Of a DNA stretch of 64,000 nucleotides, positions 1 to 64,000 are shown in pieces. Position numbers and translations under genes: made by a program. Positions within the stretch are counted from its first letter, which is position 1, and each line of letters begins with the position of its first letter. Location: assembly GCF_000737695.1 (NCBI RefSeq), contig NZ_JPRM01000013.1, positions 1 to 64,000 of the forward strand, in the 5' to 3' direction. This DNA is from Flavobacterium hydatis. Its GTDB lineage: Bacteria; Bacteroidota; Bacteroidia; Flavobacteriales; Flavobacteriaceae. The notes beneath the pieces are model-generated. The model saw only the letters and a program-made list of their open reading frames with translations, ran no database searches and had not been told where the DNA came from.

Positions 1-14
1 ATTGTAAGATTATA

Positions 15-830
15 TTATTTTTTGGCTTTTGTTTCTGGTATTACTACCTTTTTCTTATAAATAGGGATGAAATAAGAAACAGTATAATTAAAACCAATTC
101 CGAAATTACCGTTATATGTTCGGTTGAATCCTGGAATATAAAGATTATCAAAGTTGTCTGGTTTTTTGTTTGTAACCAATGTTTTTAATTGCACACTGAA
201 ACCTACAAATATATTGTTGACTACTTTTACTTTTACTCCTGCATTTACTTCTAGCCAACTTGCAGATAACCCACTAAATTTTTGACCTGAAACCTCAGGA
301 GGAAGTTCTCCCCAATACGGATCTGAGTTGTATATTTTGTATGTATTTAATTCTTGACTAAATGTACTGAAACCATAACGTAAACCAATTGATATTATGT
401 TTTCCATATCAAGCCAGTTTTCATACAAATTATAATCGAATCCAGCTTTTAGGTAAGTACCTTTTGCAGTTGAGTTCATTCTGTCATCATCGGTAGTTTT
501 ATTTTCGACACCCATTTCGGCAGCTAGATAATACTTTTTAGATAATCGATAATCTCCTACAAATTCTACACCTTTATAGTCAGAATCATATAAACCACGA
601 GTTAGTTTATATAAATCGACACCTACGCGTACTCCATAACGGTCTGTTTTTGCAGGAATACTGTCTTTTTTAGCTTCCTGTTTAGTCTCTTTTTTAGGAG
701 TTGTCTTTACAGGTTTTTCTTCTGTTTTGGGTGTTATCGGATTTTTGGTTGCAGGTGTTTCTTGGGCTTGAACCAAAAACAAAGACAACATAAGGCAAAA
801 ACTAAAAATATACTTTGATGTGTGTTTCAT
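15..830 (-). CDS. Outer-membrane-type protein, DUF6048-like
   Basis: A 271-residue protein with a signal peptide of about 22 residues ending at VQAQ. A low-complexity Pro/Thr/Lys/Glu stretch follows (about residues 23-63), then alternating aromatic-rich strands up to a VSYFIPIY segment near the end, as in outer-membrane beta-barrels. I recognise it as resembling the flavobacterial DUF6048 family, whose function is unknown. It is the last gene of a minus-strand run and its start overlaps the end of the preceding lipoprotein gene by 29 bp, so the two are probably co-translated. Barrel topology is inferred from composition; the family name is from memory. Confidence 0.75.
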   Translation of the reverse strand: MKHTSKYIFSFCLMLSLFLVQAQETPATKNPITPKTEEKPVKTTPKKETKQEAKKDSIPAKTDRYGVRVGVDLYKLTRGLYDSDYKGVEFVGDYRLSKKYYLAAEMGVENKTTDDDRMNSTAKGTYLKAGFDYNLYENWLDMENIISIGLRYGFSTFSQELNTYKIYNSDPYWGELPPEVSGQKFSGLSASWLEVNAGVKVKVVNNIFVGFSVQLKTLVTNKKPDNFDNLYIPGFNRTYNGNFGIGFNYTVSYFIPIYKKKVVIPETKAKK

Positions 831-1344
831 TTTCTAATTCAATGTTAAACTTTTCTACAGTAACAACTTGCATCCAAAAACCTTCAAGATTATCAGAATC
901 GGTGTGAACAAATGGTATTCTTGGATCTAATTGAAAAGTAGTTTTATAACCACATGCTCTAGAAACAAAAATATTTTGATGAGTATAATTAAATGTCAAT
1001 CTATCTTCGTTTATCAAAGCCGCATTTGGATCATTATAATTTAGAATAAAACGATACGTTGTGCTTTCTGCATTTGTTTTAAGCGGGATAGAAATCTTAT
1101 TTCCATTAGTGATGTACTTGTCTGACTCAATAAGTGCATTCTCATTAAAGATAATACCATCAGTCATCTTTTCGCCAATCACTTTTAGGTTTCTTACGTT
1201 TTTAGGAACAGAAGTATTGCCACGGTCATAAAAAGAAATTACCAATCGAGGTGTCGTAGGTGTATTGGCATCACAAATATCATCTTTCTCACATCCTGAA
1301 AAAGCGAAGGCAATTATGATTATTATAGAAAGTATTTTTTTCAT
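802..1344 (-). CDS. Putative lipoprotein, DUF6452-like
   Basis: A 180-residue protein with a hydrophobic N-terminus ending in the lipobox-like AFSGC at residues 14-18, so it is probably a lipoprotein. The rest is beta-rich with no catalytic motif I recognise. It lies 46 bp downstream of rlmD and overlaps the next barrel-like gene by 29 bp, which suggests an rlmD-lipoprotein-barrel operon. The pairing recalls the DUF6452/DUF6048 neighbours of flavobacteria; function unknown. The ATG at 1344 follows AT-rich sequence with no Shine-Dalgarno motif, as is usual in this phylum. Confidence 0.75.
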   Translation of the reverse strand: MKKILSIIIIIAFAFSGCEKDDICDANTPTTPRLVISFYDRGNTSVPKNVRNLKVIGEKMTDGIIFNENALIESDKYITNGNKISIPLKTNAESTTYRFILNYNDPNAALINEDRLTFNYTHQNIFVSRACGYKTTFQLDPRIPFVHTDSDNLEGFWMQVVTVEKFNIELENETHIKVYF

Positions 1345-1390
1345 TTATTGTTTGTGATTTATGCTTCACACGTTTTTGTTTATTTAGAAC

Positions 1391-2803
1391 TTAGCGAAGT
1401 TCCAAAAGTACAACATTTTCTACGTGATGTGTTTGCGGGAACATATCTACTGGTCTTACGCGGGTTACTTTGTATTTTTCGTCCATTAACGCTAAGTCAC
1501 GTGCTTGCGTAGCCGAGTTACAGCTTACGTAAACTACCTTTTTTGGAGCAATTTTCATAATTTGTTCAATTACGTCTTTGTGCATTCCGTCACGAGGTGG
1601 ATCGGTAATAATAACGTCTGGTTTACCGTGTGTAGCAATAAAACTTTCGTTAAACACAACTTTCATGTCTCCAACAAAAAACTCACAATTGGTAATATTA
1701 TTGCGTTCAGCATTTGCTTTAGCGTCTATAATTGCTTCTGGAACACTTTCTACACCAATTACTTTTTTTGCTTTTTTAGATACAAATTGAGCAATTGTTC
1801 CTGTTCCTGTGTAAAGATCATAAACTGTTTCATTGCCAGAAAGACCTGCAAAGTCACGTGTTATTTTGTATAACTCATAAGCTTGATCAGAATTGGTTTG
1901 GTAAAAGGATTTTGCATTGATGCTAAATTTTAAACCTTCCATTTCTTCCAGTATGTAATCTCTACCTTTATATAGTTTCACATCCTGATCATAAATAGTA
2001 TCGTTTGCTTTTCCGTTTACAACATATTGTAGTGATGTAATTTGCGGGAATTTTTCGTAAAGATGATCTAAGATTAATTCACGATTAGCTTTATCTTCTT
2101 CAAAAAACTGAATCAATACCATGATTTCTCCAGTCGAAGCTGTACGAATCATAAACGTTCTTAATAAACCAGAATGTTCTCTTGGGTTAAAGAATGCTAA
2201 ATTATGTTCATTAGCAAAAGCTCTGATTTCGTTTCTAATTGCATTAGATGGATCTTCTTGTAGATGACATTTATTAATGTCTAGGATTTTATCCCACATT
2301 TTAGGAATATGAAAACCTAATGCATTACGATTTCCTAAATCTTCGGTGCTATCAATTTCTTTTTCGGTTAACCAACGGCTATTCGAAAATGAAAATTCCA
2401 TTTTATTTCTGTAAAAAAACTGTTTTTCTGAACCTAAAATATTTTCAAATTCCGGAAGCTCAATTTTTCCTATACGTTGTAAGTGATTTTTAACCTCATT
2501 TTGTTTGTAATACAACTGTTGGCTGTATTTCATGTTTTGCCATTTACATCCTCCACAAACACCAAAATGCTCGCAAATTGGTTCGATGCGATGTTCTGAT
2601 AATTCATGAAATTTCACGGCTTTTCCTTCATAATACGCTTTACGCTTCTTAAAGGTTTGCACATCTACCACATCTCCCGGAACTACGTTCGGGATAAATA
2701 TTACTTTTCCGTCGGGAGCTTTTGCTACCGATACGCCTTTTGCTCCAGCATCAAGGACTTGTATTTGATGAAAGACAACTTTGTCTGTATTTTTTCTTCC
2801 CAT
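1391..2803 (-). CDS. rlmD: 23S rRNA (uracil-5-)-methyltransferase RlmD
   Basis: A 470-residue TrmA/RumA-family enzyme that makes 5-methyluridine in 23S rRNA with S-adenosylmethionine. It has an N-terminal TRAM-like domain (about residues 10-65). Cysteines 77, 83 and 86 (CEHFGVCGGC) are the iron-sulfur cluster ligands together with a later Cys. The SAM-binding DLYTGTGTIA motif and the catalytic cysteine in VVYVSCNSAT near residue 428 are present, and the length is normal. It is probably the first gene of an operon with the two envelope genes downstream. A TAnnTTTG box lies only four bases before the ATG. The exact target uridine is inferred from the family. Confidence 0.93.
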   Translation of the reverse strand: MGRKNTDKVVFHQIQVLDAGAKGVSVAKAPDGKVIFIPNVVPGDVVDVQTFKKRKAYYEGKAVKFHELSEHRIEPICEHFGVCGGCKWQNMKYSQQLYYKQNEVKNHLQRIGKIELPEFENILGSEKQFFYRNKMEFSFSNSRWLTEKEIDSTEDLGNRNALGFHIPKMWDKILDINKCHLQEDPSNAIRNEIRAFANEHNLAFFNPREHSGLLRTFMIRTASTGEIMVLIQFFEEDKANRELILDHLYEKFPQITSLQYVVNGKANDTIYDQDVKLYKGRDYILEEMEGLKFSINAKSFYQTNSDQAYELYKITRDFAGLSGNETVYDLYTGTGTIAQFVSKKAKKVIGVESVPEAIIDAKANAERNNITNCEFFVGDMKVVFNESFIATHGKPDVIITDPPRDGMHKDVIEQIMKIAPKKVVYVSCNSATQARDLALMDEKYKVTRVRPVDMFPQTHHVENVVLLELR

Positions 2804-2807
2804 AGCG

Positions 2808-2815
2808 CAAAAATA
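2808..2815 (-). promoter_or_regulatory. TAnnTTTG box before rlmD
   Basis: Read on the minus strand this is TATTTTTG, a perfect match to the Bacteroidota -7 element. Its last base is five bases from the first base of the ATG at 2803, so the transcript would be almost leaderless. No clear -33 element is seen. Confidence 0.5.
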
Positions 2816-2898
2816 AGGGTTTGTAAACTTTTATAAATTTAATTTGGGAAAAATTTTATCAATTTCTTTTATTTAACATTTATTTTGTGTTTAAAAGT

Positions 2899-2906
2899 TA
2901 ACTTTG
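2899..2906 (+). promoter_or_regulatory. TAnnTTTG box before the histidine kinase
   Basis: TAACTTTG matches the Bacteroidota -7 consensus and lies 53 bp before the ATG at 2960. Confidence 0.5.
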
Positions 2907-2959
2907 TTTTAATCTAGAACCCCAAATTCTATGGCTTATCAGGAACTTATACTATTTTT

Positions 2960-4033
2960 ATGAAGTTGTATCACATCTTGTCGAAGATTAGTTTTTTGAA
3001 GAAAAGTTATGCATTTAAATTTCTCTTTGTTGCTTTTATAGGCATTCATATTCCGTTAATCGGGATTTTGTTTTTTGTTCTTTATGGTAACAATACAGTT
3101 TCGGCTAATTCTATTTTAATTTTTTCTTTAATCATGACCTTGTTTGCTACTCTGGTTACGTTGGTGGTTATAAGTCAATTAATAAAGCCAATTGTTGTAG
3201 CGTCTAAAGCATTGGATAATTATAGAACTGCTCGAAAGTTATCTGTTTTGCCATCTCAATACGAGGATGAAGCTGGATTATTAATGCGTAATATTCAGGA
3301 ATCTATCGATGAAGCGGAGAGTTTTATAAATGAAAAGCAGGATTTGATTTATATGATTTCTCACGATTTAAGAAATTTTGCAGGAAACCCTCAAGGATTG
3401 GCGAGACTTATTATTGAAGAGAATCCATCAGAATCGGTTAAGAACATGGCCGAATTAATTTGCGAGTCAACAGATTTGCAGTTTCGATATATCGAAAATT
3501 TCATTAAATTATTAAAACAGCAAGATGAAATTGCTAAATCTAGTTCGGTACTAAAAACAATTCAGATAGCGCCAATTCTTCCAGCTGTAAAAGAGCAAGT
3601 ATCTCAGCTTTTGGCTCAAAAAAATATTAAGTTGGTTTCGGATATTACTGTTGACGAAGCTGTGCTTAAAATAGATGAAGGATTGCTAATTCAGGTTCTT
3701 GTAAATTTGATAAGTAATGCCATAAAATTTTCTTACTCAGGAAGCGAAATCTTATTGCGTATTTTTGAGGATAATGAGAAGTTAGTTTTTACTGTTTCGG
3801 ATAATGGAACTGGTTTTGATCAAAGCCAAATAGAAGAGTTATTTAAAAAGTTTACCAAAATGAGTAAATTAGGAACTGCCAACGAAACTTCTACAGGTAT
3901 TGGACTTTATTTATGTAAAAAGATAATAGATAAAAACGGTGGTAAATTAAGTGCAATGAGTCTTGGGAGAAATAAAGGAGCAACTTTTACAATCGTTTTT
4001 CCTTATAATAATTCTGAGAAATTAATTTTTTAA
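2960..4033 (+). CDS. Orphan sensor histidine kinase
   Basis: A 357-residue membrane kinase. Two transmembrane helices (about residues 20-43 and 52-73) enclose a very short external loop, so it probably senses a membrane or cytoplasmic signal. A HAMP-like linker follows. The phospho-accepting His135 sits in MISHDLRNF. The HATPase domain has the N-box LVNLISNAIKFS and the G-boxes VSDNGTGF and GIGLYLCKK. No response regulator is adjacent; its neighbours are rlmD (divergent) and cysM (convergent), so the partner must be elsewhere. The signal is unknown. Confidence 0.88.
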   Translation: MKLYHILSKISFLKKSYAFKFLFVAFIGIHIPLIGILFFVLYGNNTVSANSILIFSLIMTLFATLVTLVVISQLIKPIVVASKALDNYRTARKLSVLPSQYEDEAGLLMRNIQESIDEAESFINEKQDLIYMISHDLRNFAGNPQGLARLIIEENPSESVKNMAELICESTDLQFRYIENFIKLLKQQDEIAKSSSVLKTIQIAPILPAVKEQVSQLLAQKNIKLVSDITVDEAVLKIDEGLLIQVLVNLISNAIKFSYSGSEILLRIFEDNEKLVFTVSDNGTGFDQSQIEELFKKFTKMSKLGTANETSTGIGLYLCKKIIDKNGGKLSAMSLGRNKGATFTIVFPYNNSEKLIF

Positions 4034-4202
4034 GGTTCAAAGGTTCTGAGTAACAAAGGTTCAAAGATTTTTTTGTGTCAAGTCCAGAGTCTTTGCAATT
4101 TTGTGTCTTTTTTTAAGGTTCTAAGAAAACAAAGTTGCAAAGATTTTGTAGCAAGTTTTTAAAAACCTTAGTACCTCAGAACCTTTGAAACTTTGAACCT
4201 TT
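4032..4202. repeat. Intergenic inverted repeat of the GGTTCAAAG family
   Basis: The gap between the convergent kinase and cysM genes is filled with short units of the type AAGGTTCAAAGGTTCTGAG (4032-4050) and their inverted counterparts (4175-4202, containing CTCAGAACCTTTG). Degenerate copies lie in between. The whole block can fold into a long hairpin. The same family recurs at 57445-57680. Function unknown; it may act as a bidirectional terminator or be a dispersed palindromic element. Confidence 0.75.
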
Positions 4203-4207
4203 CTTTA

Positions 4208-5095
4208 TTAATCAAATAAATCGGAAGATAAATAACGATCGCCACGATCACAGATTACGGCTACAATTACTCCAGATTCTAGTTGATTAGCAATTTTTAA
4301 GGCTACAGCAACAGAACCTCCGCTACTCATTCCTGCAAAAACACCTTCTTCTAGCGCTAATCTTTTAGTCATATCGCGTGCTTCTTGTTCGCTTACATCT
4401 ACAATAGTATCTACTTTTTTTGCATCAAATATTTTTGGTAAATATTCTATTGGCCATTTTCTTATTCCTGGAATTTGAGATCCATCGCTAGGTTGCGCTC
4501 CTATAATTTGAATATTCGTATTTTTCTCTTTAAGATAAGTCGAAGTCCCGATAATTGTTCCTGTAGTTCCCATTGCCGAAACAAAATGAGTTACTTTTCC
4601 ATCGGTATCATTCCAGATTTCTGGGCCAGTAGTTTTATAATGTGCTTTCCAGTTGTCTTCGTTTGCAAACTGATTAAGCATAATATATCCGCCTTCGGCA
4701 ACTTTTCTTTCGGCATAATCTCTAGAACCGATTATTCCTTCGCTAGCAGGTGTTAAAATAACTGTAGCGCCATAAGCACGCATAGTTTGTACACGTTCTT
4801 TGGTAGAATCTTCAGGAAGTATTAATTCGATATCAATACCCATTAATTGTGCAATCATTGCAAGTGCAATTCCAGTATTACCACTTGTTGGTTCGATAAG
4901 TTTGTCACCTTTTTTAATATCGCCTCTTTCCATTGCAGAAAAGATCATATTATATGCAGCTCTGTCTTTTACACTTCCGCCAGGATTATTTCCTTCAAGC
5001 TTTAATAAAAGTTTGACGTTTTTGTTTTTAACTAAATTCACTGTTTCCATCAAGGGGGTGTTTCCTATCAGGTTTACTAATGTATGAGTGTTCAT
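4208..5095 (-). CDS. cysM: Cysteine synthase B (O-acetylserine sulfhydrylase)
   Basis: A 295-residue fold-type II PLP enzyme that makes cysteine from O-acetylserine and sulfide. The Schiff-base lysine is Lys43 in NPGGSVKDRAA. The substrate loop PTSGNTGIAL and the phosphate-binding GTTGTIIGT follow, with the C-terminal GMSSGGS motif. The length fits CysM. It lies one base downstream of a serine acetyltransferase gene on the same strand, so the two steps of cysteine synthesis are co-transcribed. A second, divergent homologue is encoded at 60274-61314. Confidence 0.92.
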   Translation of the reverse strand: MNTHTLVNLIGNTPLMETVNLVKNKNVKLLLKLEGNNPGGSVKDRAAYNMIFSAMERGDIKKGDKLIEPTSGNTGIALAMIAQLMGIDIELILPEDSTKERVQTMRAYGATVILTPASEGIIGSRDYAERKVAEGGYIMLNQFANEDNWKAHYKTTGPEIWNDTDGKVTHFVSAMGTTGTIIGTSTYLKEKNTNIQIIGAQPSDGSQIPGIRKWPIEYLPKIFDAKKVDTIVDVSEQEARDMTKRLALEEGVFAGMSSGGSVAVALKIANQLESGVIVAVICDRGDRYLSSDLFD

Positions 5096-5096
5096 A

Positions 5097-5876
5097 TTAT
5101 CTTTTTTCTTTTACTTTAACTTCGGTTGTAGTAGTATTGGTTACAATTGATTTTTCTGGGATAGATTTGGTAATCCATGCATTTCCGCCAATAATACTGT
5201 CTTTGCCAATAGTGGTTTCGCCACCTAATATTGTTGCGTTGGCATAAATGCAAACATTTTCTTCGACAGTAGGATGTCTTTTAGCATTTTTCATTTCCTT
5301 AGTAATGCTTAATGCTCCTAAAGTTACACCTTGATATATTTTTACGTGCTTTTTTATAACTGTTGTTTCGCCAATTACAATTCCTGTTGCGTGATCAATA
5401 AAAAACGGCGAAGCAATTGTTGCGCCTGCATGAATATCAGTTCCTGTAATTCGATGAGCATATTCGCTCATTAATCTTGAAAACAATAATAAGTCCAGTT
5501 TGTATAATTCGTGGCTTAGTCTGTATATGGCAATAGCGTAAAAGCCAGGATAAGCCAGGTATACTTCTTCAATGCTGTTTGATGCGGGATCATTCTCTAA
5601 AATATATGTTGCGTCTTGAATTAATTTTTCCAAAACTGTAGGTAGTTTTTCTAGAAACTTTTCCCAAATCGATTCACATGAATTTTCTGATTTTTTGCAA
5701 GCTATTATCGCAATTTCTTTAAAGCATTTTTCAAGTTCATTGATGCTTTTATCTAAAGGAGCATTAGAGTCAAATAGCGTATAAAAAAGCTTCTCAGTAA
5801 AATCTTCCGTCTTAGTTTTGATTCCGTAGTTTATAGAATAGTGGCTCTTTAAAGCACTTATGTTTTGGATAATCAT
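5097..5876 (-). CDS. Serine O-acetyltransferase
   Basis: About 259 residues from the ATG at 5876; a GTG four codons further upstream is less likely. The N-terminal helical domain is followed by a left-handed beta-helix acetyltransferase domain with HAGATIASPFFIDHATGIVIGE and VTLGALS segments typical of CysE/EpsC proteins. It transfers acetyl from acetyl-CoA to serine, giving the substrate for the adjacent cysM product. The final residues are rich in Val, Thr and Lys rather than ending in the classic Ile that binds the synthase, so complex formation is uncertain. No TAnnTTTG box was seen upstream. Confidence 0.9.
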   Translation of the reverse strand: MIIQNISALKSHYSINYGIKTKTEDFTEKLFYTLFDSNAPLDKSINELEKCFKEIAIIACKKSENSCESIWEKFLEKLPTVLEKLIQDATYILENDPASNSIEEVYLAYPGFYAIAIYRLSHELYKLDLLLFSRLMSEYAHRITGTDIHAGATIASPFFIDHATGIVIGETTVIKKHVKIYQGVTLGALSITKEMKNAKRHPTVEENVCIYANATILGGETTIGKDSIIGGNAWITKSIPEKSIVTNTTTTEVKVKEKR

Positions 5877-6077
5877 ATTTTTTGTCACAATTATAAAATT
5901 GAATTGTTAGTTTGAAATGTTAAAAGTAATGTGTTTTTTGTAAATAGAGGTAGTAATTAGTTAAAGAAATTAGTCATTAACATTCTGTTTACAATATTAA
6001 AAAATAGTAAGACAGGATTAAAGTTGTTATTATAAAGCGAATTAAAAGAGTAAATTAGCTTATATAAATTTATTAAA

Positions 6078-6779
6078 ATGAAAACAAACGGAATGTTTAA
6101 AAGTGCACTTTCGCATATTTCTTATCCTGAAAGTGAAAAAGTCTCAGGGAAGTCCATACAAAGTCCAATATTGGCATTAATTGTTGCAGCTTATCCATCA
6201 TTTACAAGAGAAGGATATATTTCGATACATGAATTGAATATATTTCGGGAAAAATACATTTCTAATTATTTATCTGAAGAAATTGGTGTTCTTTCTAATC
6301 TTGAAAAGAACGTTATAGGATCTTTAACCGATGAAAAAATATTGGTAAGTGCAGTTGAAGATGAAGTGGAATCAAGAAGTTTTGGCCAGAAAATAGCAGA
6401 CAAAGTTGCAGATTTTGGTGGAAGCTGGACCTTCATTATTCTATTTGTAATTTTTATAATGTTATGGATTTGTATTAACATTTATATTTTGACAAATAAA
6501 GGTTTCGATCCTTATCCATTTATATTGCTTAATTTGATTTTGTCATGCGTTGCTGCTTTACAAGCTCCGGTAATTATGATGAGTCAAAATCGTCAGGAAG
6601 AAAAAGACCGTGATAGAGCTAAAAAGGATTATATGATTAACCTAAAATCAGAGTTAGAAATAAGAATGATGCATGAAAAATTAGATCATTTAATTTTGCA
6701 TCAGCAGCAAGAATTAATCGAAATTCAGAGAGTACAAATCGAAATGATTAATGATATTTTGAATCAGCTAAAAAAATAA
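6078..6779 (+). CDS. DUF1003 membrane protein
   Basis: A 233-residue protein. A soluble N-terminal half (residues 1-110) precedes the DUF1003 core, which starts at FGQKIADKVADFGGSWTF. Two transmembrane helices are predicted (about residues 116-137 and 149-170). The conserved DPYPFILLN and MMSQNRQEEKDR segments and a C-terminal coiled coil follow. The family is widespread but has no proven function; metal or CorA-like transport has been suggested. It is flanked by an AT-rich 200-bp gap upstream and a convergent DUF2752 gene downstream. Confidence 0.85.
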   Translation: MKTNGMFKSALSHISYPESEKVSGKSIQSPILALIVAAYPSFTREGYISIHELNIFREKYISNYLSEEIGVLSNLEKNVIGSLTDEKILVSAVEDEVESRSFGQKIADKVADFGGSWTFIILFVIFIMLWICINIYILTNKGFDPYPFILLNLILSCVAALQAPVIMMSQNRQEEKDRDRAKKDYMINLKSELEIRMMHEKLDHLILHQQQELIEIQRVQIEMINDILNQLKK

Positions 6780-6799
6780 TTTTCTGATTTAGGAGAAGA

Positions 6800-7081
6800 T
6801 TAATAATAGTGTTTGTATGTATAACCGAGCACCATAATGATGCTATTTAGAATTCCAAAAATCCAAAGGGGCTTTTTATAATTTCGACTTTTATCAAAGA
6901 AATATAATGCAATAATTCCTAGAAAAATCAGGCTGGAATAAAGCGCAGGATACATCTCAAAAGCGGCTTTAAAATCACCTTGAAAAAGTAAGAATAAAGC
7001 GCGCTGAAAACCGCATCCTAAACACTCAATTCCAAAGAGTGTTTTGCTTAAGCATGGCAGCATGTATTTTTCTAAATTCAA
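6800..7081 (-). CDS. DUF2752 small membrane protein
   Basis: A 93-residue protein with the DUF2752 signature, in which the Cys-Gly-Cys group is held in GIECLGCGFQRAL near residues 17-29. Two hydrophobic helices follow (about residues 46-62 and 72-88). Function unknown. It stands alone on the minus strand between a DUF1003 gene and a small membrane protein gene. Confidence 0.8.
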   Translation of the reverse strand: MNLEKYMLPCLSKTLFGIECLGCGFQRALFLLFQGDFKAAFEMYPALYSSLIFLGIIALYFFDKSRNYKKPLWIFGILNSIIMVLGYTYKHYY

Positions 7082-7158
7082 GAGATTTGGTTTTTACAAT
7101 TTTACAAAAAATACTCGAATGCATTTCAAGAATAATTAAATCGTATTTTAAAGTTGAT

Positions 7159-7166
7159 TACTTTTG
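7159..7166 (+). promoter_or_regulatory. TAnnTTTG box before the small membrane gene
   Basis: TACTTTTG lies 20 bp before the ATG at 7187 and probably drives the small membrane gene and the DUF2027-Smr gene. Confidence 0.5.
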
Positions 7167-7186
7167 GAACCTGATAACTTATTAAA

Positions 7187-7372
7187 ATGAAAAAACTAAG
7201 AATCCCAATAATGATAATTGCAATTTTGGTTGCATTATATGAACAGTCATCTGCAAACAAAAATATTTATATTACAATTATTGCGATTGTAATTTTTATG
7301 ATAGGGATGATGCAATTAAGCGCAAAAACACCAAGTAAGAATCAAGATAACGAAGAGCAAGATGTTGAATAA
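7187..7372 (+). CDS. Small membrane protein of unknown function
   Basis: A 61-residue protein with two hydrophobic segments (about residues 5-19 and 26-45) and a charged tail rich in Asp, Glu and Gln. Its end overlaps the start of the DUF2027-Smr gene by 11 bp, so the two are translationally linked. A TAnnTTTG box lies 20 bp upstream. I do not recognise the family. Confidence 0.7.
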   Translation: MKKLRIPIMIIAILVALYEQSSANKNIYITIIAIVIFMIGMMQLSAKTPSKNQDNEEQDVE

Positions 7373-7913
7373 AGGAGATAAAGTTTCGGTTCTGGACGAA
7401 GCGATAAATGGAGTAGTCTTATCAGTTAAAAATAACGAAGTGGCTATAGAAACTGAGGACGGATTTACGATGACATTTTTTGTCAATGAGTTGATTAAAA
7501 TTCAAGATTCCAGCAACTTAATGAATTCTATTAAAAGAATTAATGTAAGTGAGATTACAAAAGAGAAAGAAGAGCCAAAAGCAAGGAGTTTTGTAAAAGA
7601 ACGCAAGGATAAACGTGAAATTCCAGCTCCGGAATTTGATTTACATATCGAGAAATTGGTTCCAAATAAGCACGGAATGTCTAATTATGATATTCTGACG
7701 TTACAGACAGAAACAGCTAAACGACACATTGAATTTGCAATTAGAAATCGCATTCCTAAGATTGTTTTTATTCATGGTGTTGGTGAAGGAATTTTAAAAG
7801 CCGAACTTGATTTTTTGTTAGGCCGTTATGACGGAATCAATTTTCAGGATGCCAATTATCAAAAATACGGCTTAGGAGCAACGGAAGTTTATTTTGTACA
7901 AAATGCTAAATAG
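7362..7913 (+). CDS. DUF2027 and Smr domain protein
   Basis: A 183-residue protein. The N-terminal half (residues 1-50, MLNKGDKVSVLDEAINGVV) is the small beta domain annotated DUF2027 in Bacteroidota. The C-terminal part is a Smr domain with FDLHIEKL near residue 93 and IVFIHGVGEGILK near residue 140, as in the nuclease tail of MutS2. Smr domains nick or bind DNA or RNA and are linked to ribosome rescue or mismatch processing. The MutS ATPase part is absent. It shares an operon with the preceding small membrane gene, and a strong terminator follows. Confidence 0.85.
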   Translation: MLNKGDKVSVLDEAINGVVLSVKNNEVAIETEDGFTMTFFVNELIKIQDSSNLMNSIKRINVSEITKEKEEPKARSFVKERKDKREIPAPEFDLHIEKLVPNKHGMSNYDILTLQTETAKRHIEFAIRNRIPKIVFIHGVGEGILKAELDFLLGRYDGINFQDANYQKYGLGATEVYFVQNAK

Positions 7914-7953
7914 AGTACATTTTAGAGCTTAAAATAAATTAGAAATAAGCATA

Positions 7954-8016
7954 AAAAAACGTCTGTTTTTAAAGAGAATTTCAATTTGAAACTCAATTTA
8001 AAAACAGACGTTTTTT
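7954..8016 (+). terminator. Hairpin terminator after the Smr gene
   Basis: Perfect 20-bp arms at 7954-7973 and 7997-8016, each containing the core ACGTCTGTTTTTAAA or its complement, with a 23-base loop. The right arm ends in six T and the left arm begins with a run of A, so it can work on both strands. Confidence 0.85.
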
Positions 8017-8052
8017 GTAAGAATATATTCTTTGGTGACTAATTAGGAAATC

Positions 8053-8092
8053 CTCTTTAAAAAGAATGTTTTTAGCAATTCTTTTTAAAGAG
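8053..8092 (-). terminator. Second hairpin between convergent genes
   Basis: 15-bp arms CTCTTTAAAAAGAAT (8053-8067) and its complement (8078-8092) with a 10-base loop. It lies five bases beyond the stop of the minus-strand lipoprotein gene and is its likely terminator, although the U-run is poor on that strand. Confidence 0.6.
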
Positions 8093-8096
8093 ATTT

Positions 8097-9083
8097 TTAG
8101 TTTTTAATGATCTCGCCTAAGGCATAAGTATCACCTAGTTTGAAGACATTTGTACCTTTTTGTAGTGAAACTTTTCTAAGTGTTATGGTGTGTTTATAAC
8201 CTGTCCCAAAAGTTGTAGTTGCAACTTCTATAATACCGCTTTCTCCAGCAACACCATTTATACCTGCCCATGTGTCGACTATAGAAGGATTGGCAGGAGG
8301 AATAGCATTACAGAAATAATCCGGTGTTAAAACACCGCCTTTATAAGTACGATATATTACTTTATTTGTTGTGTCATTGATTAATCCAGTTCTCGGTGCA
8401 TCAGGAGCTGTGACTACATTTACGATTAAGGTTGGGTCGATATTATCGATTGTAATTGATTCTGAAGTGCCAGTATTAAAATTGTATACTCGTTTTGAAT
8501 CCAGACATTGCCCTGCGTTAGCTGCTAGGAAAGGTGTAGCTAAAGTAGCAGGACTTACAGGAACTGTATAAGTTCCAAATGAAAAGGATTCGTAAGTTTG
8601 AGGTCCACTAGGTTTATCAAATGTAATATTTCTGAAAATGATACTATAGTTGTATGCTTTTATACGTGTACTATTATTGGTTTCATTAGGGACTATATCA
8701 GGAGTTGTGAGAACACTGATTAAACCAGATGTTGCTATCCATTCTTCAATTACAGTAGGAGTTGCAGGAGGGATAACGGCACAAATATCATTTTGCTCAA
8801 TTTTTCCATTATAGGCGCGATAAATAACGCGTTTAGTAGTAAGGTCAATGTCGTAAAATTGTGGTACTGTATTAGGTTGGCCATTAAAAATGTTTTTAGG
8901 CACGTAGAGTAATAATGATTCTTTTTCTTTTAGTTTAAAAAGTAGAGTGTTTAAAACTGTGTCATCAGTAGGGCAATTAAATGTTGTGGTATCTTGAAAA
9001 TTAATGATGTCAACCGATAAATCTCCATCATCACAACCGTTTAATAGAAAGGCAAATAATAATATGCTTGCAATTTTTTTCAT
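8097..9083 (-). CDS. Lipoprotein with an internal duplication
   Basis: A 328-residue protein with a lipobox (LLNGC, Cys at about residue 17), so probably lipid-anchored. It contains two homologous halves. VIYRAYNGKIEQNDIC followed by AVIPPATPTVIEEW in the first half matches VIYRTYKGGVLTPDYFC followed by NAIPPANPSIVDTW in the second. Each repeat starts with a Cys-bearing strand and ends in a beta-rich region. No enzyme motif is visible. It is a single-gene unit with its own TAnnTTTG box at 9101-9108. The family is unknown to me; a cell-surface or periplasmic role is only inferred. Confidence 0.8.
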   Translation of the reverse strand: MKKIASILLFAFLLNGCDDGDLSVDIINFQDTTTFNCPTDDTVLNTLLFKLKEKESLLLYVPKNIFNGQPNTVPQFYDIDLTTKRVIYRAYNGKIEQNDICAVIPPATPTVIEEWIATSGLISVLTTPDIVPNETNNSTRIKAYNYSIIFRNITFDKPSGPQTYESFSFGTYTVPVSPATLATPFLAANAGQCLDSKRVYNFNTGTSESITIDNIDPTLIVNVVTAPDAPRTGLINDTTNKVIYRTYKGGVLTPDYFCNAIPPANPSIVDTWAGINGVAGESGIIEVATTTFGTGYKHTITLRKVSLQKGTNVFKLGDTYALGEIIKN

Positions 9084-9100
9084 TATGTTTTTATTTGGGT

Positions 9101-9108
9101 CAAAAATA
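9101..9108 (-). promoter_or_regulatory. TAnnTTTG box before the duplicated lipoprotein
   Basis: On the minus strand this reads TATTTTTG, 18 bp before the ATG at 9083. Confidence 0.45.
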
Positions 9109-9156
9109 GTGAAAAAATTGATAATTGATATTTAAGAATAGACAATTGATATTTCA

Positions 9157-9164
9157 TAACTTTG
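9157..9164 (+). promoter_or_regulatory. TAnnTTTG box abutting the cysteine desulfurase start
   Basis: TAACTTTG ends five bases before the ATG at 9170. Transcription starting about five bases past the box would give a leaderless or almost leaderless mRNA. It also argues against the upstream in-frame start at 9125. Confidence 0.5.
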
Positions 9165-9169
9165 CCACA

Positions 9170-10300
9170 ATGAAAAAAGTATACCTCGATAACGCCTCAA
9201 CAACTGCCATACGTCCAGAAGTCATTCAGGAAATGACCAGAGTAATGACAGAAGATTATGGAAATGCATCATCGCCACACAGCTTTGGGCGAAATGCTAA
9301 GACAATTTTAGAACTTTCAAGAAAGAGTATTGCTAAACAATTTAATTGTTCGGCACAAGAGATTATTTTTACTTCTGGTGGTACCGAAGCTAATAATTGG
9401 ATACTCCGTTCGGCTGTAAAAGATTTAAAAGTTGAGCGTATTATTACTACCAAAATCGAACATCATGCTGTTTTGCATACCGTTTTGGTATTAGAATCAG
9501 AATATAATATTCAGGTTGATTATGTAAACATTAATCCTGATGGATCTATAGATTTAACTCATTTATCGAATTTACTCTCGGATGAGAAGAAAACATTGGT
9601 GAGTTTAATGCATGTAAATAACGAAACAGGGACTGTTTTAGACCTAGAGAGAGTAAGTGTTATATGTAAGCAATACGGAGTATTATTTCATTCGGATACA
9701 GTGCAATCTGTAGGTAAGGCTAAAATTGATTTACAAAGTGAATTATTGGATTTTATTGTAGCAAGTGCACATAAGTTTCATGGGCCTAAAGGAATTGGTT
9801 TTGCTTTTGTTCGAAAAAATTCGGGATTGCAACCATTGCTTTTTGGAGGAGAACAAGAAAAAGGTTTACGAGCAGGGACTGAAGCTGTACATCAGATTGC
9901 TGGAATGGCAAAAGCGTTGACACTTTCGTATGAAAACTTAGAAGTTGAAAAAGAATATGTTTTGGGATTAAAAACATATTTAATCAATCAATTAGAAAAA
10001 GAACTGTCAGGTTTTAGAATTAACGGGAAGCAAGATGATTTTTATACAATCTTAAATATAATACTGCCTTTTTCGGCAGATAAAACGGCAATGTTGTTGT
10101 TTAATCTCGATATGAGGGGAATTGCTGTTTCTAGAGGAAGCGCTTGCCAATCTGGAAGTATTAGGCCATCGCATGTTTTAAAAGAAATGCTTTCTGAAGA
10201 TGATTTAAAACTTCCGAATTTGCGAATTTCTTTAAGTCATTATAATACCAAGGAAGATATCGATTGGTTAATTGAAAGTTTGAAACTAATTGATAATTAA
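9170..10300 (+). CDS. Cysteine desulfurase, IscS/NifS type
   Basis: About 376 residues from ATG 9170, where the conserved MKKVYLDNASTT begins. An upstream in-frame start at 9125 would overlap the promoter box. PLP binds Lys202 in SAHKFHGPKGIG, with His99 of IEHHAVLH stacking on the cofactor. The persulfide cysteine is Cys326 in GSACQSGS. It releases sulfur from cysteine for Fe-S clusters or tRNA thiolation. No IscU, IscR or MnmA gene is adjacent, so the acceptor is not indicated. Length and motifs are intact. Confidence 0.9.
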   Translation: MKKVYLDNASTTAIRPEVIQEMTRVMTEDYGNASSPHSFGRNAKTILELSRKSIAKQFNCSAQEIIFTSGGTEANNWILRSAVKDLKVERIITTKIEHHAVLHTVLVLESEYNIQVDYVNINPDGSIDLTHLSNLLSDEKKTLVSLMHVNNETGTVLDLERVSVICKQYGVLFHSDTVQSVGKAKIDLQSELLDFIVASAHKFHGPKGIGFAFVRKNSGLQPLLFGGEQEKGLRAGTEAVHQIAGMAKALTLSYENLEVEKEYVLGLKTYLINQLEKELSGFRINGKQDDFYTILNIILPFSADKTAMLLFNLDMRGIAVSRGSACQSGSIRPSHVLKEMLSEDDLKLPNLRISLSHYNTKEDIDWLIESLKLIDN

Positions 10301-10322
10301 CAATCGTTAATTATCAATTAGT
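10285..10322 (+). terminator. 17-bp perfect palindrome after the cysteine desulfurase
   Basis: Arms ACTAATTGATAATTAAC (10285-10301) and its complement (10306-10322) with a 4-base loop. It covers the stop codon and lies between convergent genes. No T-run follows. The TTGATAATT motif recurs near 9120 and 62640. Confidence 0.55.
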
Positions 10323-10328
10323 TCTAAA

Positions 10329-10901
10329 TTACTTACGGATTACCTTTACTTGAGAATCACTTGTAAGTTTTATAATTGTAGATGGTTTTCCTGCTACTTT
10401 GTCGTGATATAAATTTACTACATAATCAACACCTTTAATAATTTCAGGATTAATATCCTTGAATGCTATTGGAGTAGGTTGTCCAGAAATATTAGCCGAA
10501 GTTGATACCAATGGCTTTTTCATTCGCTCTAAAAGTTTAAAACAAAAAGGCTCTTTTACTATTCTAATTCCTAAAGAATTATCTGGTGCGATAATATTAG
10601 GAGCTACATTTCGTGGTTTATCTAAGATAATTGTTGTTGGTTTTTCGGATAAATCTATGATTTGCCAAGCAACTTCAGGAATATCTTTAAATACATTATA
10701 CATCATTTTCTCGCCATTCATTAGGCAAATCATGCTTTGAGTTTCTGCTCTTTGCTTTAATTTATATATTTTGGCAACAGCTTCAGGATTTGTAGCATCA
10801 CAACCAATTCCCCAAACAGTATCGGTTGGGTAAAGTATAATTCCGCCATTTTTAATGACTTCGTATGCGTTGAGAATTTCGGTGTTTAAGTCTTGACTCA
10901 T
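10329..10901 (-). CDS. Threonylcarbamoyl-AMP synthase (Sua5/YrdC)
   Basis: A 190-residue Sua5/YciO/YrdC domain protein. It makes threonylcarbamoyl-adenylate from threonine, bicarbonate and ATP, the first step of t6A tRNA modification. Visible motifs are the KxR-like GGIILYPTDTVWGIGCDA near residues 18-35 and STSANISGQP near residue 136. It is the short YrdC form without the extra Sua5 C-terminal domain. It stands alone on the minus strand after the glycan-region aminotransferase, 51 bp away. Confidence 0.88.
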   Translation of the reverse strand: MSQDLNTEILNAYEVIKNGGIILYPTDTVWGIGCDATNPEAVAKIYKLKQRAETQSMICLMNGEKMMYNVFKDIPEVAWQIIDLSEKPTTIILDKPRNVAPNIIAPDNSLGIRIVKEPFCFKLLERMKKPLVSTSANISGQPTPIAFKDINPEIIKGVDYVVNLYHDKVAGKPSTIIKLTSDSQVKVIRK

Positions 10902-10952
10902 AAGTTTGAATTTAAATGAGAAATATTTTTAAATAATAACAGTAAACTGATA

Positions 10953-12029
10953 TTACGATGTTAGTTTGTTTATAATTTGAACAATTTTCTCTAAATCTTC
11001 AGGAGTAAGTCCTACGTAAAGCGGTAAACATACTATTCGTGATGCGATAGATTCAGATATAGGCATTACATCACCTTTTGTGTAATCGATGGTGTTTAGC
11101 GATGGATAGAAATAACGTCTAGGAACTATATTTTCTTTTTGTAATTCTTCTTGAACTCTTAATAATGTAGTTTCAGAATCAAACAATAAAGGATAATAGC
11201 TATGATTCCAGGCAGTGTTTTCTCTAATTTTTATGCTCTTTAAGTTGCTGAAATTTAGATTTTCATTGTAAAAATCAGTTACTTTTTTTCTTTCAGAAAT
11301 AATGTGTTCCATATATGGGAAAATTGCTAATCCCATAGCTGATTGTAATTCAGATATTTTAGCATTTATTCCGAGTCCATGAAAAGCAAGAGGACCATTA
11401 TGTCCAAAATTGTGACTGTAAAATAATTGATGCTGTGTTTCATCATCATTACAGAACATGGCTCCACCTTCTCCTGTATGGAATAATTTAGTAGCATGAA
11501 AACTACAAGTGCTTACATCTCCAAAATTAAAGATAGATTGGTTGTTGTATGTAACGCCAAAACAATGTGCAGCATCATAAATAACTTTAAGATTGTGTTT
11601 TTTTGCAATAGCTTCTATGATATTTACATGACATGGATTCCCGAAAACATGAGTTGCTAATATTGCAGTTGTTCTAGGAGTTATTGCAGCTTCAATCTTA
11701 GTTTCATCTATTGTTAAATATTCAGGATGAATGTCTACAAAAACAGGAGTACAATTTTCCCACACAATTGCAGCCGAAGTGGCAACATATGAAAAAGGGG
11801 TTGTTATTATTTCACCTCCTTTACCAAATAACTTTAATGCAATTTGTATTGGGATTGTACCGTTATTAGTAATTGTTAGGTTAGAAACACTAAGATAATC
11901 TTTAAGTTTTTGTTCTAGTTCTAATGTCAGTTCACCGCGGTTTGTGAGCCAAGCTTTATCCCACGCACGTTTTACATAAGAATTGTATTCTTCTTGTGGA
12001 GGTAAAAAAGTTTTGGTTACAGGAATCAT
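10953..12029 (-). CDS. DegT/DnrJ/EryC1 sugar aminotransferase, VioA-like
   Basis: A 358-residue PLP aminotransferase. The N-terminal MIPVTKTFLPP and TNRGELTLELEQ segments are typical of nucleotide-sugar aminotransferases, and the PLP lysine is in SFHATKLFHTGEGGA near residue 180. It probably transfers an amino group from glutamate to a 4-keto-6-deoxy sugar nucleotide, as VioA and WecE do, giving an amine that can be N-acylated. The gene is divergent from the acyl-carrier-protein operon across a 256-bp spacer. This supports a role as acceptor producer for that pathway; the exact sugar is not shown by the sequence. Confidence 0.85.
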   Translation of the reverse strand: MIPVTKTFLPPQEEYNSYVKRAWDKAWLTNRGELTLELEQKLKDYLSVSNLTITNNGTIPIQIALKLFGKGGEIITTPFSYVATSAAIVWENCTPVFVDIHPEYLTIDETKIEAAITPRTTAILATHVFGNPCHVNIIEAIAKKHNLKVIYDAAHCFGVTYNNQSIFNFGDVSTCSFHATKLFHTGEGGAMFCNDDETQHQLFYSHNFGHNGPLAFHGLGINAKISELQSAMGLAIFPYMEHIISERKKVTDFYNENLNFSNLKSIKIRENTAWNHSYYPLLFDSETTLLRVQEELQKENIVPRRYFYPSLNTIDYTKGDVMPISESIASRIVCLPLYVGLTPEDLEKIVQIINKLTS

Positions 12030-12079
12030 TTAATTATGGATTTAGTGAGTTTAATTAACCGTTAAGGGTAAACTATTGT

Positions 12080-12087
12080 TATATTTG
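12080..12087 (+). promoter_or_regulatory. TAnnTTTG box before the acyl operon
   Basis: TATATTTG lies 198 bp before the acyl-carrier-protein ATG, so the operon may have a long leader of about 195 bases. Confidence 0.45.
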
Positions 12088-12154
12088 CGGGGTAAAAATA
12101 GGAAAAGAAACCTAATTTATTAGTATAAGTCAATATTATAAAAGAAGAAGAAAT

Positions 12155-12197
12155 ATTCTTAAAGTCAGACTTGTTTGAACAACAATATTTTAAGAAT
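12155..12197 (+). other. Possible hairpin in the acyl-operon leader
   Basis: ATTCTTAAA (12155-12163) can pair with TTTAAGAAT (12189-12197), and flanking A/G-rich and T/C-rich tracts can extend the stem. It lies in the long untranslated leader. There is no match to a riboswitch I know, and the pairing is short. Confidence 0.3.
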
Positions 12198-12285
12198 GGT
12201 TTTTCTTGTACAATCAGGAACATTTTTTATAGACTTATTACAGAATTTAAATACATAATAAACCCAAAATAAAATTAAGAATACT

Positions 12286-12516
12286 ATGGAAATCAACACT
12301 TTTTTGCAAAATTTTGCAGACATTTTAGATGATACAGATGCAACATTAATAAAACAAGAAACTGTTTTTAGAGATTTAGAAGAATGGGATTCATTAACAG
12401 CTTTATCATTAATTGCTATGGCAGATGAAGAATATTCAGTAAAATTAACTGGAGATGATATTAAATCTTCAAATACATTAAACGATATCTTCGAAATAAT
12501 AAAAAATAAAGGGTAA
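12286..12516 (+). CDS. Acyl carrier protein, pathway-specific
   Basis: A 76-residue acyl carrier protein. Ser36 in EWDSLTAL is the phosphopantetheine attachment site. The surroundings differ from the housekeeping form, which usually has DSLDTVEL, so this is probably a dedicated carrier. It is the first gene of a tight operon with two ketosynthases, a Rieske oxygenase, a reductase and a NeuD-like acyltransferase. The next gene starts five bases after its stop. It would hold the growing short acyl chain; loading by malonyl transferase and phosphopantetheinyl transferase must come from elsewhere. Confidence 0.9.
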   Translation: MEINTFLQNFADILDDTDATLIKQETVFRDLEEWDSLTALSLIAMADEEYSVKLTGDDIKSSNTLNDIFEIIKNKG

Positions 12517-12521
12517 TTGAA

Positions 12522-13577
12522 ATGGCTACTTTTTCAGTAAATAATATTGCAATAAAAGGTATTTCATGTTGCGTTCCTAAAAATACAGAACGCAATATTG
12601 ATTTAGATCTATTGACACAAGAAGAAATTCAGAAATTCATTGATGCAACAGGCGTTGAAGAGCGACGTATTGCAACCAAGGAGATTTGTACTTCTGATTT
12701 GTGTTGTGAAGCTGCTGAAAAATTAATCAAAGATTTAAATTGGCAGAAAGAAGGAATAGAAATTTTAGTTTTTGTTTCGCAAACTGCCGATTATATTTTA
12801 CCCGTTTCTGCGGCTATACTTCAGGACAGATTAGGATTATCGACAAATTGTATTGCTTTTGATGTGCCATTAGGATGTTCAGGCTACGTTTACGGTATGT
12901 CGATAATTGCTAGTATGATGAATTCAACCGGAATCAAAAAAGGATTGCTTTTGGCTGGAGATACTAGTAGCAAATTACTTTCGAAAACAGATAAAAGTAC
13001 CGTTCCGCTTTTTGGAGATGGAGGTAGTGCAACAGCATTTGAACTTGATGAAAAAGCAGAACGTTTGCTTTTTGATTTAGGTACAGATGGTTCAGGTTAT
13101 AAAACGATAATCGTAAATGATGGAGGTTCTAGAAACAGAACAAATTCTGATTCCTTAACCTATCATACTATTTCGCCAGGAATCGAAAGAAATGCTTGTC
13201 AGCTAATTTTAGACGGAATGGATGTTTTTAGTTTTGGGATCTCACAAGCTCCTAAGACCGTAAATAAACTTATCGAAAAATTTGAAATCGATAAAGATGC
13301 TATAAATCATTTTGTATTTCATCAGGCAAATTTGATGATGAACAAAATGATTGTTAAAAAACTAAAACTACCCGTAGAGAAAGTTCCGTATTCTTTAAAA
13401 GAATTTGGTAACACATCATCTACAACAATTCCTTTAACAATAGTAACGGAATTAAAAGATAGCCTTACCAATACTACTCAGGATTTAATTCTATGCGGAT
13501 TTGGAGTTGGTTTATCTTGGGGAACAGCCAAAGTAAAATTGGATAATGTTGTGATTTCAGATTTAATAGAAATATGA
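12522..13577 (+). CDS. Ketoacyl-ACP synthase III family, copy 1
   Basis: A 351-residue FabH-like thiolase-fold enzyme with the full catalytic triad: Cys119 (PLGCSGYVYG), His267 (FHQAN) and Asn297 (FGNTSS). It should condense a short acyl starter with malonyl-ACP. It overlaps the Rieske gene by four bases (ATGA) and follows the acyl carrier protein gene by five, so the products are made together. A second, diverged copy lies two genes downstream. The housekeeping FabH is usually beside plsX or rpmF, which are not here, so a specialised role is inferred. Chain length is not predictable from the sequence. Confidence 0.9.
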   Translation: MATFSVNNIAIKGISCCVPKNTERNIDLDLLTQEEIQKFIDATGVEERRIATKEICTSDLCCEAAEKLIKDLNWQKEGIEILVFVSQTADYILPVSAAILQDRLGLSTNCIAFDVPLGCSGYVYGMSIIASMMNSTGIKKGLLLAGDTSSKLLSKTDKSTVPLFGDGGSATAFELDEKAERLLFDLGTDGSGYKTIIVNDGGSRNRTNSDSLTYHTISPGIERNACQLILDGMDVFSFGISQAPKTVNKLIEKFEIDKDAINHFVFHQANLMMNKMIVKKLKLPVEKVPYSLKEFGNTSSTTIPLTIVTELKDSLTNTTQDLILCGFGVGLSWGTAKVKLDNVVISDLIEI

Positions 13578-14662
13578 TCAAAAATTTAAATTACATAGAC
13601 GAAGCGGTTTATCAAAAAGAGAAAGATTTGTTTTTTGATGAATCTTGGATATTAGTTGCTCATAAAAATGAATTATTAAACAATAATGATTTTGTAACTT
13701 TTGAGTACTATGGAGATAAAATTTTTGTCCAAAACTTTAATGGTACAATAAAGTCTTTTCAAAATGTGTGTTTGCACAGATTTAATACAATACATCAGGA
13801 ACCTTATGGAAATAGAGTTTCTTCTTGCTTATACCATAACTGGACGTATGGCAAAAAAGGTAATGTAGTAGGACTCATGTGTCGAAACTCATTTGAGAAA
13901 GATGATATAAACGAATTAAGACTTAAAGAATACGAAGTTGGTTATTGCGGAGATTTTATTTTTATAAAATTAAATAATCAGCTAGATAAAAATTTAGAGC
14001 AGTATTTAGGAAACATATTTACTCCGCTAGAAGATATAAGTAAACATTTTGGTTCTAAAACAATCGATTATACAATTGAACATAATGTAAATTGGAAACT
14101 TTTGGTCGAAAATGTTTTGGAGTGTTACCATTGTACTTCAGTACATGAAAATTCATTTGCAAAAATGGGATTTGGTTCCGTTTCTCCAGAAAAGTTTGAT
14201 TTTTATGATGCACATAGCTGGTGCGAATTCCCTAAAGGAGAAAGCGCAAAACAGAGTAAAATTATAGAAAAGTCATTATCAAGCAGAACGTTTAAACCGC
14301 AAGGATATTTACATTTTTATATTTATCCTAATGCATTTATAAGTTCGGTAGAAGGAAAAGGGTTTTATTTTGGTTTTATGCTTCCAGAATCCCCTTCAAA
14401 AACAAATTTAAGAGTGCGTTATTTTGCTCCTAAATTTGATAAAGAGCTAAGCGAGTCAGAGCAAAATATTATTGATTTTATTAATAATAGTTCCAATGAA
14501 TCCTTAGATTTAGTTTTAAATGAAGATAAAAAGATCATTGAAAATATTCAGTCGAATTTAGTAAAATTTAAAGACAGCTCACCAATATTTGGCGATGAAG
14601 AATTTAGAATTTTAAAGTTTTACGAGTACTTTAATGGTAAAAAAGAATTAAAAGATATATAA
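13574..14662 (+). CDS. Rieske-type oxygenase, alpha-subunit-like
   Basis: A 362-residue Rieske non-heme iron oxygenase. The [2Fe-2S] ligands are Cys66 and His68 (CLHRF) with Cys85 and His88 (CLYHNW). The mononuclear iron site has Glu183-x2-His186-x4-His191 (LECYHCTSVH), with a likely Asp in LNEDKKIIE near residue 289. The layout resembles the carnitine/betaine and choline monooxygenase branch. It would hydroxylate or otherwise oxidise a substrate using O2 and electrons from a reductase not encoded here. Position between a ketosynthase and a reductase suggests the acyl chain or the amino sugar as substrate, which is inference. Confidence 0.88.
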   Translation: MIKNLNYIDEAVYQKEKDLFFDESWILVAHKNELLNNNDFVTFEYYGDKIFVQNFNGTIKSFQNVCLHRFNTIHQEPYGNRVSSCLYHNWTYGKKGNVVGLMCRNSFEKDDINELRLKEYEVGYCGDFIFIKLNNQLDKNLEQYLGNIFTPLEDISKHFGSKTIDYTIEHNVNWKLLVENVLECYHCTSVHENSFAKMGFGSVSPEKFDFYDAHSWCEFPKGESAKQSKIIEKSLSSRTFKPQGYLHFYIYPNAFISSVEGKGFYFGFMLPESPSKTNLRVRYFAPKFDKELSESEQNIIDFINNSSNESLDLVLNEDKKIIENIQSNLVKFKDSSPIFGDEEFRILKFYEYFNGKKELKDI

Positions 14663-15405
14663 TGAATCCATTTGATTTATCAGGAAAAAAAATAATAGTA
14701 ACCGGAGCATCTTCGGGAATTGGTTATGAAACTTGTTTAGCAATAAAAAGACAAGGAGGAACTTTTATAGCCATAGCAAGACGTAAAGATTTTCTCGAAA
14801 AATTAATAGAGGAATGTGGTGATGAAAACAGCTTTATAGTTGCAGATTTATCTAAAATGGAAGATATCAAAGCTATTGTAGATACCATCGAGAATATTGA
14901 TGGAATTGTACATTCGGCAGGAGTTGTAACATTAGCCCCAGTTAAATTTTATTCAGAAGAATTAATGAATGAAATGCGAGCGATAAACTTTGACTCAATT
15001 GTATATCTGGTTAATTTAATTTTTAAAAAGAAAAAAATAAATAAAGGAAGCTCAATTGTTTTAGTTTCATCGATTGCCGGTTTATTTGGCATGAAAGGAA
15101 ACGGAATTTATGCAGCAAGCAAAGGAGCGTTAATTGCAATCTCAAAAGTTTGGGCTGCAGAATTTGCTACAAGTAAAACGCGTGTAAATTGTGTTTCGCC
15201 AGGAATGGTTAAAACCGAAATAACATCTAAGTCTATTGAAGATTTATCTTTAGAAGTGATTCAGCAAGATGAAAAGAAATATCCTTTGGGTTATGGAGAT
15301 CCAATTCAGGTTGCAAATCCAATTGTTTTTTTACTATCAGATGCAAGTAGCTGGATTACGGGACAAAATATAGTTTTAGACGGAGGAAGAACATCAACGA
15401 TATAA
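14662..15405 (+). CDS. Short-chain dehydrogenase/reductase, FabG-like
   Basis: A 247-residue classical SDR. The NAD(P)-binding TGASSGIG spans residues 14-21 and the catalytic Ser-Tyr-Lys set is seen in VSSIAG and YAASK. The C-terminal WITGQNIVLDGG is typical of FabG. It would reduce a 3-ketoacyl-ACP to 3-hydroxyacyl-ACP. Its start overlaps the Rieske stop by one base and the second ketosynthase starts eight bases after its stop. FabG-like function in this pathway is inferred from context; sugar-ketone reduction is an alternative. Confidence 0.88.
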   Translation: MNPFDLSGKKIIVTGASSGIGYETCLAIKRQGGTFIAIARRKDFLEKLIEECGDENSFIVADLSKMEDIKAIVDTIENIDGIVHSAGVVTLAPVKFYSEELMNEMRAINFDSIVYLVNLIFKKKKINKGSSIVLVSSIAGLFGMKGNGIYAASKGALIAISKVWAAEFATSKTRVNCVSPGMVKTEITSKSIEDLSLEVIQQDEKKYPLGYGDPIQVANPIVFLLSDASSWITGQNIVLDGGRTSTI

Positions 15406-15413
15406 TTCTGACA

Positions 15414-16424
15414 ATGAAAGCTAATATAAAAGCCATATCGTATTATTTACCCGAAGCTATTTTATCTAATGATTTAATTAATCAGGAATTTCCAGAATGG
15501 GATATTGAAAAAATCAGTTCAAAAACAGGAATAAATTCTCGCCATATAAGTGCAAATGATGAATTTTCATCAGACATGGCTGTAAAAGCTGCTGAGAAAT
15601 TATTTGTTGAGCATAATATAGATAAATCAACTATAGATTTTTTATTGTTTTGCACCCAAAGTCCAGATTATTTCTTACCAACGACAGCCTGTATTATTCA
15701 GGAAAAATTAGGATTAAATACCACTATAGGAGCCTTAGATTTTAATTTAGGATGCTCAGGGTTTGTATATGGTTTGAGTTTAGCAAAAGGACTTATTGCT
15801 GGAGGAATGGCAAAAAATGTTTTGTTGATTACTTCAGAAACCTATTCGAAATTTATTCACCCAAAAGACAAAAGCAATAAAACTATTTTTGGAGATGCTG
15901 CAGCTGCAACGTTAATAAGTAGTGAAGAAGGATTTTGTTCTATTGGTAATTTTATTTTTGGGACTGACGGAAAAGGAGCAGAGAATCTAATTGTAAAGCA
16001 AGGAGGAATGCGTTTCCCAGTTTCAAACGATAATGAAGATATTACGGATGAGTTTGGAAATGTTCGAAATGATAAAAATTTATTCATGAACGGAACAGAA
16101 ATTTTCAATTTTACAGGAGAGTTTGTTCCAAAACTTACAGAGTCAATTTTAGAAAAATCTAATCTAACCAAAGATGATATAGATTTATTTATTTTTCATC
16201 AGGCAAATAAGTATATGCTTAATCATTTGAGAAAAAAAATCAAAATACCAGAAGAAAAATTCTTTATCTCAATGCAACATTGTGGTAATACCGTTTCATC
16301 TACAATTCCGATAGCATTGTATGAAGCTCAAAAAGAAGATAGACTAGCAAATTGTCATAATTTAATATTAGCTGGTTTTGGAGTAGGATATTCTTGGGCA
16401 GCATGTAATTTAATAATTGACTGA
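15414..16424 (+). CDS. Ketoacyl-ACP synthase III family, copy 2
   Basis: A 336-residue FabH-like enzyme with intact Cys114 (LGCSGFVYG), His262 (FHQAN) and Asn292 (CGNTVSS). It is clearly diverged from copy 1 and 15 residues shorter, so it probably accepts a different acyl primer, such as the reduced product of the first round. It sits between the reductase gene and the NeuD-like acyltransferase gene, overlapping the latter by one base. Two rounds of condensation and reduction on one carrier would give a six-carbon dihydroxy chain; that is a hypothesis. Confidence 0.9.
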   Translation: MKANIKAISYYLPEAILSNDLINQEFPEWDIEKISSKTGINSRHISANDEFSSDMAVKAAEKLFVEHNIDKSTIDFLLFCTQSPDYFLPTTACIIQEKLGLNTTIGALDFNLGCSGFVYGLSLAKGLIAGGMAKNVLLITSETYSKFIHPKDKSNKTIFGDAAAATLISSEEGFCSIGNFIFGTDGKGAENLIVKQGGMRFPVSNDNEDITDEFGNVRNDKNLFMNGTEIFNFTGEFVPKLTESILEKSNLTKDDIDLFIFHQANKYMLNHLRKKIKIPEEKFFISMQHCGNTVSSTIPIALYEAQKEDRLANCHNLILAGFGVGYSWAACNLIID

Positions 16425-17059
16425 TGAAGAATTTAATAATAATAGGAGCAAGAGGATATGGTCGTGAGGTTCATGATCTGGCAAAGCAATGTTCGGGATA
16501 TAATACGGAGTATGTTTTAAAAGGCTTTTTGGATGATAAGTCAGATGCGCTTGCGGGATTTGAAAATTACCCAGAAATTATTTCATCAGTAGAGAGTTAT
16601 GAAATTCAGGATAATGATGTTTTTGTTTGCGCTTTAGGAAGTGTAAAATGGAAAAAGCATTATGTAGAATTGGTTCTTGCTAAAGGAGGGAAGTTTATTA
16701 ATTTAATTCACCCTTCGGTAATTTTAAATACAAATGCTATTCTTGGTAATGGATTAATAGTTTTTATGAATTCCAATATAAGCAACGATTGTGTTATCGA
16801 TGACTTTGTTACCATACAAGGTTTTGTAGGATTAGGACATGATACAAAGTTGGGTAAATGGTCTCATTTAAACGCTTATTGTTTTACAGGAGGGTTTGTG
16901 GTATTAGAAGAAGAAGTTTGTTTAAATACAAGAGCTACAATATTGCCAAACGTCATAGTACGCAAAGGAGCTACAGTTGGCGCAGCAAGTTTAGTTATTA
17001 GAAACGTAAAAGAAGGTACAACAGTTTTTGGAGTTCCAGCTAAAAAGCTTGAATTTTAA
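16424..17059 (+). CDS. NeuD/PglD-family sugar N- or O-acyltransferase
   Basis: A 211-residue protein. The N-terminal Rossmann-like domain (NLIIIGARGYGREV, residues 3-16) is followed by left-handed beta-helix repeats (about residues 95-200, with IGAR/LGN-type turns) and ends in TTVFGVPAKKLEF, as in NeuD and PglD. Relatives transfer acetyl from acetyl-CoA to a UDP- or dTDP-amino sugar. In this operon it may use the acyl-ACP made upstream and the amine made by the divergent aminotransferase. The acyl donor is inferred. Confidence 0.85.
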   Translation: MKNLIIIGARGYGREVHDLAKQCSGYNTEYVLKGFLDDKSDALAGFENYPEIISSVESYEIQDNDVFVCALGSVKWKKHYVELVLAKGGKFINLIHPSVILNTNAILGNGLIVFMNSNISNDCVIDDFVTIQGFVGLGHDTKLGKWSHLNAYCFTGGFVVLEEEVCLNTRATILPNVIVRKGATVGAASLVIRNVKEGTTVFGVPAKKLEF

Positions 17060-17136
17060 ATTAAAAACAAAAGAATCAATTGTCTTGCTGGTAGAAATAT
17101 TGAGGAGATGATTAACTATATATTAGATATAATTTC

Positions 17137-18093
17137 ATGAGAGATCAAAATACCATTATTTCAAGTTGGACAAATAATGATACAAAACCAGTTGTAAGTA
17201 TTTTATGTGATACATATAATCATGAAGGGTTTATCAAGGAAACCCTTGAAGGTTTTTTGAGTCAAGTAACGACATTTCCTTTTGAAATAATTATACATGA
17301 TGATGCTTCTACAGATAAAACTGCGATTATAGTAAAAGAGTTTGTAGATAGATATCCATTAATCATTAAGCCTATCTTCGAAAAAGAAAATCAATATTCT
17401 AAAAAAGTTAATTTTTGGAGTGATCTTACTTTCCCGATGGCGCAAGGAAAGTATATTGCTTTGTGCGAAGGGGATGATTATTGGATAGACTCATCCAAAA
17501 TACAAAAGCAGGTTGATTTCTTAGAAAGCAATGATGATTATGTAATAACATGGACAGATTTTTTTACTAAAAAAGGGACAGAATTAGTTCCTAATGATTT
17601 TAAAGATACTCTGCCTTCAGTTTATACGATTGATTTTGATAATCTATTTGTTCCTTATTGTACGTATACTTTAACTTGTCTTTTTAGAAAAACTGCTGTT
17701 GATCCGCTTGATTATAAAAAGTTTACTTACGGAAAAGATAATACACTTTATGCTTTGGCATTATGTCACGGAAAAGGCGCTTACATGAATTTTCAAGGAG
17801 CTGTTTATAGATGGCATCCGGGAGGAATATATTCTTTAAAAACAGCTTTCTTTCAGCGATATTCATCATATCTCAATCTAAAAGAAATATATGAATGCAT
17901 TCCAGAAGCTAGAACAAAGAATGTAGCAAAAACTATGAATTCGTTATTGAAATACTCGGCACAAGAAGCTTTAAAATTAGTTAAAGATAAAAATCAGGAT
18001 AAAACAGAACCTAAAAAAGCAATTAAAGAATTTTTAGCGAATGCTGGTTTTTTAACTAAGATAAAATTTCTTTGGCGTTATATTAAAGCCTGA
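17137..18093 (+). CDS. Family 2 glycosyltransferase
   Basis: A 318-residue GT2 enzyme. The N-terminal VSILCDTYNHEGFIKETLEG (about residues 23-42), HDDASTDKT and CEGDDYW segments give the nucleotide-sugar and metal-binding motifs. No membrane segment is apparent. It starts 77 bp after the NeuD-like gene and is probably the last gene on that strand in the operon. It resembles transferases of O-antigen or capsule clusters. Donor and acceptor cannot be told. Confidence 0.85.
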   Translation: MRDQNTIISSWTNNDTKPVVSILCDTYNHEGFIKETLEGFLSQVTTFPFEIIIHDDASTDKTAIIVKEFVDRYPLIIKPIFEKENQYSKKVNFWSDLTFPMAQGKYIALCEGDDYWIDSSKIQKQVDFLESNDDYVITWTDFFTKKGTELVPNDFKDTLPSVYTIDFDNLFVPYCTYTLTCLFRKTAVDPLDYKKFTYGKDNTLYALALCHGKGAYMNFQGAVYRWHPGGIYSLKTAFFQRYSSYLNLKEIYECIPEARTKNVAKTMNSLLKYSAQEALKLVKDKNQDKTEPKKAIKEFLANAGFLTKIKFLWRYIKA

Positions 18094-19110
18094 TTATTTC
18101 TTTAGGTTAAATATAGATTTAAACAAAAGAACAATTTTATCTAATGTATTGATTTTCTGAAAAAGTACCTTCTCGTTTTTTCTTAAATGGTTATAATAAG
18201 AAAGATTGTATTTACTAGCATTACGAATGGTACGTATTAATGTTCTTTCTATGTGTTCTTCAAGTTCAGGATGATCAAAATTTTTCAGCTTTACATTTTG
18301 CGAAAGCAGAAATTTTGAAGCATTTATAACTTCAATAACTTCATCAGGAAGAAGTCCTCTTTTTACTGAAACGGCGTTTATATAAAAGTCTATTTTGGCA
18401 TCTACAGGATCTATTCCAAATTCAGTCATTTGGTTTGCTTTTACTCTTTTTATAGACTTGTTTACATTATCAATTTTTGTTTTGCTAATGTTGTTGTTAT
18501 GTAGTCTGTAATTTAATAAAGATTCCTGGATATTATGAAACTTAGTTTTAGGTAATAATCTGCTCCATAAATCATAATCTTCGACAGGAACATAATCATT
18601 ATTGAATTCTAAACCAGATAAAGCTTCTTTTTTTAGCATTACCGTTGGATTTCCAATACCGCAGCTATGTAAAAATGAAATTTTTATATGATCATGATCT
18701 TCACCATGTCTGATAACCTTATTTTTCTTTGATCCAAAAAATGTAAACCAGGTTCCACATACTCCAATCTCAGGATTGTTTTTTAGGACTTCTACTTGTT
18801 TCTCAAAGCGAGTTGGTAAAGCAATATCGTCTGCATCCATAAGAGCAATAAAATCGCCTTTTGCAATTTGCATTCCTTCGTTTCTAAGGTTTGCAGGACC
18901 AACGTTTATTTTTTTGTCAATTATAACAATTCTAGAATCTTTCTGCTGGCATTGTTTAATTACTTCTAAACTATTATCAGTAGATTTATCATTCAGGATT
19001 AGTAATTCGAAGTCAGTATAAGTTTGGTTTAGAATGCTTTCTATGCTTTCTTTTAAAAAAGACTCTGCATTATATACGGGCATTATAACAGAGATTTTTG
19101 GAGTGTGCAT
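18094..19110 (-). CDS. Family 2 glycosyltransferase
   Basis: A 338-residue GT2 enzyme with ISVIMPVYNAESFLKESIES at residues 6-25, NDKSTDNSLE and the DxD-type ALMDADDIALP near residue 94. A C-terminal helical part of 130 residues follows. It is convergent with the preceding glycosyltransferase with no spacing between stops, and has its own TAnnTTTG box 26 bp upstream (19136-19143). It probably acts in lipooligosaccharide or O-chain assembly. Confidence 0.85.
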   Translation of the reverse strand: MHTPKISVIMPVYNAESFLKESIESILNQTYTDFELLILNDKSTDNSLEVIKQCQQKDSRIVIIDKKINVGPANLRNEGMQIAKGDFIALMDADDIALPTRFEKQVEVLKNNPEIGVCGTWFTFFGSKKNKVIRHGEDHDHIKISFLHSCGIGNPTVMLKKEALSGLEFNNDYVPVEDYDLWSRLLPKTKFHNIQESLLNYRLHNNNISKTKIDNVNKSIKRVKANQMTEFGIDPVDAKIDFYINAVSVKRGLLPDEVIEVINASKFLLSQNVKLKNFDHPELEEHIERTLIRTIRNASKYNLSYYNHLRKNEKVLFQKINTLDKIVLLFKSIFNLKK

Positions 19111-19135
19111 GATATTTGTTATTAACAGAAAAAGG

Positions 19136-19143
19136 CAAATATA
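19136..19143 (-). promoter_or_regulatory. TAnnTTTG box before a glycosyltransferase
   Basis: On the minus strand this reads TATATTTG, 26 bp before the ATG at 19110. Confidence 0.45.
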
Positions 19144-19198
19144 TAATATTACTTTTTCAATTGTGGTTAGCTCTAAAAATAATTTTAATTAATATTAG

Positions 19199-19206
19199 TA
19201 CATTTG
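19199..19206 (+). promoter_or_regulatory. TAnnTTTG box before the 19.2-kb gene
   Basis: TACATTTG lies 19 bp before the ATG at 19226. Confidence 0.5.
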
Positions 19207-19225
19207 TGCCTATAAAAATAAATAA

Positions 19226-20089
19226 ATGAAAAAAATTCAAGTTGGCTTTTTGGTTTCTTATGATTATAGTTATCTTAAAACTGCTCTTCCTCAGGTGTAT
19301 AAAGAATCGGATTCGATTTTTTTAGCAATTGATAAAGAAAGAAAAACTTGGAAAGGGGAGTCTTTTATTATAGAAGACGAATTTTTTCAATGGATTAAAT
19401 CGGTAGATGTAGATTCAAAAATCCAAATTATAGAAGAAAATTTTTATTGCCCAGAGTTAAGCAGCATGGAATGCGAAGTTCGTGAGCGTAAAATATTGTC
19501 AGAAAAAATGGGTATTGGTAATTGGTTAATCCAATTAGATTGTGATGAGTATTTTTTGGAGTTCAAAAAATTTATCGCTTTTTTAAGAACTAAAGATCAT
19601 TTTCTTGACAACCCGAAGAAAAATCAAATTCAAATATCACCTTATCTTGTAAATCTTTATAAAAGAGTTGATACTGGGATGTTGTATGTTGAGAAAACAT
19701 CGAAAGTTATTGTAGCTACAAATTATCCAAGTTATAAAATTGGAAGAAGAACACGTAAGAGAGTAATTTATTACAAAGGATTGGTTCTTCACGAATGTAT
19801 ATCACGCTCAAAGGAAGAACTAGAAATGAAGTTTAGTAATTGGGGGCATGATTTTGAGATAAATAAAAAGGCACTTATTGAAAAGTGGGAAAGTGTAAAT
19901 GAGCATAATTACAAAACCATATTCGATTTTTATTATTTAGAGCCTGAAAGATGGAAAAGACTAGCTTTTGTTAAAGGAAGTACGTTTGAAGAAATAAAAG
20001 AAAATCTAGATTTAGAAAAGATAATGCCTTCGTCTTTTTTTATATGGAAGAAAAACTTTGGACAATGGTTTAAAGATTTCTTCGTGTAA
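19226..20089 (+). CDS. Glycosyltransferase-like protein of unknown specificity
   Basis: A 287-residue soluble protein with GT2-like features. VGFLVSYDYSYLKTALPQVY opens it in place of the usual VSVI-TYN, and a DxDE metal-binding motif occurs in NWLIQLDCDEYFLEF near residue 107. The C-terminal part has VLHECISRSKEELEMKF, resembling the acceptor region of WaaE-like enzymes. It has its own promoter box and a hairpin terminator, so it is a single-gene unit in the glycan region. Enzyme activity is inferred from the motif and context. Confidence 0.7.
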   Translation: MKKIQVGFLVSYDYSYLKTALPQVYKESDSIFLAIDKERKTWKGESFIIEDEFFQWIKSVDVDSKIQIIEENFYCPELSSMECEVRERKILSEKMGIGNWLIQLDCDEYFLEFKKFIAFLRTKDHFLDNPKKNQIQISPYLVNLYKRVDTGMLYVEKTSKVIVATNYPSYKIGRRTRKRVIYYKGLVLHECISRSKEELEMKFSNWGHDFEINKKALIEKWESVNEHNYKTIFDFYYLEPERWKRLAFVKGSTFEEIKENLDLEKIMPSSFFIWKKNFGQWFKDFFV

Positions 20090-20120
20090 TTTTATATATA
20101 AAATTTAAATAGTATCAAGT

Positions 20121-20151
20121 AACAGCAAGTTTTTAGTCAAGACTTGCTGTT
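20121..20151 (+). terminator. Hairpin after the 19.2-kb gene
   Basis: AACAGCAAGT (20121-20130) pairs with ACTTGCTGTT (20142-20151) with an 11-base loop, followed by a T-rich stretch. Confidence 0.7.
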
Positions 20152-20190
20152 TCTTTATAATTTATTTCATTTATGAAAACAGCATATTAA

Positions 20191-20221
20191 TTTGAAGTGT
20201 TAACTTCTATGCGTATTTTTG
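20191..20221 (+). promoter_or_regulatory. Two-part promoter before the WaaP-like kinase
   Basis: TTTG (20191-20194) and TATTTTTG (20214-20221) are separated by 19 bp, close to the Bacteroidota -33/-7 layout. The ATG is at 20244. Confidence 0.55.
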
Positions 20222-20243
20222 TTTTTGTATAAAAATCTCTTAA

Positions 20244-21008
20244 ATGAATTTCAAAATAAATCCGGTTTTTGCTAACGAGACAACATCAATACTTGATAAG
20301 ATTAAAGCATTTAATAATTCAGGTACTCTTTTAGGTAATGGTCAGCGTAATGTTATTAAATTATTTGATTTAAATGATAAGGTCGTTAATATAAAGTCAT
20401 TTAAAATTCCCAATTTAATAAATAAAATAGCCTACAAGTATTTTCGAAAGTCTAAAGCTAGGCGTTCTTTTGAGTATGCTACAATTTTATTAGAAAAAGG
20501 AATTGGAACACCGTTGCCAATTGCTTATTTAGAGAATTATAATTGGTTAGGGCTAAGAGATAGCTATTATGCTAGCGAGCATTTAATAACCGAACTTACT
20601 TTTAGAGAACTTGTAGAGATTCCTGATTATCCAGATCACGAAAATATTTTGAGACAATTTACCCGATTTAGTTTTGGTTTACATGAAAAAGGAATAGAAT
20701 TTTTAGATCATTCTCCCGGTAATACATTAATCAAAAAAAATGTAGATGGAAATTATAGTTTTTTCTTGGTAGATTTAAATAGAATGGAATTTCATAATTC
20801 TATGAGTTTTGAAATGCGAATGAAGAATTTATGTAGATTGACACCTGTTAAAGAAATGGTTGCTGTAATGAGTAACGAATACGCTAAACTATACGGTGAA
20901 TCTGAGCAAAAAATATTCAATACGTTATGGAAATATACTTCAGATTTCCAGGAGCATTTTTATAGGAAAAAACGATTAAAAAAGAAACTTAAATTCTGGA
21001 AGAAATAA
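20244..21008 (+). CDS. WaaP/Kdo-kinase-like protein
   Basis: A 254-residue protein with a lipopolysaccharide-kinase-like fold. A glycine-rich start (GTLLGNGQRNVIKLF) is followed by a candidate ATP lysine in VVNIKSFKIPN, a catalytic-loop equivalent in EFLDHSPGNTLI and a metal-binding FLVDLNRMEF. The usual HRD or HGD-type loop is replaced by DHSPGN, which keeps the Asn. The C-terminus is very basic (RKKRLKKKLKFWKK), fitting contact with membrane phospholipid. It would phosphorylate a Kdo or heptose of the core oligosaccharide. It forms its own unit with promoter and terminator inside the glycosyltransferase region. Confidence 0.78.
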   Translation: MNFKINPVFANETTSILDKIKAFNNSGTLLGNGQRNVIKLFDLNDKVVNIKSFKIPNLINKIAYKYFRKSKARRSFEYATILLEKGIGTPLPIAYLENYNWLGLRDSYYASEHLITELTFRELVEIPDYPDHENILRQFTRFSFGLHEKGIEFLDHSPGNTLIKKNVDGNYSFFLVDLNRMEFHNSMSFEMRMKNLCRLTPVKEMVAVMSNEYAKLYGESEQKIFNTLWKYTSDFQEHFYRKKRLKKKLKFWKK

Positions 21009-21083
21009 TCAGAACTTTTTTTTGTTTATACTCATGAAAATAATATTGAAATATTAAGGTAGATTGCTTTTTTTTTCTTAATC

Positions 21084-21115
21084 AACTCGTTTTTTTTAGA
21101 CAAACGAGTTTTTTT
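21084..21115 (+). terminator. Hairpin-T terminator after the WaaP-like gene
   Basis: AACTCGTTT (21084-21092) pairs with AAACGAGTT (21102-21110) and is followed by a run of T to 21115. Confidence 0.85.
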
Positions 21116-21174
21116 GTAGAAATAATTTACAAACTATTTTTTAGAGATATATAATTGTAACAAAAGATTAAGGA

Positions 21175-21201
21175 TTGGCTAATCAAAAAGTTATATTTTT
21201 G
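21175..21201 (+). promoter_or_regulatory. Two-part promoter before a WaaE-like gene
   Basis: TTG (21175-21177) and TATTTTTG (21194-21201) are separated by 16 bp. The GTG that could start an extended protein at 21201 lies on this box, so the ATG at 21225 is preferred. Confidence 0.5.
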
Positions 21202-21224
21202 TGTTTCATATATTAAATTTTAAA

Positions 21225-21974
21225 ATGAAGATTAGTGGATTGATTATTACTTTCAATGAAGAAAAAAATATAGGAAAATGTATTGATGCTTTATTTAGAA
21301 TCTGCGACGAAATAATTGTTGTTGATTCTTTTAGTAAAGACAAAACAGCCTCTATTGCAAAAGAAAAAGGAGCAATTGTTATTGAGCAATCTTTTTTGGG
21401 AGATGGACCACAACGTACATATGGTTTGTCATATTGCAAGAATGATTGGATTCTTAATCTTGATGCTGATGAATTTTTAGATAAAGACGCTGAAGACTTT
21501 ATTTTAAAAGAAAAATATTTAGAAGATAATTATGATGCTTTTAGTTTTAGAGTAAAAAACTTTTTGGGAGATAAACTTATAGATTTCTCAGGCTGGTATC
21601 CAGATTATAAAGTTCGTTTTTTTAATAAAAAATCAGCCCATCCTTCTAGTTCGATTGTGCATCAAAGCATAGTAACTCGAAGAGAAAAAAAAGTACCAGT
21701 GCATATTCTTCATTACGGCTGGGAATCACTAGAGCAAATTATTTCAAAGAAAAACCAATATTCTACTTGGCATGCTCAGCAACTTTTTGACCAAGGAATA
21801 AGAATAACGTTTTTTAAGCCTGTACTTAATGGAACTGTTGCCTTTGTTCGTTGTTATTTTTTTAAGAGAGGTATCTTTAATGGAATAGATGGATTATCAA
21901 TTGCAATGATTCAGAGTTTTTTTTCTTATATGAAGTATGCTAAACTTTTAAAGCTTCAAAAACGAAAAGTATAA
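21225..21974 (+). CDS. WaaE/KdtX-like family 2 glycosyltransferase
   Basis: About 249 residues from ATG 21225 (MKISGLIITFNEEKNIGKC). It has VDSFSKDKTASIA, the conserved QRTYGLSYCKNDWILNLDADEF with an intact DAD metal site, and a C-terminal segment with FFKRGIFNGIDGLSIAM that may touch the membrane. WaaE-like enzymes add glucose or another sugar to the inner core. It is one of three paralogues within 4.2 kb; the others are on the minus strand at 23136-23909 and 24686-25423. It is convergent with the GT9 gene 14 bp away. Confidence 0.88.
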   Translation: MKISGLIITFNEEKNIGKCIDALFRICDEIIVVDSFSKDKTASIAKEKGAIVIEQSFLGDGPQRTYGLSYCKNDWILNLDADEFLDKDAEDFILKEKYLEDNYDAFSFRVKNFLGDKLIDFSGWYPDYKVRFFNKKSAHPSSSIVHQSIVTRREKKVPVHILHYGWESLEQIISKKNQYSTWHAQQLFDQGIRITFFKPVLNGTVAFVRCYFFKRGIFNGIDGLSIAMIQSFFSYMKYAKLLKLQKRKV

Positions 21975-21988
21975 AATTTATCAGATTT

Positions 21989-23056
21989 TTAAAGATTTCG
22001 TGTCATGAAAAAATCAATCTGACTCTTAAATAATTCAGGATTAAAATCTTGATAGAATAAAGCCGAATTACTTTTAATTTCCTTGTGTAAAATGTTATTA
22101 ATTAATTCAGGTTTAAAGTCATTTAAATGTACCGAAATGTTTTGCAATCCATCCTCGAAGGTTGCCCAGTCATTTTTCTCTACATAAGGTGAAAATATTG
22201 TAAAAGAAGGCTTGTTTAATGCTTTTGCCATGTTAATTGCTCCACCATCATTTCCTATAATTATATCACATTGATTCATTATACCAATAAATGATCTTAG
22301 GTTGCTACCTAATAAATCAAAATGTATTTTCTCTTGTGTACTTTTTGAGCATAAATCGAATACTTTTTGAGCGTCTTCAATTTGATTTGGGAAATAATTA
22401 AAAAGTATCGTTACGTCTTTATTTTCTGCAACATAGTCTACGACTTTCGCCATATATTCTAGAGGATATGTTTTTGATTTTTCACTTCCCAAAAGACTTA
22501 TCATCACAATTTTACGATCCTTACTTACTTTATGTTTGTCTAATAATGCAATTGCTTCCTGATCCTCTTCTTTGCTTACATACAATTTAGGAAAAGGGTC
22601 TATTGATGCATTATCGATATTAAGAGGTTTAAGTAATATAATTCTATTGTCTATTGCATATCCATATTTCGTTTCGTCATTACTCACAAGTCGTTTCATA
22701 TTGTGATTGTAGAATAAAGAAGAATACCATTTGTGGTATGATATCTTATATTCGGCACCAGAGAATATTGTTATTAAATTAGTCTCTAATTTGCCATATA
22801 CATCGATTAATATGTCATACTTATTAGATCTGATTTTAAAAATAAACTTAAATAATGATGAGTATGATTTTCTTATTTTCTCTTCTAATACAATTACAGA
22901 ATCAATATTTGGATTACCTATTAAAACATCTGTGCAATTAGAGTAACACATAAAATCGATAGTCGATTCTGGGTATTTCTTTTTTAGATTGTTGCATAGA
23001 ATTGTGCTAATAAGTACATCACCAATTCTTTTTTGTTGTATAACTAATATTTTCAT
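21989..23056 (-). CDS. Heptosyltransferase-like GT9 enzyme
   Basis: A 355-residue GT9 protein. MKILVIQQKRIGDVLISTIL is the typical N-terminus with the catalytic acid Asp13. The C-terminal donor-binding part has IGNDGGAINMAKALNKPSF near residues 270-290. Relatives (WaaC, WaaF, WaaQ) add heptose to lipopolysaccharide core. Many Bacteroidota lack core heptose, so the sugar may differ. It probably follows the WaaE-like gene at 23136-23909 in the same direction. Confidence 0.88.
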   Translation of the reverse strand: MKILVIQQKRIGDVLISTILCNNLKKKYPESTIDFMCYSNCTDVLIGNPNIDSVIVLEEKIRKSYSSLFKFIFKIRSNKYDILIDVYGKLETNLITIFSGAEYKISYHKWYSSLFYNHNMKRLVSNDETKYGYAIDNRIILLKPLNIDNASIDPFPKLYVSKEEDQEAIALLDKHKVSKDRKIVMISLLGSEKSKTYPLEYMAKVVDYVAENKDVTILFNYFPNQIEDAQKVFDLCSKSTQEKIHFDLLGSNLRSFIGIMNQCDIIIGNDGGAINMAKALNKPSFTIFSPYVEKNDWATFEDGLQNISVHLNDFKPELINNILHKEIKSNSALFYQDFNPELFKSQIDFFMTRNL

Positions 23057-23135
23057 TATTTGGGGACGAGTTTAATAAAAAACCGGATTATGTTTTTGTT
23101 GGATTCTAGGGGCAAAAATAGCGATTTAAAAGGGA

Positions 23136-23909
23136 TTATTCCATTTTATTGTGTGCTAACCAAAGAATCAAATAGCGTTTTAATACTGCAAATGAGTTTA
23201 TGTAGGCAAGAATGTAACCTTCTTTACCATCAAGAAATCCCAAACGAATAAAATATTGATTCATGAAACTGAAAAAAGGTTTCATTAAAAAATGATAAAA
23301 ATTTGGTTTTACATTTTTAGCATACAATTCCAGAGCTTCTTTTTTGCTTAATAAGCTTAACTGGTAATTGTATTCATCAAAACTCTTATAAGCATAAGAG
23401 TCTATTCGGTTTTTTAATAAATTAGATCCTCCAAATAATGTTATGGATGGGTTACTTTCTTCATTACTAGAAAATGAATGTCTTTTTTTATCAAAAAGAA
23501 AAATTCTTTTTTTGTTATTAAATTCGCCATGTTCTATTTTTTTTTTAAAGAAAAACAGCGTTTGTTTAATGTAGTATAGAGGATTACTTTTTGGATCAGA
23601 AATTTTGGTTAAAATTTCGTCTTTAAGTTCAGGCGAGATATATTCATTTATGTCTAGCAGTAGTATCCAATCATTTTGTGCCTGATTTATAGCTAGATTT
23701 TGTTGTTGCGCTTTATTATCGGTAGTTTGTATAATAACAGTTGCGCCAAGTTCTTTTGCAATAGCAACTGTTTTATCTGTGCTATTGTTATCTATAAGGA
23801 TAATTTCATGAGCAAACGACACATTCTCAATAAGTTTCTTTATGTTGTTTTCTTCGTTAAAACAAAATGCCAAAACGCTAATTTTGGGAACTATTACATT
23901 TTGAGACAT
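23136..23909 (-). CDS. WaaE-like glycosyltransferase with altered DxD
   Basis: About 257 residues from ATG 23909 (MSQNVIVPKISVLAFCFNEE). An upstream in-frame start at 23978 would overlap the divergent deacetylase gene and its promoter. It has IDNNSTDKTVAIAKELGA and a QQQNLAINQAQNDWILLLD segment. Where its two paralogues carry DADE, this one has DINE, so one metal-binding acid is replaced. The C-terminal YFIRLGFLDGKEGYILA matches the family. Activity may be retained or lost. It lies 79 bp upstream of the GT9 gene on the same strand. Confidence 0.82.
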   Translation of the reverse strand: MSQNVIVPKISVLAFCFNEENNIKKLIENVSFAHEIILIDNNSTDKTVAIAKELGATVIIQTTDNKAQQQNLAINQAQNDWILLLDINEYISPELKDEILTKISDPKSNPLYYIKQTLFFFKKKIEHGEFNNKKRIFLFDKKRHSFSSNEESNPSITLFGGSNLLKNRIDSYAYKSFDEYNYQLSLLSKKEALELYAKNVKPNFYHFLMKPFFSFMNQYFIRLGFLDGKEGYILAYINSFAVLKRYLILWLAHNKME

Positions 23910-23947
23910 AAAATCAATTTTGTGCAATATTAATAATTTTAGATTTA

Positions 23948-23955
23948 TAACTTTG
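23948..23955 (+). promoter_or_regulatory. TAnnTTTG box before the deacetylase
   Basis: TAACTTTG lies 16 bp before the ATG at 23972. Confidence 0.5.
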
Positions 23956-23971
23956 TATAAAATCAAACAAA

Positions 23972-24694
23972 ATGTCAAGACTCCCTATTTTAATGTATCA
24001 TAATATTTGTCAATCTGAAAATGAAAGTAATAAGTTGACAGTCTCAGTTCAGAAACTAGAACAACAATTTCAGTATTTGAAAGACAATAATTATGAAACA
24101 TTTCATTTTGCAGAATTAGAAAAAATGAAATCTATTCCTAAAAAGAGTATTGTTCTTACTTTTGATGATGTTACGGTGAATCAGCTTGTTTTTGCTGCTC
24201 CATTATTAGAAAAATTCAATTTAAAAGCTAGTTTTTTTATTCCCTTTTCATATATAGGAAAAACAGATTTATGGAACGAAAAATCAGCATCTTTGGGCGA
24301 AAAAATCATGACAATTGAACAATTAAAAGGGTTAAACGATAGGATAGAATTGGGATATCATTCATATGAGCATAAAAAATATAGTTTATTATCTGCCTCA
24401 GAAATAGAAAATGATTTTCTAAAGTGTGAAGAGGTGATTAAAAATAATGATTTAAAAGTATATCCAGCATTGGCTTATCCATATGGTAATTATCCTAAAA
24501 AAGGTGATGAAAATGATCAGTTTAAACGTCTAGTTGCAAAGAATAAAATAAAGTTCGGTTTAAAAATAGGTAATCGTCCCAATAACTTTCCTTTTAAGGA
24601 TAACTATGAAATCAAGCGAATAGACATTAAAGGTCATGATAGCTTGATGACTTTTAGGTTAAAAATAAAATTTGGTAAATTAAAGTTATTCTAG
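23972..24694 (+). CDS. Polysaccharide deacetylase family protein
   Basis: A 240-residue NodB-homology protein. It starts ILMYHNICQ, has the catalytic and metal acids in VLTFDDVTVN near residue 65, the metal histidines in LGYHSYEHKKYS near residue 130, and the third motif in ALAYPYGNYPKK near residue 168. No signal peptide is visible, so it acts in the cytoplasm or at the inner face on a lipid-linked sugar. It would remove acetyl from an N-acetyl sugar. Its end overlaps the convergent WaaE-like gene by nine bases. Confidence 0.88.
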   Translation: MSRLPILMYHNICQSENESNKLTVSVQKLEQQFQYLKDNNYETFHFAELEKMKSIPKKSIVLTFDDVTVNQLVFAAPLLEKFNLKASFFIPFSYIGKTDLWNEKSASLGEKIMTIEQLKGLNDRIELGYHSYEHKKYSLLSASEIENDFLKCEEVIKNNDLKVYPALAYPYGNYPKKGDENDQFKRLVAKNKIKFGLKIGNRPNNFPFKDNYEIKRIDIKGHDSLMTFRLKIKFGKLKLF

Positions 24695-25423
24695 GTCTTT
24701 CTCGATTAGCATCATTTTTGCATATCTTGAGAATACTCCATAGGCGTCTATCGCTGCAGCAGCAAGACCTGGAACGCCATCTAGGTATACTCTTTTTACA
24801 ATGTAAGTATGAAAAAAACGATAAAAAGGCTTGAAAAAGAGTAGGAACAGCGTTACTTTTTTTCCTTTATCAGCAGACATTTTTGCTTGAAACCAAGCAT
24901 ATTTGTCTTTTTTACTTATAAAATGAAATAAACCCTTATAGGTGTAATGTTCCATGTAGTTTTTTAGAACACCAGGTTTTGATTTTAGTACTAATTTTTC
25001 ATGTACTTCATTTTCAAAAATCAAGTTGCTATTCTTCATCAAACGAACAACTTTGTCTGTATAATGAAATAAAAAGCGATCCATGAAAAAATGAGGAAAC
25101 CAAATTTTATAAGTATCAAATTTATCCGATTCGATACTTTTTAAAATTTCTACTCTAAGTTTATCAGTAACCCTTTCGTCTGCATCTAAAAATAATATCC
25201 AATCTCCAGTTGCAAAGCCTATTCCATAGTTTCTTTGGCTGCAGTAATTGTCAAATTTTCTAGAGATCAGTTTAACGCCTAAATCTGTAGCAATTTTTTG
25301 TGTAGCATCAGTACTATTAGAGTCTAAAACAATAATCTCATCAGCAAATGAAACGGATTTTATTGCATCGGCAATATAAAACTCTTCATTATAAGTAAGT
25401 ATGATAACGGATAGTTTTTTCAT
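24686..25423 (-). CDS. WaaE/KdtX-like family 2 glycosyltransferase
   Basis: About 245 residues from ATG 25423 (MKKLSVIILTYNEEFYI). It has LDSNSTDATQKIA, the CSQRNYGIGFATGDWILFLD segment followed by ADE (intact DxD), and the C-terminal VKRVYLDGVPGLAAAAI. It is the third WaaE-like paralogue of the region. The dapD gene starts upstream on the same strand with 50 bp between stop and start. It probably adds a core sugar. Confidence 0.88.
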   Translation of the reverse strand: MKKLSVIILTYNEEFYIADAIKSVSFADEIIVLDSNSTDATQKIATDLGVKLISRKFDNYCSQRNYGIGFATGDWILFLDADERVTDKLRVEILKSIESDKFDTYKIWFPHFFMDRFLFHYTDKVVRLMKNSNLIFENEVHEKLVLKSKPGVLKNYMEHYTYKGLFHFISKKDKYAWFQAKMSADKGKKVTLFLLFFKPFYRFFHTYIVKRVYLDGVPGLAAAAIDAYGVFSRYAKMMLIEKDLE

Positions 25424-25473
25424 TTCTTTACTTAACATACTTACTTATAATTATAGAGTTTAATAAAATAATA

Positions 25474-26289
25474 TTATACTGCAACATCGTATTCCCGTAG
25501 TGCATTATTTAATGATGTTTTTAAATCTGTAGATGGTTTACGAGTACCAATAATTAAAGCACAAGGAACTTGAAACTCACCAGCAGCAAATTTTTTAGTA
25601 TAACTTCCAGGAATAACTACTGAACGAGCAGGAACGTATCCTTTCATTTCTACAGGAGTATCTCCAGTAACGTCGATAATTTTTGTAGAGGCAGTTAGGC
25701 ATACGTTTGCACCTAAAACAGCTTCTTTCCCAACGTGCACACCTTCTACAACAATACAACGAGAACCTACAAAAGCTCCGTCTTCTATAATTACTGGTGC
25801 TGCTTGTAAAGGCTCTAATACGCCACCAATACCTACACCACCGCTTAAGTGTACATTTTTACCAATTTGAGCACAGCTTCCTACAGTTGCCCATGTGTCT
25901 ACCATAGTTCCTTCGTCTACATATGCACCAATATTTACATAACTAGGCATTAAGATTACTCCGCTAGAGATATAAGCTCCGTAACGTGCTACTGCATTAG
26001 GTACTACACGAATTCCTTTTTCAGCATATCCTCTTTTTAGTAACATTTTGTCATGATATTCAAAAATACCAGATTCTAAAGTTTCCATTTTTTGAATTGG
26101 GAAATACATCACAACTGCCTTTTTTACCCATTCGTTTACTTGCCAAGCATCACCAACTGGTTCAGCAACACGTAATTTTCCTGCGTCCAAAAGTTCAATA
26201 ACTTCTCTGATAGCATCAGTTGTTGTAGTTTCTTGTAACAAAGCTCTGTTTTCCCAGGCTTGTTCTATAATAGTTTGTAAAGGATTCAT
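25474..26289 (-). CDS. dapD: Tetrahydrodipicolinate N-succinyltransferase DapD
   Basis: About 271 residues from ATG 26289 (MNPLQTIIEQAWENR), close to the E. coli enzyme; a start seven codons upstream would run into the promoter box. The N-terminal helical domain is followed by beta-helix hexapeptide repeats (about residues 100-230, with VGSCAQIGKNVHLSGGVGIG). It succinylates tetrahydrodipicolinate in the lysine and diaminopimelate pathway, feeding peptidoglycan. Other dap genes are not adjacent. A TAnnTTTG box lies 18 bp before the start. Confidence 0.93.
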   Translation of the reverse strand: MNPLQTIIEQAWENRALLQETTTTDAIREVIELLDAGKLRVAEPVGDAWQVNEWVKKAVVMYFPIQKMETLESGIFEYHDKMLLKRGYAEKGIRVVPNAVARYGAYISSGVILMPSYVNIGAYVDEGTMVDTWATVGSCAQIGKNVHLSGGVGIGGVLEPLQAAPVIIEDGAFVGSRCIVVEGVHVGKEAVLGANVCLTASTKIIDVTGDTPVEMKGYVPARSVVIPGSYTKKFAAGEFQVPCALIIGTRKPSTDLKTSLNNALREYDVAV

Positions 26290-26307
26290 AGTAGTAAAGA
26301 TTTTAGG

Positions 26308-26315
26308 CAAATATA
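26308..26315 (-). promoter_or_regulatory. TAnnTTTG box before dapD
   Basis: On the minus strand this reads TATATTTG, 18 bp before the ATG at 26289. Confidence 0.5.
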
Positions 26316-26501
26316 ATTCGATTTTTTTTTAAAACAACCCTCATTTCTTTATAGTAACATTTTTATAAAAAAATATTGTTTTTTTATTGTTGTACATAAT
26401 AAAGGCGTTTTATTTAAATAATTTTTCCTACATAAATAAATTTTTGTCTTATTCCCTGATAAATATCAATTTTTAACTTTTCTTATAAAATTACTTTTGT
26501 A

Positions 26502-26509
26502 AGACAATT
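26502..26509 (+). promoter_or_regulatory. TAnnTTTG box before the PAS protein
   Basis: TACTTTTG lies 66 bp before the ATG at 26576. Confidence 0.45.
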
Positions 26510-26575
26510 TAACAATAACATAAGGTGATTTTAAATTGTTTGAATCCAATAATTTAATTAATTAGTATTTTAACA

Positions 26576-27202
26576 ATGAATCAAGAAAACGAGTCGTTTC
26601 ACAGACCTACACCAATTGATAAAGAAGTTTCTTGGGATAAGAGCCAAGTTATCATGAGTAAAACAAACCCATTTGGAATTATCGAATACGCCAATGAAAT
26701 TTTTGTTGATGTTTGCGGATATGAAGATTACGAATTAATGGGGCAACCACATAGTATCATAAGACATCCGGATATGCCGCGAGTGATATTTAAAGTATTA
26801 TGGGAGAATCTTAAAAAAGGAAATAACTTTCATGCAGTTGTAAAGAATTTAGCTAAGTCTGGAAGATATTACTGGGTTGTTACCGATTTTGAAATTGCAA
26901 AAGATTCAAATGGAGCAATAGTAAACTATTTTGGACGCAGACGTTCTGTGCCACAAGAAGTAATTTCGATGCATATTGAGCCTTTGTATAAAAAGCTATT
27001 ACAGATAGAATCTGCTAGCGGAATGGAATTTAGTGAGAAATATTTAATCGGATTTCTTGAAGAGAAAAAACGAACTTATGTTGAGTATATAAAAGAATTA
27101 ATCTACGAGAATGAAAAATCACAGTTTCCAACTCAGCAAGCTGAAGCTCATGTAGAAGAAGAAGAGGAGAGAGGTTTCTTTAGTCGTTTCTTTGGTAGAT
27201 AA
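26576..27202 (+). CDS. Single PAS-domain protein, Aer-like
   Basis: A 208-residue protein. The PAS domain (about residues 25-125) has the Aer-type signature GIIEYANEIFVDVCGYEDYE and a short PHSIIRHPDMPRVIFKVLW helix, followed by GRYYWVVTDFE. A helical stretch and an acidic segment (VEEEEERG) lead to a short basic end, FFSRFFGR. No output domain such as a kinase, GGDEF or methyl-accepting domain is present. It may sense redox or a ligand and pass the signal by contact. A clear terminator follows. Confidence 0.85.
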   Translation: MNQENESFHRPTPIDKEVSWDKSQVIMSKTNPFGIIEYANEIFVDVCGYEDYELMGQPHSIIRHPDMPRVIFKVLWENLKKGNNFHAVVKNLAKSGRYYWVVTDFEIAKDSNGAIVNYFGRRRSVPQEVISMHIEPLYKKLLQIESASGMEFSEKYLIGFLEEKKRTYVEYIKELIYENEKSQFPTQQAEAHVEEEEERGFFSRFFGR

Positions 27203-27241
27203 ATAAAACTATTCTAAAAAGATTTAAGTTTTAAAATAATG

Positions 27242-27278
27242 AGGTCTAACTTTAATTAAAAAAGTTAGACCTTTTTTT
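27242..27278 (+). terminator. Hairpin-T terminator after the PAS gene
   Basis: AGGTCTAACTTT (27242-27253) pairs perfectly with AAAGTTAGACCT (27261-27272), followed by seven T. Confidence 0.92.
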
Positions 27279-27380
27279 GTGAATACTGATTGAGGTATTA
27301 ATTCTATTTCCTGATCTAGGTAGTTTTAGGTTTTATGATGTGTTTGGTTAAATTAAACGGCATAGAGTTGTAATTAAACA

Positions 27381-27416
27381 AAAAAGGAAAGAGATTTTAA
27401 AACCTCTTTCCTTTTT
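27381..27416 (-). terminator. Terminator of the LTA-synthase-like gene
   Basis: AAAAAGGAAAGAG (27381-27393) pairs with its complement at 27404-27416. On the minus strand the second arm ends in a T-run. It lies 26 bp beyond the stop at 27443. Confidence 0.85.
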
Positions 27417-27442
27417 CTATTTGTTTTAGTATTTAAAATTAG

Positions 27443-29311
27443 TTAGATCGCTAATTTATTACTGACAACTCTTTCGTTAAATGATTGAATGTATGCTTTT
27501 AAGAATTTTTCAGACTCTTTAACTTTAGTTTTATCTTTTAGCATTAAATTGTTTTTTAATAAAATATCTTCTTTCCAGTTATATAATCCAATTGTTTTAT
27601 TGTTTGAAAAAGCAAGATAATAATCATCTTTGATGTAGTGGTATGTTCCTTGTAAGTAATAAACAACATAGTTATCTTTAGATTTATAGCTTTTACCAAA
27701 ACTTACCATGTCAGTTTTTATGTTCAAGTAATCTAAAATACTTGGCATAATATCAATTTGCTGAAAGTTTTTCTCGTTAACACCCGTTAATTCAGGGTTT
27801 GATGGGTCGAAAAACAAAATCGGAATGTTGAATTTTCCAATATTAGTCTTATCAATATCCTTATCTCCTCCAGACGAAGTATGGTCAGAAGAAATAACAA
27901 ATAGAGTATTTTTATACCATCCTTGTTTTTTTGCTGTTTCAAAGAATCTTCTTAGAGCAAAATCAGTGTACGCTATGCTTTCTTGAATTTCAGTAGTTCC
28001 TTTAGGAAATTTTCCTTTATATTTTTCTGGAATAGTATATGGACTATGAGAAGAAATAGTAAATAACGAACTAAAGAAAGGCTGTTTAAACGATGTTAAT
28101 TTAGCTGCGTAAAATTGTAAAAATTCTTCATCAAAAATCCCCCATTTACCATCAAAAGCTTCTTCTCCGGTATATTGGTCTTTTCCAAAGTATTGGTCAA
28201 AACCTGCAACTTGAGCGTATTGGTCAAAGTTTTGGCTACCATTAAATGCACCATGAAAGAATGAAGTGTTATATCCTTCTTTTTTGAAAATCTTAGGAAG
28301 ACCATTTATTTTATTTAAAGAATAACTAGATAATATAAAGGAGTTATTCATTAAGCTAGGGATGCTTGAGAGGATGGATGGAACAGCGTCAATTGAAACT
28401 TTCCCGTTTGCAAATCCATTCTTAAAATAGTATGATTTTGTTATAAGAGAATCTAAGAAAGGAGTTTGTCCGCGGCCAATATTTTCATTACCGAAACTTT
28501 CCAAAATTAAAATAACTACATTTTTTTTAATAGTTGGTTCGCTTGGTTTTAAAGAAATGATAGGATTGTAAATTGAAGTTAATTCTTTTTCATTAAAATA
28601 ATTTACTTTCTCAATGTCTTCTTTTTTAACAGCAGATTTTAGGATGCAGAAAGGAGTATTTAAGACTAATGCAGAATTATTTAATGCTCCATATTCAGCT
28701 GCATCTACGATTTTAATTGGTTTTTTTCGGAACCCACCACGTCCCATAAGTAGGATTATAACTATCGAAAGAACAAAATAAGAGTATTGTTTATAATAGT
28801 CCTTTTTGGTTGATTTCTCGTGTATTAAATGTGTTTTTAAATTCGGAATCAATTTCCAAAATATAATACTAACTATAAGGAATAGTACAAAGATGTACCA
28901 GAATTCTTTTAAGAAAGATGGAATTAAGCCTAAAGCTTCATGTTCCATACCTTTTGCGGTAATCATCCCAAAAGTACTTCTTCTTCCTGTAAAACGATAG
29001 TAAATAATATCTATGAAATTTGTAGCAATAAAAATAAGATTTACAACATAAAATGAAATCTTTAAAATGCTTTGATATCTTGGTTTATATTTAAAATTCC
29101 CAGGGATCAAATGTGCTAGCAAAAAAACAATATTTATATAAGCTATGGCTGCAAAATCAAAAAGAAGACCTCCTTGGAAAGTTTGAAATGTAAAGGCTTC
29201 AAATAATTTTGAGTTCATAAGATAAAATAGAACTCGAGAAAATTGGTAAATTATGACAATTAAAAAGAATCTTTTTAGGAATAAAATAATGCTGTTTTTA
29301 TAGTTATTCAT
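27443..29311 (-). CDS. LTA-synthase-like phosphoglycerol/phosphoethanolamine transferase
   Basis: A 622-residue protein with four to five N-terminal membrane helices (within residues 8-195) and a periplasmic sulfatase-fold domain. Metal ligand Glu271 is in VVILILESFGNE. The nucleophile position falls in NGKVSIDAVPS, where Ser306 replaces the Thr of Gram-positive LtaS. SSDHTSSGG near residue 480 is the second metal motif. Gram-negative relatives move phosphoglycerol or phosphoethanolamine from phospholipid to glycans or lipid A, so this may modify the surface glycan. It is a single-gene unit. No clear TAnnTTTG box was found upstream. Confidence 0.87.
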   Translation of the reverse strand: MNNYKNSIILFLKRFFLIVIIYQFSRVLFYLMNSKLFEAFTFQTFQGGLLFDFAAIAYINIVFLLAHLIPGNFKYKPRYQSILKISFYVVNLIFIATNFIDIIYYRFTGRRSTFGMITAKGMEHEALGLIPSFLKEFWYIFVLFLIVSIIFWKLIPNLKTHLIHEKSTKKDYYKQYSYFVLSIVIILLMGRGGFRKKPIKIVDAAEYGALNNSALVLNTPFCILKSAVKKEDIEKVNYFNEKELTSIYNPIISLKPSEPTIKKNVVILILESFGNENIGRGQTPFLDSLITKSYYFKNGFANGKVSIDAVPSILSSIPSLMNNSFILSSYSLNKINGLPKIFKKEGYNTSFFHGAFNGSQNFDQYAQVAGFDQYFGKDQYTGEEAFDGKWGIFDEEFLQFYAAKLTSFKQPFFSSLFTISSHSPYTIPEKYKGKFPKGTTEIQESIAYTDFALRRFFETAKKQGWYKNTLFVISSDHTSSGGDKDIDKTNIGKFNIPILFFDPSNPELTGVNEKNFQQIDIMPSILDYLNIKTDMVSFGKSYKSKDNYVVYYLQGTYHYIKDDYYLAFSNNKTIGLYNWKEDILLKNNLMLKDKTKVKESEKFLKAYIQSFNERVVSNKLAI

Positions 29312-29570
29312 TTGGTATTTAGTGATTTTTGGGTATTTATTTTTGAGTAATTTTCTATTATATATGAGAAATTTGAGGCAAAAGAACTATTTTTTTTTCA
29401 AATTACGATTACTTAGCTAATCTAATTTTATAACAAAATAAATCTGTTTTAAAGAGTTTTGAATTTTAATTTTATGTAATCATTTGGTTTTTAAATTGTT
29501 AATTTGGTTCTGTATGCTTTTTAGTGTTGTGAATAAATATTTATAATAAGTTAATTCTTTCTTTTATTCG

Positions 29571-29614
29571 ATGATAATTATCATGAATTAGGGCTATAAT
29601 TAGATTTACTTTTG
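29571..29614 (+). promoter_or_regulatory. FNR-like box plus -7 box, orphan copy
   Basis: ATGATAATTATCAT (29571-29584) is a perfect palindrome and TACTTTTG (29607-29614) a perfect TAnnTTTG box. The palindrome centre is 36.5 bp from the last base of the box, identical to the copies before ccoI, ccoS and hemN. The predicted start is near 29619, on the plus strand only. No protein gene follows for 230 bp. Confidence 0.75.
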
Positions 29615-29618
29615 AATT

Positions 29619-29801
29619 GAAATTATATGTAAGAATATTTTAAAGAGCAAAGTTCTATTTATGGATTGTTTTAAATCTGTGAATTAGTATAAATAGATGG
29701 TTGGGAGGTTTTTAAATTATTTTTTTTGATATTGTTTTAATTTTTTTTTGGAAAAAAAGTTTAATTAATCCGTTCTAGAATATAGAACGGATTAATTTTT
29801 T
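29619..29801 (+). ncRNA. Candidate FNR-controlled small RNA
   Basis: The interval between the predicted start of the orphan FNR-type promoter and the end of the 29763-29801 terminator is about 183 bases and has no coding potential. It has U-rich tracts (29717-29750) and ends in a strong hairpin, as regulatory RNAs often do. It matches no RNA family I recognise. Existence is inferred from promoter and terminator only; alternatively it is a leader read into ruvX. Confidence 0.45.
29763..29801 (+). terminator. Orphan hairpin-T terminator
   Basis: AATTAATCCGTTCTA (29763-29777) pairs perfectly with its complement (29783-29797) around a 5-base loop, with a six-T run at 29796-29801. No protein gene ends upstream on the plus strand for 2.5 kb. 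Confidence 0.85.
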
Positions 29802-29825
29802 AAGGCAGAAGGTTTATACTTTATG

Positions 29826-29833
29826 TATCTTTG
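29826..29833 (+). promoter_or_regulatory. TAnnTTTG box before ruvX
   Basis: TATCTTTG lies 19 bp before the ATG at 29853. It overlaps the longer in-frame start at 29823, making that start unlikely. Confidence 0.55.
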
Positions 29834-29852
29834 TTTTATAATACTTAATAAG

Positions 29853-30269
29853 ATGCCAAGAATTCTCGCTATAGATTACGGACAAAAAAGGACAGGAATT
29901 GCTGTTACTGACGAATTGCAAATTATTGCATCAGGTTTAACTACAATTCCTTCTAGTACAACTATCGATTTTTTAAGAGATTATTTTGCTAAAGAAAAGG
30001 TAGAAGCAGTCTTAATTGGTGAACCAAAACAAATGAATGGGCAGCCATCTGAAAGTGCTTCAATTATAAAAGGTTTTGTAACTCATTTCTCGAATATTTT
30101 TCCGGAGATGAAAGTGGTTCGTGTCGATGAAAGATTTACTTCCAAAATGGCATTTCAAACAATGATTGACAGTGGTCTTAGTAAAAAACAACGTCAGAAT
30201 AAAGGTTTGATTGATGAGATCTCAGCAACCATAATGCTTCAGGACTATTTGTCTCGAAAAATGTTTTAA
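29853..30269 (+). CDS. ruvX: Holliday-junction resolvase-like YqgF/RuvX
   Basis: About 138 residues from ATG 29853 (MPRILAIDYGQKRTGIAVTD), the usual start of the family. The RNase-H-like fold shows the acidic residue in AIDYGQKRTG, VLIGEPKQMNGQPS near residue 66 and VRVDERFTSKMA near residue 100. E. coli YqgF is essential and linked to 16S rRNA 5'-end processing; a resolvase role is less certain. It is a single-gene unit with a TAnnTTTG box and terminator. Confidence 0.9.
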   Translation: MPRILAIDYGQKRTGIAVTDELQIIASGLTTIPSSTTIDFLRDYFAKEKVEAVLIGEPKQMNGQPSESASIIKGFVTHFSNIFPEMKVVRVDERFTSKMAFQTMIDSGLSKKQRQNKGLIDEISATIMLQDYLSRKMF

Positions 30270-30302
30270 ATTTTTAAAGGTTTTTGCTCGAAAACGTTTT
30301 AG

Positions 30303-30342
30303 AAAACTATAACTTTTAAGGTGAAATTTATAGTTTTTTTTT
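30303..30342 (+). terminator. Hairpin-T terminator after ruvX
   Basis: AAAACTATAA (30303-30312) pairs with TTATAGTTTT (30328-30337), followed by more T. Confidence 0.75.
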
Positions 30343-30356
30343 GCAATTTTATGAAG

Positions 30357-30364
30357 TACCTTTG
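30357..30364 (+). promoter_or_regulatory. TAnnTTTG box before mqo
   Basis: TACCTTTG lies 20 bp before the ATG at 30385. Confidence 0.55.
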
Positions 30365-30384
30365 CACTTTAAAATTTTCTTGCT

Positions 30385-31878
30385 ATGTCCGACAAAACCA
30401 TACGTTCAAATACCGAAGTAGTACTTATTGGTGCTGGAATTATGAGTGCAACTCTTGGGTTAATCTTAAAAGAATTACAGCCAGATTTAAAAATTGAAAT
30501 TTACGAAAGATTAGATGTTGCTGCAGCCGAAAGCTCTGATGCTTGGAATAACGCAGGAACAGGACACTCAGCCTTTTGTGAATTAAATTATACACCAGAA
30601 AAAAATGGTAGTATAGATCCTAAAAAAGCAATTAGTATTGCTGAATCCTTTGAAGTTTCTCGTCAGTTTTGGTCGTATTTAGTACAGCAAAACAAAATTG
30701 GATCTCCTGATAATTTTATAAAAAGTGTCCCTCACATGAGTTTTGTTTGGGGAGAAAAAAATGTAGATTATCTTAAGAAAAGATTTGATGCACTACAAAA
30801 GAATCCAATCTTTAAAGAGATGGTTTTTAGTACTGATTTTGCTCAATTAAAAGAATGGATGCCATTGGTAATGGAAGGAAGAGACGCTACAGATAAATTT
30901 GCAGCAACTTCTATGGCAATTGGAACTGATGTTAATTTTGGGGAGTTAACAAGAAGTATGTTTAACTATCTAGGAAAATTAGATGGTGTGACAATACATT
31001 TTAATCACGAAGTAAAAAAATTAAAACAACGTGAGGATAAATCATGGAGAATTAAAATCACAGATTTAGCCACTGGACAAACCAGAAAAGTATATACTAA
31101 ATTTGTCTTTATTGGTGCCGGAGGAGGTTCGTTGCCTTTATTAGAAAAAGCAAATGTTGCTGAAGGGAAAGGATTTGGTGGTTTTCCTGTGAGCGGACAA
31201 TGGTTAAAATGTACCAATCCAGAAGTTATTCTTCAGCATCAAGCCAAAGTTTACGGAAAAGCTAGTGTTGGTGCGCCACCTATGTCAGTACCACATATTG
31301 ATACACGAATGATAAATGGAGAAAGAGCATTGCTTTTTGGACCATTTGCTGGTTTTTCGACTCGATTTTTAAAGAATGGATCTTATATGGATTTGCCTTT
31401 ATCTATAAAAACAGACAATATAATGCCAATGTTGGCAGCTGGTTATCATAATATCCCACTTACTAAATACTTAATTGAGCAAGTAAGACAATCGCCAAAA
31501 GATAGAATGAATGCTTTACGCGAATACTTGCCAAATGCAAAATCTAAGGATTGGAAATTAGAAAGAGCAGGACAACGTGTTCAGGTAATTAAAAAAGATG
31601 AAAAAGAGGGTGGAATTCTTGAGTTTGGTACAGAAGTAATTAATACTGATGATGGTACGTTGGCTGTTTTATTAGGAGCTTCGCCTGGAGCTTCAACAGC
31701 AGTTTCTATCATGGTTGGGTTAATAGGGAAATGTTTTAAAGATAAGGTTAAAACACCAGAATGGGATGAAAAGTTTAAAGCGATGATTCCTTCTTACGGT
31801 CAGACTTTAAATGATAAACCAGAATTGTTATCAGAAATTAGAAAAAATACTGCCGCTACCTTGAAGTTAAATAACTAA
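30385..31878 (+). CDS. mqo: Malate:quinone oxidoreductase
   Basis: A 497-residue FAD enzyme of the Mqo family that oxidises malate to oxaloacetate and passes electrons to menaquinone at the inner membrane. The FAD-binding start is VVLIGAGIMSATLGLIL (about residues 12-28). WNNAGTGHSAFCELNYTP near residues 53-70 and the C-terminal GASPGASTAVSIM are family signatures. Length is normal. It replaces or complements malate dehydrogenase in the TCA cycle. It is a single-gene unit ended by a hairpin that is partly inside the 3' end of the convergent gene. Confidence 0.95.
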   Translation: MSDKTIRSNTEVVLIGAGIMSATLGLILKELQPDLKIEIYERLDVAAAESSDAWNNAGTGHSAFCELNYTPEKNGSIDPKKAISIAESFEVSRQFWSYLVQQNKIGSPDNFIKSVPHMSFVWGEKNVDYLKKRFDALQKNPIFKEMVFSTDFAQLKEWMPLVMEGRDATDKFAATSMAIGTDVNFGELTRSMFNYLGKLDGVTIHFNHEVKKLKQREDKSWRIKITDLATGQTRKVYTKFVFIGAGGGSLPLLEKANVAEGKGFGGFPVSGQWLKCTNPEVILQHQAKVYGKASVGAPPMSVPHIDTRMINGERALLFGPFAGFSTRFLKNGSYMDLPLSIKTDNIMPMLAAGYHNIPLTKYLIEQVRQSPKDRMNALREYLPNAKSKDWKLERAGQRVQVIKKDEKEGGILEFGTEVINTDDGTLAVLLGASPGASTAVSIMVGLIGKCFKDKVKTPEWDEKFKAMIPSYGQTLNDKPELLSEIRKNTAATLKLNN

Positions 31879-31904
31879 TGTAGCGTTACATAATAAGAAT
31901 AAAA

Positions 31905-31937
31905 ACAAAATCCAGATTAATTTAATCTGGATTTTGT
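31905..31937 (+). terminator. Shared hairpin between mqo and the FUSC gene
   Basis: ACAAAATCCAGATTAA (31905-31920) pairs with its complement (31922-31937). The right arm is also the last five codons of the convergent minus-strand gene, so one hairpin serves both directions. Confidence 0.8.
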
Positions 31938-34150
31938 GCTATAAACTCTTTTGTAATTGTTACTATCTTTTCAGTTAAATCAGTCATCCATATTAACTGT
32001 TCGATTACCAATTGTGCTTCTTGCATTTTGGTTTCCCTTGCGCTATCGTCGAGTTCATTATCATTTTCTAATCGACTGAAATTTTTTCTTTTTAATTCTT
32101 CAAAATGAAAAGTCAATTGTTCCTTGTTAATGTCTTTGTTTTTATACTCAGCCGTGCTTTCATGTCTTAAAATAGCAATCGAGTAGTTTAAATTGTAAAC
32201 CACAACGTCAATTACAAAATTAAAAGATTCAGATGCCGATGTTGTTTTATGAGACTGTATATACGTACCTAATGATGCTGAGGACGAAAGTAAAGAATGG
32301 TTTAGTACGGCAAGCTTGTTTATTTGTGGAAGCTGTTTTTGCTTCGATTTAGGCTCTTGAACCATTCTCTGGAAAGAAGTCATAAGATTTCCTATTTCTA
32401 TAAAAGCATTTTTTCTAGCCAAGCGATATGATGTAGGTAATGTTCCTTTTTTATTATAATACTCGGCAATTTCTCTTAAATAGTTTCTATTGGCTTCGAT
32501 AGATTTTTCTAAAAAGGACGCAGCATTAAGAAATTCCCAAGCTGGCCATAAGTAATAATTTGCCAAAAAGGCTAACGTAGCACCTACTAGAGAATCCAGA
32601 ATTCGAAACTGAATAACTTCAAGGATATTTGGTGTTAATATTCCGTATACAAAAACCACGTACATGGTAACAAGTGTAGTACTTACTTTGTAATTGCTTT
32701 GTGTAAAAGAAATGCCAATAAGCATACAAACAATCGCAAAAATGCTTATTGCGACATGATTATGTACTAAGGACACAATCCCAAAGGCTATTAAACCTCC
32801 TAAAATAGTACCAATAACACGATTGTAAGAACGCTCTTTGGTTAAACCATAACCAGGACGCATGATAACTACGATTGTCAATAAAATCCAATATACGTTT
32901 TGAAACGGAAGTAATTTGCCAATTATAAAACCTGCCATAATAGTTATGGTAAGTCGTAGCGAATGCCTGAAAAATGTTGAGGAAAAACTGAAATTTTCTA
33001 TTAATGTGCGTATCGGATAATATTGCGGAGTCAGGAATTTTTCAAGTTCTTTGTCCTTGTCTTTAAAATCAAAAGATTTAATTGCTAATGAGAAAGCCAT
33101 TTCTACGATTTTTATTTTTTCGACTTGTTTTTGGGCGTATTTCAGCATATTAGTAAGCATCCAAACTCCTTCAGAAGCATCAATCTTACCTAAATTATTT
33201 TGATACGCATCAATAGCAGATTGTAATCCGTCAAGTTCCTTTTTTAAATCATTTATAGATATATATTTAGAAGCTTTGTGGACACTTTTAGATAGTTTTT
33301 TTAAAGTCGATGCAAGTTTATAGGCAAGATTTTGATAAGAGCGTAAAACCTCAGGATGTTCGCTAAATTTTTTGTGTAACTTATCATGGTCAAATGATGT
33401 TGATAAAGCTAATTCCTGAATTTCGACTAACGTTATAAAAACAATAAGCATTTTTCTGTTTTGGCTAGAGTCGCCAGAAGTGGCTCTATTGCCAATAAGT
33501 ACTTGTCGTAAATTCTCGTGAATTTGGTTTAATTCAACCTGAAGATGTAATTGTTTTTCGATAATCTTTTTTCTATCAGCTTCAGGATTCCATAAATCAC
33601 CCCTAAGCTTTAAGTATTTTGCAGTTAATCGAATTCCATCGGCAGTTTGTAATTCTATATAACGATACGGTTTTATATAATGAAAGATAAGCGAAACTAT
33701 CAAATAGAATAATCCACCAGCAAAAATATAGCTAGAATGTAATACAGCTTCCCAGCCTTCATGTAAATGAGCAAATGATAGAGAAATCGAAAGCAATGCC
33801 GAGAATGAAGCCATAGTTGCTCTTTGTCCATAAACAGAAATCATAGAGGACAAGAAAAGTAATATTCCTAAAAATGGATAAAACAGCCAAGGAAAAGGAT
33901 AAACAAGATTAACTAGTAGGTTAACTCCAGAAACAATAAGAGCAGTAACTACAATTCCTTTTATTTTATGTTTAAGATTACTCGGTATATCACTCGGATA
34001 AGTATAAAAAGCACCAAGAGCAATGGTAAAACCAATTTCAAAATACCCCAAGAAGTTAAAAAACAAGACAGGAACTACAGATGCGATTGTAACTTTTGAA
34101 GCATTAGTAAAAGAAGTACTGTCTGTGAATTTAACGATGCGATCTAACAT
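31922..34150 (-). CDS. FUSC-family membrane protein, YccS/YhfK-like
   Basis: A 742-residue membrane protein with two sets of five to six helices (about residues 15-160 and 405-540). Each set is followed by a long cytoplasmic helical part, as in FUSC/YccS/aromatic-acid-exporter proteins. GFIIGKLLPFQNVYWILLT and VVIMRPGYGLTKERSYNRV near residue 430 are the typical FUSC core. It may export hydrophobic acids or act in envelope stress; the substrate is unknown. It is transcribed divergently from def, with a TAnnTTTG box 17 bp upstream. Confidence 0.88.
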   Translation of the reverse strand: MLDRIVKFTDSTSFTNASKVTIASVVPVLFFNFLGYFEIGFTIALGAFYTYPSDIPSNLKHKIKGIVVTALIVSGVNLLVNLVYPFPWLFYPFLGILLFLSSMISVYGQRATMASFSALLSISLSFAHLHEGWEAVLHSSYIFAGGLFYLIVSLIFHYIKPYRYIELQTADGIRLTAKYLKLRGDLWNPEADRKKIIEKQLHLQVELNQIHENLRQVLIGNRATSGDSSQNRKMLIVFITLVEIQELALSTSFDHDKLHKKFSEHPEVLRSYQNLAYKLASTLKKLSKSVHKASKYISINDLKKELDGLQSAIDAYQNNLGKIDASEGVWMLTNMLKYAQKQVEKIKIVEMAFSLAIKSFDFKDKDKELEKFLTPQYYPIRTLIENFSFSSTFFRHSLRLTITIMAGFIIGKLLPFQNVYWILLTIVVIMRPGYGLTKERSYNRVIGTILGGLIAFGIVSLVHNHVAISIFAIVCMLIGISFTQSNYKVSTTLVTMYVVFVYGILTPNILEVIQFRILDSLVGATLAFLANYYLWPAWEFLNAASFLEKSIEANRNYLREIAEYYNKKGTLPTSYRLARKNAFIEIGNLMTSFQRMVQEPKSKQKQLPQINKLAVLNHSLLSSSASLGTYIQSHKTTSASESFNFVIDVVVYNLNYSIAILRHESTAEYKNKDINKEQLTFHFEELKRKNFSRLENDNELDDSARETKMQEAQLVIEQLIWMTDLTEKIVTITKEFIAQNPD

Positions 34151-34167
34151 AGAAATAGGTTTACTAG

Positions 34168-34175
34168 CAAAGATA
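34168..34175 (-). promoter_or_regulatory. TAnnTTTG box before the FUSC gene
   Basis: On the minus strand this reads TATCTTTG, 17 bp before the ATG at 34150. Confidence 0.5.
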
Positions 34176-34277
34176 AGAATTGTAAGAGTTATTTAGTAAT
34201 AATAGTGACTTTGATTTAAATAGAAATCAAAAAGTAGATAATCTGGTTAATAGAATTATTCATTGACTATTTTTTAC

Positions 34278-34285
34278 TATTTTTG
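34278..34285 (+). promoter_or_regulatory. TAnnTTTG box before def
   Basis: TATTTTTG lies 63 bp before the ATG at 34349. Confidence 0.5.
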
Positions 34286-34348
34286 CCAACCTACATTCAG
34301 AATAATGAAATTCTGGATTAATAGTCGTTAATACATAATACAACAAGA

Positions 34349-34939
34349 ATGATTTTACCAATTATAGGATATGGTGATCCTGTTTTAAGAAAAGTTGGGG
34401 AGGCAGTATCGCCGGAACATCCAAATTTGAAAGAAACAATAGCTAACATGTACGAGACAATGTACAATGCTTATGGAGTGGGTCTTGCTGCGCCACAAGT
34501 TGGTTTGGCCTTGCGTTTATTTGTAATCGACACAACTCCTTTTAGTGATGATGAGGATTTACCAGCAGATGAACAAAAAGAATTAAAAGGATTTAAGAGA
34601 ACTTTTATCAATGCCAAAATCTTAAAAGAAGATGGTGAAGAATGGAGTTTTAACGAAGGATGCTTGAGTATTCCAGATGTTCGTGAGGATGTTTACAGAC
34701 ACGAAAGAATTACAATTGAATATTGTGAGGAAGATTTTGTAGTAAAAACCGAAGTGTTTGATGGTTTAATTGCAAGAGTAATTCAGCATGAATACGATCA
34801 CATCGAAGGAATTTTGTTTACAGATAAAATTTCATCATTAAAAAAACGTTTAATTCAAAAGAAATTAAAAAACATTACCGAAGGCAAAACTTTTCAGGAA
34901 TACAGGATGAAATTTGCTGCTGCTAAAAAAGGAAGATAG
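34349..34939 (+). CDS. def: Peptide deformylase
   Basis: A 196-residue metalloenzyme that removes the formyl group from new proteins. All three motifs are intact: GVGLAAPQVG (residues 43-52), EGCLSIP with metal Cys105, and QHEYDHIEG with His147, Glu148 and His151. A 15-residue acidic insertion (around residues 66-80) between motifs 1 and 2 is common in Bacteroidota. It is followed by the DUF5606 gene (63-bp gap) and mazG on the same strand, probably partly co-transcribed. Confidence 0.95.
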   Translation: MILPIIGYGDPVLRKVGEAVSPEHPNLKETIANMYETMYNAYGVGLAAPQVGLALRLFVIDTTPFSDDEDLPADEQKELKGFKRTFINAKILKEDGEEWSFNEGCLSIPDVREDVYRHERITIEYCEEDFVVKTEVFDGLIARVIQHEYDHIEGILFTDKISSLKKRLIQKKLKNITEGKTFQEYRMKFAAAKKGR

Positions 34940-35002
34940 TTTTTGAAGTTCTTTTAGATAAAAAATAAAATAACCGAATTCTTAATACTAATTATAATAA
35001 AC

Positions 35003-35485
35003 ATGAATTTAGAAAAAATATTAGCTATTTCTGGGAAACCAGGTTTATACGCATTAAAAGTACAAACGCGTACAGGATTTGTAGCTGAATCATTAATTGA
35101 TGGAAAAAAAATCACTGTTAGCTTAAAGAGTAATGTAAGTTTGTTGTCAGAAATTTCAATTTATACTTACGAAGGAGAAAAACCTTTATCTGAAGTAATG
35201 CAATTAATTGCAGTAAAAGAAAACAAAGGACAAGCTATTTCTCACAAAGAAGATAATGTTACTTTAGGAGCTTATTTTAAAGAAATTTTACCTCAATACG
35301 ACGAAGAGAGAGTTTATCCTTCAGATATTAAAAAAGTATTGAACTGGTATAACATGCTTCAGGCAAAAGGATTAGTTACAGATTTAGCGCCTGCACCAGC
35401 AGCATCTAAAGAAGAAACTCCAGTTCTTGAAGAAACAAAAAAAGCACCAGCAAAAAAAGCTAAAGCAGCTACTGAAAAAAAATAG
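35003..35485 (+). CDS. DUF5606 domain protein
   Basis: A 160-residue protein. The conserved N-terminal domain (MNLEKILAISGKPGLYALK, residues 1-19, up to about 125) is the DUF5606 family of Bacteroidota. The tail is an Ala/Pro/Lys/Glu-rich segment (about residues 130-160), probably disordered. It sits between def and mazG, an arrangement I recall in flavobacteria. Function unknown; the basic tail may bind RNA or DNA, which is a guess. Confidence 0.88.
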   Translation: MNLEKILAISGKPGLYALKVQTRTGFVAESLIDGKKITVSLKSNVSLLSEISIYTYEGEKPLSEVMQLIAVKENKGQAISHKEDNVTLGAYFKEILPQYDEERVYPSDIKKVLNWYNMLQAKGLVTDLAPAPAASKEETPVLEETKKAPAKKAKAATEKK

Positions 35486-35583
35486 TTTCATTTAGGTGAA
35501 CGATATTTAATCCTGTTAAGATGATTTCTTGACAGGATTTTTTACTTTTACAAATTCGTTACCAACTTAAAATTACTTCAAAA

Positions 35584-36354
35584 ATGAGCAAAGAATTGCA
35601 ATTACAAGCCTTCGAAAGATTATTAAACATAATGGATGATTTGCGTGAAAAATGCCCTTGGGATATGAAGCAGACTATACAAAGTTTACGTCATCTTACT
35701 ATTGAAGAAACGTATGAATTAGGTGATGCAATTCTGGATAATGATTTAAATGAGGTAAAAAAAGAATTAGGAGATTTATTATTACACATTGTTTTTTATG
35801 CCAAAATAGGTAGCGAAACAAACGATTTTGATATGGCAGATGTGTGTAATGAAATTTGCGAAAAACTCATTCATCGTCATCCTCATATTTATAGTGATAC
35901 AGTTGTAAAAGACGAAGAAGAAGTAAAGCAAAATTGGGAAAAACTAAAACTAAAAGAAGGCAAGAAATCTGTTTTGGAAGGTGTTCCAAGAAGTCTACCA
36001 GCATTGGTAAAAGCAAGCAGAATACAAGATAAAGTAAAAGGGGTAGGCTTTGATTGGGAAGAACCACATCAAGTCTGGGATAAAGTACAGGAAGAATTAC
36101 AAGAACTACAAGTAGAAGTAGAAGCTGGGGATCAAGATAAGATTGAAGCTGAATTTGGAGATGTATTATTCTCGATGATTAATTATGCCCGATTTTTAAA
36201 TGTAAATCCCGAAGATGCTTTAGAGCGCACCAATAAAAAATTCATAAAACGTTTTCAGTATCTAGAGAGTAAAGCAGGAGAATTAGGAAAGCCATTAATG
36301 GATATGACTTTGGCAGAAATGGATATTTTCTGGAACGAAGCAAAAAAGCTTTAA
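35584..36354 (+). CDS. mazG: Nucleoside triphosphate pyrophosphohydrolase MazG
   Basis: A 256-residue all-alpha NTP pyrophosphohydrolase with two MazG domains. The first shows CPWDMKQTIQSLRHLTIEET (residues 19-38) and the EExxE...ExxD-type helix EVKKELGDLLLHIVFYAKIG. The second has KIEAEFGDVLFSMINYARFL near residue 187. It hydrolyses damaged or excess NTPs, or limits ppGpp responses. Its stop is directly next to the stop of the convergent fnr-like gene (no spacing). Length matches the E. coli enzyme. Confidence 0.93.
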   Translation: MSKELQLQAFERLLNIMDDLREKCPWDMKQTIQSLRHLTIEETYELGDAILDNDLNEVKKELGDLLLHIVFYAKIGSETNDFDMADVCNEICEKLIHRHPHIYSDTVVKDEEEVKQNWEKLKLKEGKKSVLEGVPRSLPALVKASRIQDKVKGVGFDWEEPHQVWDKVQEELQELQVEVEAGDQDKIEAEFGDVLFSMINYARFLNVNPEDALERTNKKFIKRFQYLESKAGELGKPLMDMTLAEMDIFWNEAKKL

Positions 36355-37035
36355 TTACTCGGCCATTTTCTTTAAGGCACTAATATTTTTCAGGACAATT
36401 TTTTTTCCAACTAATTCAATTACTTTTAGTTTGTTGAAATCTGATAATAACCGGATACAGCTTTCTGTAGCAGTACCAATCATACTTGCTAATTCGTCTC
36501 TGGAAAGTTGAATTTGTAGCGTATTGTCTTTATTCTCACCAAATGTGTCGTGTAAATATAATAGCGTTTCGGCTAAACGAGATTTAACAGTTTTTTGAGC
36601 TAATGAAACAGTATGGTTATCAGATTCTTTTAAGTCATCACAAATTGTTTTCATTACATTCATAGAAAACTGATTATTTTGATTAAAGAAATTGATGATT
36701 TCGGTTTTAGGAATAAAACATACTTCCATATCATCTAAAGCTTTGGCACTTAAGTTAGCAGGTTCATTACTAATCATAGAGCGTTGACCTAAAAGTTCTC
36801 CAGATTTTACAAGCTTTACAATTTGATCCTTACCATTGGCACTTAACTTAGAAAGTTTACCAATACCATCTTTTACACAGAAAACGCCATTAGTAACTTC
36901 ACCTTCTTCAAAGATTGAGTCGCCTTTTCTAATAGTATATGTAGTTTTACTATTAGCTAATTTTATAACTTCATCTTTGTTTAAAGCTTTTAACGAGGTA
37001 AGTTGTCTTACGATACATTGGTCACATTTATTCAT
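36355..37035 (-). CDS. Crp/Fnr-family transcription regulator, FNR-like
   Basis: About 226 residues from ATG 37035 (MNKCDQCIVRQL); a start seven codons upstream would cover the promoter box. A cyclic-nucleotide-binding-type beta-roll (residues 20-115) leads to a long helix and a helix-turn-helix (about residues 170-200, LSRDELASMIG then ATESCIRLL). Cys4, Cys7 and Cys106 match E. coli FNR Cys20, Cys23 and Cys122, with exactly the same 102-residue spacing. The position of Cys29 is Thr13. The recognition helix keeps Glu and Arg of the FNR ExxSR motif, but Ser is Ile. It is divergent from ccoI. It probably activates the cbb3 and hemN genes through the nearby ATGATAATTATCAT boxes. Confidence 0.88.
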   Translation of the reverse strand: MNKCDQCIVRQLTSLKALNKDEVIKLANSKTTYTIRKGDSIFEEGEVTNGVFCVKDGIGKLSKLSANGKDQIVKLVKSGELLGQRSMISNEPANLSAKALDDMEVCFIPKTEIINFFNQNNQFSMNVMKTICDDLKESDNHTVSLAQKTVKSRLAETLLYLHDTFGENKDNTLQIQLSRDELASMIGTATESCIRLLSDFNKLKVIELVGKKIVLKNISALKKMAE

Positions 37036-37037
37036 AG

Positions 37038-37045
37038 CAAAGTTA
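37038..37045 (-). promoter_or_regulatory. TAnnTTTG box abutting the fnr-like gene
   Basis: On the minus strand this reads TAACTTTG, ending two bases before the ATG at 37035, which suggests a leaderless transcript. Confidence 0.45.
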
Positions 37046-37171
37046 TTTGTTTGCAAAATTAAGTATAATTATGATTTTTTAATCTTAATTTTTGGAATAA
37101 TAACAGAAATATGATTTCTATAAGTTTATTCCCAATTTATTTTATTAAATTTAAAAATGTAATTTATGGGC

Positions 37172-37216
37172 TATGATAATTGTCATATTTTTTAACTACT
37201 CGGTTTATGACCTTTG
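37172..37216 (+). promoter_or_regulatory. FNR-like box plus -7 box before ccoI
   Basis: TATGATAATTGTCATA (37172-37187) is palindromic at 14 of 16 positions. GACCTTTG (37209-37216) is the -7 box with one deviation from TAnnTTTG. The centre-to-box distance is 36.5 bp; the predicted start near 37221 puts the palindrome at -41.5. Confidence 0.8.
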
Positions 37217-37239
37217 CAAAAGCTTAAAATGGTTAAATT

Positions 37240-39615
37240 ATGAGTGTACAAAATTGTTTTCATTGCGGTTTGATTATCCCAAAAAATGAAGTAATTGTTT
37301 TTGATGAAAAAGAATTTTGTTGCAGTGGATGTAAAACAGTTTATGAGATTTTTAGTCTTAATGACTTAACTTGTTATTATGATTTCGAAAAATCTCCGGG
37401 AGCAACACCACAAGATATTCAGGGGAAATATGATTTTCTGGATAATGAAAGTATTCAGGTAAAGTTATTAGAGTTCCAAGAAGAATCAACAGCTATTGTT
37501 TCTTTAAATATTCCACATATTCATTGTAGTTCTTGTATTTGGATTTTAGAAAATCTAAATCGTCTAAAACCGGGAATTAGTGCTTCTCAGGTTAATTTCC
37601 CAGAAAAGAAAGTTAGAATTACTTACAATCCAGAAAATATTAGCTTAAAGGAAATTGTTAATACTTTAAGTTCAATAGGGTATGAGCCTTATATTAGTTT
37701 AGAAAACTACGAAGCAGGAAAAAATAATGTCGACAGAAGTTTGACATATAAGTTAGGTGTTGCTTTTTTCTGTTTTGGAAACATTATGTTGCTTTCTTTT
37801 CCCGAATATTTTGAAGTAAAAGAGTTTTGGCTAGATAATTATAAACCATTTTTTCGTTGGTTAATATTAATTCTGGCAATGCCAAGTTTCTTGTATTCGG
37901 CAAGTGGTTATTATGTTTCTGCCTATAAAAGTATCAAAAGTAAAATGTTGAATATTGATATTCCTATCGCTTTAGGAATTATTGTAATGTTTATACGAAG
38001 CACTTTTGATATAATCATGGATTATGGAGGAGGTTTTTTTGACAGCTTGACTGGATTGATTTTCTTTATGTTATTAGGGAAAATGTTTCAGATTAAAACC
38101 TACAGTTTTTTAAGTTTCGAGAGAGATTTTAAATCTTATTTTCCTATTGCTGTAACCCGAATTAATCCTAATACTCAAGAAGAGAGTATTCCTATTTATG
38201 ATATTGATAAAGGAGATCGATTATTAATTAGAAACCAGGAATTAATTCCTGTAGATGGAATCTTAATAAGTGACAAAGCCGAAATAGATTATAGTTTTGT
38301 AACTGGTGAAGCAGTCCCGATAACCAAAAAATCCGGAGATAAAGTTTTTGCAGGAGGAAAGCAAATAGGAAAAGTAATAGAAATGGAAGTATTACATACC
38401 GTTTCTCAGAGTTACTTGACACAATTGTGGGGGAATGATATTTTCCAGAAAGATGTTCAGCAAAAACATAAGACGATAACCGATACCATAAGCCGCTATT
38501 TTACCCCAATTTTATTGTTAATTGCTTTTGCAGGCTTTGGATATTGGATATTTATAGATGCAAATACTGCTTTTAATGTTTTTACGGCGGTACTTATTGT
38601 GGCATGTCCATGTGCACTGGCATTAACAGCACCATTTACATTTGGTAATATCTTGAGGATTTTAGGAAAACAAAAATTTTATCTAAAAAATGCTTTAGTT
38701 ATTGAGCAACTTGCTAAAGTTGATACTTTGGTTTTTGATAAAACAGGAACAATTACAACGAATAAAAAATCGAATATTACATACGAAGGTGAGAAACTTT
38801 CTGATGTAAATCTTGTAATGCTTAAAAATGTACTTCGGGCTTCAAACCATCCATTGAGCCGAATGTTATATGATTTCTTGCCAGAATCAAGCCGAATAAA
38901 ATTGGATGATTTTAAAGAAATAACAGGAAAAGGAATCTTGGCAGAAATCGAAAATCATCAGTTTCAAATCGGGTCATTTTCTTTTGTAGCAAATCAAGAA
39001 GAAAATTCAATTCAGCAAACCTCACTTCATATCAAAATAAATGGAGTTTATTATGGTAAATATATTTTTAATAACCAATACCGAGAAGGGTTAGGGGATT
39101 TGTTTAAAGAACTAAGTCTGAATTATAAGATCAAAGTATTATCGGGTGATAATGATGGAGAGCGAGAAACGCTAGAAAGTCTTTTACCTAAAGGAACAGA
39201 GCTTATTTTTAATCAAAAACCAGAACAGAAACTAAACTTTATTAAAGAGCTACAAGATCAAGGTCATAATGTAATGATGGTTGGCGACGGATTAAATGAT
39301 GCGGGAGCACTGGCTCAAAGCAATGTTGGAATTTCTATCTCAGAGAATGTCAATGTGTTTTCGCCGGCTTGCGATGCGATTCTGGATGCAACCGAGTTCC
39401 AACGTTTAAATTACTTTTTAAAACTCTCTAAAAACTCTATCAAAATTATTAAGATGAGTTTTGCCTTGTCGTTACTGTATAATGTAGTTGGATTAACGTT
39501 TGCTATTACAGGGAATTTATTACCTCTTGTAGCTGCGATAATAATGCCTTTAAGTACAATTACGATTGTAACTTTTGTTACTCTTATGAGTAATTATTAC
39601 GCTAAAAGGAAATAA
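37240..39615 (+). CDS. ccoI: Cu-exporting P-type ATPase for cbb3 oxidase (CcoI/FixI)
   Basis: A 791-residue P1B-type ATPase that supplies copper for cbb3 oxidase assembly. It starts with a Cys-rich domain (CFHCG, CCSGC; residues 6-31), then a heavy-metal domain with Cys96 and Cys99 (HCSSC). It has eight membrane helices, the transport motif CPC at residues 456-458, the phosphorylation Asp500 in DKTGT and GDGLNDAGAL in the hinge. It has its own FNR-like promoter and a terminator at 39622-39649, so it is transcribed apart from ccoSNO. Confidence 0.93.
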   Translation: MSVQNCFHCGLIIPKNEVIVFDEKEFCCSGCKTVYEIFSLNDLTCYYDFEKSPGATPQDIQGKYDFLDNESIQVKLLEFQEESTAIVSLNIPHIHCSSCIWILENLNRLKPGISASQVNFPEKKVRITYNPENISLKEIVNTLSSIGYEPYISLENYEAGKNNVDRSLTYKLGVAFFCFGNIMLLSFPEYFEVKEFWLDNYKPFFRWLILILAMPSFLYSASGYYVSAYKSIKSKMLNIDIPIALGIIVMFIRSTFDIIMDYGGGFFDSLTGLIFFMLLGKMFQIKTYSFLSFERDFKSYFPIAVTRINPNTQEESIPIYDIDKGDRLLIRNQELIPVDGILISDKAEIDYSFVTGEAVPITKKSGDKVFAGGKQIGKVIEMEVLHTVSQSYLTQLWGNDIFQKDVQQKHKTITDTISRYFTPILLLIAFAGFGYWIFIDANTAFNVFTAVLIVACPCALALTAPFTFGNILRILGKQKFYLKNALVIEQLAKVDTLVFDKTGTITTNKKSNITYEGEKLSDVNLVMLKNVLRASNHPLSRMLYDFLPESSRIKLDDFKEITGKGILAEIENHQFQIGSFSFVANQEENSIQQTSLHIKINGVYYGKYIFNNQYREGLGDLFKELSLNYKIKVLSGDNDGERETLESLLPKGTELIFNQKPEQKLNFIKELQDQGHNVMMVGDGLNDAGALAQSNVGISISENVNVFSPACDAILDATEFQRLNYFLKLSKNSIKIIKMSFALSLLYNVVGLTFAITGNLLPLVAAIIMPLSTITIVTFVTLMSNYYAKRK

Positions 39616-39621
39616 AGTACT

Positions 39622-39649
39622 AATAATCAGGTAAATCTGATTATTTTTT
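39622..39649 (+). terminator. Hairpin-T terminator after ccoI
   Basis: AATAATCAG (39622-39630) pairs with CTGATTATT (39637-39645), followed by T to 39649. Confidence 0.85.
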
Positions 39650-39674
39650 CATAAATTTAACATAACTGTTTGAG

Positions 39675-39719
39675 TATGATAAATGTCATATTTTAAAAGA
39701 ATGTATAAAAGTAATTTTG
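39675..39719 (+). promoter_or_regulatory. FNR-like box plus -7 box before ccoS
   Basis: TATGATAAATGTCATA (39675-39690) and TAATTTTG (39712-39719). The palindrome centre is 36.5 bp from the last base of the box, giving a start near 39724 and a -41.5 site. It should drive ccoS, ccoNO, ccoQ, ccoP and the genes after. Confidence 0.82.
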
Positions 39720-39738
39720 TTTAATAAATTTCATAGTT

Positions 39739-39930
39739 ATGAGCGTAATTTACTTATTAATCTCAGTTAGTATCATCATTGCCATAGGTTTTTTTATAGC
39801 GTTCGTTGTAGCTGTAAAATCGGGACAATATGATGATGATTACACTCCTTCCGTCCGAATGCTTTTTGATGATGAAATCAAAAAAACTCCAAATAATAAA
39901 ATAAAAACAACCACAGAAAAACAAATCTAG
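39739..39930 (+). CDS. ccoS: cbb3 oxidase maturation protein CcoS
   Basis: A 63-residue protein with one N-terminal membrane helix (about residues 3-26) followed by the family motif SGQYDDDYTPSVRMLFDDE. CcoS is needed for cofactor insertion into cbb3 oxidase. It is the first gene of the oxidase operon and precedes ccoNO by three bases. The C-terminal tail is short and Lys/Thr-rich. Confidence 0.9.
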   Translation: MSVIYLLISVSIIIAIGFFIAFVVAVKSGQYDDDYTPSVRMLFDDEIKKTPNNKIKTTTEKQI

Positions 39931-39933
39931 ATT

Positions 39934-42120
39934 ATGGAAATGCAACAATTTTATTACGACAACAAAATTGTAAAGAAATTCATTTATGCTACCATTCTTT
40001 TTGGTGTAGTAGGGATGCTGGTCGGTCTTACATTGGCCGTTATGTACCTCTTTCCTAATATTACCGACGGAATATCATGGTTAAGCTATGGACGATTAAG
40101 ACCTTTACACACCAATGCAGTTATTTTTGCCTTTGTAGGGAATGCCTTCTTTGCGGGAATGTATTATTCTTTGCAGCGACTCTTAAAAGCCAGAATGTTC
40201 AGCGACTTTTTAAGTAATGTACATTTCTGGGGATGGCAATTAATTATTGTAGCAGCAGCTATATCACTGCCTTTAGGATTTACTTCATCTAAAGAATATG
40301 CCGAGTTAGAATGGCCAATAGATATTGCTATTACTTTAATTTGGGTTGTAATGGGTATCAACATGATTGGTACAATTTTACGTCGTAGAGAGCGCCATTT
40401 ATATGTTGCAATTTGGTTCTATCTAGCCACATTTGTTACTGTTGCAGTATTACATATTTTTAATAATATAGAGATACCAGTTTCTGCAATGAAAAGTTAT
40501 TCTGTTTACGCAGGAGTTCAGGATGCTTTAGTGCAATGGTGGTATGGTCATAATGCAGTTGCATTTTTCTTGACAACTCCATTTTTAGGATTAATGTACT
40601 ACTTTGTACCTAAGATTGCCAATCGTCCGGTGTATTCTTATCGATTATCGATTATACATTTCTGGTCATTAATTTTTATATACATCTGGGCTGGACCTCA
40701 CCACTTATTATATTCAGCGTTACCAAACTGGGCGCAAAACTTAGGGGTTGCTTTTTCTATTATGTTGCTTGCTCCATCTTGGGGAGGTATGATAAACGGA
40801 CTTTTAACATTAAGAGGTGCGTGGGACAAGGTTCGTGAAGACCCAGTTTTAAAATTCTTTGTTGTTGCGATTACAGGTTATGGTATGGCAACTTTTGAAG
40901 GACCAATGCTTTCTTTTAAGAAATTTAATGCTATTGCGCATTATACAGACTGGATTATTGCTCACGTACACGTTGGAGCATTAGCATGGAATGGTTTTAT
41001 GACTTTTGGTATGATCTATTGGTTGATACCAAGAATGACAAAGAGTACTTTATTTTCTAAAAAATTAGCCAACTTCCATTTTTGGATTGGTACGTTAGGA
41101 ATTATATTATATACAGTTCCAATGTATTTTGCTGGTTTTCAACAAGCTTCGATGTGGAGGCAATTTAATCCAGATGGAACTTTAACTTACGGAAACTTCC
41201 TGGAAACAGTTACAGCGATTATGCCATTATATTGGATGAGAGCTATTGGAGGTACATTATACCTTGTGGGAATGTTTGTATTGGTTTATAATATAATCCA
41301 AACAATAAGAGTTGGTAGTCCTATTGAAGACGAATTGGCTGAAGCACCAGCATTAGAAAGAATTAGTAGCAGTAGAGTTCGTGGAGAAAAATTCCATTCA
41401 TGGTTAGAAAGAAAACCAATTCAGTTAACAATTTTGGCTACAATTGCTATTCTAATTGGAGGGATTATTCAAATCGTACCTACGATTATGGTAAAATCTA
41501 ATATCCCTACGATTACAAGTGTAAAACCATATTCACCATTAGAGCTTGAAGGTCGTGATTTATACATTCGTGAAGGATGTGTTGGGTGTCACTCACAATC
41601 AGTACGTCCGTTCAGAGCTGAAGTAGAACGTTATGGACCACAATCTAAAGCAGGAGAATTTGTATACGATCATCCATTCTTATGGGGGTCTAAACGTACA
41701 GGACCAGATTTATTAAGAGTAGGTGGTAAGTATAATGATAACTGGCACTTTAATCACTTCTGGAACCCACAAAGTATATCGACAGGTTCAATCATGCCAG
41801 GATACAAATGGTTGTTTGATAATAAGCCAATGGATATTTCATTAACACAAAAGAAAATGGAAGTAATGGTTCAGCTTGGAGTTCCATATTCTCCAGATGA
41901 AGTAGCAAATGCTCAAAAATTATTGAGAGCACAAGCTTTAAAAATCGAAAAGAATTTAGAAAACGATCCAGACTATGTTGCTAGTTATGCAGCTAGTAAG
42001 AAAAAAGCAGAAGCAAAAGGAGAAAAATTTGTTCCGATGAATGAAAGAGAAATTGTGGCTCTTATTGCTTATATGCAAAGATTAGGAACAGATATCAAAG
42101 TAAAAGAGACTTCAAAATAG
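39934..42120 (+). CDS. ccoNO: cbb3 cytochrome oxidase, fused CcoN-CcoO
   Basis: A 728-residue protein that joins two subunits. Residues 1 to about 480 are the CcoN heme-copper subunit, with many helices and histidines in WYGHNAVAFFLTTP, GPHHLLYSALP and HVHVGALAWNG. After a linker and a new membrane anchor near residue 510, the CcoO part has the heme c site CVGCH (Cys549, Cys552, His553) and the axial-ligand region near SIMPGYKW. It reduces O2 to water with high affinity in micro-oxic conditions. The fused form is common in Bacteroidota. CcoQ, CcoP and CcoG follow. Confidence 0.94.
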   Translation: MEMQQFYYDNKIVKKFIYATILFGVVGMLVGLTLAVMYLFPNITDGISWLSYGRLRPLHTNAVIFAFVGNAFFAGMYYSLQRLLKARMFSDFLSNVHFWGWQLIIVAAAISLPLGFTSSKEYAELEWPIDIAITLIWVVMGINMIGTILRRRERHLYVAIWFYLATFVTVAVLHIFNNIEIPVSAMKSYSVYAGVQDALVQWWYGHNAVAFFLTTPFLGLMYYFVPKIANRPVYSYRLSIIHFWSLIFIYIWAGPHHLLYSALPNWAQNLGVAFSIMLLAPSWGGMINGLLTLRGAWDKVREDPVLKFFVVAITGYGMATFEGPMLSFKKFNAIAHYTDWIIAHVHVGALAWNGFMTFGMIYWLIPRMTKSTLFSKKLANFHFWIGTLGIILYTVPMYFAGFQQASMWRQFNPDGTLTYGNFLETVTAIMPLYWMRAIGGTLYLVGMFVLVYNIIQTIRVGSPIEDELAEAPALERISSSRVRGEKFHSWLERKPIQLTILATIAILIGGIIQIVPTIMVKSNIPTITSVKPYSPLELEGRDLYIREGCVGCHSQSVRPFRAEVERYGPQSKAGEFVYDHPFLWGSKRTGPDLLRVGGKYNDNWHFNHFWNPQSISTGSIMPGYKWLFDNKPMDISLTQKKMEVMVQLGVPYSPDEVANAQKLLRAQALKIEKNLENDPDYVASYAASKKKAEAKGEKFVPMNEREIVALIAYMQRLGTDIKVKETSK

Positions 42121-42127
42121 AGAAATT

Positions 42128-42298
42128 ATGTTTGAACAAGTAAAACACAACTTAGAAACTATAGCGGGGATAGAAATATTCCCGATACTTTCCTTGCTAA
42201 TATTTTTTATCTTTTTTGTTTGTCTGGGAATTTGGGTGTTTTCATACAAGAAAGAGAAAATTGAAGAAATGAGTCACATTCCATTAGAAGAAAATTAA
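42128..42298 (+). CDS. CcoQ/FixQ-like small subunit
   Basis: A 56-residue frame, ATG at 42128 and TAA at 42296-42298. MFEQVKHNLETIAGIEIFPI leads into one membrane helix (about residues 17-38), then FSYKKEKIEEMSHIPLEEN. Size, single helix and position between ccoNO and ccoP fit CcoQ, which stabilises the oxidase. Sequence similarity alone is weak. Confidence 0.85.
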   Translation: MFEQVKHNLETIAGIEIFPILSLLIFFIFFVCLGIWVFSYKKEKIEEMSHIPLEEN

Positions 42299-42325
42299 AT
42301 TGTAGAATTAAAAATAATATATAAA

Positions 42326-43270
42326 ATGAAAAAATTAATTCCAGTATATATACGAATACCACTAATTTTCTTCATCGTTTTTGGTGCAATGGAATATTTT
42401 ATAGACTCGGGCGATAAACCAGCATTTATAAAATACCCAATGGTTTCTGTCTTTTTGTTTGTATTTCTTTTCCTTTTAATAGCGATAGAAATTACAGTAA
42501 GTGCTATAGATCGCATAACATATAATTTGTTGACAGATGAACAAAAGGCTAAACTTGAAATTGATAGTAAGTTGAGTTTAAAAGATAGAGCTTGGTATAA
42601 GAATTTGATGCAAAAGTTAACAAAAACAGAGCCGATGGAAACGGAAGGAAATTTGTTATTGGATCATGATTATGATGGCATCAAAGAATTAGATAACAAC
42701 TTACCGCCATGGTGGATCTATTTGTTCTATATTACTATTGTCTTTGCAGTAGTTTATATGGCTCGTTACGAGTTGTTTGGTGGAGACAACCAAGAAATGG
42801 AGTTGCAGAAAGAAATGGCGCAAGCCAAGATAGAAGTTGATGAGTATCTTAAAACGGCTCCAGATTTAATGGATGAGAAAACAGTTACTTTATTAACAGA
42901 TGCTGGAGATCTTGCAGCAGGAAAAGAAATATTTGCAACCAATTGTGCTGCTTGTCATAGAGCTGATGGAGGAGGTCAAATTGGACCAAACTTAACCGAT
43001 GATCATTGGATTTTAGGAGGGGGAATAAAAGAAATTTTCCATACAGTAACAAATGGAGGGCGTGACGGAAAAGGAATGATAGCCTGGAAAGGAACGTTAA
43101 AACCAAAAGAGATACAGAAAGTAGCAAGTTACATCTTATCTTTAAAAGGTAGTAATCCAAAAGATCCAAAAGAACCTGAAGGAGATATTTGGATAGACAA
43201 AGATGCACCGAAAACAGACGCAGCAGTAGTTGCAACACAAACAACAGATAGTATACAAGTTAAAAAATAA
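42326..43270 (+). CDS. ccoP: cbb3 oxidase subunit CcoP, one-heme form
   Basis: A 314-residue protein. Two membrane helices lie near residues 5-25 and 35-55 and a third near residues 132-150, just after the family motif LDNNLPPWW. Only one heme c motif is seen, CAACH at Cys207, Cys210 and His211; classical CcoP has two. The axial Met is probably in KGMIAWKG. A Thr/Asp/Lys-rich tail ends the protein. It passes electrons to CcoNO. It lies 27 bp after ccoQ and just before ccoG. Confidence 0.92.
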   Translation: MKKLIPVYIRIPLIFFIVFGAMEYFIDSGDKPAFIKYPMVSVFLFVFLFLLIAIEITVSAIDRITYNLLTDEQKAKLEIDSKLSLKDRAWYKNLMQKLTKTEPMETEGNLLLDHDYDGIKELDNNLPPWWIYLFYITIVFAVVYMARYELFGGDNQEMELQKEMAQAKIEVDEYLKTAPDLMDEKTVTLLTDAGDLAAGKEIFATNCAACHRADGGGQIGPNLTDDHWILGGGIKEIFHTVTNGGRDGKGMIAWKGTLKPKEIQKVASYILSLKGSNPKDPKEPEGDIWIDKDAPKTDAAVVATQTTDSIQVKK

Positions 43271-43274
43271 TACA

Positions 43275-44693
43275 ATGTCAAATTTACCAGACGAAGCTTT
43301 TAGAGATACCATTGGAACAATTGATGAAGGGGGTAACAGAAAATTCATTTTTCCTAAAAAACCGTCTGGTAAGTTTTACGAATATAGGAAGTGGGTTAGT
43401 TATTTTTTGCTAGCCATTCTGGTTGCAAATCCATTTATAAAAGTAAACGGAAATCAATTTATGATGTTCAATATATTAGAACGTCGTTTTAATATTTTCG
43501 GATTCCCTTTTTGGCCTCAGGATTTTTACCTTTTTGTAATCTCAATGCTCGTTGGGATTGTATTTATAATTTTATTTACAGTTGTATTTGGTCGTATTTT
43601 TTGTGGATGGATTTGTCCGCAAACTATTTTTCTTGAACTTGTTTTCCGTCGAATCGAATATTGGATTGATGGAGATAGAGGAGCACAATCTCGATTAGCA
43701 AGACAAGAGTGGAATGGGGAGAAGATAAGAAAGCGTTTAACAAAATGGTTTATCTTTTTTGTGATTTCATTTTTGATAGCCAATATTTTCTTAGCTTATT
43801 TGGTAGGAAGTGATCAATTATTTTTAATGATTGAGGAAGGACCGATAAAACAATCAAGTAACTTTATAGCTTTATTATTATTTACAGCGGTTTTCTATTT
43901 TGTATTTGTATGGTTTCGTGAGCAAGTATGTATTATAGCTTGTCCATACGGAAGATTACAAGGTGTACTTTTGGATAATAAATCCATTAATGTAGCTTAT
44001 GATTTTGTACGAGGAGAAAAAGAACTTGGTAGAGCTAAATATAATAAACAAGAAGATAGAGCAGCAACAGGAAAAGGAGATTGTATCGATTGTAAACAAT
44101 GCGTGCATGTTTGCCCAATGGGAATCGATATAAGAAATGGAACTCAATTAGAATGTACCAATTGTACTGCTTGTATTGATGAGTGTGATACCATCATGGA
44201 AAATGTAGGTTTGCCAAAAGGACTTATTCGATATGCATCTGAAGATGAAATAGAGAAAAAAGAACCTTTTAAATTTACAGCCAGAATGAAAGGTTATACG
44301 GCAGTATTGATTATATTGCTTGGGATTTTTGTTGGAATGTTATTTTTAAGAAACGATGTTCAAGCTATAGTTTTACGTTTGCCAGGACAACTTTTCCAAC
44401 ATAAAGGAGATAAGATAAGTAATATTTATACGTACAAGATTGTCAATAAAACAATGAATGATTATACAGACATTCATTTTGGTTTAATTGATCAAAAAGG
44501 AACTATAAAAAATGTAGGAACTCAAAATTTTAAAGTTCCTAAACAAGGAATTTCTCAAGGAACATTATTTATAGAAATTGATAAAGTACTTTTAGAAAGT
44601 GATAAGACCAAGGTTCAAATTGGTGTTTATAATGGAGATAAGTTAATAGAAACAACATCAACAAACTTTTTAGGGCCGAGAAGTTTTAATTAA
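43275..44693 (+). CDS. ccoG: cbb3 oxidase accessory protein CcoG/FixG
   Basis: About 472 residues from ATG 43275; a longer in-frame start at 43230 lies inside ccoP. Membrane helices near residues 45, 90, 165 and 195 are followed by CPYGRLQG and a two-cluster ferredoxin domain, CIDCKQCVHVCPMGIDI then CTNCTACIDEC. FCGWICPQT adds a further Cys pair. A last helix and an immunoglobulin-like C-terminal part (residues 370-472) complete it. CcoG proteins reduce copper for cbb3 assembly. It shares the ccoS operon. Confidence 0.93.
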   Translation: MSNLPDEAFRDTIGTIDEGGNRKFIFPKKPSGKFYEYRKWVSYFLLAILVANPFIKVNGNQFMMFNILERRFNIFGFPFWPQDFYLFVISMLVGIVFIILFTVVFGRIFCGWICPQTIFLELVFRRIEYWIDGDRGAQSRLARQEWNGEKIRKRLTKWFIFFVISFLIANIFLAYLVGSDQLFLMIEEGPIKQSSNFIALLLFTAVFYFVFVWFREQVCIIACPYGRLQGVLLDNKSINVAYDFVRGEKELGRAKYNKQEDRAATGKGDCIDCKQCVHVCPMGIDIRNGTQLECTNCTACIDECDTIMENVGLPKGLIRYASEDEIEKKEPFKFTARMKGYTAVLIILLGIFVGMLFLRNDVQAIVLRLPGQLFQHKGDKISNIYTYKIVNKTMNDYTDIHFGLIDQKGTIKNVGTQNFKVPKQGISQGTLFIEIDKVLLESDKTKVQIGVYNGDKLIETTSTNFLGPRSFN

Positions 44694-44706
44694 AAAAAAC
44701 AATATC

Positions 44707-45156
44707 ATGAAAATTAACTGGGGAACAGCAATAGTAATTGCATTCGGATTGTTTATGACTTTCATTTTATACTTTGTTTTTAAAGTACAATCAGATAGTA
44801 AATATGACAATGATTTGGTTGTAGAAGAATATTATAAACACGATTCACATTTTGGAGAAGAAATGGTGCGTATTCAAAATGCGCATGATTTAAAACAGAA
44901 ACCAACAATTATTACAATGAAAGATGGTGTTAAAATTGTTTTTCCAAATACTTTCGAAAGTAAAAATATAAAAGGGGAAGTATTGATGTACCGCCCATCA
45001 AATAAAAAACTAGATTTTAATACTGCATTAGCTTTGACCAATTCAGAATTATTGATTCCTCAAAAGAAATTGATAAAAGGACGTTGGGATGTTAATATGG
45101 AATGGCAATATAATGGTAAACAGTATTTAACCAAAGAAGTTGTTTATATTAACTAA
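44707..45156 (+). CDS. ccoH: FixH/CcoH family protein
   Basis: A 149-residue protein with one N-terminal membrane helix (about residues 7-26) and the family's LVVEEYYKHDSHFGEEMVR near residues 38-56. A small beta domain follows in the periplasm. It takes part in cbb3 oxidase maturation. It starts 13 bp after ccoG and precedes a TauE/SafE-like membrane protein. Confidence 0.88.
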   Translation: MKINWGTAIVIAFGLFMTFILYFVFKVQSDSKYDNDLVVEEYYKHDSHFGEEMVRIQNAHDLKQKPTIITMKDGVKIVFPNTFESKNIKGEVLMYRPSNKKLDFNTALALTNSELLIPQKKLIKGRWDVNMEWQYNGKQYLTKEVVYIN

Positions 45157-45191
45157 AGGTTATTTGCATAATTATCTAAATATAGAAAACA

Positions 45192-45893
45192 ATGCTCTAT
45201 TCTGCTTTTATATTCGGTTTAATCAGTAGTTTTCACTGTATTGGTATGTGTGGTCCAATTGCCATGATGTTGCCAGTAGATAAACATAATAAAGCTAAAA
45301 AAGCATTACAAGTTACAGTTTATCACTTAGGAAGATTAACTGCTTATGGAACCATAGGATTAATCTTCGGATTATTAGGAAAAGGTTTCTTCCTGGCAGG
45401 AATCCAGCAAAAATTATCTATTCTCATTGGGTTGATTATGATAATTGTAGTTTTAACACCCGAAAACATATTTGCTAGATATAATTTTTCAAAACCTGTC
45501 TATAGGCTTATTTCAAAAATCAAATCAAATCTAGGGAAGCATTTTAGAAACAAAAGCTATAAATCCCTTTTTATTATAGGTATACTTAATGGTTTTTTAC
45601 CATGTGGGATGGTATATGTGGCTTTATTTGGTGCTATTGCAATGCAAAGTGCTGAACTGGGTATTCTATATATGATCTTGTTTGGTTTAGGAACTGTTCC
45701 CTTAATGACAAGTGTGGTATATTTTAATTCCCTTTTATCACAATCTGCTCGAAATAGAATTCAAAAAGCAATTCCTTATGTTGCTATTTTTATTGGAGTA
45801 CTGTTTATTTTGAGAGGTTTAGGTTTAGGGATTCCTTATTTATCTCCGTCTAATATGAGCTTATTTGTACAAGAAACTCCTAATTGTCATTAG
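45192..45893 (+). CDS. TauE/SafE- or DsbD2-like membrane protein
   Basis: A 233-residue protein with about six membrane helices. The first has SSFHCIGMCGPIAMMLP (Cys16 and Cys20) and a later one GFLPCGMVYVALFGAIAM, the paired Cys pattern of the family found beside cbb3 operons. A role in copper or thiol handling for oxidase assembly is likely; sulfite export is only a family name. It is the last gene of the operon, and its stop codon lies inside the terminator stem. Confidence 0.85.
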   Translation: MLYSAFIFGLISSFHCIGMCGPIAMMLPVDKHNKAKKALQVTVYHLGRLTAYGTIGLIFGLLGKGFFLAGIQQKLSILIGLIMIIVVLTPENIFARYNFSKPVYRLISKIKSNLGKHFRNKSYKSLFIIGILNGFLPCGMVYVALFGAIAMQSAELGILYMILFGLGTVPLMTSVVYFNSLLSQSARNRIQKAIPYVAIFIGVLFILRGLGLGIPYLSPSNMSLFVQETPNCH

Positions 45894-45904
45894 GAGTTTT
45901 TTTT
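45874..45904 (+). terminator. Terminator at the end of the cbb3 operon
   Basis: AAACTCCTAAT (45874-45884) pairs with ATTAGGAGTTT (45889-45899) around a 4-base loop, then eight T. The stop codon at 45891-45893 is part of the right arm. Confidence 0.92.
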
Positions 45905-47267
45905 AGATTGTCATTGAGAACAAACTTGTTTCCGGAGCTTTTCTCTTTAAATGTAAATCAAAAGCCATACAAATATTACGTACAAATGGTTTACCAGCTT
46001 CAGTTACGTTTATAGTCTTATCCTTGATACTAAGTAATCCATCATTCTCCATTTCTTTTAGCTGAATTAAGATTTCAGGTATTTCTTTAAAATAATCACT
46101 TTCGTTATTCCATGTTGTCTCAAAATTGCACATCAAATTCAAGATGTGTTTTCTAATAATAAGGTCTTCTTCAGTTAGTATATGACCTTTTACAACAGGA
46201 AGTTTATCCCATTCTAATAATTGATAGTAATCTTCTATGCTTTTTACATTTTGAGCAAAGCCATACCAACTATCACTTATAGATGAAACTCCTAATCCAA
46301 TCATTAATTGCGTTTTAGAAGCGCTATATCCCATGAAATTACGATGTAGTTTACCGCTTTTGAAAGCAGTGTATAAATCATCTGATTTTAGAGCAAAATG
46401 ATCCATACCAATTTCATGATATTCATTTTTATACAATAATTGTTTTCCAATTTCGTATAATTTTCTTTTTTCGGCATCTTTAGGAACGTTTTCATCACTA
46501 AAGCCTCTTTGGCCATTTCCTTTTATCCAAGGTACATGCGCATAGCTATAAAAAGCAAGGCGATCAGGTTGTAATGAATTCGTTTTTTCTATAGTATCAA
46601 TTATATCTTCGACTTCCTGGAAAGGTAATCCAAAAATTAAATCGTGACTTATAGAGGTATAGCCAATTTCTTTAGCCCAAAAGGTTACTTTGGCTACATT
46701 GTGAAAAGGTTGCTCACGATGAATTGCTTTCTGTACTTTTTTGGAATAGTCCTGAACACCATAACTAACTCTTCGGAAGCCTAAATTGTATAGTTTCTGT
46801 AAATGTTCGTAAGTAGTATTGTTAGGATGTCCTTCAAAACTAAATTCGTAATCTTTGGCTCTATCGGCATAAGAAAAAATGCCATTTATTAAATCTTCAA
46901 GATTCTTAGGGGAGAAGAAAGTAGGTGTTCCGCCCCCCAGGTGAATCTCTTTTATTATTGGTTTTTCATTAAGAAGCTTGCAGTATATACTCCATTCTTT
47001 AATAACAGCTTCTATATACGGATTCTCTACATCGTGATTCTTTGTAATTCTCTTGTTGCAACCACAAAAAGTACACATACTTTCGCAAAAAGGCAAATGG
47101 ATATATAAACTAATTCCGTCTTTTTTATTGCTTTCGGCAAATGATTTTTGTAAAGATTCAATCCAAAGTTGATAGGTAAAATCATTTTCATTCCAGTATG
47201 GAACCGTTGGATAGCTAGTGTATCTTGGTCCCGGAACATTATATTTTTGTATCAACGAATTTTTCAT
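45903..47267 (-). CDS. hemN: Oxygen-independent coproporphyrinogen III oxidase
   Basis: A 454-residue radical-SAM enzyme of heme synthesis that works without O2. The cluster motif is CESMCTFCGC with Cys61, Cys65 and Cys68. IHLGGGTPTFFSP near residue 110 and the HemN-type C-terminal domain (about residues 370-450) are present. Its promoter carries the FNR-like palindrome, fitting induction at low oxygen together with the cbb3 genes with which it converges. Length is typical of HemN rather than HemW. Confidence 0.94.
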   Translation of the reverse strand: MKNSLIQKYNVPGPRYTSYPTVPYWNENDFTYQLWIESLQKSFAESNKKDGISLYIHLPFCESMCTFCGCNKRITKNHDVENPYIEAVIKEWSIYCKLLNEKPIIKEIHLGGGTPTFFSPKNLEDLINGIFSYADRAKDYEFSFEGHPNNTTYEHLQKLYNLGFRRVSYGVQDYSKKVQKAIHREQPFHNVAKVTFWAKEIGYTSISHDLIFGLPFQEVEDIIDTIEKTNSLQPDRLAFYSYAHVPWIKGNGQRGFSDENVPKDAEKRKLYEIGKQLLYKNEYHEIGMDHFALKSDDLYTAFKSGKLHRNFMGYSASKTQLMIGLGVSSISDSWYGFAQNVKSIEDYYQLLEWDKLPVVKGHILTEEDLIIRKHILNLMCNFETTWNNESDYFKEIPEILIQLKEMENDGLLSIKDKTINVTEAGKPFVRNICMAFDLHLKRKAPETSLFSMTI

Positions 47268-47288
47268 AGCACATTATTTAAGGGATAT

Positions 47289-47332
47289 CAAAATTAATTA
47301 GAATACAAAGAGATTAAAATGATAATTATCAT
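47289..47332 (-). promoter_or_regulatory. FNR-like box plus -7 box before hemN
   Basis: ATGATAATTATCAT (47319-47332) is a perfect palindrome. On the minus strand TAATTTTG (47296 down to 47289) is a perfect -7 box, 36.5 bp from the palindrome centre. The predicted start is near 47284, 17 bp before the ATG. Confidence 0.83.
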
Positions 47333-47342
47333 AATGTAATCC

Positions 47343-47373
47343 AAAAAAAAGAGGCTCATTAATGAACCTCTTT
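47343..47373 (-). terminator. Terminator of the 47.4-kb gene
   Basis: AAAGAGG (47348-47354) pairs with CCTCTTT (47367-47373), with a further five pairs inside and one mismatch. On the minus strand a T-run follows the stem. Confidence 0.85.
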
Positions 47374-47385
47374 AGCGAATTAAAA

Positions 47386-47862
47386 TTAACTTGAAATACA
47401 ATCTTGGATGATTTGCACCCATTTTTTACCTAATTGTTGATCTTCGTGTAAGCAAACTTGTCTTATTTGATCGTCTTCAATGTTGTAAAATGGAATTACA
47501 ATTTTTTGTCCTGATATCTTGTCTAGAAACTCAAAATCAACTTTTATGATAGTATCAGAGTCTGCATCGGTAGTAGGAACTAAACGACAAGATTTAACGT
47601 GATTTAAATTTATAAATGAAGCTTCTTCTTTTCCTTTATTAAAGTTCATTACTAAGAAGCCTTTGTTCTTTCTGTCAATAGTTAAAATTCTTTTGTTTTG
47701 CGATTCTGTTAAGTCAAAATCAAAAGCTCCATTTTGGCTATGTTTTTCTTTTATAGCTTTAATTTTGGCTTTGTTTAACGAATTAGAACGTAAAGAGAAA
47801 TAAAGAGGTAATAGTGTGATTATGGCAAGTGCGATGCCTATTATAGTTACAGATGTATCCAT
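47386..47862 (-). CDS. Membrane-anchored protein of unknown function
   Basis: A 158-residue protein with one N-terminal membrane helix (about residues 5-25), a basic juxtamembrane stretch (NKAKIKAIKEKH) and a soluble beta-rich domain that looks PH-like in composition (SFINLNHVKSCRLVP, VDFEFLDKISGQKIVIPFYN). I do not recognise the family. It has its own terminator and lies upstream of hemN on the same strand. The C-terminus has two Cys residues without a clear motif. Confidence 0.7.
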   Translation of the reverse strand: MDTSVTIIGIALAIITLLPLYFSLRSNSLNKAKIKAIKEKHSQNGAFDFDLTESQNKRILTIDRKNKGFLVMNFNKGKEEASFINLNHVKSCRLVPTTDADSDTIIKVDFEFLDKISGQKIVIPFYNIEDDQIRQVCLHEDQQLGKKWVQIIQDCISS

Positions 47863-47977
47863 TATTGTTTGTGTTTAAAATTTAATTGTATAACATGAAA
47901 TATTAAACCGAATGCTGTTTGCAAACTGTTTATTTGAGAAGAAATTAATCTTCGATAAATAGAATCATGAAATTAAA

Positions 47978-48331
47978 TCACCAGAAATAATGGAAAGGGT
48001 AGAGCAATATTGAAATTTTCTTGCGCTGATTAAAAGTTTGGTTTGCAAAATTGGATATACTTTTTTGGATTTTGCAATCTGGAATTACAATTAAAAAAGT
48101 ATCAAACCACTTTGTAAGAGTAGGACTCGGATAGTTTGTCTTTACATCGGCAACGACATGAAACCCTGCTTGAGGTTGTATAAAAGCGGAGGCCTGAATA
48201 CTATCATGAGTAAAATTTGAATCTGTTTTTTGAGGTTGAATTACATCAATAGCAACTTCATCTGCTGAATAAGCAGATAAAAAGAGCATTAAAAGCCCAA
48301 CAAAAATGATGGTTTTTCGAATCCAATTCAT
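47978..48331 (-). CDS. Small exported hypothetical protein
   Basis: A 117-residue frame with a good signal peptide (MNWIRKTIIFVGLLMLFLSA, cleavage near residue 22). The mature part is short and of mixed character, ending PFHYFW. No motif is seen. It stands between the 47.4-kb gene and the DoxX gene. The signal sequence makes it plausible, but the frame could be longer by chance and lacks a recognisable family. Confidence 0.5.
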   Translation of the reverse strand: MNWIRKTIIFVGLLMLFLSAYSADEVAIDVIQPQKTDSNFTHDSIQASAFIQPQAGFHVVADVKTNYPSPTLTKWFDTFLIVIPDCKIQKSISNFANQTFNQRKKISILLYPFHYFW

Positions 48332-48432
48332 GCGGCAAATCTAATTCATAAAATGCAATTTATGTGCTCTTTTAAGAAATAAATAGGATAAGATAAGACA
48401 AATGTTGTTCTTTAAATGCTATTTTGTACTAA

Positions 48433-48855
48433 CTATTGTTGCATTTTAAAATAATAATCAGCAGAATGTTTTCCGCTACCATAAAAAAAGAAAAACAGGC
48501 AGACAATAAAAACACAAATCGCCAGTAGTAAATTTTGTGAGTGCATTTCGCCCATAAAATTCACTAAGATTGCTCCTAACAATATGGGTAATTGTGCACC
48601 AATAGCCCATCGGGTAAGCAACCCAAAAACAATCATGATGCCTCCAATCATGTGTGCAGGTGCTATGTAATGTAAAAGAAACATTCCGCCACCAAATTTG
48701 TCAATTGGAGATATTAAATCATGCAAATATTGGATGTTTGTTACGAAGAAAACTCCTTTCATAAATAAAAATACACCCAAAGCAATACGTAATAAATCTA
48801 CAGGTAAATAAGTGTGCGCATTTGCCCATTTATTTAAATTTTTTACATTTTCCAT
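48433..48855 (-). CDS. DoxX family membrane protein
   Basis: A 140-residue protein with four membrane helices and DoxX-like features: LRIALGVFLFMKGVFFV near residues 23-39 and MIGGIMIVFGLLTRWAIGAQ near residue 70. DoxX proteins are linked to redox or thiol homeostasis, but this one has no partner gene nearby. It is a single gene on the minus strand, 101 bp upstream of the small exported protein gene. Confidence 0.85.
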   Translation of the reverse strand: MENVKNLNKWANAHTYLPVDLLRIALGVFLFMKGVFFVTNIQYLHDLISPIDKFGGGMFLLHYIAPAHMIGGIMIVFGLLTRWAIGAQLPILLGAILVNFMGEMHSQNLLLAICVFIVCLFFFFYGSGKHSADYYFKMQQ

Positions 48856-48971
48856 GATATTATGTTATTTAAAATAATAGCACTAAGTTACTAATTTTTA
48901 ATGACATAGTTATTTGTAGGAGCGTAAAATTGATTTGGGTAATTTTATCTTTCTTTAGAGTTTAAATGTAT

Positions 48972-50600
48972 TTATACCTGAATAACGCCTAGGTTAAATG
49001 GTTTTAAGATAGGAGCGTGATTTGCGGCTTCTATTCCCATAGAAATCCATGTGCGTGTATCTAGAGGATCTATAATAGCATCTGTCCATAATCGGGAAGC
49101 TGCATAATATGGAGAAACCTGTTCGTCGTAGCGTGCTTTTATTTTTGCAAATAATTCAGCCTCTTTGGCTTCGTCTACAATTTCTCCTTTTGATTTTAGA
49201 GATGAAGCTTCGATTTGTGCTAATACTTTTGCTGCCTGTGTTCCTCCCATTACTGCTAGCTCAGCACTTGGCCAAGCAAAAATAAGTCTTGGATCATAGG
49301 CTTTGCCACACATAGCGTAATTTCCAGCTCCGTATGAGTTACCAACGATAACAGTAAATTTTGGAACTACCGAATTACTTACGGCATTTACCATTTTAGC
49401 CCCATCTTTTATAATTCCTCCATGTTCAGATTTGGATCCTACCATGAAGCCAGTTACATCTTGTACAAAAACTAATGGAATTTTTTTCTGATTACAATTA
49501 GCAATAAAACGAGTTGCTTTATCTGCGCTATCAGAGTAAATAACTCCGCCAAATTGCATTTCGCCTTTAGCAGTTTTCACTACTTTTCTTTGATTAGCAA
49601 CAATTCCTACTGCCCAACCATCTATTCGTGCATAACCAGTAATTAATGATTGGCCATAACCTTCTTTATAGGCTTCAAATTCCGAATTGTCAACCATACG
49701 CTTAATGATTTCCATCATATCGTATTGTTCATTTCGGGCTTTAGGTAAAATACCATAAATTTCTTTTGGGTCTAACGCTGGTTTTTCTGCTTTAATACGG
49801 CTATAACCTGCTTTGTCATAATCACCAATTTTATCTACAATATTTTTTATTTTATCTAATGCGTCTTTATCATCTTTGGCTTTATAATCGGTAACACCTG
49901 AAATTTCGCAGTGAGTTGTTGCTCCTCCCAAAGTTTCATTGTCGATTGTTTCTCCAATAGCTGCTTTTACCAAATAGCTTCCTGCAAGAAATATACTTCC
50001 TGTTTTATCTACAATTAAAGCTTCATCACTCATGATTGGTAAGTAAGCACCACCAGCAACACAACTACCCATTACGGCTGCGATTTGAGTAATACCCATA
50101 CTACTCATTTGAGCATTGTTTCTAAAAATACGCCCGAAATGCTCTTTGTCTGGAAAAATTTCATCTTGTAATGGCAAATAAACTCCAGCACTATCTACAA
50201 GATAAATGATTGGTAATCTATTTTCCATTGCTATTTCTTGAGCACGTAGATTTTTTTTGGCAGTAATTGGGAACCAGGCACCTGCTTTTACAGTAGCATC
50301 ATTGGCAACAACTACACATTGTTTTCCTCGTACATAACCTATTTTTACTACAACACCACCAGATGGGCATCCTCCATGTTCTGCGTACATTCCTTCTCCA
50401 ACAAAACCTCCAATCTCTATGTTTTTTGAATTTTCATCAAGTAAATAATCAATTCGTTCTCTTGCGGTCATTTTACCTTCGGCATGAAGTTTTTCGATAC
50501 GTTTTTCGCCGCCGCCTAATTTTACCTTAGCAAATTTTTGTTTTAGTTCAGAAAGTAAGAGTTTATTGTGATCTTCGTTTTTATTGAAGTTTAAATCCAT
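48972..50600 (-). CDS. Acyl-CoA carboxylase, carboxyltransferase beta chain
   Basis: About 542 residues from ATG 50600 (MDLNFNKNEDHNK); a start 37 codons upstream is unsupported. The two crotonase-fold halves carry the family's GGGEKRIEKLHAEGKMTARE (residues 28-47), GSCVAGGAYLPIM near residue 180 and GNSYGAGNYAMCGKAYDPR near residue 420. It transfers carboxyl from biotin to an acyl-CoA, probably methylcrotonyl- or propionyl-CoA. The biotin-bearing alpha chain is not in this window. The branch is best called between the two. Confidence 0.88.
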   Translation of the reverse strand: MDLNFNKNEDHNKLLLSELKQKFAKVKLGGGEKRIEKLHAEGKMTARERIDYLLDENSKNIEIGGFVGEGMYAEHGGCPSGGVVVKIGYVRGKQCVVVANDATVKAGAWFPITAKKNLRAQEIAMENRLPIIYLVDSAGVYLPLQDEIFPDKEHFGRIFRNNAQMSSMGITQIAAVMGSCVAGGAYLPIMSDEALIVDKTGSIFLAGSYLVKAAIGETIDNETLGGATTHCEISGVTDYKAKDDKDALDKIKNIVDKIGDYDKAGYSRIKAEKPALDPKEIYGILPKARNEQYDMMEIIKRMVDNSEFEAYKEGYGQSLITGYARIDGWAVGIVANQRKVVKTAKGEMQFGGVIYSDSADKATRFIANCNQKKIPLVFVQDVTGFMVGSKSEHGGIIKDGAKMVNAVSNSVVPKFTVIVGNSYGAGNYAMCGKAYDPRLIFAWPSAELAVMGGTQAAKVLAQIEASSLKSKGEIVDEAKEAELFAKIKARYDEQVSPYYAASRLWTDAIIDPLDTRTWISMGIEAANHAPILKPFNLGVIQV

Positions 50601-50720
50601 AATAATATAGTTTTTTAACAAAATAGTGTCTGCTAATTTACGAAATCGATCGAAATAAACAGTATAATTAATTTGTTTTACAAAATGAAACTGTAAAGTG
50701 TTCAGAGACAATTATAAACA

Positions 50721-50749
50721 AAAAAAAACAGAAGCGAACTTCTGTTTTT
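50721..50749 (-). terminator. Terminator between lpxD and the carboxylase gene
   Basis: AAAAACAGAAG (50724-50734) pairs with CTTCTGTTTTT (50739-50749) around CGAA. A-runs and T-runs on both sides make it usable for lpxD on the minus strand. Confidence 0.88.
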
Positions 50750-50772
50750 CTTATATATGAAGAATTCTATTT

Positions 50773-51771
50773 TTATTTTTTAGAATCGCAAACTAATCGT
50801 TTTAAGATTGCCCATTGTTTTAAGGCGTCACGTGCTTCTACAGCTGGATATCCTAACATGGTTTTGCCAGCAGGAATATCTCCGGTAACTCCAGATCCTG
50901 CACCAACAATAGCTCCATCGCCAATAGTTGTATGATCTTTTATCGATGCACTTCCTCCAATAATAACTCCGTTTCCTAATGTTACTGATCCTGCTAAGCC
51001 ACTATTTCCAGCCATGATACAAAATTTACCAAGCTTACTGTTATGACCAATTTGAACTAAATTATCAATTTTACAACCATCTCCAAGAATTGTAGAGCTA
51101 AATTTACCACGATCAACACATGAATTTGCGCCAATTTCTACTCCGTTTCCTATAATTACATTTCCGATTTGTGGAATTTTAACTAATCCTTTTTCACTAC
51201 ATGGACGAAATCCGAAACCATCAGCTCCAATAGTTGCATTAGGATGTATGATACAATCATTACCAATATGACAACGCTCACGAATTACTGTTCCAGACCA
51301 TATAATTGTATTTTTTCCGATAGTAGATTCGTCAAGAATGGTAACGTTTGGATAAACAGTTACATTATTTCCTAATTTTACTTTAGGACCAATGTAGCAT
51401 CCTGCACCAATACGAACACCTTCACCAATAATTGCAGACTCGTCTACAACTGCTCTAACATGGATGTTATTATGGAATATAGGTGTAGGTGGGGCAAAAA
51501 GAGCTAAGATTTGAGACATTGCTAAATCTGCGTTTTTTACTTTTATAAACGCGCGATTTTCTCCTGGTTCTATCGAAATATCTTCATTAACAACAGCTAC
51601 GCTTGCTTTGGAGTCTTGCCAGTGTTTTTCGTATTTTTTATTTCCAATGAACGAAATTTCGGTATTGGTGGCTTTGTCTAATTGTTCTGTTGCGGTAATG
51701 TTCTGTGAAGTATTACCATAAATAACACCATTAATTACTTCATTAAGCTCTTGGATAGAATAGGATTTCAT
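50773..51771 (-). CDS. lpxD: UDP-3-O-acylglucosamine N-acyltransferase LpxD
   Basis: A 332-residue lipid A enzyme that N-acylates UDP-3-O-acylglucosamine with hydroxyacyl-ACP. The N-terminal uridine-binding domain (residues 1-95) is followed by hexapeptide repeats (about residues 100-290). The catalytic His is expected in LVQIGHNSKLGKF near residue 238. The C-terminal helix RDALKQWAILKRL is typical. It stands alone here rather than with lpxA or fabZ, so this may be the second lpxD that many Bacteroidota carry. Confidence 0.9.
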   Translation of the reverse strand: MKSYSIQELNEVINGVIYGNTSQNITATEQLDKATNTEISFIGNKKYEKHWQDSKASVAVVNEDISIEPGENRAFIKVKNADLAMSQILALFAPPTPIFHNNIHVRAVVDESAIIGEGVRIGAGCYIGPKVKLGNNVTVYPNVTILDESTIGKNTIIWSGTVIRERCHIGNDCIIHPNATIGADGFGFRPCSEKGLVKIPQIGNVIIGNGVEIGANSCVDRGKFSSTILGDGCKIDNLVQIGHNSKLGKFCIMAGNSGLAGSVTLGNGVIIGGSASIKDHTTIGDGAIVGAGSGVTGDIPAGKTMLGYPAVEARDALKQWAILKRLVCDSKK

Positions 51772-52102
51772 TTATTGTTTTATAGTTTTAGGGGATTAGC
51801 GGTATTTTTTGCCAAATAAAATCAATTAGTATTTAATTACCTAATTATATTTTGATGTATTTTAATAAAAAGATAAAATAACAATTCCATTATTAGAAAA
51901 ACGTTATTAAATCTATTAAAATGTTAACAGTTTTTTGATTTGCTATTATAAAAGTTGTCTTTTAGTTTTTTTATAACAGAATGCCGTTATATATGAAAAG
52001 GTTAGGTGAAATGAGCATGAATGATATAAGATTTAATAGTAAACATATAAATGTAGCAGCCTTTTAAGCAGTATTTTTATGATAAAATTTAACTAAAAAT
52101 TC
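51772..52102. other. 331-bp gene-less region
   Basis: AT-rich spacer between divergent lpxD and pldA. No reading frame, palindrome with a long stem or clear TAnnTTTG box was found on either strand. It presumably holds both promoters. Confidence 0.6.
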
Positions 52103-53011
52103 ATGAAATTATTTTCTATTAAAAAAATACTGTTTTTCTTGTTATTTAATTCCTTTTTAGCTTATTCTCAGGTTAAAGACTTATTTAGTAAGCCTAATAA
52201 ACTTCATACAATATCAGAGAGATGGGAATTAACTCCAGAATCTTCTAACGGAACATTTTTAATAACTCCATATAAGTCTATTTATATTTTGCCTGCTAAT
52301 TGGTATAGTTCGCCAAATGAGCAACCTTATTCTGGAAACGGAAAGCCAGAATATGTTGCGCCTCCAGGAACGAATTATAATAATATAGAAACAAAGTTTC
52401 AGCTTAGTTTTAAAACAAAAATCTTTCATAATCTACTTTTTGGAAAAGGCGATTTGTGGGTTGGATATACGCAAGCATCGCAATGGCAAATCTATAATGA
52501 GAGTTTGTCAAGGCCATTTAGAGAAATTAATTATGAACCAGAAGTTATTTTTAATTATCCACTTAATTTTAAAGTTTTAGGGTTTAATATGAGAATGGCT
52601 GGTGTTGCATTTAATCATGAATCAAACGGAAAAGGTTTGCCTTTTTCTAGAAGTTGGAATAGGATTATATTTCATCTAGGATTTGATCGTGATAATTGGA
52701 GTGTTTATGTAAGACCTTGGCTTAGGCTTCGTTCTGAAAAAGATGATAACCCAGATATTGCTCAATATATAGGGCGTGGAGATATAAATATTATTTATAC
52801 AAATAATAAAAGCATCTTTACTTTTACGGGAAGTAATAATTTAAATTTTGATAGAAATAGAGGGAATGCGGCTTTTTCATTGTCATATCCCATTGCGGGT
52901 AATTTAAAAGGATATCTTTTGGTTACACATGGCTATGGAGAAACGCTGATCGATTATAATAATTTGCAAACTACAGTAGGAATTGGTGTTTCTTTAATCG
53001 GACCCTTATAG
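52103..53011 (+). CDS. pldA: Outer-membrane phospholipase A (OMPLA)
   Basis: A 302-residue protein with a signal peptide ending at AYSQ (about residue 23). The catalytic set His172 and Ser174 (FNHESNGKG) and Asn187 (SWNRI) matches OMPLA spacing. Beta-barrel strands follow, and the protein ends in a strand VGIGVSLIGPL. It hydrolyses phospholipids in the outer leaflet during membrane stress, and needs dimerisation and calcium. It is a single gene, with a hairpin after it and the att-like repeat shortly downstream. Confidence 0.9.
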   Translation: MKLFSIKKILFFLLFNSFLAYSQVKDLFSKPNKLHTISERWELTPESSNGTFLITPYKSIYILPANWYSSPNEQPYSGNGKPEYVAPPGTNYNNIETKFQLSFKTKIFHNLLFGKGDLWVGYTQASQWQIYNESLSRPFREINYEPEVIFNYPLNFKVLGFNMRMAGVAFNHESNGKGLPFSRSWNRIIFHLGFDRDNWSVYVRPWLRLRSEKDDNPDIAQYIGRGDINIIYTNNKSIFTFTGSNNLNFDRNRGNAAFSLSYPIAGNLKGYLLVTHGYGETLIDYNNLQTTVGIGVSLIGPL

Positions 53012-53020
53012 GTAAAAGAA

Positions 53021-53043
53021 AACCCAGCATAAAATACTGGGTT
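53021..53043 (-). terminator. Hairpin between pldA and the cytochrome lipoprotein
   Basis: AACCCAG (53021-53027) pairs with CTGGGTT (53037-53043). The T-rich tail is better on the minus strand, but it may serve both directions. Confidence 0.6.
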
Positions 53044-53067
53044 AACTATTTGTTTAATTAAGATTTA

Positions 53068-53116
53068 TCTTCTTCTTTTTGTCCCATCATCATTAAGAAT
53101 GCTTTAAGGAAAGGAT
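53068..53116. repeat. 49-bp direct repeat, left copy of the prfB 3' end
   Basis: Identical over 49 bases to 54934-54982, which is the 3' end of prfB. On the minus strand it would read [13 protein letters not shown], the RF2 tail, followed by Lys-Ser and a stop. Nothing upstream of the core is RF2-like. It resembles the far attachment site of an integrated segment. Confidence 0.85.
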
Positions 53117-53143
53117 TTACAATCAAAATATTTAAACAGTTTT

Positions 53144-54634
53144 TTAATTTTTAGCTACGATCTTAGTGTTATGTAGTCTGAATTTTTTTATAGCATCTAC
53201 ATTTCTCTTTACTAATTTCTTTTGTTCGAGAGAGTTATACATGTTGTTTTGTTTGCCCTTTTGCGCAGAATCAAAAGCAGGAATTGATTGAAGAGCCGTG
53301 ACCATATCATAGTCTAATGCTACTTGGTATGGTCCTGAATCAAAAGGGATATTACCATAATCATCCCTAAACCATAAATTCCATTTTGGGCTGCCTGGAG
53401 TGTAAATATGCAATGTGTCATATTCTATTTTATTTACAGTGACAGATACCATATTTCCAGGGAATACGAATGATTTAAGCGGGGCCTGGGCAGGACTGTG
53501 ACAGCTCATACAAGAGGATACTGCAAGATTTTTATATTTTTTATTTGTTGAGCTATCAAAAGCATTTTGAACAACAGCTCCATCATTTGGTCCACTCAAT
53601 CTACCGCCCCAACCTAATGTTTCTTTACTGTATTCAGGTGCATTTGGATTAATTACTGTTTCATATAATTTAGGGTAAGGAGGTTTAACAGGACTATTAA
53701 CTGCAGGGTCATTACCCCACATCGCGCCTAATGGTACCATATTGTCCCAATCCCACAATAATCTTTTAGCTTTGTCCTTTGGAGGATCCATTCTAGGATT
53801 CATTTTGTATACAAAAGTAGAAAATACCCATCCTGTTTTTGGAGATGTTTTGCTATCCTTGACTATAACATCCATTTGAAAAAAACTAACTTTACGCATC
53901 TGATATCCAGATTTTGGGTTCTCTTTTGTAGCAATTGTATCATAAATGTTAAAGGTTTGTGCGTTTTTTAGTACTGGCCAGTTTGGATAATTGATGTTTG
54001 AAAAAGCAAATTTCACAATTATGCTACCTTCCTTGAATTGTGCTGCATCTTTGACAAGATTTACTTTTTGACCAGTTTTTCCCCAAATCTGCCCTAAGGT
54101 ATATGCAGCTGTAGAATCGTATAAAACTAATGCATATCCTGCTTCATCTTCTTTTAGTGTTTTGAACATATTTGCCGGATTTCCATTACCTAAATAGGCG
54201 CCTAAAATAGCCTCTCTTTGTAATCCTAACCAAGGTTCATTGAACCAACCATATTTTGCAGCTTTCCATTTTTTATTGTCTGCGAAAAAAGGCAATATAT
54301 TTGGAGCAATATGACTTTTTAATGAATCCATGTAAGCAAATGCATTTGATTCAGAGATTGGTTGACCTTTTAGAGCTTGTTGCCAAGAAGGGTTAACAAC
54401 GGGTTTGACTTTAGTGGGGTAATCATGACTGAGTACGAAAAGGGGGGCATTATATTGTTGTTGTGATGGTACTGAATCCCGATGGTTTAAAAATGCACGA
54501 TTAGTTTCTGGAAGTTCCAAATTAGAATATGTTTTGTCTTCTTTGGATTTGCTGTTTTTACCACAGCTGTATATTACAAGGATTATGAGGGACAGTATAG
54601 TCAAAACAGTAGAAAAAGTTGATTTTGTTTTCAT
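53144..54634 (-). CDS. Lipoprotein c-type cytochrome of unknown role
   Basis: A 496-residue protein with a lipobox-like VIYSC (Cys24), so probably anchored in an outer or inner membrane. One heme c motif, CMSCH (Cys375, Cys378, His379), lies late in the chain in SSCMSCHSPAQAP. The first 370 residues are beta-rich with no enzyme motif I know. It is bounded by the 49-bp repeats of the prfB end, with no other gene between them, which suggests acquisition. It may carry electrons in the periplasm; the partner is unknown. Confidence 0.8.
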   Translation of the reverse strand: MKTKSTFSTVLTILSLIILVIYSCGKNSKSKEDKTYSNLELPETNRAFLNHRDSVPSQQQYNAPLFVLSHDYPTKVKPVVNPSWQQALKGQPISESNAFAYMDSLKSHIAPNILPFFADNKKWKAAKYGWFNEPWLGLQREAILGAYLGNGNPANMFKTLKEDEAGYALVLYDSTAAYTLGQIWGKTGQKVNLVKDAAQFKEGSIIVKFAFSNINYPNWPVLKNAQTFNIYDTIATKENPKSGYQMRKVSFFQMDVIVKDSKTSPKTGWVFSTFVYKMNPRMDPPKDKAKRLLWDWDNMVPLGAMWGNDPAVNSPVKPPYPKLYETVINPNAPEYSKETLGWGGRLSGPNDGAVVQNAFDSSTNKKYKNLAVSSCMSCHSPAQAPLKSFVFPGNMVSVTVNKIEYDTLHIYTPGSPKWNLWFRDDYGNIPFDSGPYQVALDYDMVTALQSIPAFDSAQKGKQNNMYNSLEQKKLVKRNVDAIKKFRLHNTKIVAKN

Positions 54635-54860
54635 AAGATTTATAATTTGGGGCTATTAATTTATGTAAATCAATTTGTTTTATTAAAAAAGTAAAGTAAA
54701 CTTACAATGAAAAAGTCAACTTTTTCTTATTTGAACGAAAAACAGGTATTTATACTTGAATGTAAAACAGTGATTTATGAGGTGAGTAAGAATTGAAATC
54801 AAGTTGTTTGAAACAAGAAAATCTTAATGCTTAGATATTTTAAACGATGTTTAGAATTAT

Positions 54861-54897
54861 AAAAAAAAACCTCTAAAATCAATGACTTTAGAGGTTT
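54861..54897 (-). terminator. Terminator of prfB
   Basis: AAACCTCTAAA (54867-54877) pairs with TTTAGAGGTTT (54887-54897). On the minus strand a T-run follows. Confidence 0.88.
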
Positions 54898-54926
54898 GTA
54901 TTTTGTAAATGTTTAAGAGATGAGAT

Positions 54927-56028
54927 TTATTCGTCTTCTTCTTTTTGTCCCATCATCATTAAGAATGCTTTAAGGAAAGGATCGATTTCGCCGTTCATAA
55001 CGCCATCAACATCGCTGGTTTCATAACCTGTACGAACATCTTTGACTAATTTATACGGTTGCATTACATAATTTCGAATTTGTGACCCCCATTCTATTTT
55101 CATTTTTCCAGCTTCGATATCGGCACGTTGTGCTTGCTGTTTCTTTAATTCGATTTCGTATAACTGAGATCGTAACATTTGCATGGCACGTTGTCTGTTA
55201 TCTTGTTGAGATCTTGTTTCAGAACATTGAATTTGAATTCCTGTTGGTTTGTGAACTAATTGTACTTTGGTTTCAACCTTATTTACGTTTTGCCCTCCTG
55301 CGCCACTAGAGCGAGAAGTTGTAATTTCGATATCAGCAGGATTAATATCAATTTCGATACTATCATCAACAAGCGGATAAACATATACAGATGCAAATGA
55401 GGTATGGCGTTTGGCATTGCTATCAAAAGGAGAGATTCTAACTAAACGATGTACACCGTTTTCTCCTTTTAGATAACCAAAAGAATAGTCTCCTTCAAAC
55501 TCTAGGGTAACAGTTTTAATTCCTGCGACCTCACCAGCCTGAAAGTTAAGTTCTTTTATTTTGTAACCATAACTTTCGCCCCACATCATATACATACGCA
55601 TAAGCATTCCTGCCCAATCGCAACTTTCGGTTCCGCCAGCACCAGCAGTAATTTGAACTACGGCGCTTAAGCTATCTCCTTCATCAGATAACATGTTCTT
55701 GAACTCGATGTTTTCAATATGTTGTTGTGCGGCTTTATAATGCTCGTCTAATTCTTCAGCCGAAAGTCCTCCTTCTCTGTAAAAATCATAGGCAATTTGT
55801 AACTCATCAGTAAGTTCGATGGCTTTGTTATAATCTTCGATCCATTTTTTCTTGTTTCTTAGATTTTTTACAATAACCTCAGCTTCTTTTGCATTGTTCC
55901 AGAAATCTGGTGCAAAAGTTTTTTCCTCTTCGTTGGCGATTTCAATTAATTTGGCATCAACGTCAAAGATACCTCCTCAACGCACCAAGGCGCTCTACAA
56001 TACCTTTTATTTGTTCGGTAGTTGTCAT
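54927..56028 (-). CDS. prfB: Peptide chain release factor 2 with programmed +1 frameshift
   Basis: The zero frame starts at ATG 56028 and runs 21 codons ([20 protein letters not shown] then Leu) to TGA at 55965-55963. A Shine-Dalgarno-like AGGAGG (55977-55972) before CTTTGAC causes the well-known +1 shift, and the second frame continues from Asp (55964) to the stop at 54927-54929. The joined protein has about 366 residues, as in E. coli. The stop-codon-reading SPF (RISPFDSN) and the GGQ motif ([11 protein letters not shown]) are intact. RF2 terminates at UGA and UAA, and the shift is autoregulated by RF2 level. Confidence 0.95.
54934..54982. repeat. 49-bp direct repeat, right copy inside prfB
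   Basis: The last codons of prfB; identical over 49 bases to 53068-53116. The two copies flank a 1.8-kb segment with one cytochrome lipoprotein gene. Confidence 0.85.
55962..55977 (-). promoter_or_regulatory. RF2 frameshift signal
   Basis: AGGAGG, spacer TAT and CTTTGAC on the minus strand: slippery CTT, in-frame TGA and following C, with a Shine-Dalgarno-like spur. This is one of the few Shine-Dalgarno-like sequences in the window. Confidence 0.93.
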
Positions 56029-56105
56029 AAATTAATAGTAGTTTTATGTTTTATAAATATTATGCTAATTCAGTTTTATATAAGTAAAAACGTAATTATG
56101 CTGGA

Positions 56106-56113
56106 CAAAAATA
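56106..56113 (-). promoter_or_regulatory. TAnnTTTG box before prfB
   Basis: On the minus strand this reads TATTTTTG, 77 bp before the ATG at 56028. Confidence 0.45.
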
Positions 56114-56153
56114 AGATATAGTTTTTAGAATACGGAAATAAATTTCATTAGAG
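56112..56153 (+). repeat. Degraded copy of the threonine aldolase 5' end
   Basis: Over about 42 bases it matches 56405-56446 with about six differences and one single-base gap. The real copy includes GGAAATAAATTTAATTAG; this one has GGAAATAAATTTCATTAG and an ACG in place of the ATG. It cannot start the protein. Confidence 0.65.
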
Positions 56154-56384
56154 AAAAAAGAATGCTAAAAGTTTATGTTGTAAATTAATATCTTGTAAAA
56201 AGTAATGGATGATATATATAATACAGAAATGATTTTTTAAAATTAGTTAGCCAATTTTTAAATTTATTTAAAACTATTGATGTCTGTTTATATGTTTTTT
56301 ATAAATAATACGTTAATTTGGTTCTGATGTTATTTACGAGTTAAATTTTATCAAAACTTGCTCAAAATAACTATTAGTAATACG

Positions 56385-56392
56385 TAATTTTG
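56385..56392 (+). promoter_or_regulatory. TAnnTTTG box before the aldolase
   Basis: TAATTTTG lies 32 bp before the ATG at 56425, with a TTG at 56358-56360. Confidence 0.5.
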
Positions 56393-56424
56393 TTGTGTGA
56401 AATTAAGATACAGTCTTTAAGAAT

Positions 56425-57444
56425 ATGGAAATAAATTTAATTAGCGATACCATTACCAAACCTAGTGTTGAAATGTTACAATACATGTTCAATGCTAAAG
56501 TAGGTGACGATGTTTACAAGCAAGACCCAACGGTTATTGAACTTGAAGCTGGAATAGCAACAATGTTTGGTATGGAAGCAGGGTTATTTTTTCCATCTGG
56601 AACCATGGCCAATCAAACCGCAATAAAATTACATACACAACCCGGAGAGCAATTAATTGCCGATAAATATGCACACGTTTTTCATTATGAAGGAGGAGGA
56701 GCTTCGTTTAATAGTGGGGTTTCTTGTTGCTTATTAGATGGTCATCGAGGCATGATAACTGCAGAGCAGGTTGCAGGAGCAATTAATGATCCTGAGTTTT
56801 ATCATAGTCCGTTAACGAGTTTAGTATGTGTGGAGAATACCACTAATAAAGGAGGAGGAGCATGTTATGAACTTGAAGAATTAAGAAAAATAAAACAAGT
56901 TTGTGATGCTAATAATTTAAAATTCCACTTAGATGGAGCTAGAATTTGGAATGCCTTAGTTGCAAAAAGACAAGATCCAAAAGAATTTGGAAAAATATTC
57001 GATACTATTTCGGTTTGTTTTTCAAAAGGATTAGGTGCTCCAATTGGTTCTATGTTATTAGGAAGCAAAGCAGATATAAAAAGAGCATTAAGAATCCGAA
57101 AAATGTTAGGAGGAGGAATGCGTCAGGTTGGTTATTTGGCGGCAGCTGCAATTTTTGCCCTAGAAAATAACTTGGAAAGATTGGCAGAAGATCATCGGAG
57201 AGCAAAAGAAATTGCGGCAGTTTTACTGACAAAACATTGGGTTGCTTCGGTAGAACCTGTAGAGACAAATATTTTGATTTTCTCTTTGCAACCAAATTTT
57301 AGTGATGAGCTTTTGATAGAAAAATTAAAACAAAAAAATATTTCGATAAGTTCAATGGGGAACGGAAAACTTAGGATTGTTACGCATCTTGATTATAGAC
57401 AAGTAATGCATACTTATGTTTTAGAAACACTTCAGAAGTTTTAG
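56425..57444 (+). CDS. ltaE: Low-specificity threonine aldolase
   Basis: A 339-residue PLP enzyme of the fold-type I beta-eliminating family. It splits threonine or allo-threonine to glycine and acetaldehyde. PLP binds Lys201 in CFSKGLGAPIGS, with FHLDGARIWNA near residues 168-178 giving the Asp and Arg contacts. Length is normal. It is a single gene that converges with ybaB across a GGTTCAAAG-type repeat. A degraded copy of its start lies about 293 bp upstream. Confidence 0.93.
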   Translation: MEINLISDTITKPSVEMLQYMFNAKVGDDVYKQDPTVIELEAGIATMFGMEAGLFFPSGTMANQTAIKLHTQPGEQLIADKYAHVFHYEGGGASFNSGVSCCLLDGHRGMITAEQVAGAINDPEFYHSPLTSLVCVENTTNKGGGACYELEELRKIKQVCDANNLKFHLDGARIWNALVAKRQDPKEFGKIFDTISVCFSKGLGAPIGSMLLGSKADIKRALRIRKMLGGGMRQVGYLAAAAIFALENNLERLAEDHRRAKEIAAVLLTKHWVASVEPVETNILIFSLQPNFSDELLIEKLKQKNISISSMGNGKLRIVTHLDYRQVMHTYVLETLQKF

Positions 57445-57680
57445 AAAAGGTTCAGAGGTTTAAGGAAAGGTACAAAGAAACAAAGGTTCAGAGGTTCAAA
57501 GTTTACTAATTAGTGTAGAATATTGAGTCTTTGAACTTTTTTTTATATTTAAAAAGATTATCTATTTTGCAATAGCATAAATTTTTAAAAGGCTTACTAA
57601 ATAACAAAGGTTCAAAGTTTACTGATTTAGTAAGACCTTTGAACCTTTGTTTCTTTTTTAAACCTCTGAACCTTTTTTCA
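57445..57680. repeat. Second intergenic GGTTCAAAG inverted repeat
   Basis: Left units such as AAAGGTTCAGAGGTTT and AAAGAAACAAAGGTTC (57445-57510) are matched by inverted units (57640-57680, with AACCTCTGAACCTTTTTT). A shorter hairpin (GGTTCAAAGTTTACT with its partner) lies inside near 57605-57645. It fills the gap between convergent ltaE and ybaB and belongs to the same family as 4032-4202. Confidence 0.75.
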
Positions 57681-57683
57681 ATC

Positions 57684-58004
57684 TTATTTAAAAAGATTAT
57701 CCATTCCAGGAATCATCGGCATATCCATTTTTGCGACAGCATCAAGCTCTGTTTGGTTAACATCTGTAGCTTTTTCTATTGCTTTATTTAATGTTACAAT
57801 TAAGTAATCCTCTAATTGTTCTTTATCTTCTAGTAAAGAATCGTCAATTGTAATTGATTTTATTTTTCGGTTAGCTGTCAAAGTAACTTTTAATAATCCA
57901 TCAGCACTTTGTTCGTCTATTAAAACCATATCTAATCGTTTCTTTGTATCTTCAATTTTTTGTTGGGTTTCCTTAAGTTTTCCCATCATTCCCATTAAAT
58001 CCAT
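57684..58004 (-). CDS. YbaB/EbfC nucleoid-associated protein
   Basis: A 106-residue protein of the YbaB/EbfC family. An N-terminal helix ([20 protein letters not shown]) leads to a beta segment ([20 protein letters not shown], about residues 35-54) and a helix with [16 protein letters not shown]. It forms a dimer that binds DNA with low specificity. In other bacteria the gene lies by dnaX and recR; here it stands alone beside a S9 peptidase gene. Residue count is normal. Confidence 0.9.
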
Positions 58005-58103
58005 TTTCGGTTGTTTTTAAATTATGGAACGAAATTACTAATTCAAATTTAAATTCAAGTGTTAATTAGATAAAAAAGCATTTAGTTACCCGTTCGTTTA
58101 TGT

Positions 58104-58111
58104 TATTTTTG
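58104..58111 (+). promoter_or_regulatory. TAnnTTTG box before the S9 peptidase
   Basis: TATTTTTG lies 30 bp before the ATG at 58142. It overlaps a longer in-frame start at 58100, making that start unlikely. Confidence 0.5.
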
Positions 58112-58141
58112 TACATTCATTTTAAAATTAAAATCCGAAAA

Positions 58142-60202
58142 ATGCCAAATAAAATTGCTGCCCCCATAGCTAAAGAAATTCCGAAGTCATTAAAAAAACA
58201 TAAAGAAGTTAGAATTGATAATTATTTTTGGCTGAATGATAGAGAAAATCCTGAAGTTATTGACTATCTAAATCAAGAGAATGCTTACTACGAAAGTATG
58301 ACAGCACATACTAAAGATTTACAGAAAGCACTATATGAGGAGATGAAAGCCAGGATTAAGGAGGATGATGAGTCTGTTCCTTATTTTTATAATGGATATT
58401 TCTACATTACTCGTTTTGAAACGGGTAAAGATTACCCAATTTATTCTAGAAAAAAAGGGAGTTTAACTGCCGATGAAGAAATTCTGTTCAATTGTAATGA
58501 ATTGGCAGTAGGACATAATTATTTTAAATTAGGCGGATTGAGTATAAGTCCGGATAATAAATTTGTGTCTTTTGCAAAAGATTTAGTTGGAAGAAGAATC
58601 TATACGATTCAGATTAAAAACTTAGAAACAGGTGAGATTCTTGCGGATAAAATAGAAAATGCTACAGGAAGTTCAGTTTGGGCAAATGATAACAAGACTA
58701 TATTTTATACCAAGCAAGATGAGGTAACATTGCGTGCTGATAAAGTATTTAGGCATAAAATAAATACAGATTCTACTAATGATGTTTTGGTTTTTGAAGA
58801 AACTGATGATACTTTTAATGTTTCTGTAGGAAAAGAAAAATCTCGAAAATATATTGTAATTAGTTCAGGAAGTACACTTACTACCGAATATAGAACGCTA
58901 AACTCAGATAATCCTGATGGAGAGTTTGTTGTTTTCCAGCCTCGTGTTCGTGGTTTAGAATATAGTATTTCGCATTTTGAAGACCATTTTTATATTCTAA
59001 CCAATAAAGATAAGGCAACTAACTTTAAGTTGATGAAAACGCCTGAAAATGCTACTGGAAAGAAAAACTGGAAAGATCTTATTCCGCATAGGGAAGATGT
59101 TTTGTTAGAAGACATCGAAATTTTTAAAAATTATTTAGTTGTAGAGGAGCGTTCGAATGGGTTGAATCATATTCGAATTATGCCTTGGAATGACGAACCA
59201 GATTATTACTTGCCTTTTGGCAGCGAAACCTACAGTGCTTTTACTACTACAAACATTGATTTTGATACCGATATTTTACGTTATAGTTATCAATCATTAG
59301 CAACACCATCTTCGGTTATCGATTTTAATATGAAAACGAAAACCAAAGAAATCCTAAAAGAACAACAAGTTCTAGGAGGGAAGTTTGATAAGGACAATTA
59401 TATCGAAGAACGTATTTGGGTTACTGTTACAGATGGTGTAAAAGTGCCAATTTCTATGGTTTACCGTAAAGGATTAGAAAAAAACGGTAAAAACCCATTA
59501 TTGCTTTATGCATACGGTTCATACGGAATTACTATGGATACTTATTTCTCATCTACACGATTATCATTGCTAGATAGAGGTTTTATTTTTGCAATAGCAC
59601 ATATTCGTGGAGGAGAAGATTTGGGAAGACAATGGTATGAAGATGGAAAATTATTAAAAAAGAAGAATACTTTTACAGATTTTATCGATTGTTCTAAATA
59701 CGTAATTGAGCAAAAATATACTTCACCAGAGCATTTATATGCCGAAGGAGGCTCTGCAGGTGGGCTTTTAATGGGGGTTATTGTAAATTGGGCTCCCGAA
59801 TTATATAACGGTGTAATTGCTCAAGTTCCATTTGTTGATGTTATGACAACAATGTTAGATAGTAGTATTCCGTTAACTACAGGAGAGTATGATGAGTGGG
59901 GAAATCCCAATACAAAGAAATATTATGATTATATGTTGTCTTATTCACCTTATGATAACGTAAGTGCTCAAAAATACCCTAATATGTACATTTCTACTGG
60001 TTTACATGATTCTCAGGTGCAATATTGGGAACCAGCTAAATGGGTGGCTAAATTAAGAAATAAAAAAACTAATGATAATTTATTATTCCTTCATACAAAC
60101 ATGGATGCGGGGCATGGCGGTGCTTCCGGGCGTTTCGAGGCCTTGAAGGAACTAGCCAAAGAGTTTAGTTTTTTATTAGATTTAGAGAAAATTAAAATGT
60201 AA
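58142..60202 (+). CDS. S9 family peptidase, oligopeptidase B-like
   Basis: About 686 residues from ATG 58142 ([19 protein letters not shown]). The beta-propeller domain (about residues 70-400) starts after [20 protein letters not shown] and is followed by the alpha/beta hydrolase with nucleophile Ser538 in [13 protein letters not shown] catalytic Asp is expected near [12 protein letters not shown] and the His in [13 protein letters not shown]. No signal peptide is visible, so it is cytoplasmic. It cleaves short peptides after basic residues in the oligopeptidase B branch. Confidence 0.92.
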
Positions 60203-60217
60203 TTAGAATTTTTTTGT

Positions 60218-60225
60218 TAAATTTG
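60218..60225 (+). promoter_or_regulatory. TAnnTTTG box before the second cysteine-synthase-like gene
   Basis: TAAATTTG lies 48 bp before the ATG at 60274. It makes the longer in-frame start at 60214 unlikely. Confidence 0.5.
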
Positions 60226-60273
60226 CAACCTGTCGAGGTTAATTTAAAAATACCCTCGATTAACTATTTTTTT

Positions 60274-61314
60274 ATGAAAGAAGAAATAACTGCTTACAAC
60301 AACGTTTTAGAATTAATAGGCAATACCCCGCTTATTAAACTAAATAAAATCACTGAAGAGTTAGAAGGTAATTTCTACGCAAAGGTAGAAGCTTTTAATC
60401 CGGGACATTCCTCAAAAGATAGAATCGCATTATATATTATTGAAGAGGCCGAGAAGAGAGGGATTTTATCTCCAGGAGATACAATTATAGAAACTACTTC
60501 GGGCAATACAGGTTTTAGCTTAGCAATGGTAAGCATTATAAAAGGATATAACTGCATTCTAGCTGTTAGCTCAAAATCATCCAAAGACAAAATCGACATG
60601 TTGCGTAGTCTAGGAGCCAAAGTATACGTTTGCCCAGCACACGTTTCTGCAGATGATGAACGTTCTTATTATAATGTTGCTAAAAGATTGCATGAAGAAA
60701 CCAAAGGTTCGGTTTATATTAATCAATATTTTAATCAATTAAATGTTGATGCGCATTATAACACTACAGGACCAGAAATTTGGGAACAAACGAAAGGTCA
60801 GATTACACACCTTGTAGCGTGTAGTGGAACTGGAGGAACTATCTCAGGAACTGCAAAATACTTGAAGGAACAAAACCCAAATATTAGAATTCTAGGAGTT
60901 GATGCTTTTGGATCGGTATTAAAAAAATATCACGAAACAAGAGAATTCGATAATAAAGAAATTTATCCTTACCGTATAGAAGGTTTAGGTAAAAATCTTA
61001 TCCCATCGGCTACAGACTTTGACATCATCGATAAATTTATAAAAGTTACCGATGAAGAAAGTGCTCACTCAGCCAGAGAAATTACCAGAAAAGAAGGTTT
61101 ATTTGTAGGATATACATCTGGAGCGGTAATGCAAGCGATTAAACAATATGCAGAAGAAGGTGAGTTTACAAAAGACAGCAATATAATAGCAATATTCCCT
61201 GATCACGGATCACGTTACATGAGTAAAGTATTTAGTGATGATTGGATGAACGAACAAGGTTTCTTTGATAGTGTAAACGAAGAAGAAGTTCAAAAAATTG
61301 AATTTGTAAAATAA
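60274..61314 (+). CDS. Cysteine-synthase-like PLP enzyme, variant active site
   Basis: About 346 residues from ATG 60274 ([20 protein letters not shown]). It is a fold-type II PLP enzyme with Lys48 in [26 protein letters not shown], the phosphate loop [15 protein letters not shown] and GYTSGAVM. Where the window's CysM (4208-5095) has NPGGSVKDR, this one has NPGHSSKDR. It is also about 50 residues longer. This resembles the cystathionine beta-synthase-like branch more than a plain CysM, but no partner gene helps decide. Possible reactions are cysteine synthesis or beta-replacement with another nucleophile. Confidence 0.85.
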
Positions 61315-61336
61315 AGAAAATACAATCTTATATATT

Positions 61337-61365
61337 AAAAACTCCAGATGCTTCTGGAGTTTTTT
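61337..61365 (+). terminator. Terminator of the second PLP enzyme gene
   Basis: AAAAACTCCAGA (61337-61348) pairs with TCTGGAGTTTTT (61353-61364) around TGCT, followed by T. Confidence 0.9.
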
Positions 61366-61642
61366 GTTTTTATACTGCATTAGTATACGGCTGTTTTAAA
61401 ATTTATTGGAATAATGAATTAATAAAGCAGCTAAATCTCAGTTTCGGAATGTAAACGGAATATTAAGTAAGTGTAAGCGCTTGTATTGATGATTTGAAGT
61501 TAGTTAGCTTTTTCTGTTGATAAATCAATAGAAGAGGTTTAAAGCTGCTTTAAGGTAATTGCTGAGGTTACAAGTAATATAAAAAAAAGTAATTGAATGC
61601 TATATCAGTAAAGACTTGAACAATAATATATGCTATAAACAA

Positions 61643-61670
61643 AAAAACTCCAGATTTCTCTGGAGTTTTT
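61643..61670 (-). terminator. Terminator of the YebC gene
   Basis: AAAAACTCCAGA (61643-61654) pairs with TCTGGAGTTTTT (61659-61670) around TTTC. On the minus strand a T-run follows. The stem is identical to the one at 61337. Confidence 0.88.
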
Positions 61671-61691
61671 TATAAGTATAAAAGCGAAAGA

Positions 61692-62405
61692 TTATTCTTC
61701 TTTCATAGTGTGATATACGTTCATTACGTCATCATCCTCTTCAATTTTTTCGATAAGTTTTTCTACATCTGCAATTTGAGCTTCAGTAAGTTCTTTTGTT
61801 ATTTGCGGGATACGTTCAAAACCAGAAGATAAGATTTCAAGACCTCTGTTTTCTAATTCTTTTTGGATAGTTCCAAAACTACCAAAAGGAGCATAGATTA
61901 AAATTCCATCTTCATCCTCAAAAACCTCTTCGGCACCAAAATCGATTAATTCTAATTCTAATTCCTCAGGATCAAGATTTCCTTTAGGGATTCGGAAATT
62001 ACAAGTATGGTCAAACATAAATTCAACCGAACCTTGTGTTCCCATAGTCCCGTTACATTTATTAAAGTAACTACGAATATTGGCTACAGTACGATTATTA
62101 TTATCAGATGCAGTTTCTATTAATATTGCGATTCCGTGAGGAGCATAACCTTCAAATAAAATTTCTTTATAGTTGGCAGTATCTTTATTGCTGGCATTTT
62201 TTATAGCGCGCTCAACATTGTCTTTAGGCATGTTGGCTGCTTTGGCATTTTGTATAACCGCTCTTAGTCTAGAGTTGGCATCCGGATTAGGACCACCTTC
62301 TTTAACAGCCATTACGATATCTTTACCAATACGGGTAAATGTTTTGGCCATTGCCGACCAACGTTTCATTTTTCTACCTTTTCTAAATTCAAACGCTCTT
62401 CCCAT
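61692..62405 (-). CDS. YebC/PmpR family protein
   Basis: A 237-residue protein that starts MGRAFEFRKGRKMKRWSAMA and has the family's GGPNPDANSRLRAVIQNAKA (about residues 38-57), NMPKDNVERAIK and IYAPFGSFGTIQKELE segments. YebC proteins were described as transcription regulators, and some were recently linked to translation of proline stretches by the ribosome. Which role applies here cannot be told. It has its own TAnnTTTG box 23 bp before the ATG and a hairpin terminator. Confidence 0.92.
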   Translation of the reverse strand: MGRAFEFRKGRKMKRWSAMAKTFTRIGKDIVMAVKEGGPNPDANSRLRAVIQNAKAANMPKDNVERAIKNASNKDTANYKEILFEGYAPHGIAILIETASDNNNRTVANIRSYFNKCNGTMGTQGSVEFMFDHTCNFRIPKGNLDPEELELELIDFGAEEVFEDEDGILIYAPFGSFGTIQKELENRGLEILSSGFERIPQITKELTEAQIADVEKLIEKIEEDDDVMNVYHTMKEE

Positions 62406-62428
62406 TGCTAATTTTTTATTTTGAGTTG

Positions 62429-62436
62429 CAAAAATA
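62429..62436 (-). promoter_or_regulatory. TAnnTTTG box before the YebC gene
   Basis: On the minus strand this reads TATTTTTG, 23 bp before the ATG at 62405. Confidence 0.5.
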
Positions 62437-62637
62437 CAGTTATTAGTTATTTTACAAAAACAAACACGATTCTTTTTTTTAATTATGTTTTATTATAAGC
62501 TGTTTACGGTATTCAGGCTCAGTTTACAATAATAGTGATGCATAAATTGAGCGTATATACTACATGAAAATAACCACAAAGTTTACAATTCCGTCCAATT
62601 CTAACGCTTCGGGATACACAAAGCTCGCAAGTTTAAA

Positions 62638-62670
62638 TTATCAACTATCAATTGTTAATTATCAACTAAG
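62638..62670. repeat. TTGATAATT-type short repeat
   Basis: AATTATCAACTATCAATTG and TTAATTATCAACTAAG form a short tandem, related to the palindrome at 10285-10322. It lies at the 3' end of the S41 gene. Confidence 0.45.
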
Positions 62671-62672
62671 TA

Positions 62673-64000
62673 CTATTTAGCAGCATTAAAATCATTAATG
62701 ATATTTACAGCCTCGCTTAAGTACGGATTAGTTTTAAGATTATTAATCTGATACTGATTCATTACTTTTTCGGTAGGATAAACACCTAACAGAAATTGGT
62801 TAACAGTCGAGTTATAAATATCAAGCGGACTGTTTTTACTGTTAAACGAGTTTATATCTTCCCATAGACCGCTTCTTGTCTTTTTCTGATTAAAAACAGC
62901 GTCTAGAGTCATAGGAATTTCTGTTTGCGGAATATTAATAAGCTGATCTATTTTTTGATTTATCTGAATGATGTTATTAAAATAATCACTAGCAGCAACC
63001 CTTATAGTACTATCATCTGCCAAGCTATTTATTAGGCTTCTTTTTACATAAGGTCTAAATCTTAAAACTGGAACAATACTATCATTTTTAATTGCCGTTG
63101 GGAAATTTTTCTCCTTCTGGATAATATTTTCGTAAAACTCCGGAAGAACCACATCGGGAGTTATACCTATATATTGGTGACTTCTACCAGTTATTCTATA
63201 AAATTTATTAATAGTTATTTTCAAGAAATCAGTATTTTTCTTTTCATCCAGAGATTGTATGGTTTGCATTGTAGCCTTTCCTAGCGTAGTGCTACCAAGT
63301 AATAAAGCCCTGTTATAATCCTGCATAATTGCAGCAAAGAACTCACTGGCCGAAGCCGTATTACCATTTACCAAGACTACAACAATACCTTTGTAAAGCA
63401 TGCCTTTATAAGGATCATTTATAACCGATTGTTCTTTTTTATTATCAACAACAATCGAGATAGGACCACTATCTATAAACATTCCGGCTAGTTTTATGGC
63501 TTCCTCCATAGATCCGCCGCCATTATCTATTAAGTCGATAACCAGACCTTTAATGTTGTCTTTTTGTAATTTAATAATTTCTTTAGCAGTATCATCTGCA
63601 CAACCTTTACCGCTATTGCCTTCTAAATCGGCATAAAAACTAGGAATTTTTATGTAACCAATTTTACTTTCTTTACCAATTATAAAGCTAAAGACAGAGT
63701 TTTCTTCATCCTTCATAATTTGTTTTTCGATGCTTACTTCAAAACTTTTACCAGCATTCCTTTTAAGAGTAAGAACGATAGTTTTGTTCAACTCAGACAT
63801 AATCATGGTCGAAATAGATTCAAGCGTGGCACACGAAACCTTTAAAGTTTCTTTTTTATTAGATATAGAAACAATCTGATCCCCTTTCTTTATTTGTCCA
63901 GTTTTAAATGCTGGACCATTAGGATCTAATTCCTCCACAATAATTTCATTCTTCTCATTTACATTTACGTTTAACCCCAACGATAAATGCTCTTTAGATA
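62673..64000 (-). CDS. S41 family C-terminal-processing protease, partial
   Basis: The frame is open to the window edge (codons Ser-Lys-Glu-His-Leu-Ser precede a TTG at 63980), so the N-terminus is missing. The visible part has a PDZ domain (about the first 90 residues, ELDPNGPAFKTGQIKKGDQI), IKGLVIDLIDNGGGS, the nucleophile Ser in NGNTASASEFFAAI and the Lys in GSTTLGKATMQ. Such Prc/Tsp enzymes cut exported proteins near their C-terminus in the periplasm. At least 442 residues are encoded here. A signal peptide would be in the missing part. Confidence 0.88.
   Translation of the reverse strand, partial: SKEHLSLGLNVNVNEKNEIIVEELDPNGPAFKTGQIKKGDQIVSISNKKETLKVSCATLESISTMIMSELNKTIVLTLKRNAGKSFEVSIEKQIMKDEENSVFSFIIGKESKIGYIKIPSFYADLEGNSGKGCADDTAKEIIKLQKDNIKGLVIDLIDNGGGSMEEAIKLAGMFIDSGPISIVVDNKKEQSVINDPYKGMLYKGIVVVLVNGNTASASEFFAAIMQDYNRALLLGSTTLGKATMQTIQSLDEKKNTDFLKITINKFYRITGRSHQYIGITPDVVLPEFYENIIQKEKNFPTAIKNDSIVPVLRFRPYVKRSLINSLADDSTIRVAASDYFNNIIQINQKIDQLINIPQTEIPMTLDAVFNQKKTRSGLWEDINSFNSKNSPLDIYNSTVNQFLLGVYPTEKVMNQYQINNLKTNPYLSEAVNIINDFNAAK

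Follow-up and report, generated by a model that had tools for sequence, protein, structure and literature searches.

What is a Rieske oxygenase doing inside a block of genes that appears equipped to build a short acyl chain and attach it to an amino sugar? The question is raised by a 64,000-nucleotide stretch of Flavobacterium hydatis contig NZ_JPRM01000013.1 (hereafter the window, to which all coordinates refer), where genes for an acyl carrier protein (ACP), a ketosynthase (KAS1), the Rieske protein, an SDR, a second ketosynthase (KAS2) and a NeuD-type acyltransferase follow one another in a single 4.8-kb block. In our reading the module probably makes a short hydroxylated acyl chain and attaches it to an amino sugar destined for a surface glycan. 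A pathway of this kind, with a PglD-like transferase, a reductase, an ACP and two ketosynthases, has already been proposed for F. psychrophilum; what is new in the window is the Rieske oxygenase.

Organisation of the module

All six genes lie on the forward strand, and the five intergenic junctions, computed from the coordinates, measure +5, -4, -1, +8 and -1 bases. The ACP (12286-12516; PF00550 PP-binding, E 1.8e-5) carries S36 within a DSL motif. It is followed by KAS1 (12522-13577), a FabH-type ketosynthase (PF08541/PF08545, ACP_syn_III and ACP_syn_III_C; PDB 4efi, E 1e-70) with the triad C119-H267-N297, by the Rieske oxygenase of alpha subunit type (13574-14662; PF00355 Rieske and PF00848 Ring_hydroxyl_A) and by a FabG-like ketoreductase of the SDR family (14662-15405; PF13561/PF00106 adh_short) with YAASK at residues 150-154. 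KAS2 (15414-16424), again FabH-type (PF08541/PF08545; PDB 3gwa, E 3.1e-111) with the triad C114-H262-N292, scores 284.9 bits against NCBIfam NF006829 (cut-off 249). A residue check by script found the Cys-His-Asn triad of KAS III complete in both ketosynthases. The last gene (16424-17059) encodes an N-acyltransferase of the NeuD/PglD/VioB type with PglD_N and Hexapep domains, matches to PDB 4m98 and to VioB (7txp), and H139 in a GHD motif; at 154.5 bits it narrowly misses the 160.8-bit cut-off of TIGR03570 (NeuD/PglB/VioB acetyltransferases). An earlier note on this DNA had described these six genes, their positions and tight packing, and complete active sites. Both points were borne out: open reading frames and every Pfam assignment agree, and the script recovered ACP S36, both ketosynthase triads, the YAASK motif and the Rieske and iron ligands.

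Upstream, on the reverse strand and therefore divergent, lies a DegT/DnrJ/EryC1/StrS sugar aminotransferase (10953-12029; PF01041 DegT_DnrJ_EryC1) of DesI/VioA-like type, which is probably the maker of the 4-amino acceptor sugar. Its best NCBIfam match is DesI, at 237 bits far under the equivalog cut-off of 650, and its best PDB chain is 2po3 (E 3.8e-52), an entry labelled 4-dehydrase that we take to be DesI. The genome also contains rmlA and rmlB, both above their cut-offs. Flavobacterium promoters follow the consensus TTG, 17-23 bases, TAnnTTTG; a scan of the DegT-ACP intergenic region found no promoter of this type, only a single TAnnTTTG box. Downstream (17137-25438), Pfam matches identify glycosyltransferases (GT2 family and GT9), a polysaccharide deacetylase and other genes, and the module is thus housed in a surface-glycan locus.

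Relation to known sugar-acylation systems

In F. psychrophilum, the genes proposed for the O-antigen R1 group are the ketosynthases wfpC and wfpE, the ACP wfpD, the reductase wfpF and the PglD homologue wfpG (Cisar et al., 2019, PMC6519341), and a 3,5-dihydroxyhexanoyl group was seen in this O-antigen by NMR (PMC6519341). As in the window, there are two different ketosynthases, a dedicated ACP, one ketoreductase and a PglD-like acyltransferase, and the genes likewise belong to a Flavobacterium glycan locus (PMC6519341); the likeness is one of published gene functions. The available text mentions no Rieske gene, whereas the window module has one at 13574-14662; the R1 acceptor is UDP-Qui2NAc4N, made via PglE/PglF; and a PglC-like sugar transferase belongs to the O-antigen cluster that contains the wfp genes (PMC6519341), whereas no sugar transferase adjoins the window module. 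The order that the names wfpB-G suggest (ketosynthase-ACP-ketosynthase-reductase-acyltransferase) fits two other Flavobacterium genomes described below (G170 and G258) but not the window. The earlier note had mentioned the F. psychrophilum structure, and not the published proposal for its genes.

The viosamine island of Pseudomonas syringae comprises vioA, vioS, vioB, vioR, acp, vioM and vioT, and a vioR mutant lacks modified viosamine (PMC3927599). Its vioS/vioR/acp/vioB set, with one ketosynthase, goes with 3-hydroxybutyryl-viosamine (PMC3927599). This island shares with the window an ACP, a KAS III, a ketoreductase, a VioB-like acyltransferase and a VioA-like aminotransferase; it differs in its single ketosynthase, in its methyltransferase, in the absence of a Rieske gene from the seven ORFs as described, and in that flagellin is what is decorated (PMC3927599). 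The wfp and P. syringae precedents support that part of the earlier note in which an ACP-dependent pathway supplies acyl groups to an N-acyltransferase that works with the adjacent aminotransferase. The O3 and O100 O-antigens of Vibrio cholerae carry 3,5-dihydroxyhexanoyl on QuiN4N, an N-acyl group of the kind expected from a Rieske-free pathway (PMC8074265, PMC3210612); the likeness drawn here is one of product. The available portion of PMC5601056 yielded nothing on R-group genes, and literature searches on Rieske enzymes with a role in sugar acylation listed no paper that appeared relevant.

The Rieske oxygenase

The closest PDB protein to the Rieske oxygenase is CntA, the oxygenase subunit of carnitine monooxygenase (6y8j, E 6.4e-25), at just 91 bits. 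The cluster ligands are C66/H68/C85/H88, with H186/H191/D318 at the mononuclear iron and E183 as the bridging residue, and these positions are invariant in all 33 aligned rows (31 of which differ from each other). An alternative third iron ligand, S310, came from the end of the phmmer alignment to CntA, where it stands opposite what is presumably the iron aspartate of CntA; it was rejected, D318 being invariant in the family alignment. D318 is the likelier ligand on sequence grounds, and it also stands eight residues ahead of a Gln, like the iron aspartate of CntA.

The substrate of CntA, carnitine, is a short aliphatic 3-hydroxy acid. A quaternary amine is nevertheless an unlikely substrate for the window enzyme, since the cation-binding Tyr203 of CntA is replaced here by V181 (and by Thr in the exchanged type of Rieske described below). 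In CntA, Tyr203 binds the quaternary-amine cation and E205 is the bridging Glu (PMC7948474). Compared with CntA and other Group V Rieske oxygenases (PMC7948474, PMC10952381), the window enzyme has the counterpart of E205 (E183), and the window type also has the C206/C209 pair beside the iron site, whereas the aromatic residue that the CntA-like subgroup Va has at Y203 is absent and no cognate reductase gene adjoins the window Rieske gene. Within the module, a search for a Rieske reductase or ferredoxin gene found neither. The two cysteines, C184 and C187 in the window, occur in 19 and 20 of the 33 rows, with Ser and Val in 13 rows. AlphaFold models were poor (pLDDT 53.7 for the Rieske protein, 45.9 for NeuD) and uninformative.

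Distribution of the Rieske gene

A Rieske homologue occurs in 17 of 299 genomes of the genus, at E 1.6e-139 or lower, and all 17 of the modules that bear it have two ketosynthases. By comparison, none of the 16 one-ketosynthase modules (10 KAS1-only and 6 KAS2-only genomes) has it (Fisher p 1.3e-7, with genomes treated as independent though related); since 14 of the 17 genomes fall in two lineages, the window type and an O-antigen type, there are about five independent Rieske cases. Three two-ketosynthase modules are without the Rieske gene. One genome (G044) was excluded from the one-ketosynthase count, its contig ending at the module, and KAS1-only modules of the O-antigen type, in which KAS1 is 34-36% identical, could be missed in these counts; the Rieske search is unaffected. 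A separate Rieske sequence (G017; E 1e-42, 453-residue frame) was set aside as another family, a judgement made without its neighbourhood. At E 1e-50, a threshold that leaves room for more distant relatives outside the genus, a family-level search of 349 genomes (237 genera) found a Rieske match in F. hydatis itself alone, and a phylum-level search of 247 genomes (121 genera) found it in three Flavobacterium genomes only, F. hydatis included.

The neighbourhood search that the earlier note had suggested showed that the six-gene order recurs. A KAS1 search in named relatives returned 20 loci, 19 of them complete, and 15 of these 19 share the order, which is therefore not due to chance; the other four have an exchanged inner pair. 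F. johnsoniae CI04 (L025) is among the named strains with the module. A DegT gene adjoins the module in all 20 loci. The O-antigen type is arranged differently: G170 and G258 have the order sugar transferase-KAS2-ACP-KAS1-SDR-NeuD with no Rieske gene, and four genomes (G103, G162, G249 and G242) have the same order with the Rieske gene inserted between KAS1 and SDR. The sugar transferases beside these modules are PF02397 proteins, and the aminotransferase nearest to the O-antigen-type Rieske module is only 24-28% identical to the window DegT. A DesI-like DegT is nonetheless found in G103 (74% identical to that of the window) and G162 (77%), with its own NeuD, no more than about 15 kb from the Rieske module, and a sugar common to the window type is therefore possible in these two genomes.

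Exchange of the Rieske-SDR pair

In the 4 exchanged loci, a distant SDR-Rieske pair sits in place of the window-type pair, with between-type identity of 33% for the Rieske protein and 40% for the SDR. The exchanged block covers the 3' two thirds of KAS1 together with the Rieske and SDR genes (12950-15350, bounds from 200-base bins): identity between the window and loci L028/L029 is 81-98% before the block, 48-75% inside it, 83-96% in the KAS2 bins and 77-84% in the NeuD bins. Columns that discriminate the two types number 10 in NeuD and 24 in KAS1, and 0 each in KAS2, DegT, Sua5 and csd. Among matched sets (n = 720), the NeuD or KAS1 column value was reached by the real set alone, and in another six loci type was matched by 54 of 60 NeuD cells and by 140 of 144 KAS1 cells. 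Locus L022, whose contig breaks off within KAS1, was excluded from the type counts, and ACP co-variation was readable in just 8 of the 20 loci, longer overlapping frames having masked the ACP from the ORF script. The discriminating NeuD columns 136, 137 and 141 flank the catalytic-type H139.

The earlier proposal that the Rieske protein adds an oxidation to the acyl chain is strengthened by this co-variation of NeuD with the exchanged pair, and by the occurrence of the Rieske gene in two-ketosynthase modules only. The co-variation of KAS1 may be linkage, as this gene borders on the exchanged block, and the fact that KAS1 and not KAS2 co-varies with the pair is a faint hint that KAS2 might act first and KAS1 second in chain building.

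Proposed pathway and alternatives

We infer the chain length, the position and timing of the oxidation, the nature of the amine and the target glycan as follows. The module would be a type II polyketide-like system that serves to decorate an amino sugar. One KAS III would condense acetyl-CoA with malonyl-ACP, after which the SDR would reduce the 3-keto group. Extension by a second two-carbon unit through the other KAS III and another reduction by the SDR would give a C6 hydroxyacyl-ACP; in F. psychrophilum, which has the Rieske-free version, the C6 product is 3,5-dihydroxyhexanoyl. One further oxidation would be added to the C6 chain by the Rieske enzyme while the chain is ACP-bound, and NeuD would transfer the completed chain to the 4-amine made by the divergent DegT, the acceptor most likely being dTDP-4-amino-4,6-dideoxyglucose. 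Finally, local glycosyltransferases would build the acylated sugar into the surface glycan. To the central claim, that a two-round hydroxyacyl-ACP is further oxidised by the Rieske enzyme and then moved by NeuD to a 4-amino-4,6-dideoxyhexose, we assign a probability of roughly 0.6.

The oxygenase might instead act later than NeuD, with the N-acyl group of the nucleotide sugar or glycan as the site of hydroxylation, in the manner of animal CMAH, which hydroxylates the N-acetyl group of CMP-Neu5Ac and sets a functional precedent for a Rieske enzyme that works on an N-acylated amino sugar. Moreover, the Rieske and SDR genes were exchanged together, so that the SDR alone could explain the NeuD co-variation. 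Against this stand the position of the Rieske gene, which in the window and O-antigen types alike is enclosed by the acyl genes with a ketosynthase on one side and the reductase on the other, and the architecture of CMAH, whose Rieske domain (required for activity) is joined to a beta-lactamase-like domain and not to Ring_hydroxyl_A as here; we regard action after NeuD as conceivable though unlikely. It is quite unlikely that the second ketosynthase serves as an acyltransferase or primer editor instead of elongating, with a C4 hydroxybutyryl group as the chain that the Rieske enzyme hydroxylates. KAS1 and KAS2 are each found alone in modules, and either one is probably able to prime without the other, but both have the full condensing triad, and in the published cases the module with two ketosynthases is associated with a C6 chain and that with a single ketosynthase with C4 (PMC6519341, PMC3927599).

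Less probable again is oxidation of the sugar, which would leave a plain 3,5-dihydroxyhexanoyl group. The Rieske gene does lie in glycan loci with aminotransferases, and the DesI-like DegT and NeuD near the module in G103 and G162 would suit this reading; however, the nearest aminotransferase differs between the window and O-antigen types, and the presence of the Rieske gene tracks ketosynthase number instead. ACP, ketosynthase, SDR and oxygenase genes also occur together in metabolite clusters, but a small metabolite or lipid unconnected to the glycan is a very improbable product given that NeuD and DegT flank the module with glycosyltransferase genes downstream, and that beside DegT genes of the same family (68-79% identical) a plain NeuD takes the place of the module in 14 of 20 regions fetched from other genomes.

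More broadly, and as a tentative view that we hold at somewhat less than even odds, this Rieske family, so far known only from Flavobacterium, may act on short hydroxyacyl chains carried by a dedicated ACP, with in-place Rieske-SDR swaps and a matching acyltransferase diversifying the surface N-acyl sugar as a mix-and-match acyl code. If so, an oxygenase class would be added to bacterial sugar-acylation pathways, and a Rieske enzyme would be at hand whose substrate is probably bound to a carrier protein. Natural pairs would then be available in which the structure of the chain, the specificity of the enzymes and variation of the surface could be tested directly: the same gene order with and without the Rieske gene, one locus with two Rieske types, and a near relative without the module. 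That relative, G004, keeps the aminotransferase and glycosyltransferases, and repeated searches of its genome for the module genes gave no match. The stretch 12205-17113 is absent from it as a block, forming a natural empty site: L181 aligns to window positions 10902-12204 at 92% and the alignment resumes at 17114.

Results and discussion

The core of this acyl pathway is already known in outline. Cisar et al. 2019 (PMC6519341) proposed that F. psychrophilum builds the 3,5-dihydroxyhexanoyl group of its Qui2NAc4N by steps resembling type II fatty-acid synthesis, with wfpC and wfpE assigned as ketosynthases, wfpD as ACP, wfpF as reductase and wfpG as a PglD-like acyltransferase. PMC3927599 links a one-ketosynthase version in P. 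syringae to 3-hydroxybutyryl-viosamine, with mutant data for vioR, and in these two cases one ketosynthase thus corresponds to C4 and two to C6. New here are a proposed Rieske step, the confinement of its gene to two-ketosynthase modules and the way it is exchanged along with the acyltransferase. The word Rieske is absent from the main text of PMC6519341, and among the papers listed by a literature search that lacked most subscription journals, none dealt with such a step.

The earlier note had described an acyl-chain module at this locus, and that description holds. The genes for ACP (12286-12516), the FabH-type ketosynthase KAS1 (12522-13577), Rieske protein (13574-14662), SDR (14662-15405), second ketosynthase KAS2 (15414-16424) and NeuD (16424-17059) are all real and complete, with junctions of +5, -4, -1, +8 and -1 bases and with the domains and active-site residues that the note gave; the residues of the Rieske metal sites do not vary in any of the 33 alignment rows. 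A divergent DegT aminotransferase gene (10953-12029) borders the module on one side and a run of glycosyltransferase, GT9 and deacetylase genes (Pfam) on the other, from which our guess is that the locus serves LPS core synthesis. A 254-aa protein (20244-21008) that recurs in relatives resembles lipopolysaccharide-core kinases by eye and has no Pfam match at E 1e-3. The 20 named loci with KAS1, which as query returned close relatives only, are all titled Flavobacterium and conserve the Sua5-DegT-ACP-KAS1 neighbourhood. Nineteen are complete (L022 is truncated by the end of its contig), and the neighbourhood comparison that the note had called for recovered the window's order in 15 of them.

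In the other four (L028-L031), an SDR'-Rieske' pair, reversed in order and 40% (SDR') and 33% (Rieske') identical to its counterparts, lies between KAS1 and KAS2. Rieske' groups with the O-antigen type, in which the module sits beside a sugar transferase (L028 Rieske' is 53-54% identical to those of loci L111 and L115), and the near relatives L028 and L029 match the window's DNA at 81-98% before the block and 83-96% in KAS2 bins. Across 20 loci including the window, 24 columns of KAS1 and 10 of NeuD separate the two types, and none does so in KAS2, DegT, Sua5 or csd. Among 720 kinship-matched sets of four loci the real set alone reaches these values, the next best giving 3 (KAS1) and 1 (NeuD). 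Six further loci, independent of column discovery, followed type in 54/60 NeuD cells and 140/144 KAS1 cells, separation failing at NeuD columns 28 and 68. Simple linkage is a possible account of the KAS1 co-variation; it explains NeuD poorly, because KAS2, which lies between the pair and NeuD, does not co-vary. NeuD columns 136, 137 and 141 flank H139, which corresponds to the catalytic histidine of PglD/PerB. We infer that the Rieske protein and/or SDR shape the acyl group handled by NeuD.

The closest solved sequence to the Rieske protein is carnitine monooxygenase CntA (E 6e-25), for which a bridging glutamate and cysteine pair, and a Tyr203 that binds the quaternary amine, are described (PMC7948474, PMC10952381). 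The window's protein shares the glutamate and cysteine pair but has V181 at the Tyr203 position. In the swapped type the cysteine pair is missing and the Tyr203 position is likewise not aromatic. These residues make it plausible that the substrate is aliphatic and carries no positive charge, as a hydroxyacyl-ACP would. The module itself contains no reductase gene.

Across 299 genomes of the genus, KAS1 as query gave 24 matches (E 1e-70), KAS2 matched 27 genomes (E 1e-80) and a Rieske alignment matched 18 (E 1e-40), 17 of them at 1.6e-139 or below. We then inspected the neighbourhoods, in G154, G202 and G235 over 4-kb stretches only. Of the 37 genomes that the ketosynthase searches gave together, 20 hold a two-ketosynthase module, in 17 cases with the Rieske gene and in three without it (G220, G170 and G258); the gene occurs in none of the 16 with one ketosynthase (10 KAS1-only, 6 KAS2-only), and G044, where the contig stops at the module, stands outside these counts. 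The association (Fisher p 1.3e-7) is computed on genomes related to one another, the 17 Rieske genomes representing about five lineages: the window type including its swapped form (10), the O-antigen type (4), G224, G126 and G045. The Rieske gene of G045 is flanked by two KAS III genes, one of which falls on a long branch in the tree, and a third lies further away. In 349 genomes at family level and 247 at phylum level, searched at E 1e-50, the Rieske family was not seen outside the genus.

G170 and G258 have a wfp-like order (sugar transferase-KAS2-ACP-KAS1-SDR-NeuD), the G170 ACP being masked by an overlapping frame and recovered by tblastn; G103, G162, G249 and G242 add a Rieske gene between KAS1 and SDR. 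The adjacent sugar transferase is PF02397 in all six. In G220 and G126, NeuD is absent next to the module genes and a GNAT-family gene adjoins ACP (L063, 10241-10783; L065, 5324-5842), which suggests that unrelated folds can stand in for one another as the acyltransferase.

Elsewhere, plain NeuD proteins (23-28% identical to the window's) lie beside DegT (68-79%) in 14 of 20 DegT regions fetched. The two scored both exceed the TIGR03570 cut-off and the window's falls slightly below it, and the comparison is consistent with a shift from plain acetyl transfer to the transfer of a purpose-made acyl group. In G103 and G162 a DegT-NeuD pair of this sort lies no more than about 15 kb from the Rieske module, whose nearest aminotransferase is of another kind than the DegT of the pair; this arrangement counts against a clean split by sugar. 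Since the genome carries rmlB and rmlA at other sites, dTDP-4-keto-6-deoxyglucose is probably available, judging by gene content. G004 lacks the module although its glycosyltransferase genes, Sua5, csd and DegT (96%) are kept, its similarity to the window running up to 12204 and resuming from 17114. In its locus L181 (~7960-8400) this leaves a natural empty site: where the six genes would stand, after DegT and ahead of the first glycosyltransferase gene, there are some 400 bases that have no similarity to the window's module and no long frame.

In L074 (G187, 7192-10665) a KAS1/SDR/ACP module is accompanied by another ACP, a glyoxalase-like protein and an FkbH-type protein (TIGR01686, 286.8 bits), possibly a glycerate-derived unit feeding a sugar-acyl pathway. 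In L067 (G060, 6614-10632) an SDR-KAS1-ACP module adjoins a GNAT protein, a GT2 and an aspartyl/asparaginyl beta-hydroxylase-type protein (PF05118, scored in L067 alone; L068 of G066 has a similar layout), so that another oxygenase may serve here in a module of much the same kind. In L066 (G045, 4641-6207) an AMP-binding ligase and an additional PP-binding protein adjoin the Rieske module, which hints that a free acid might be taken up as the primer.
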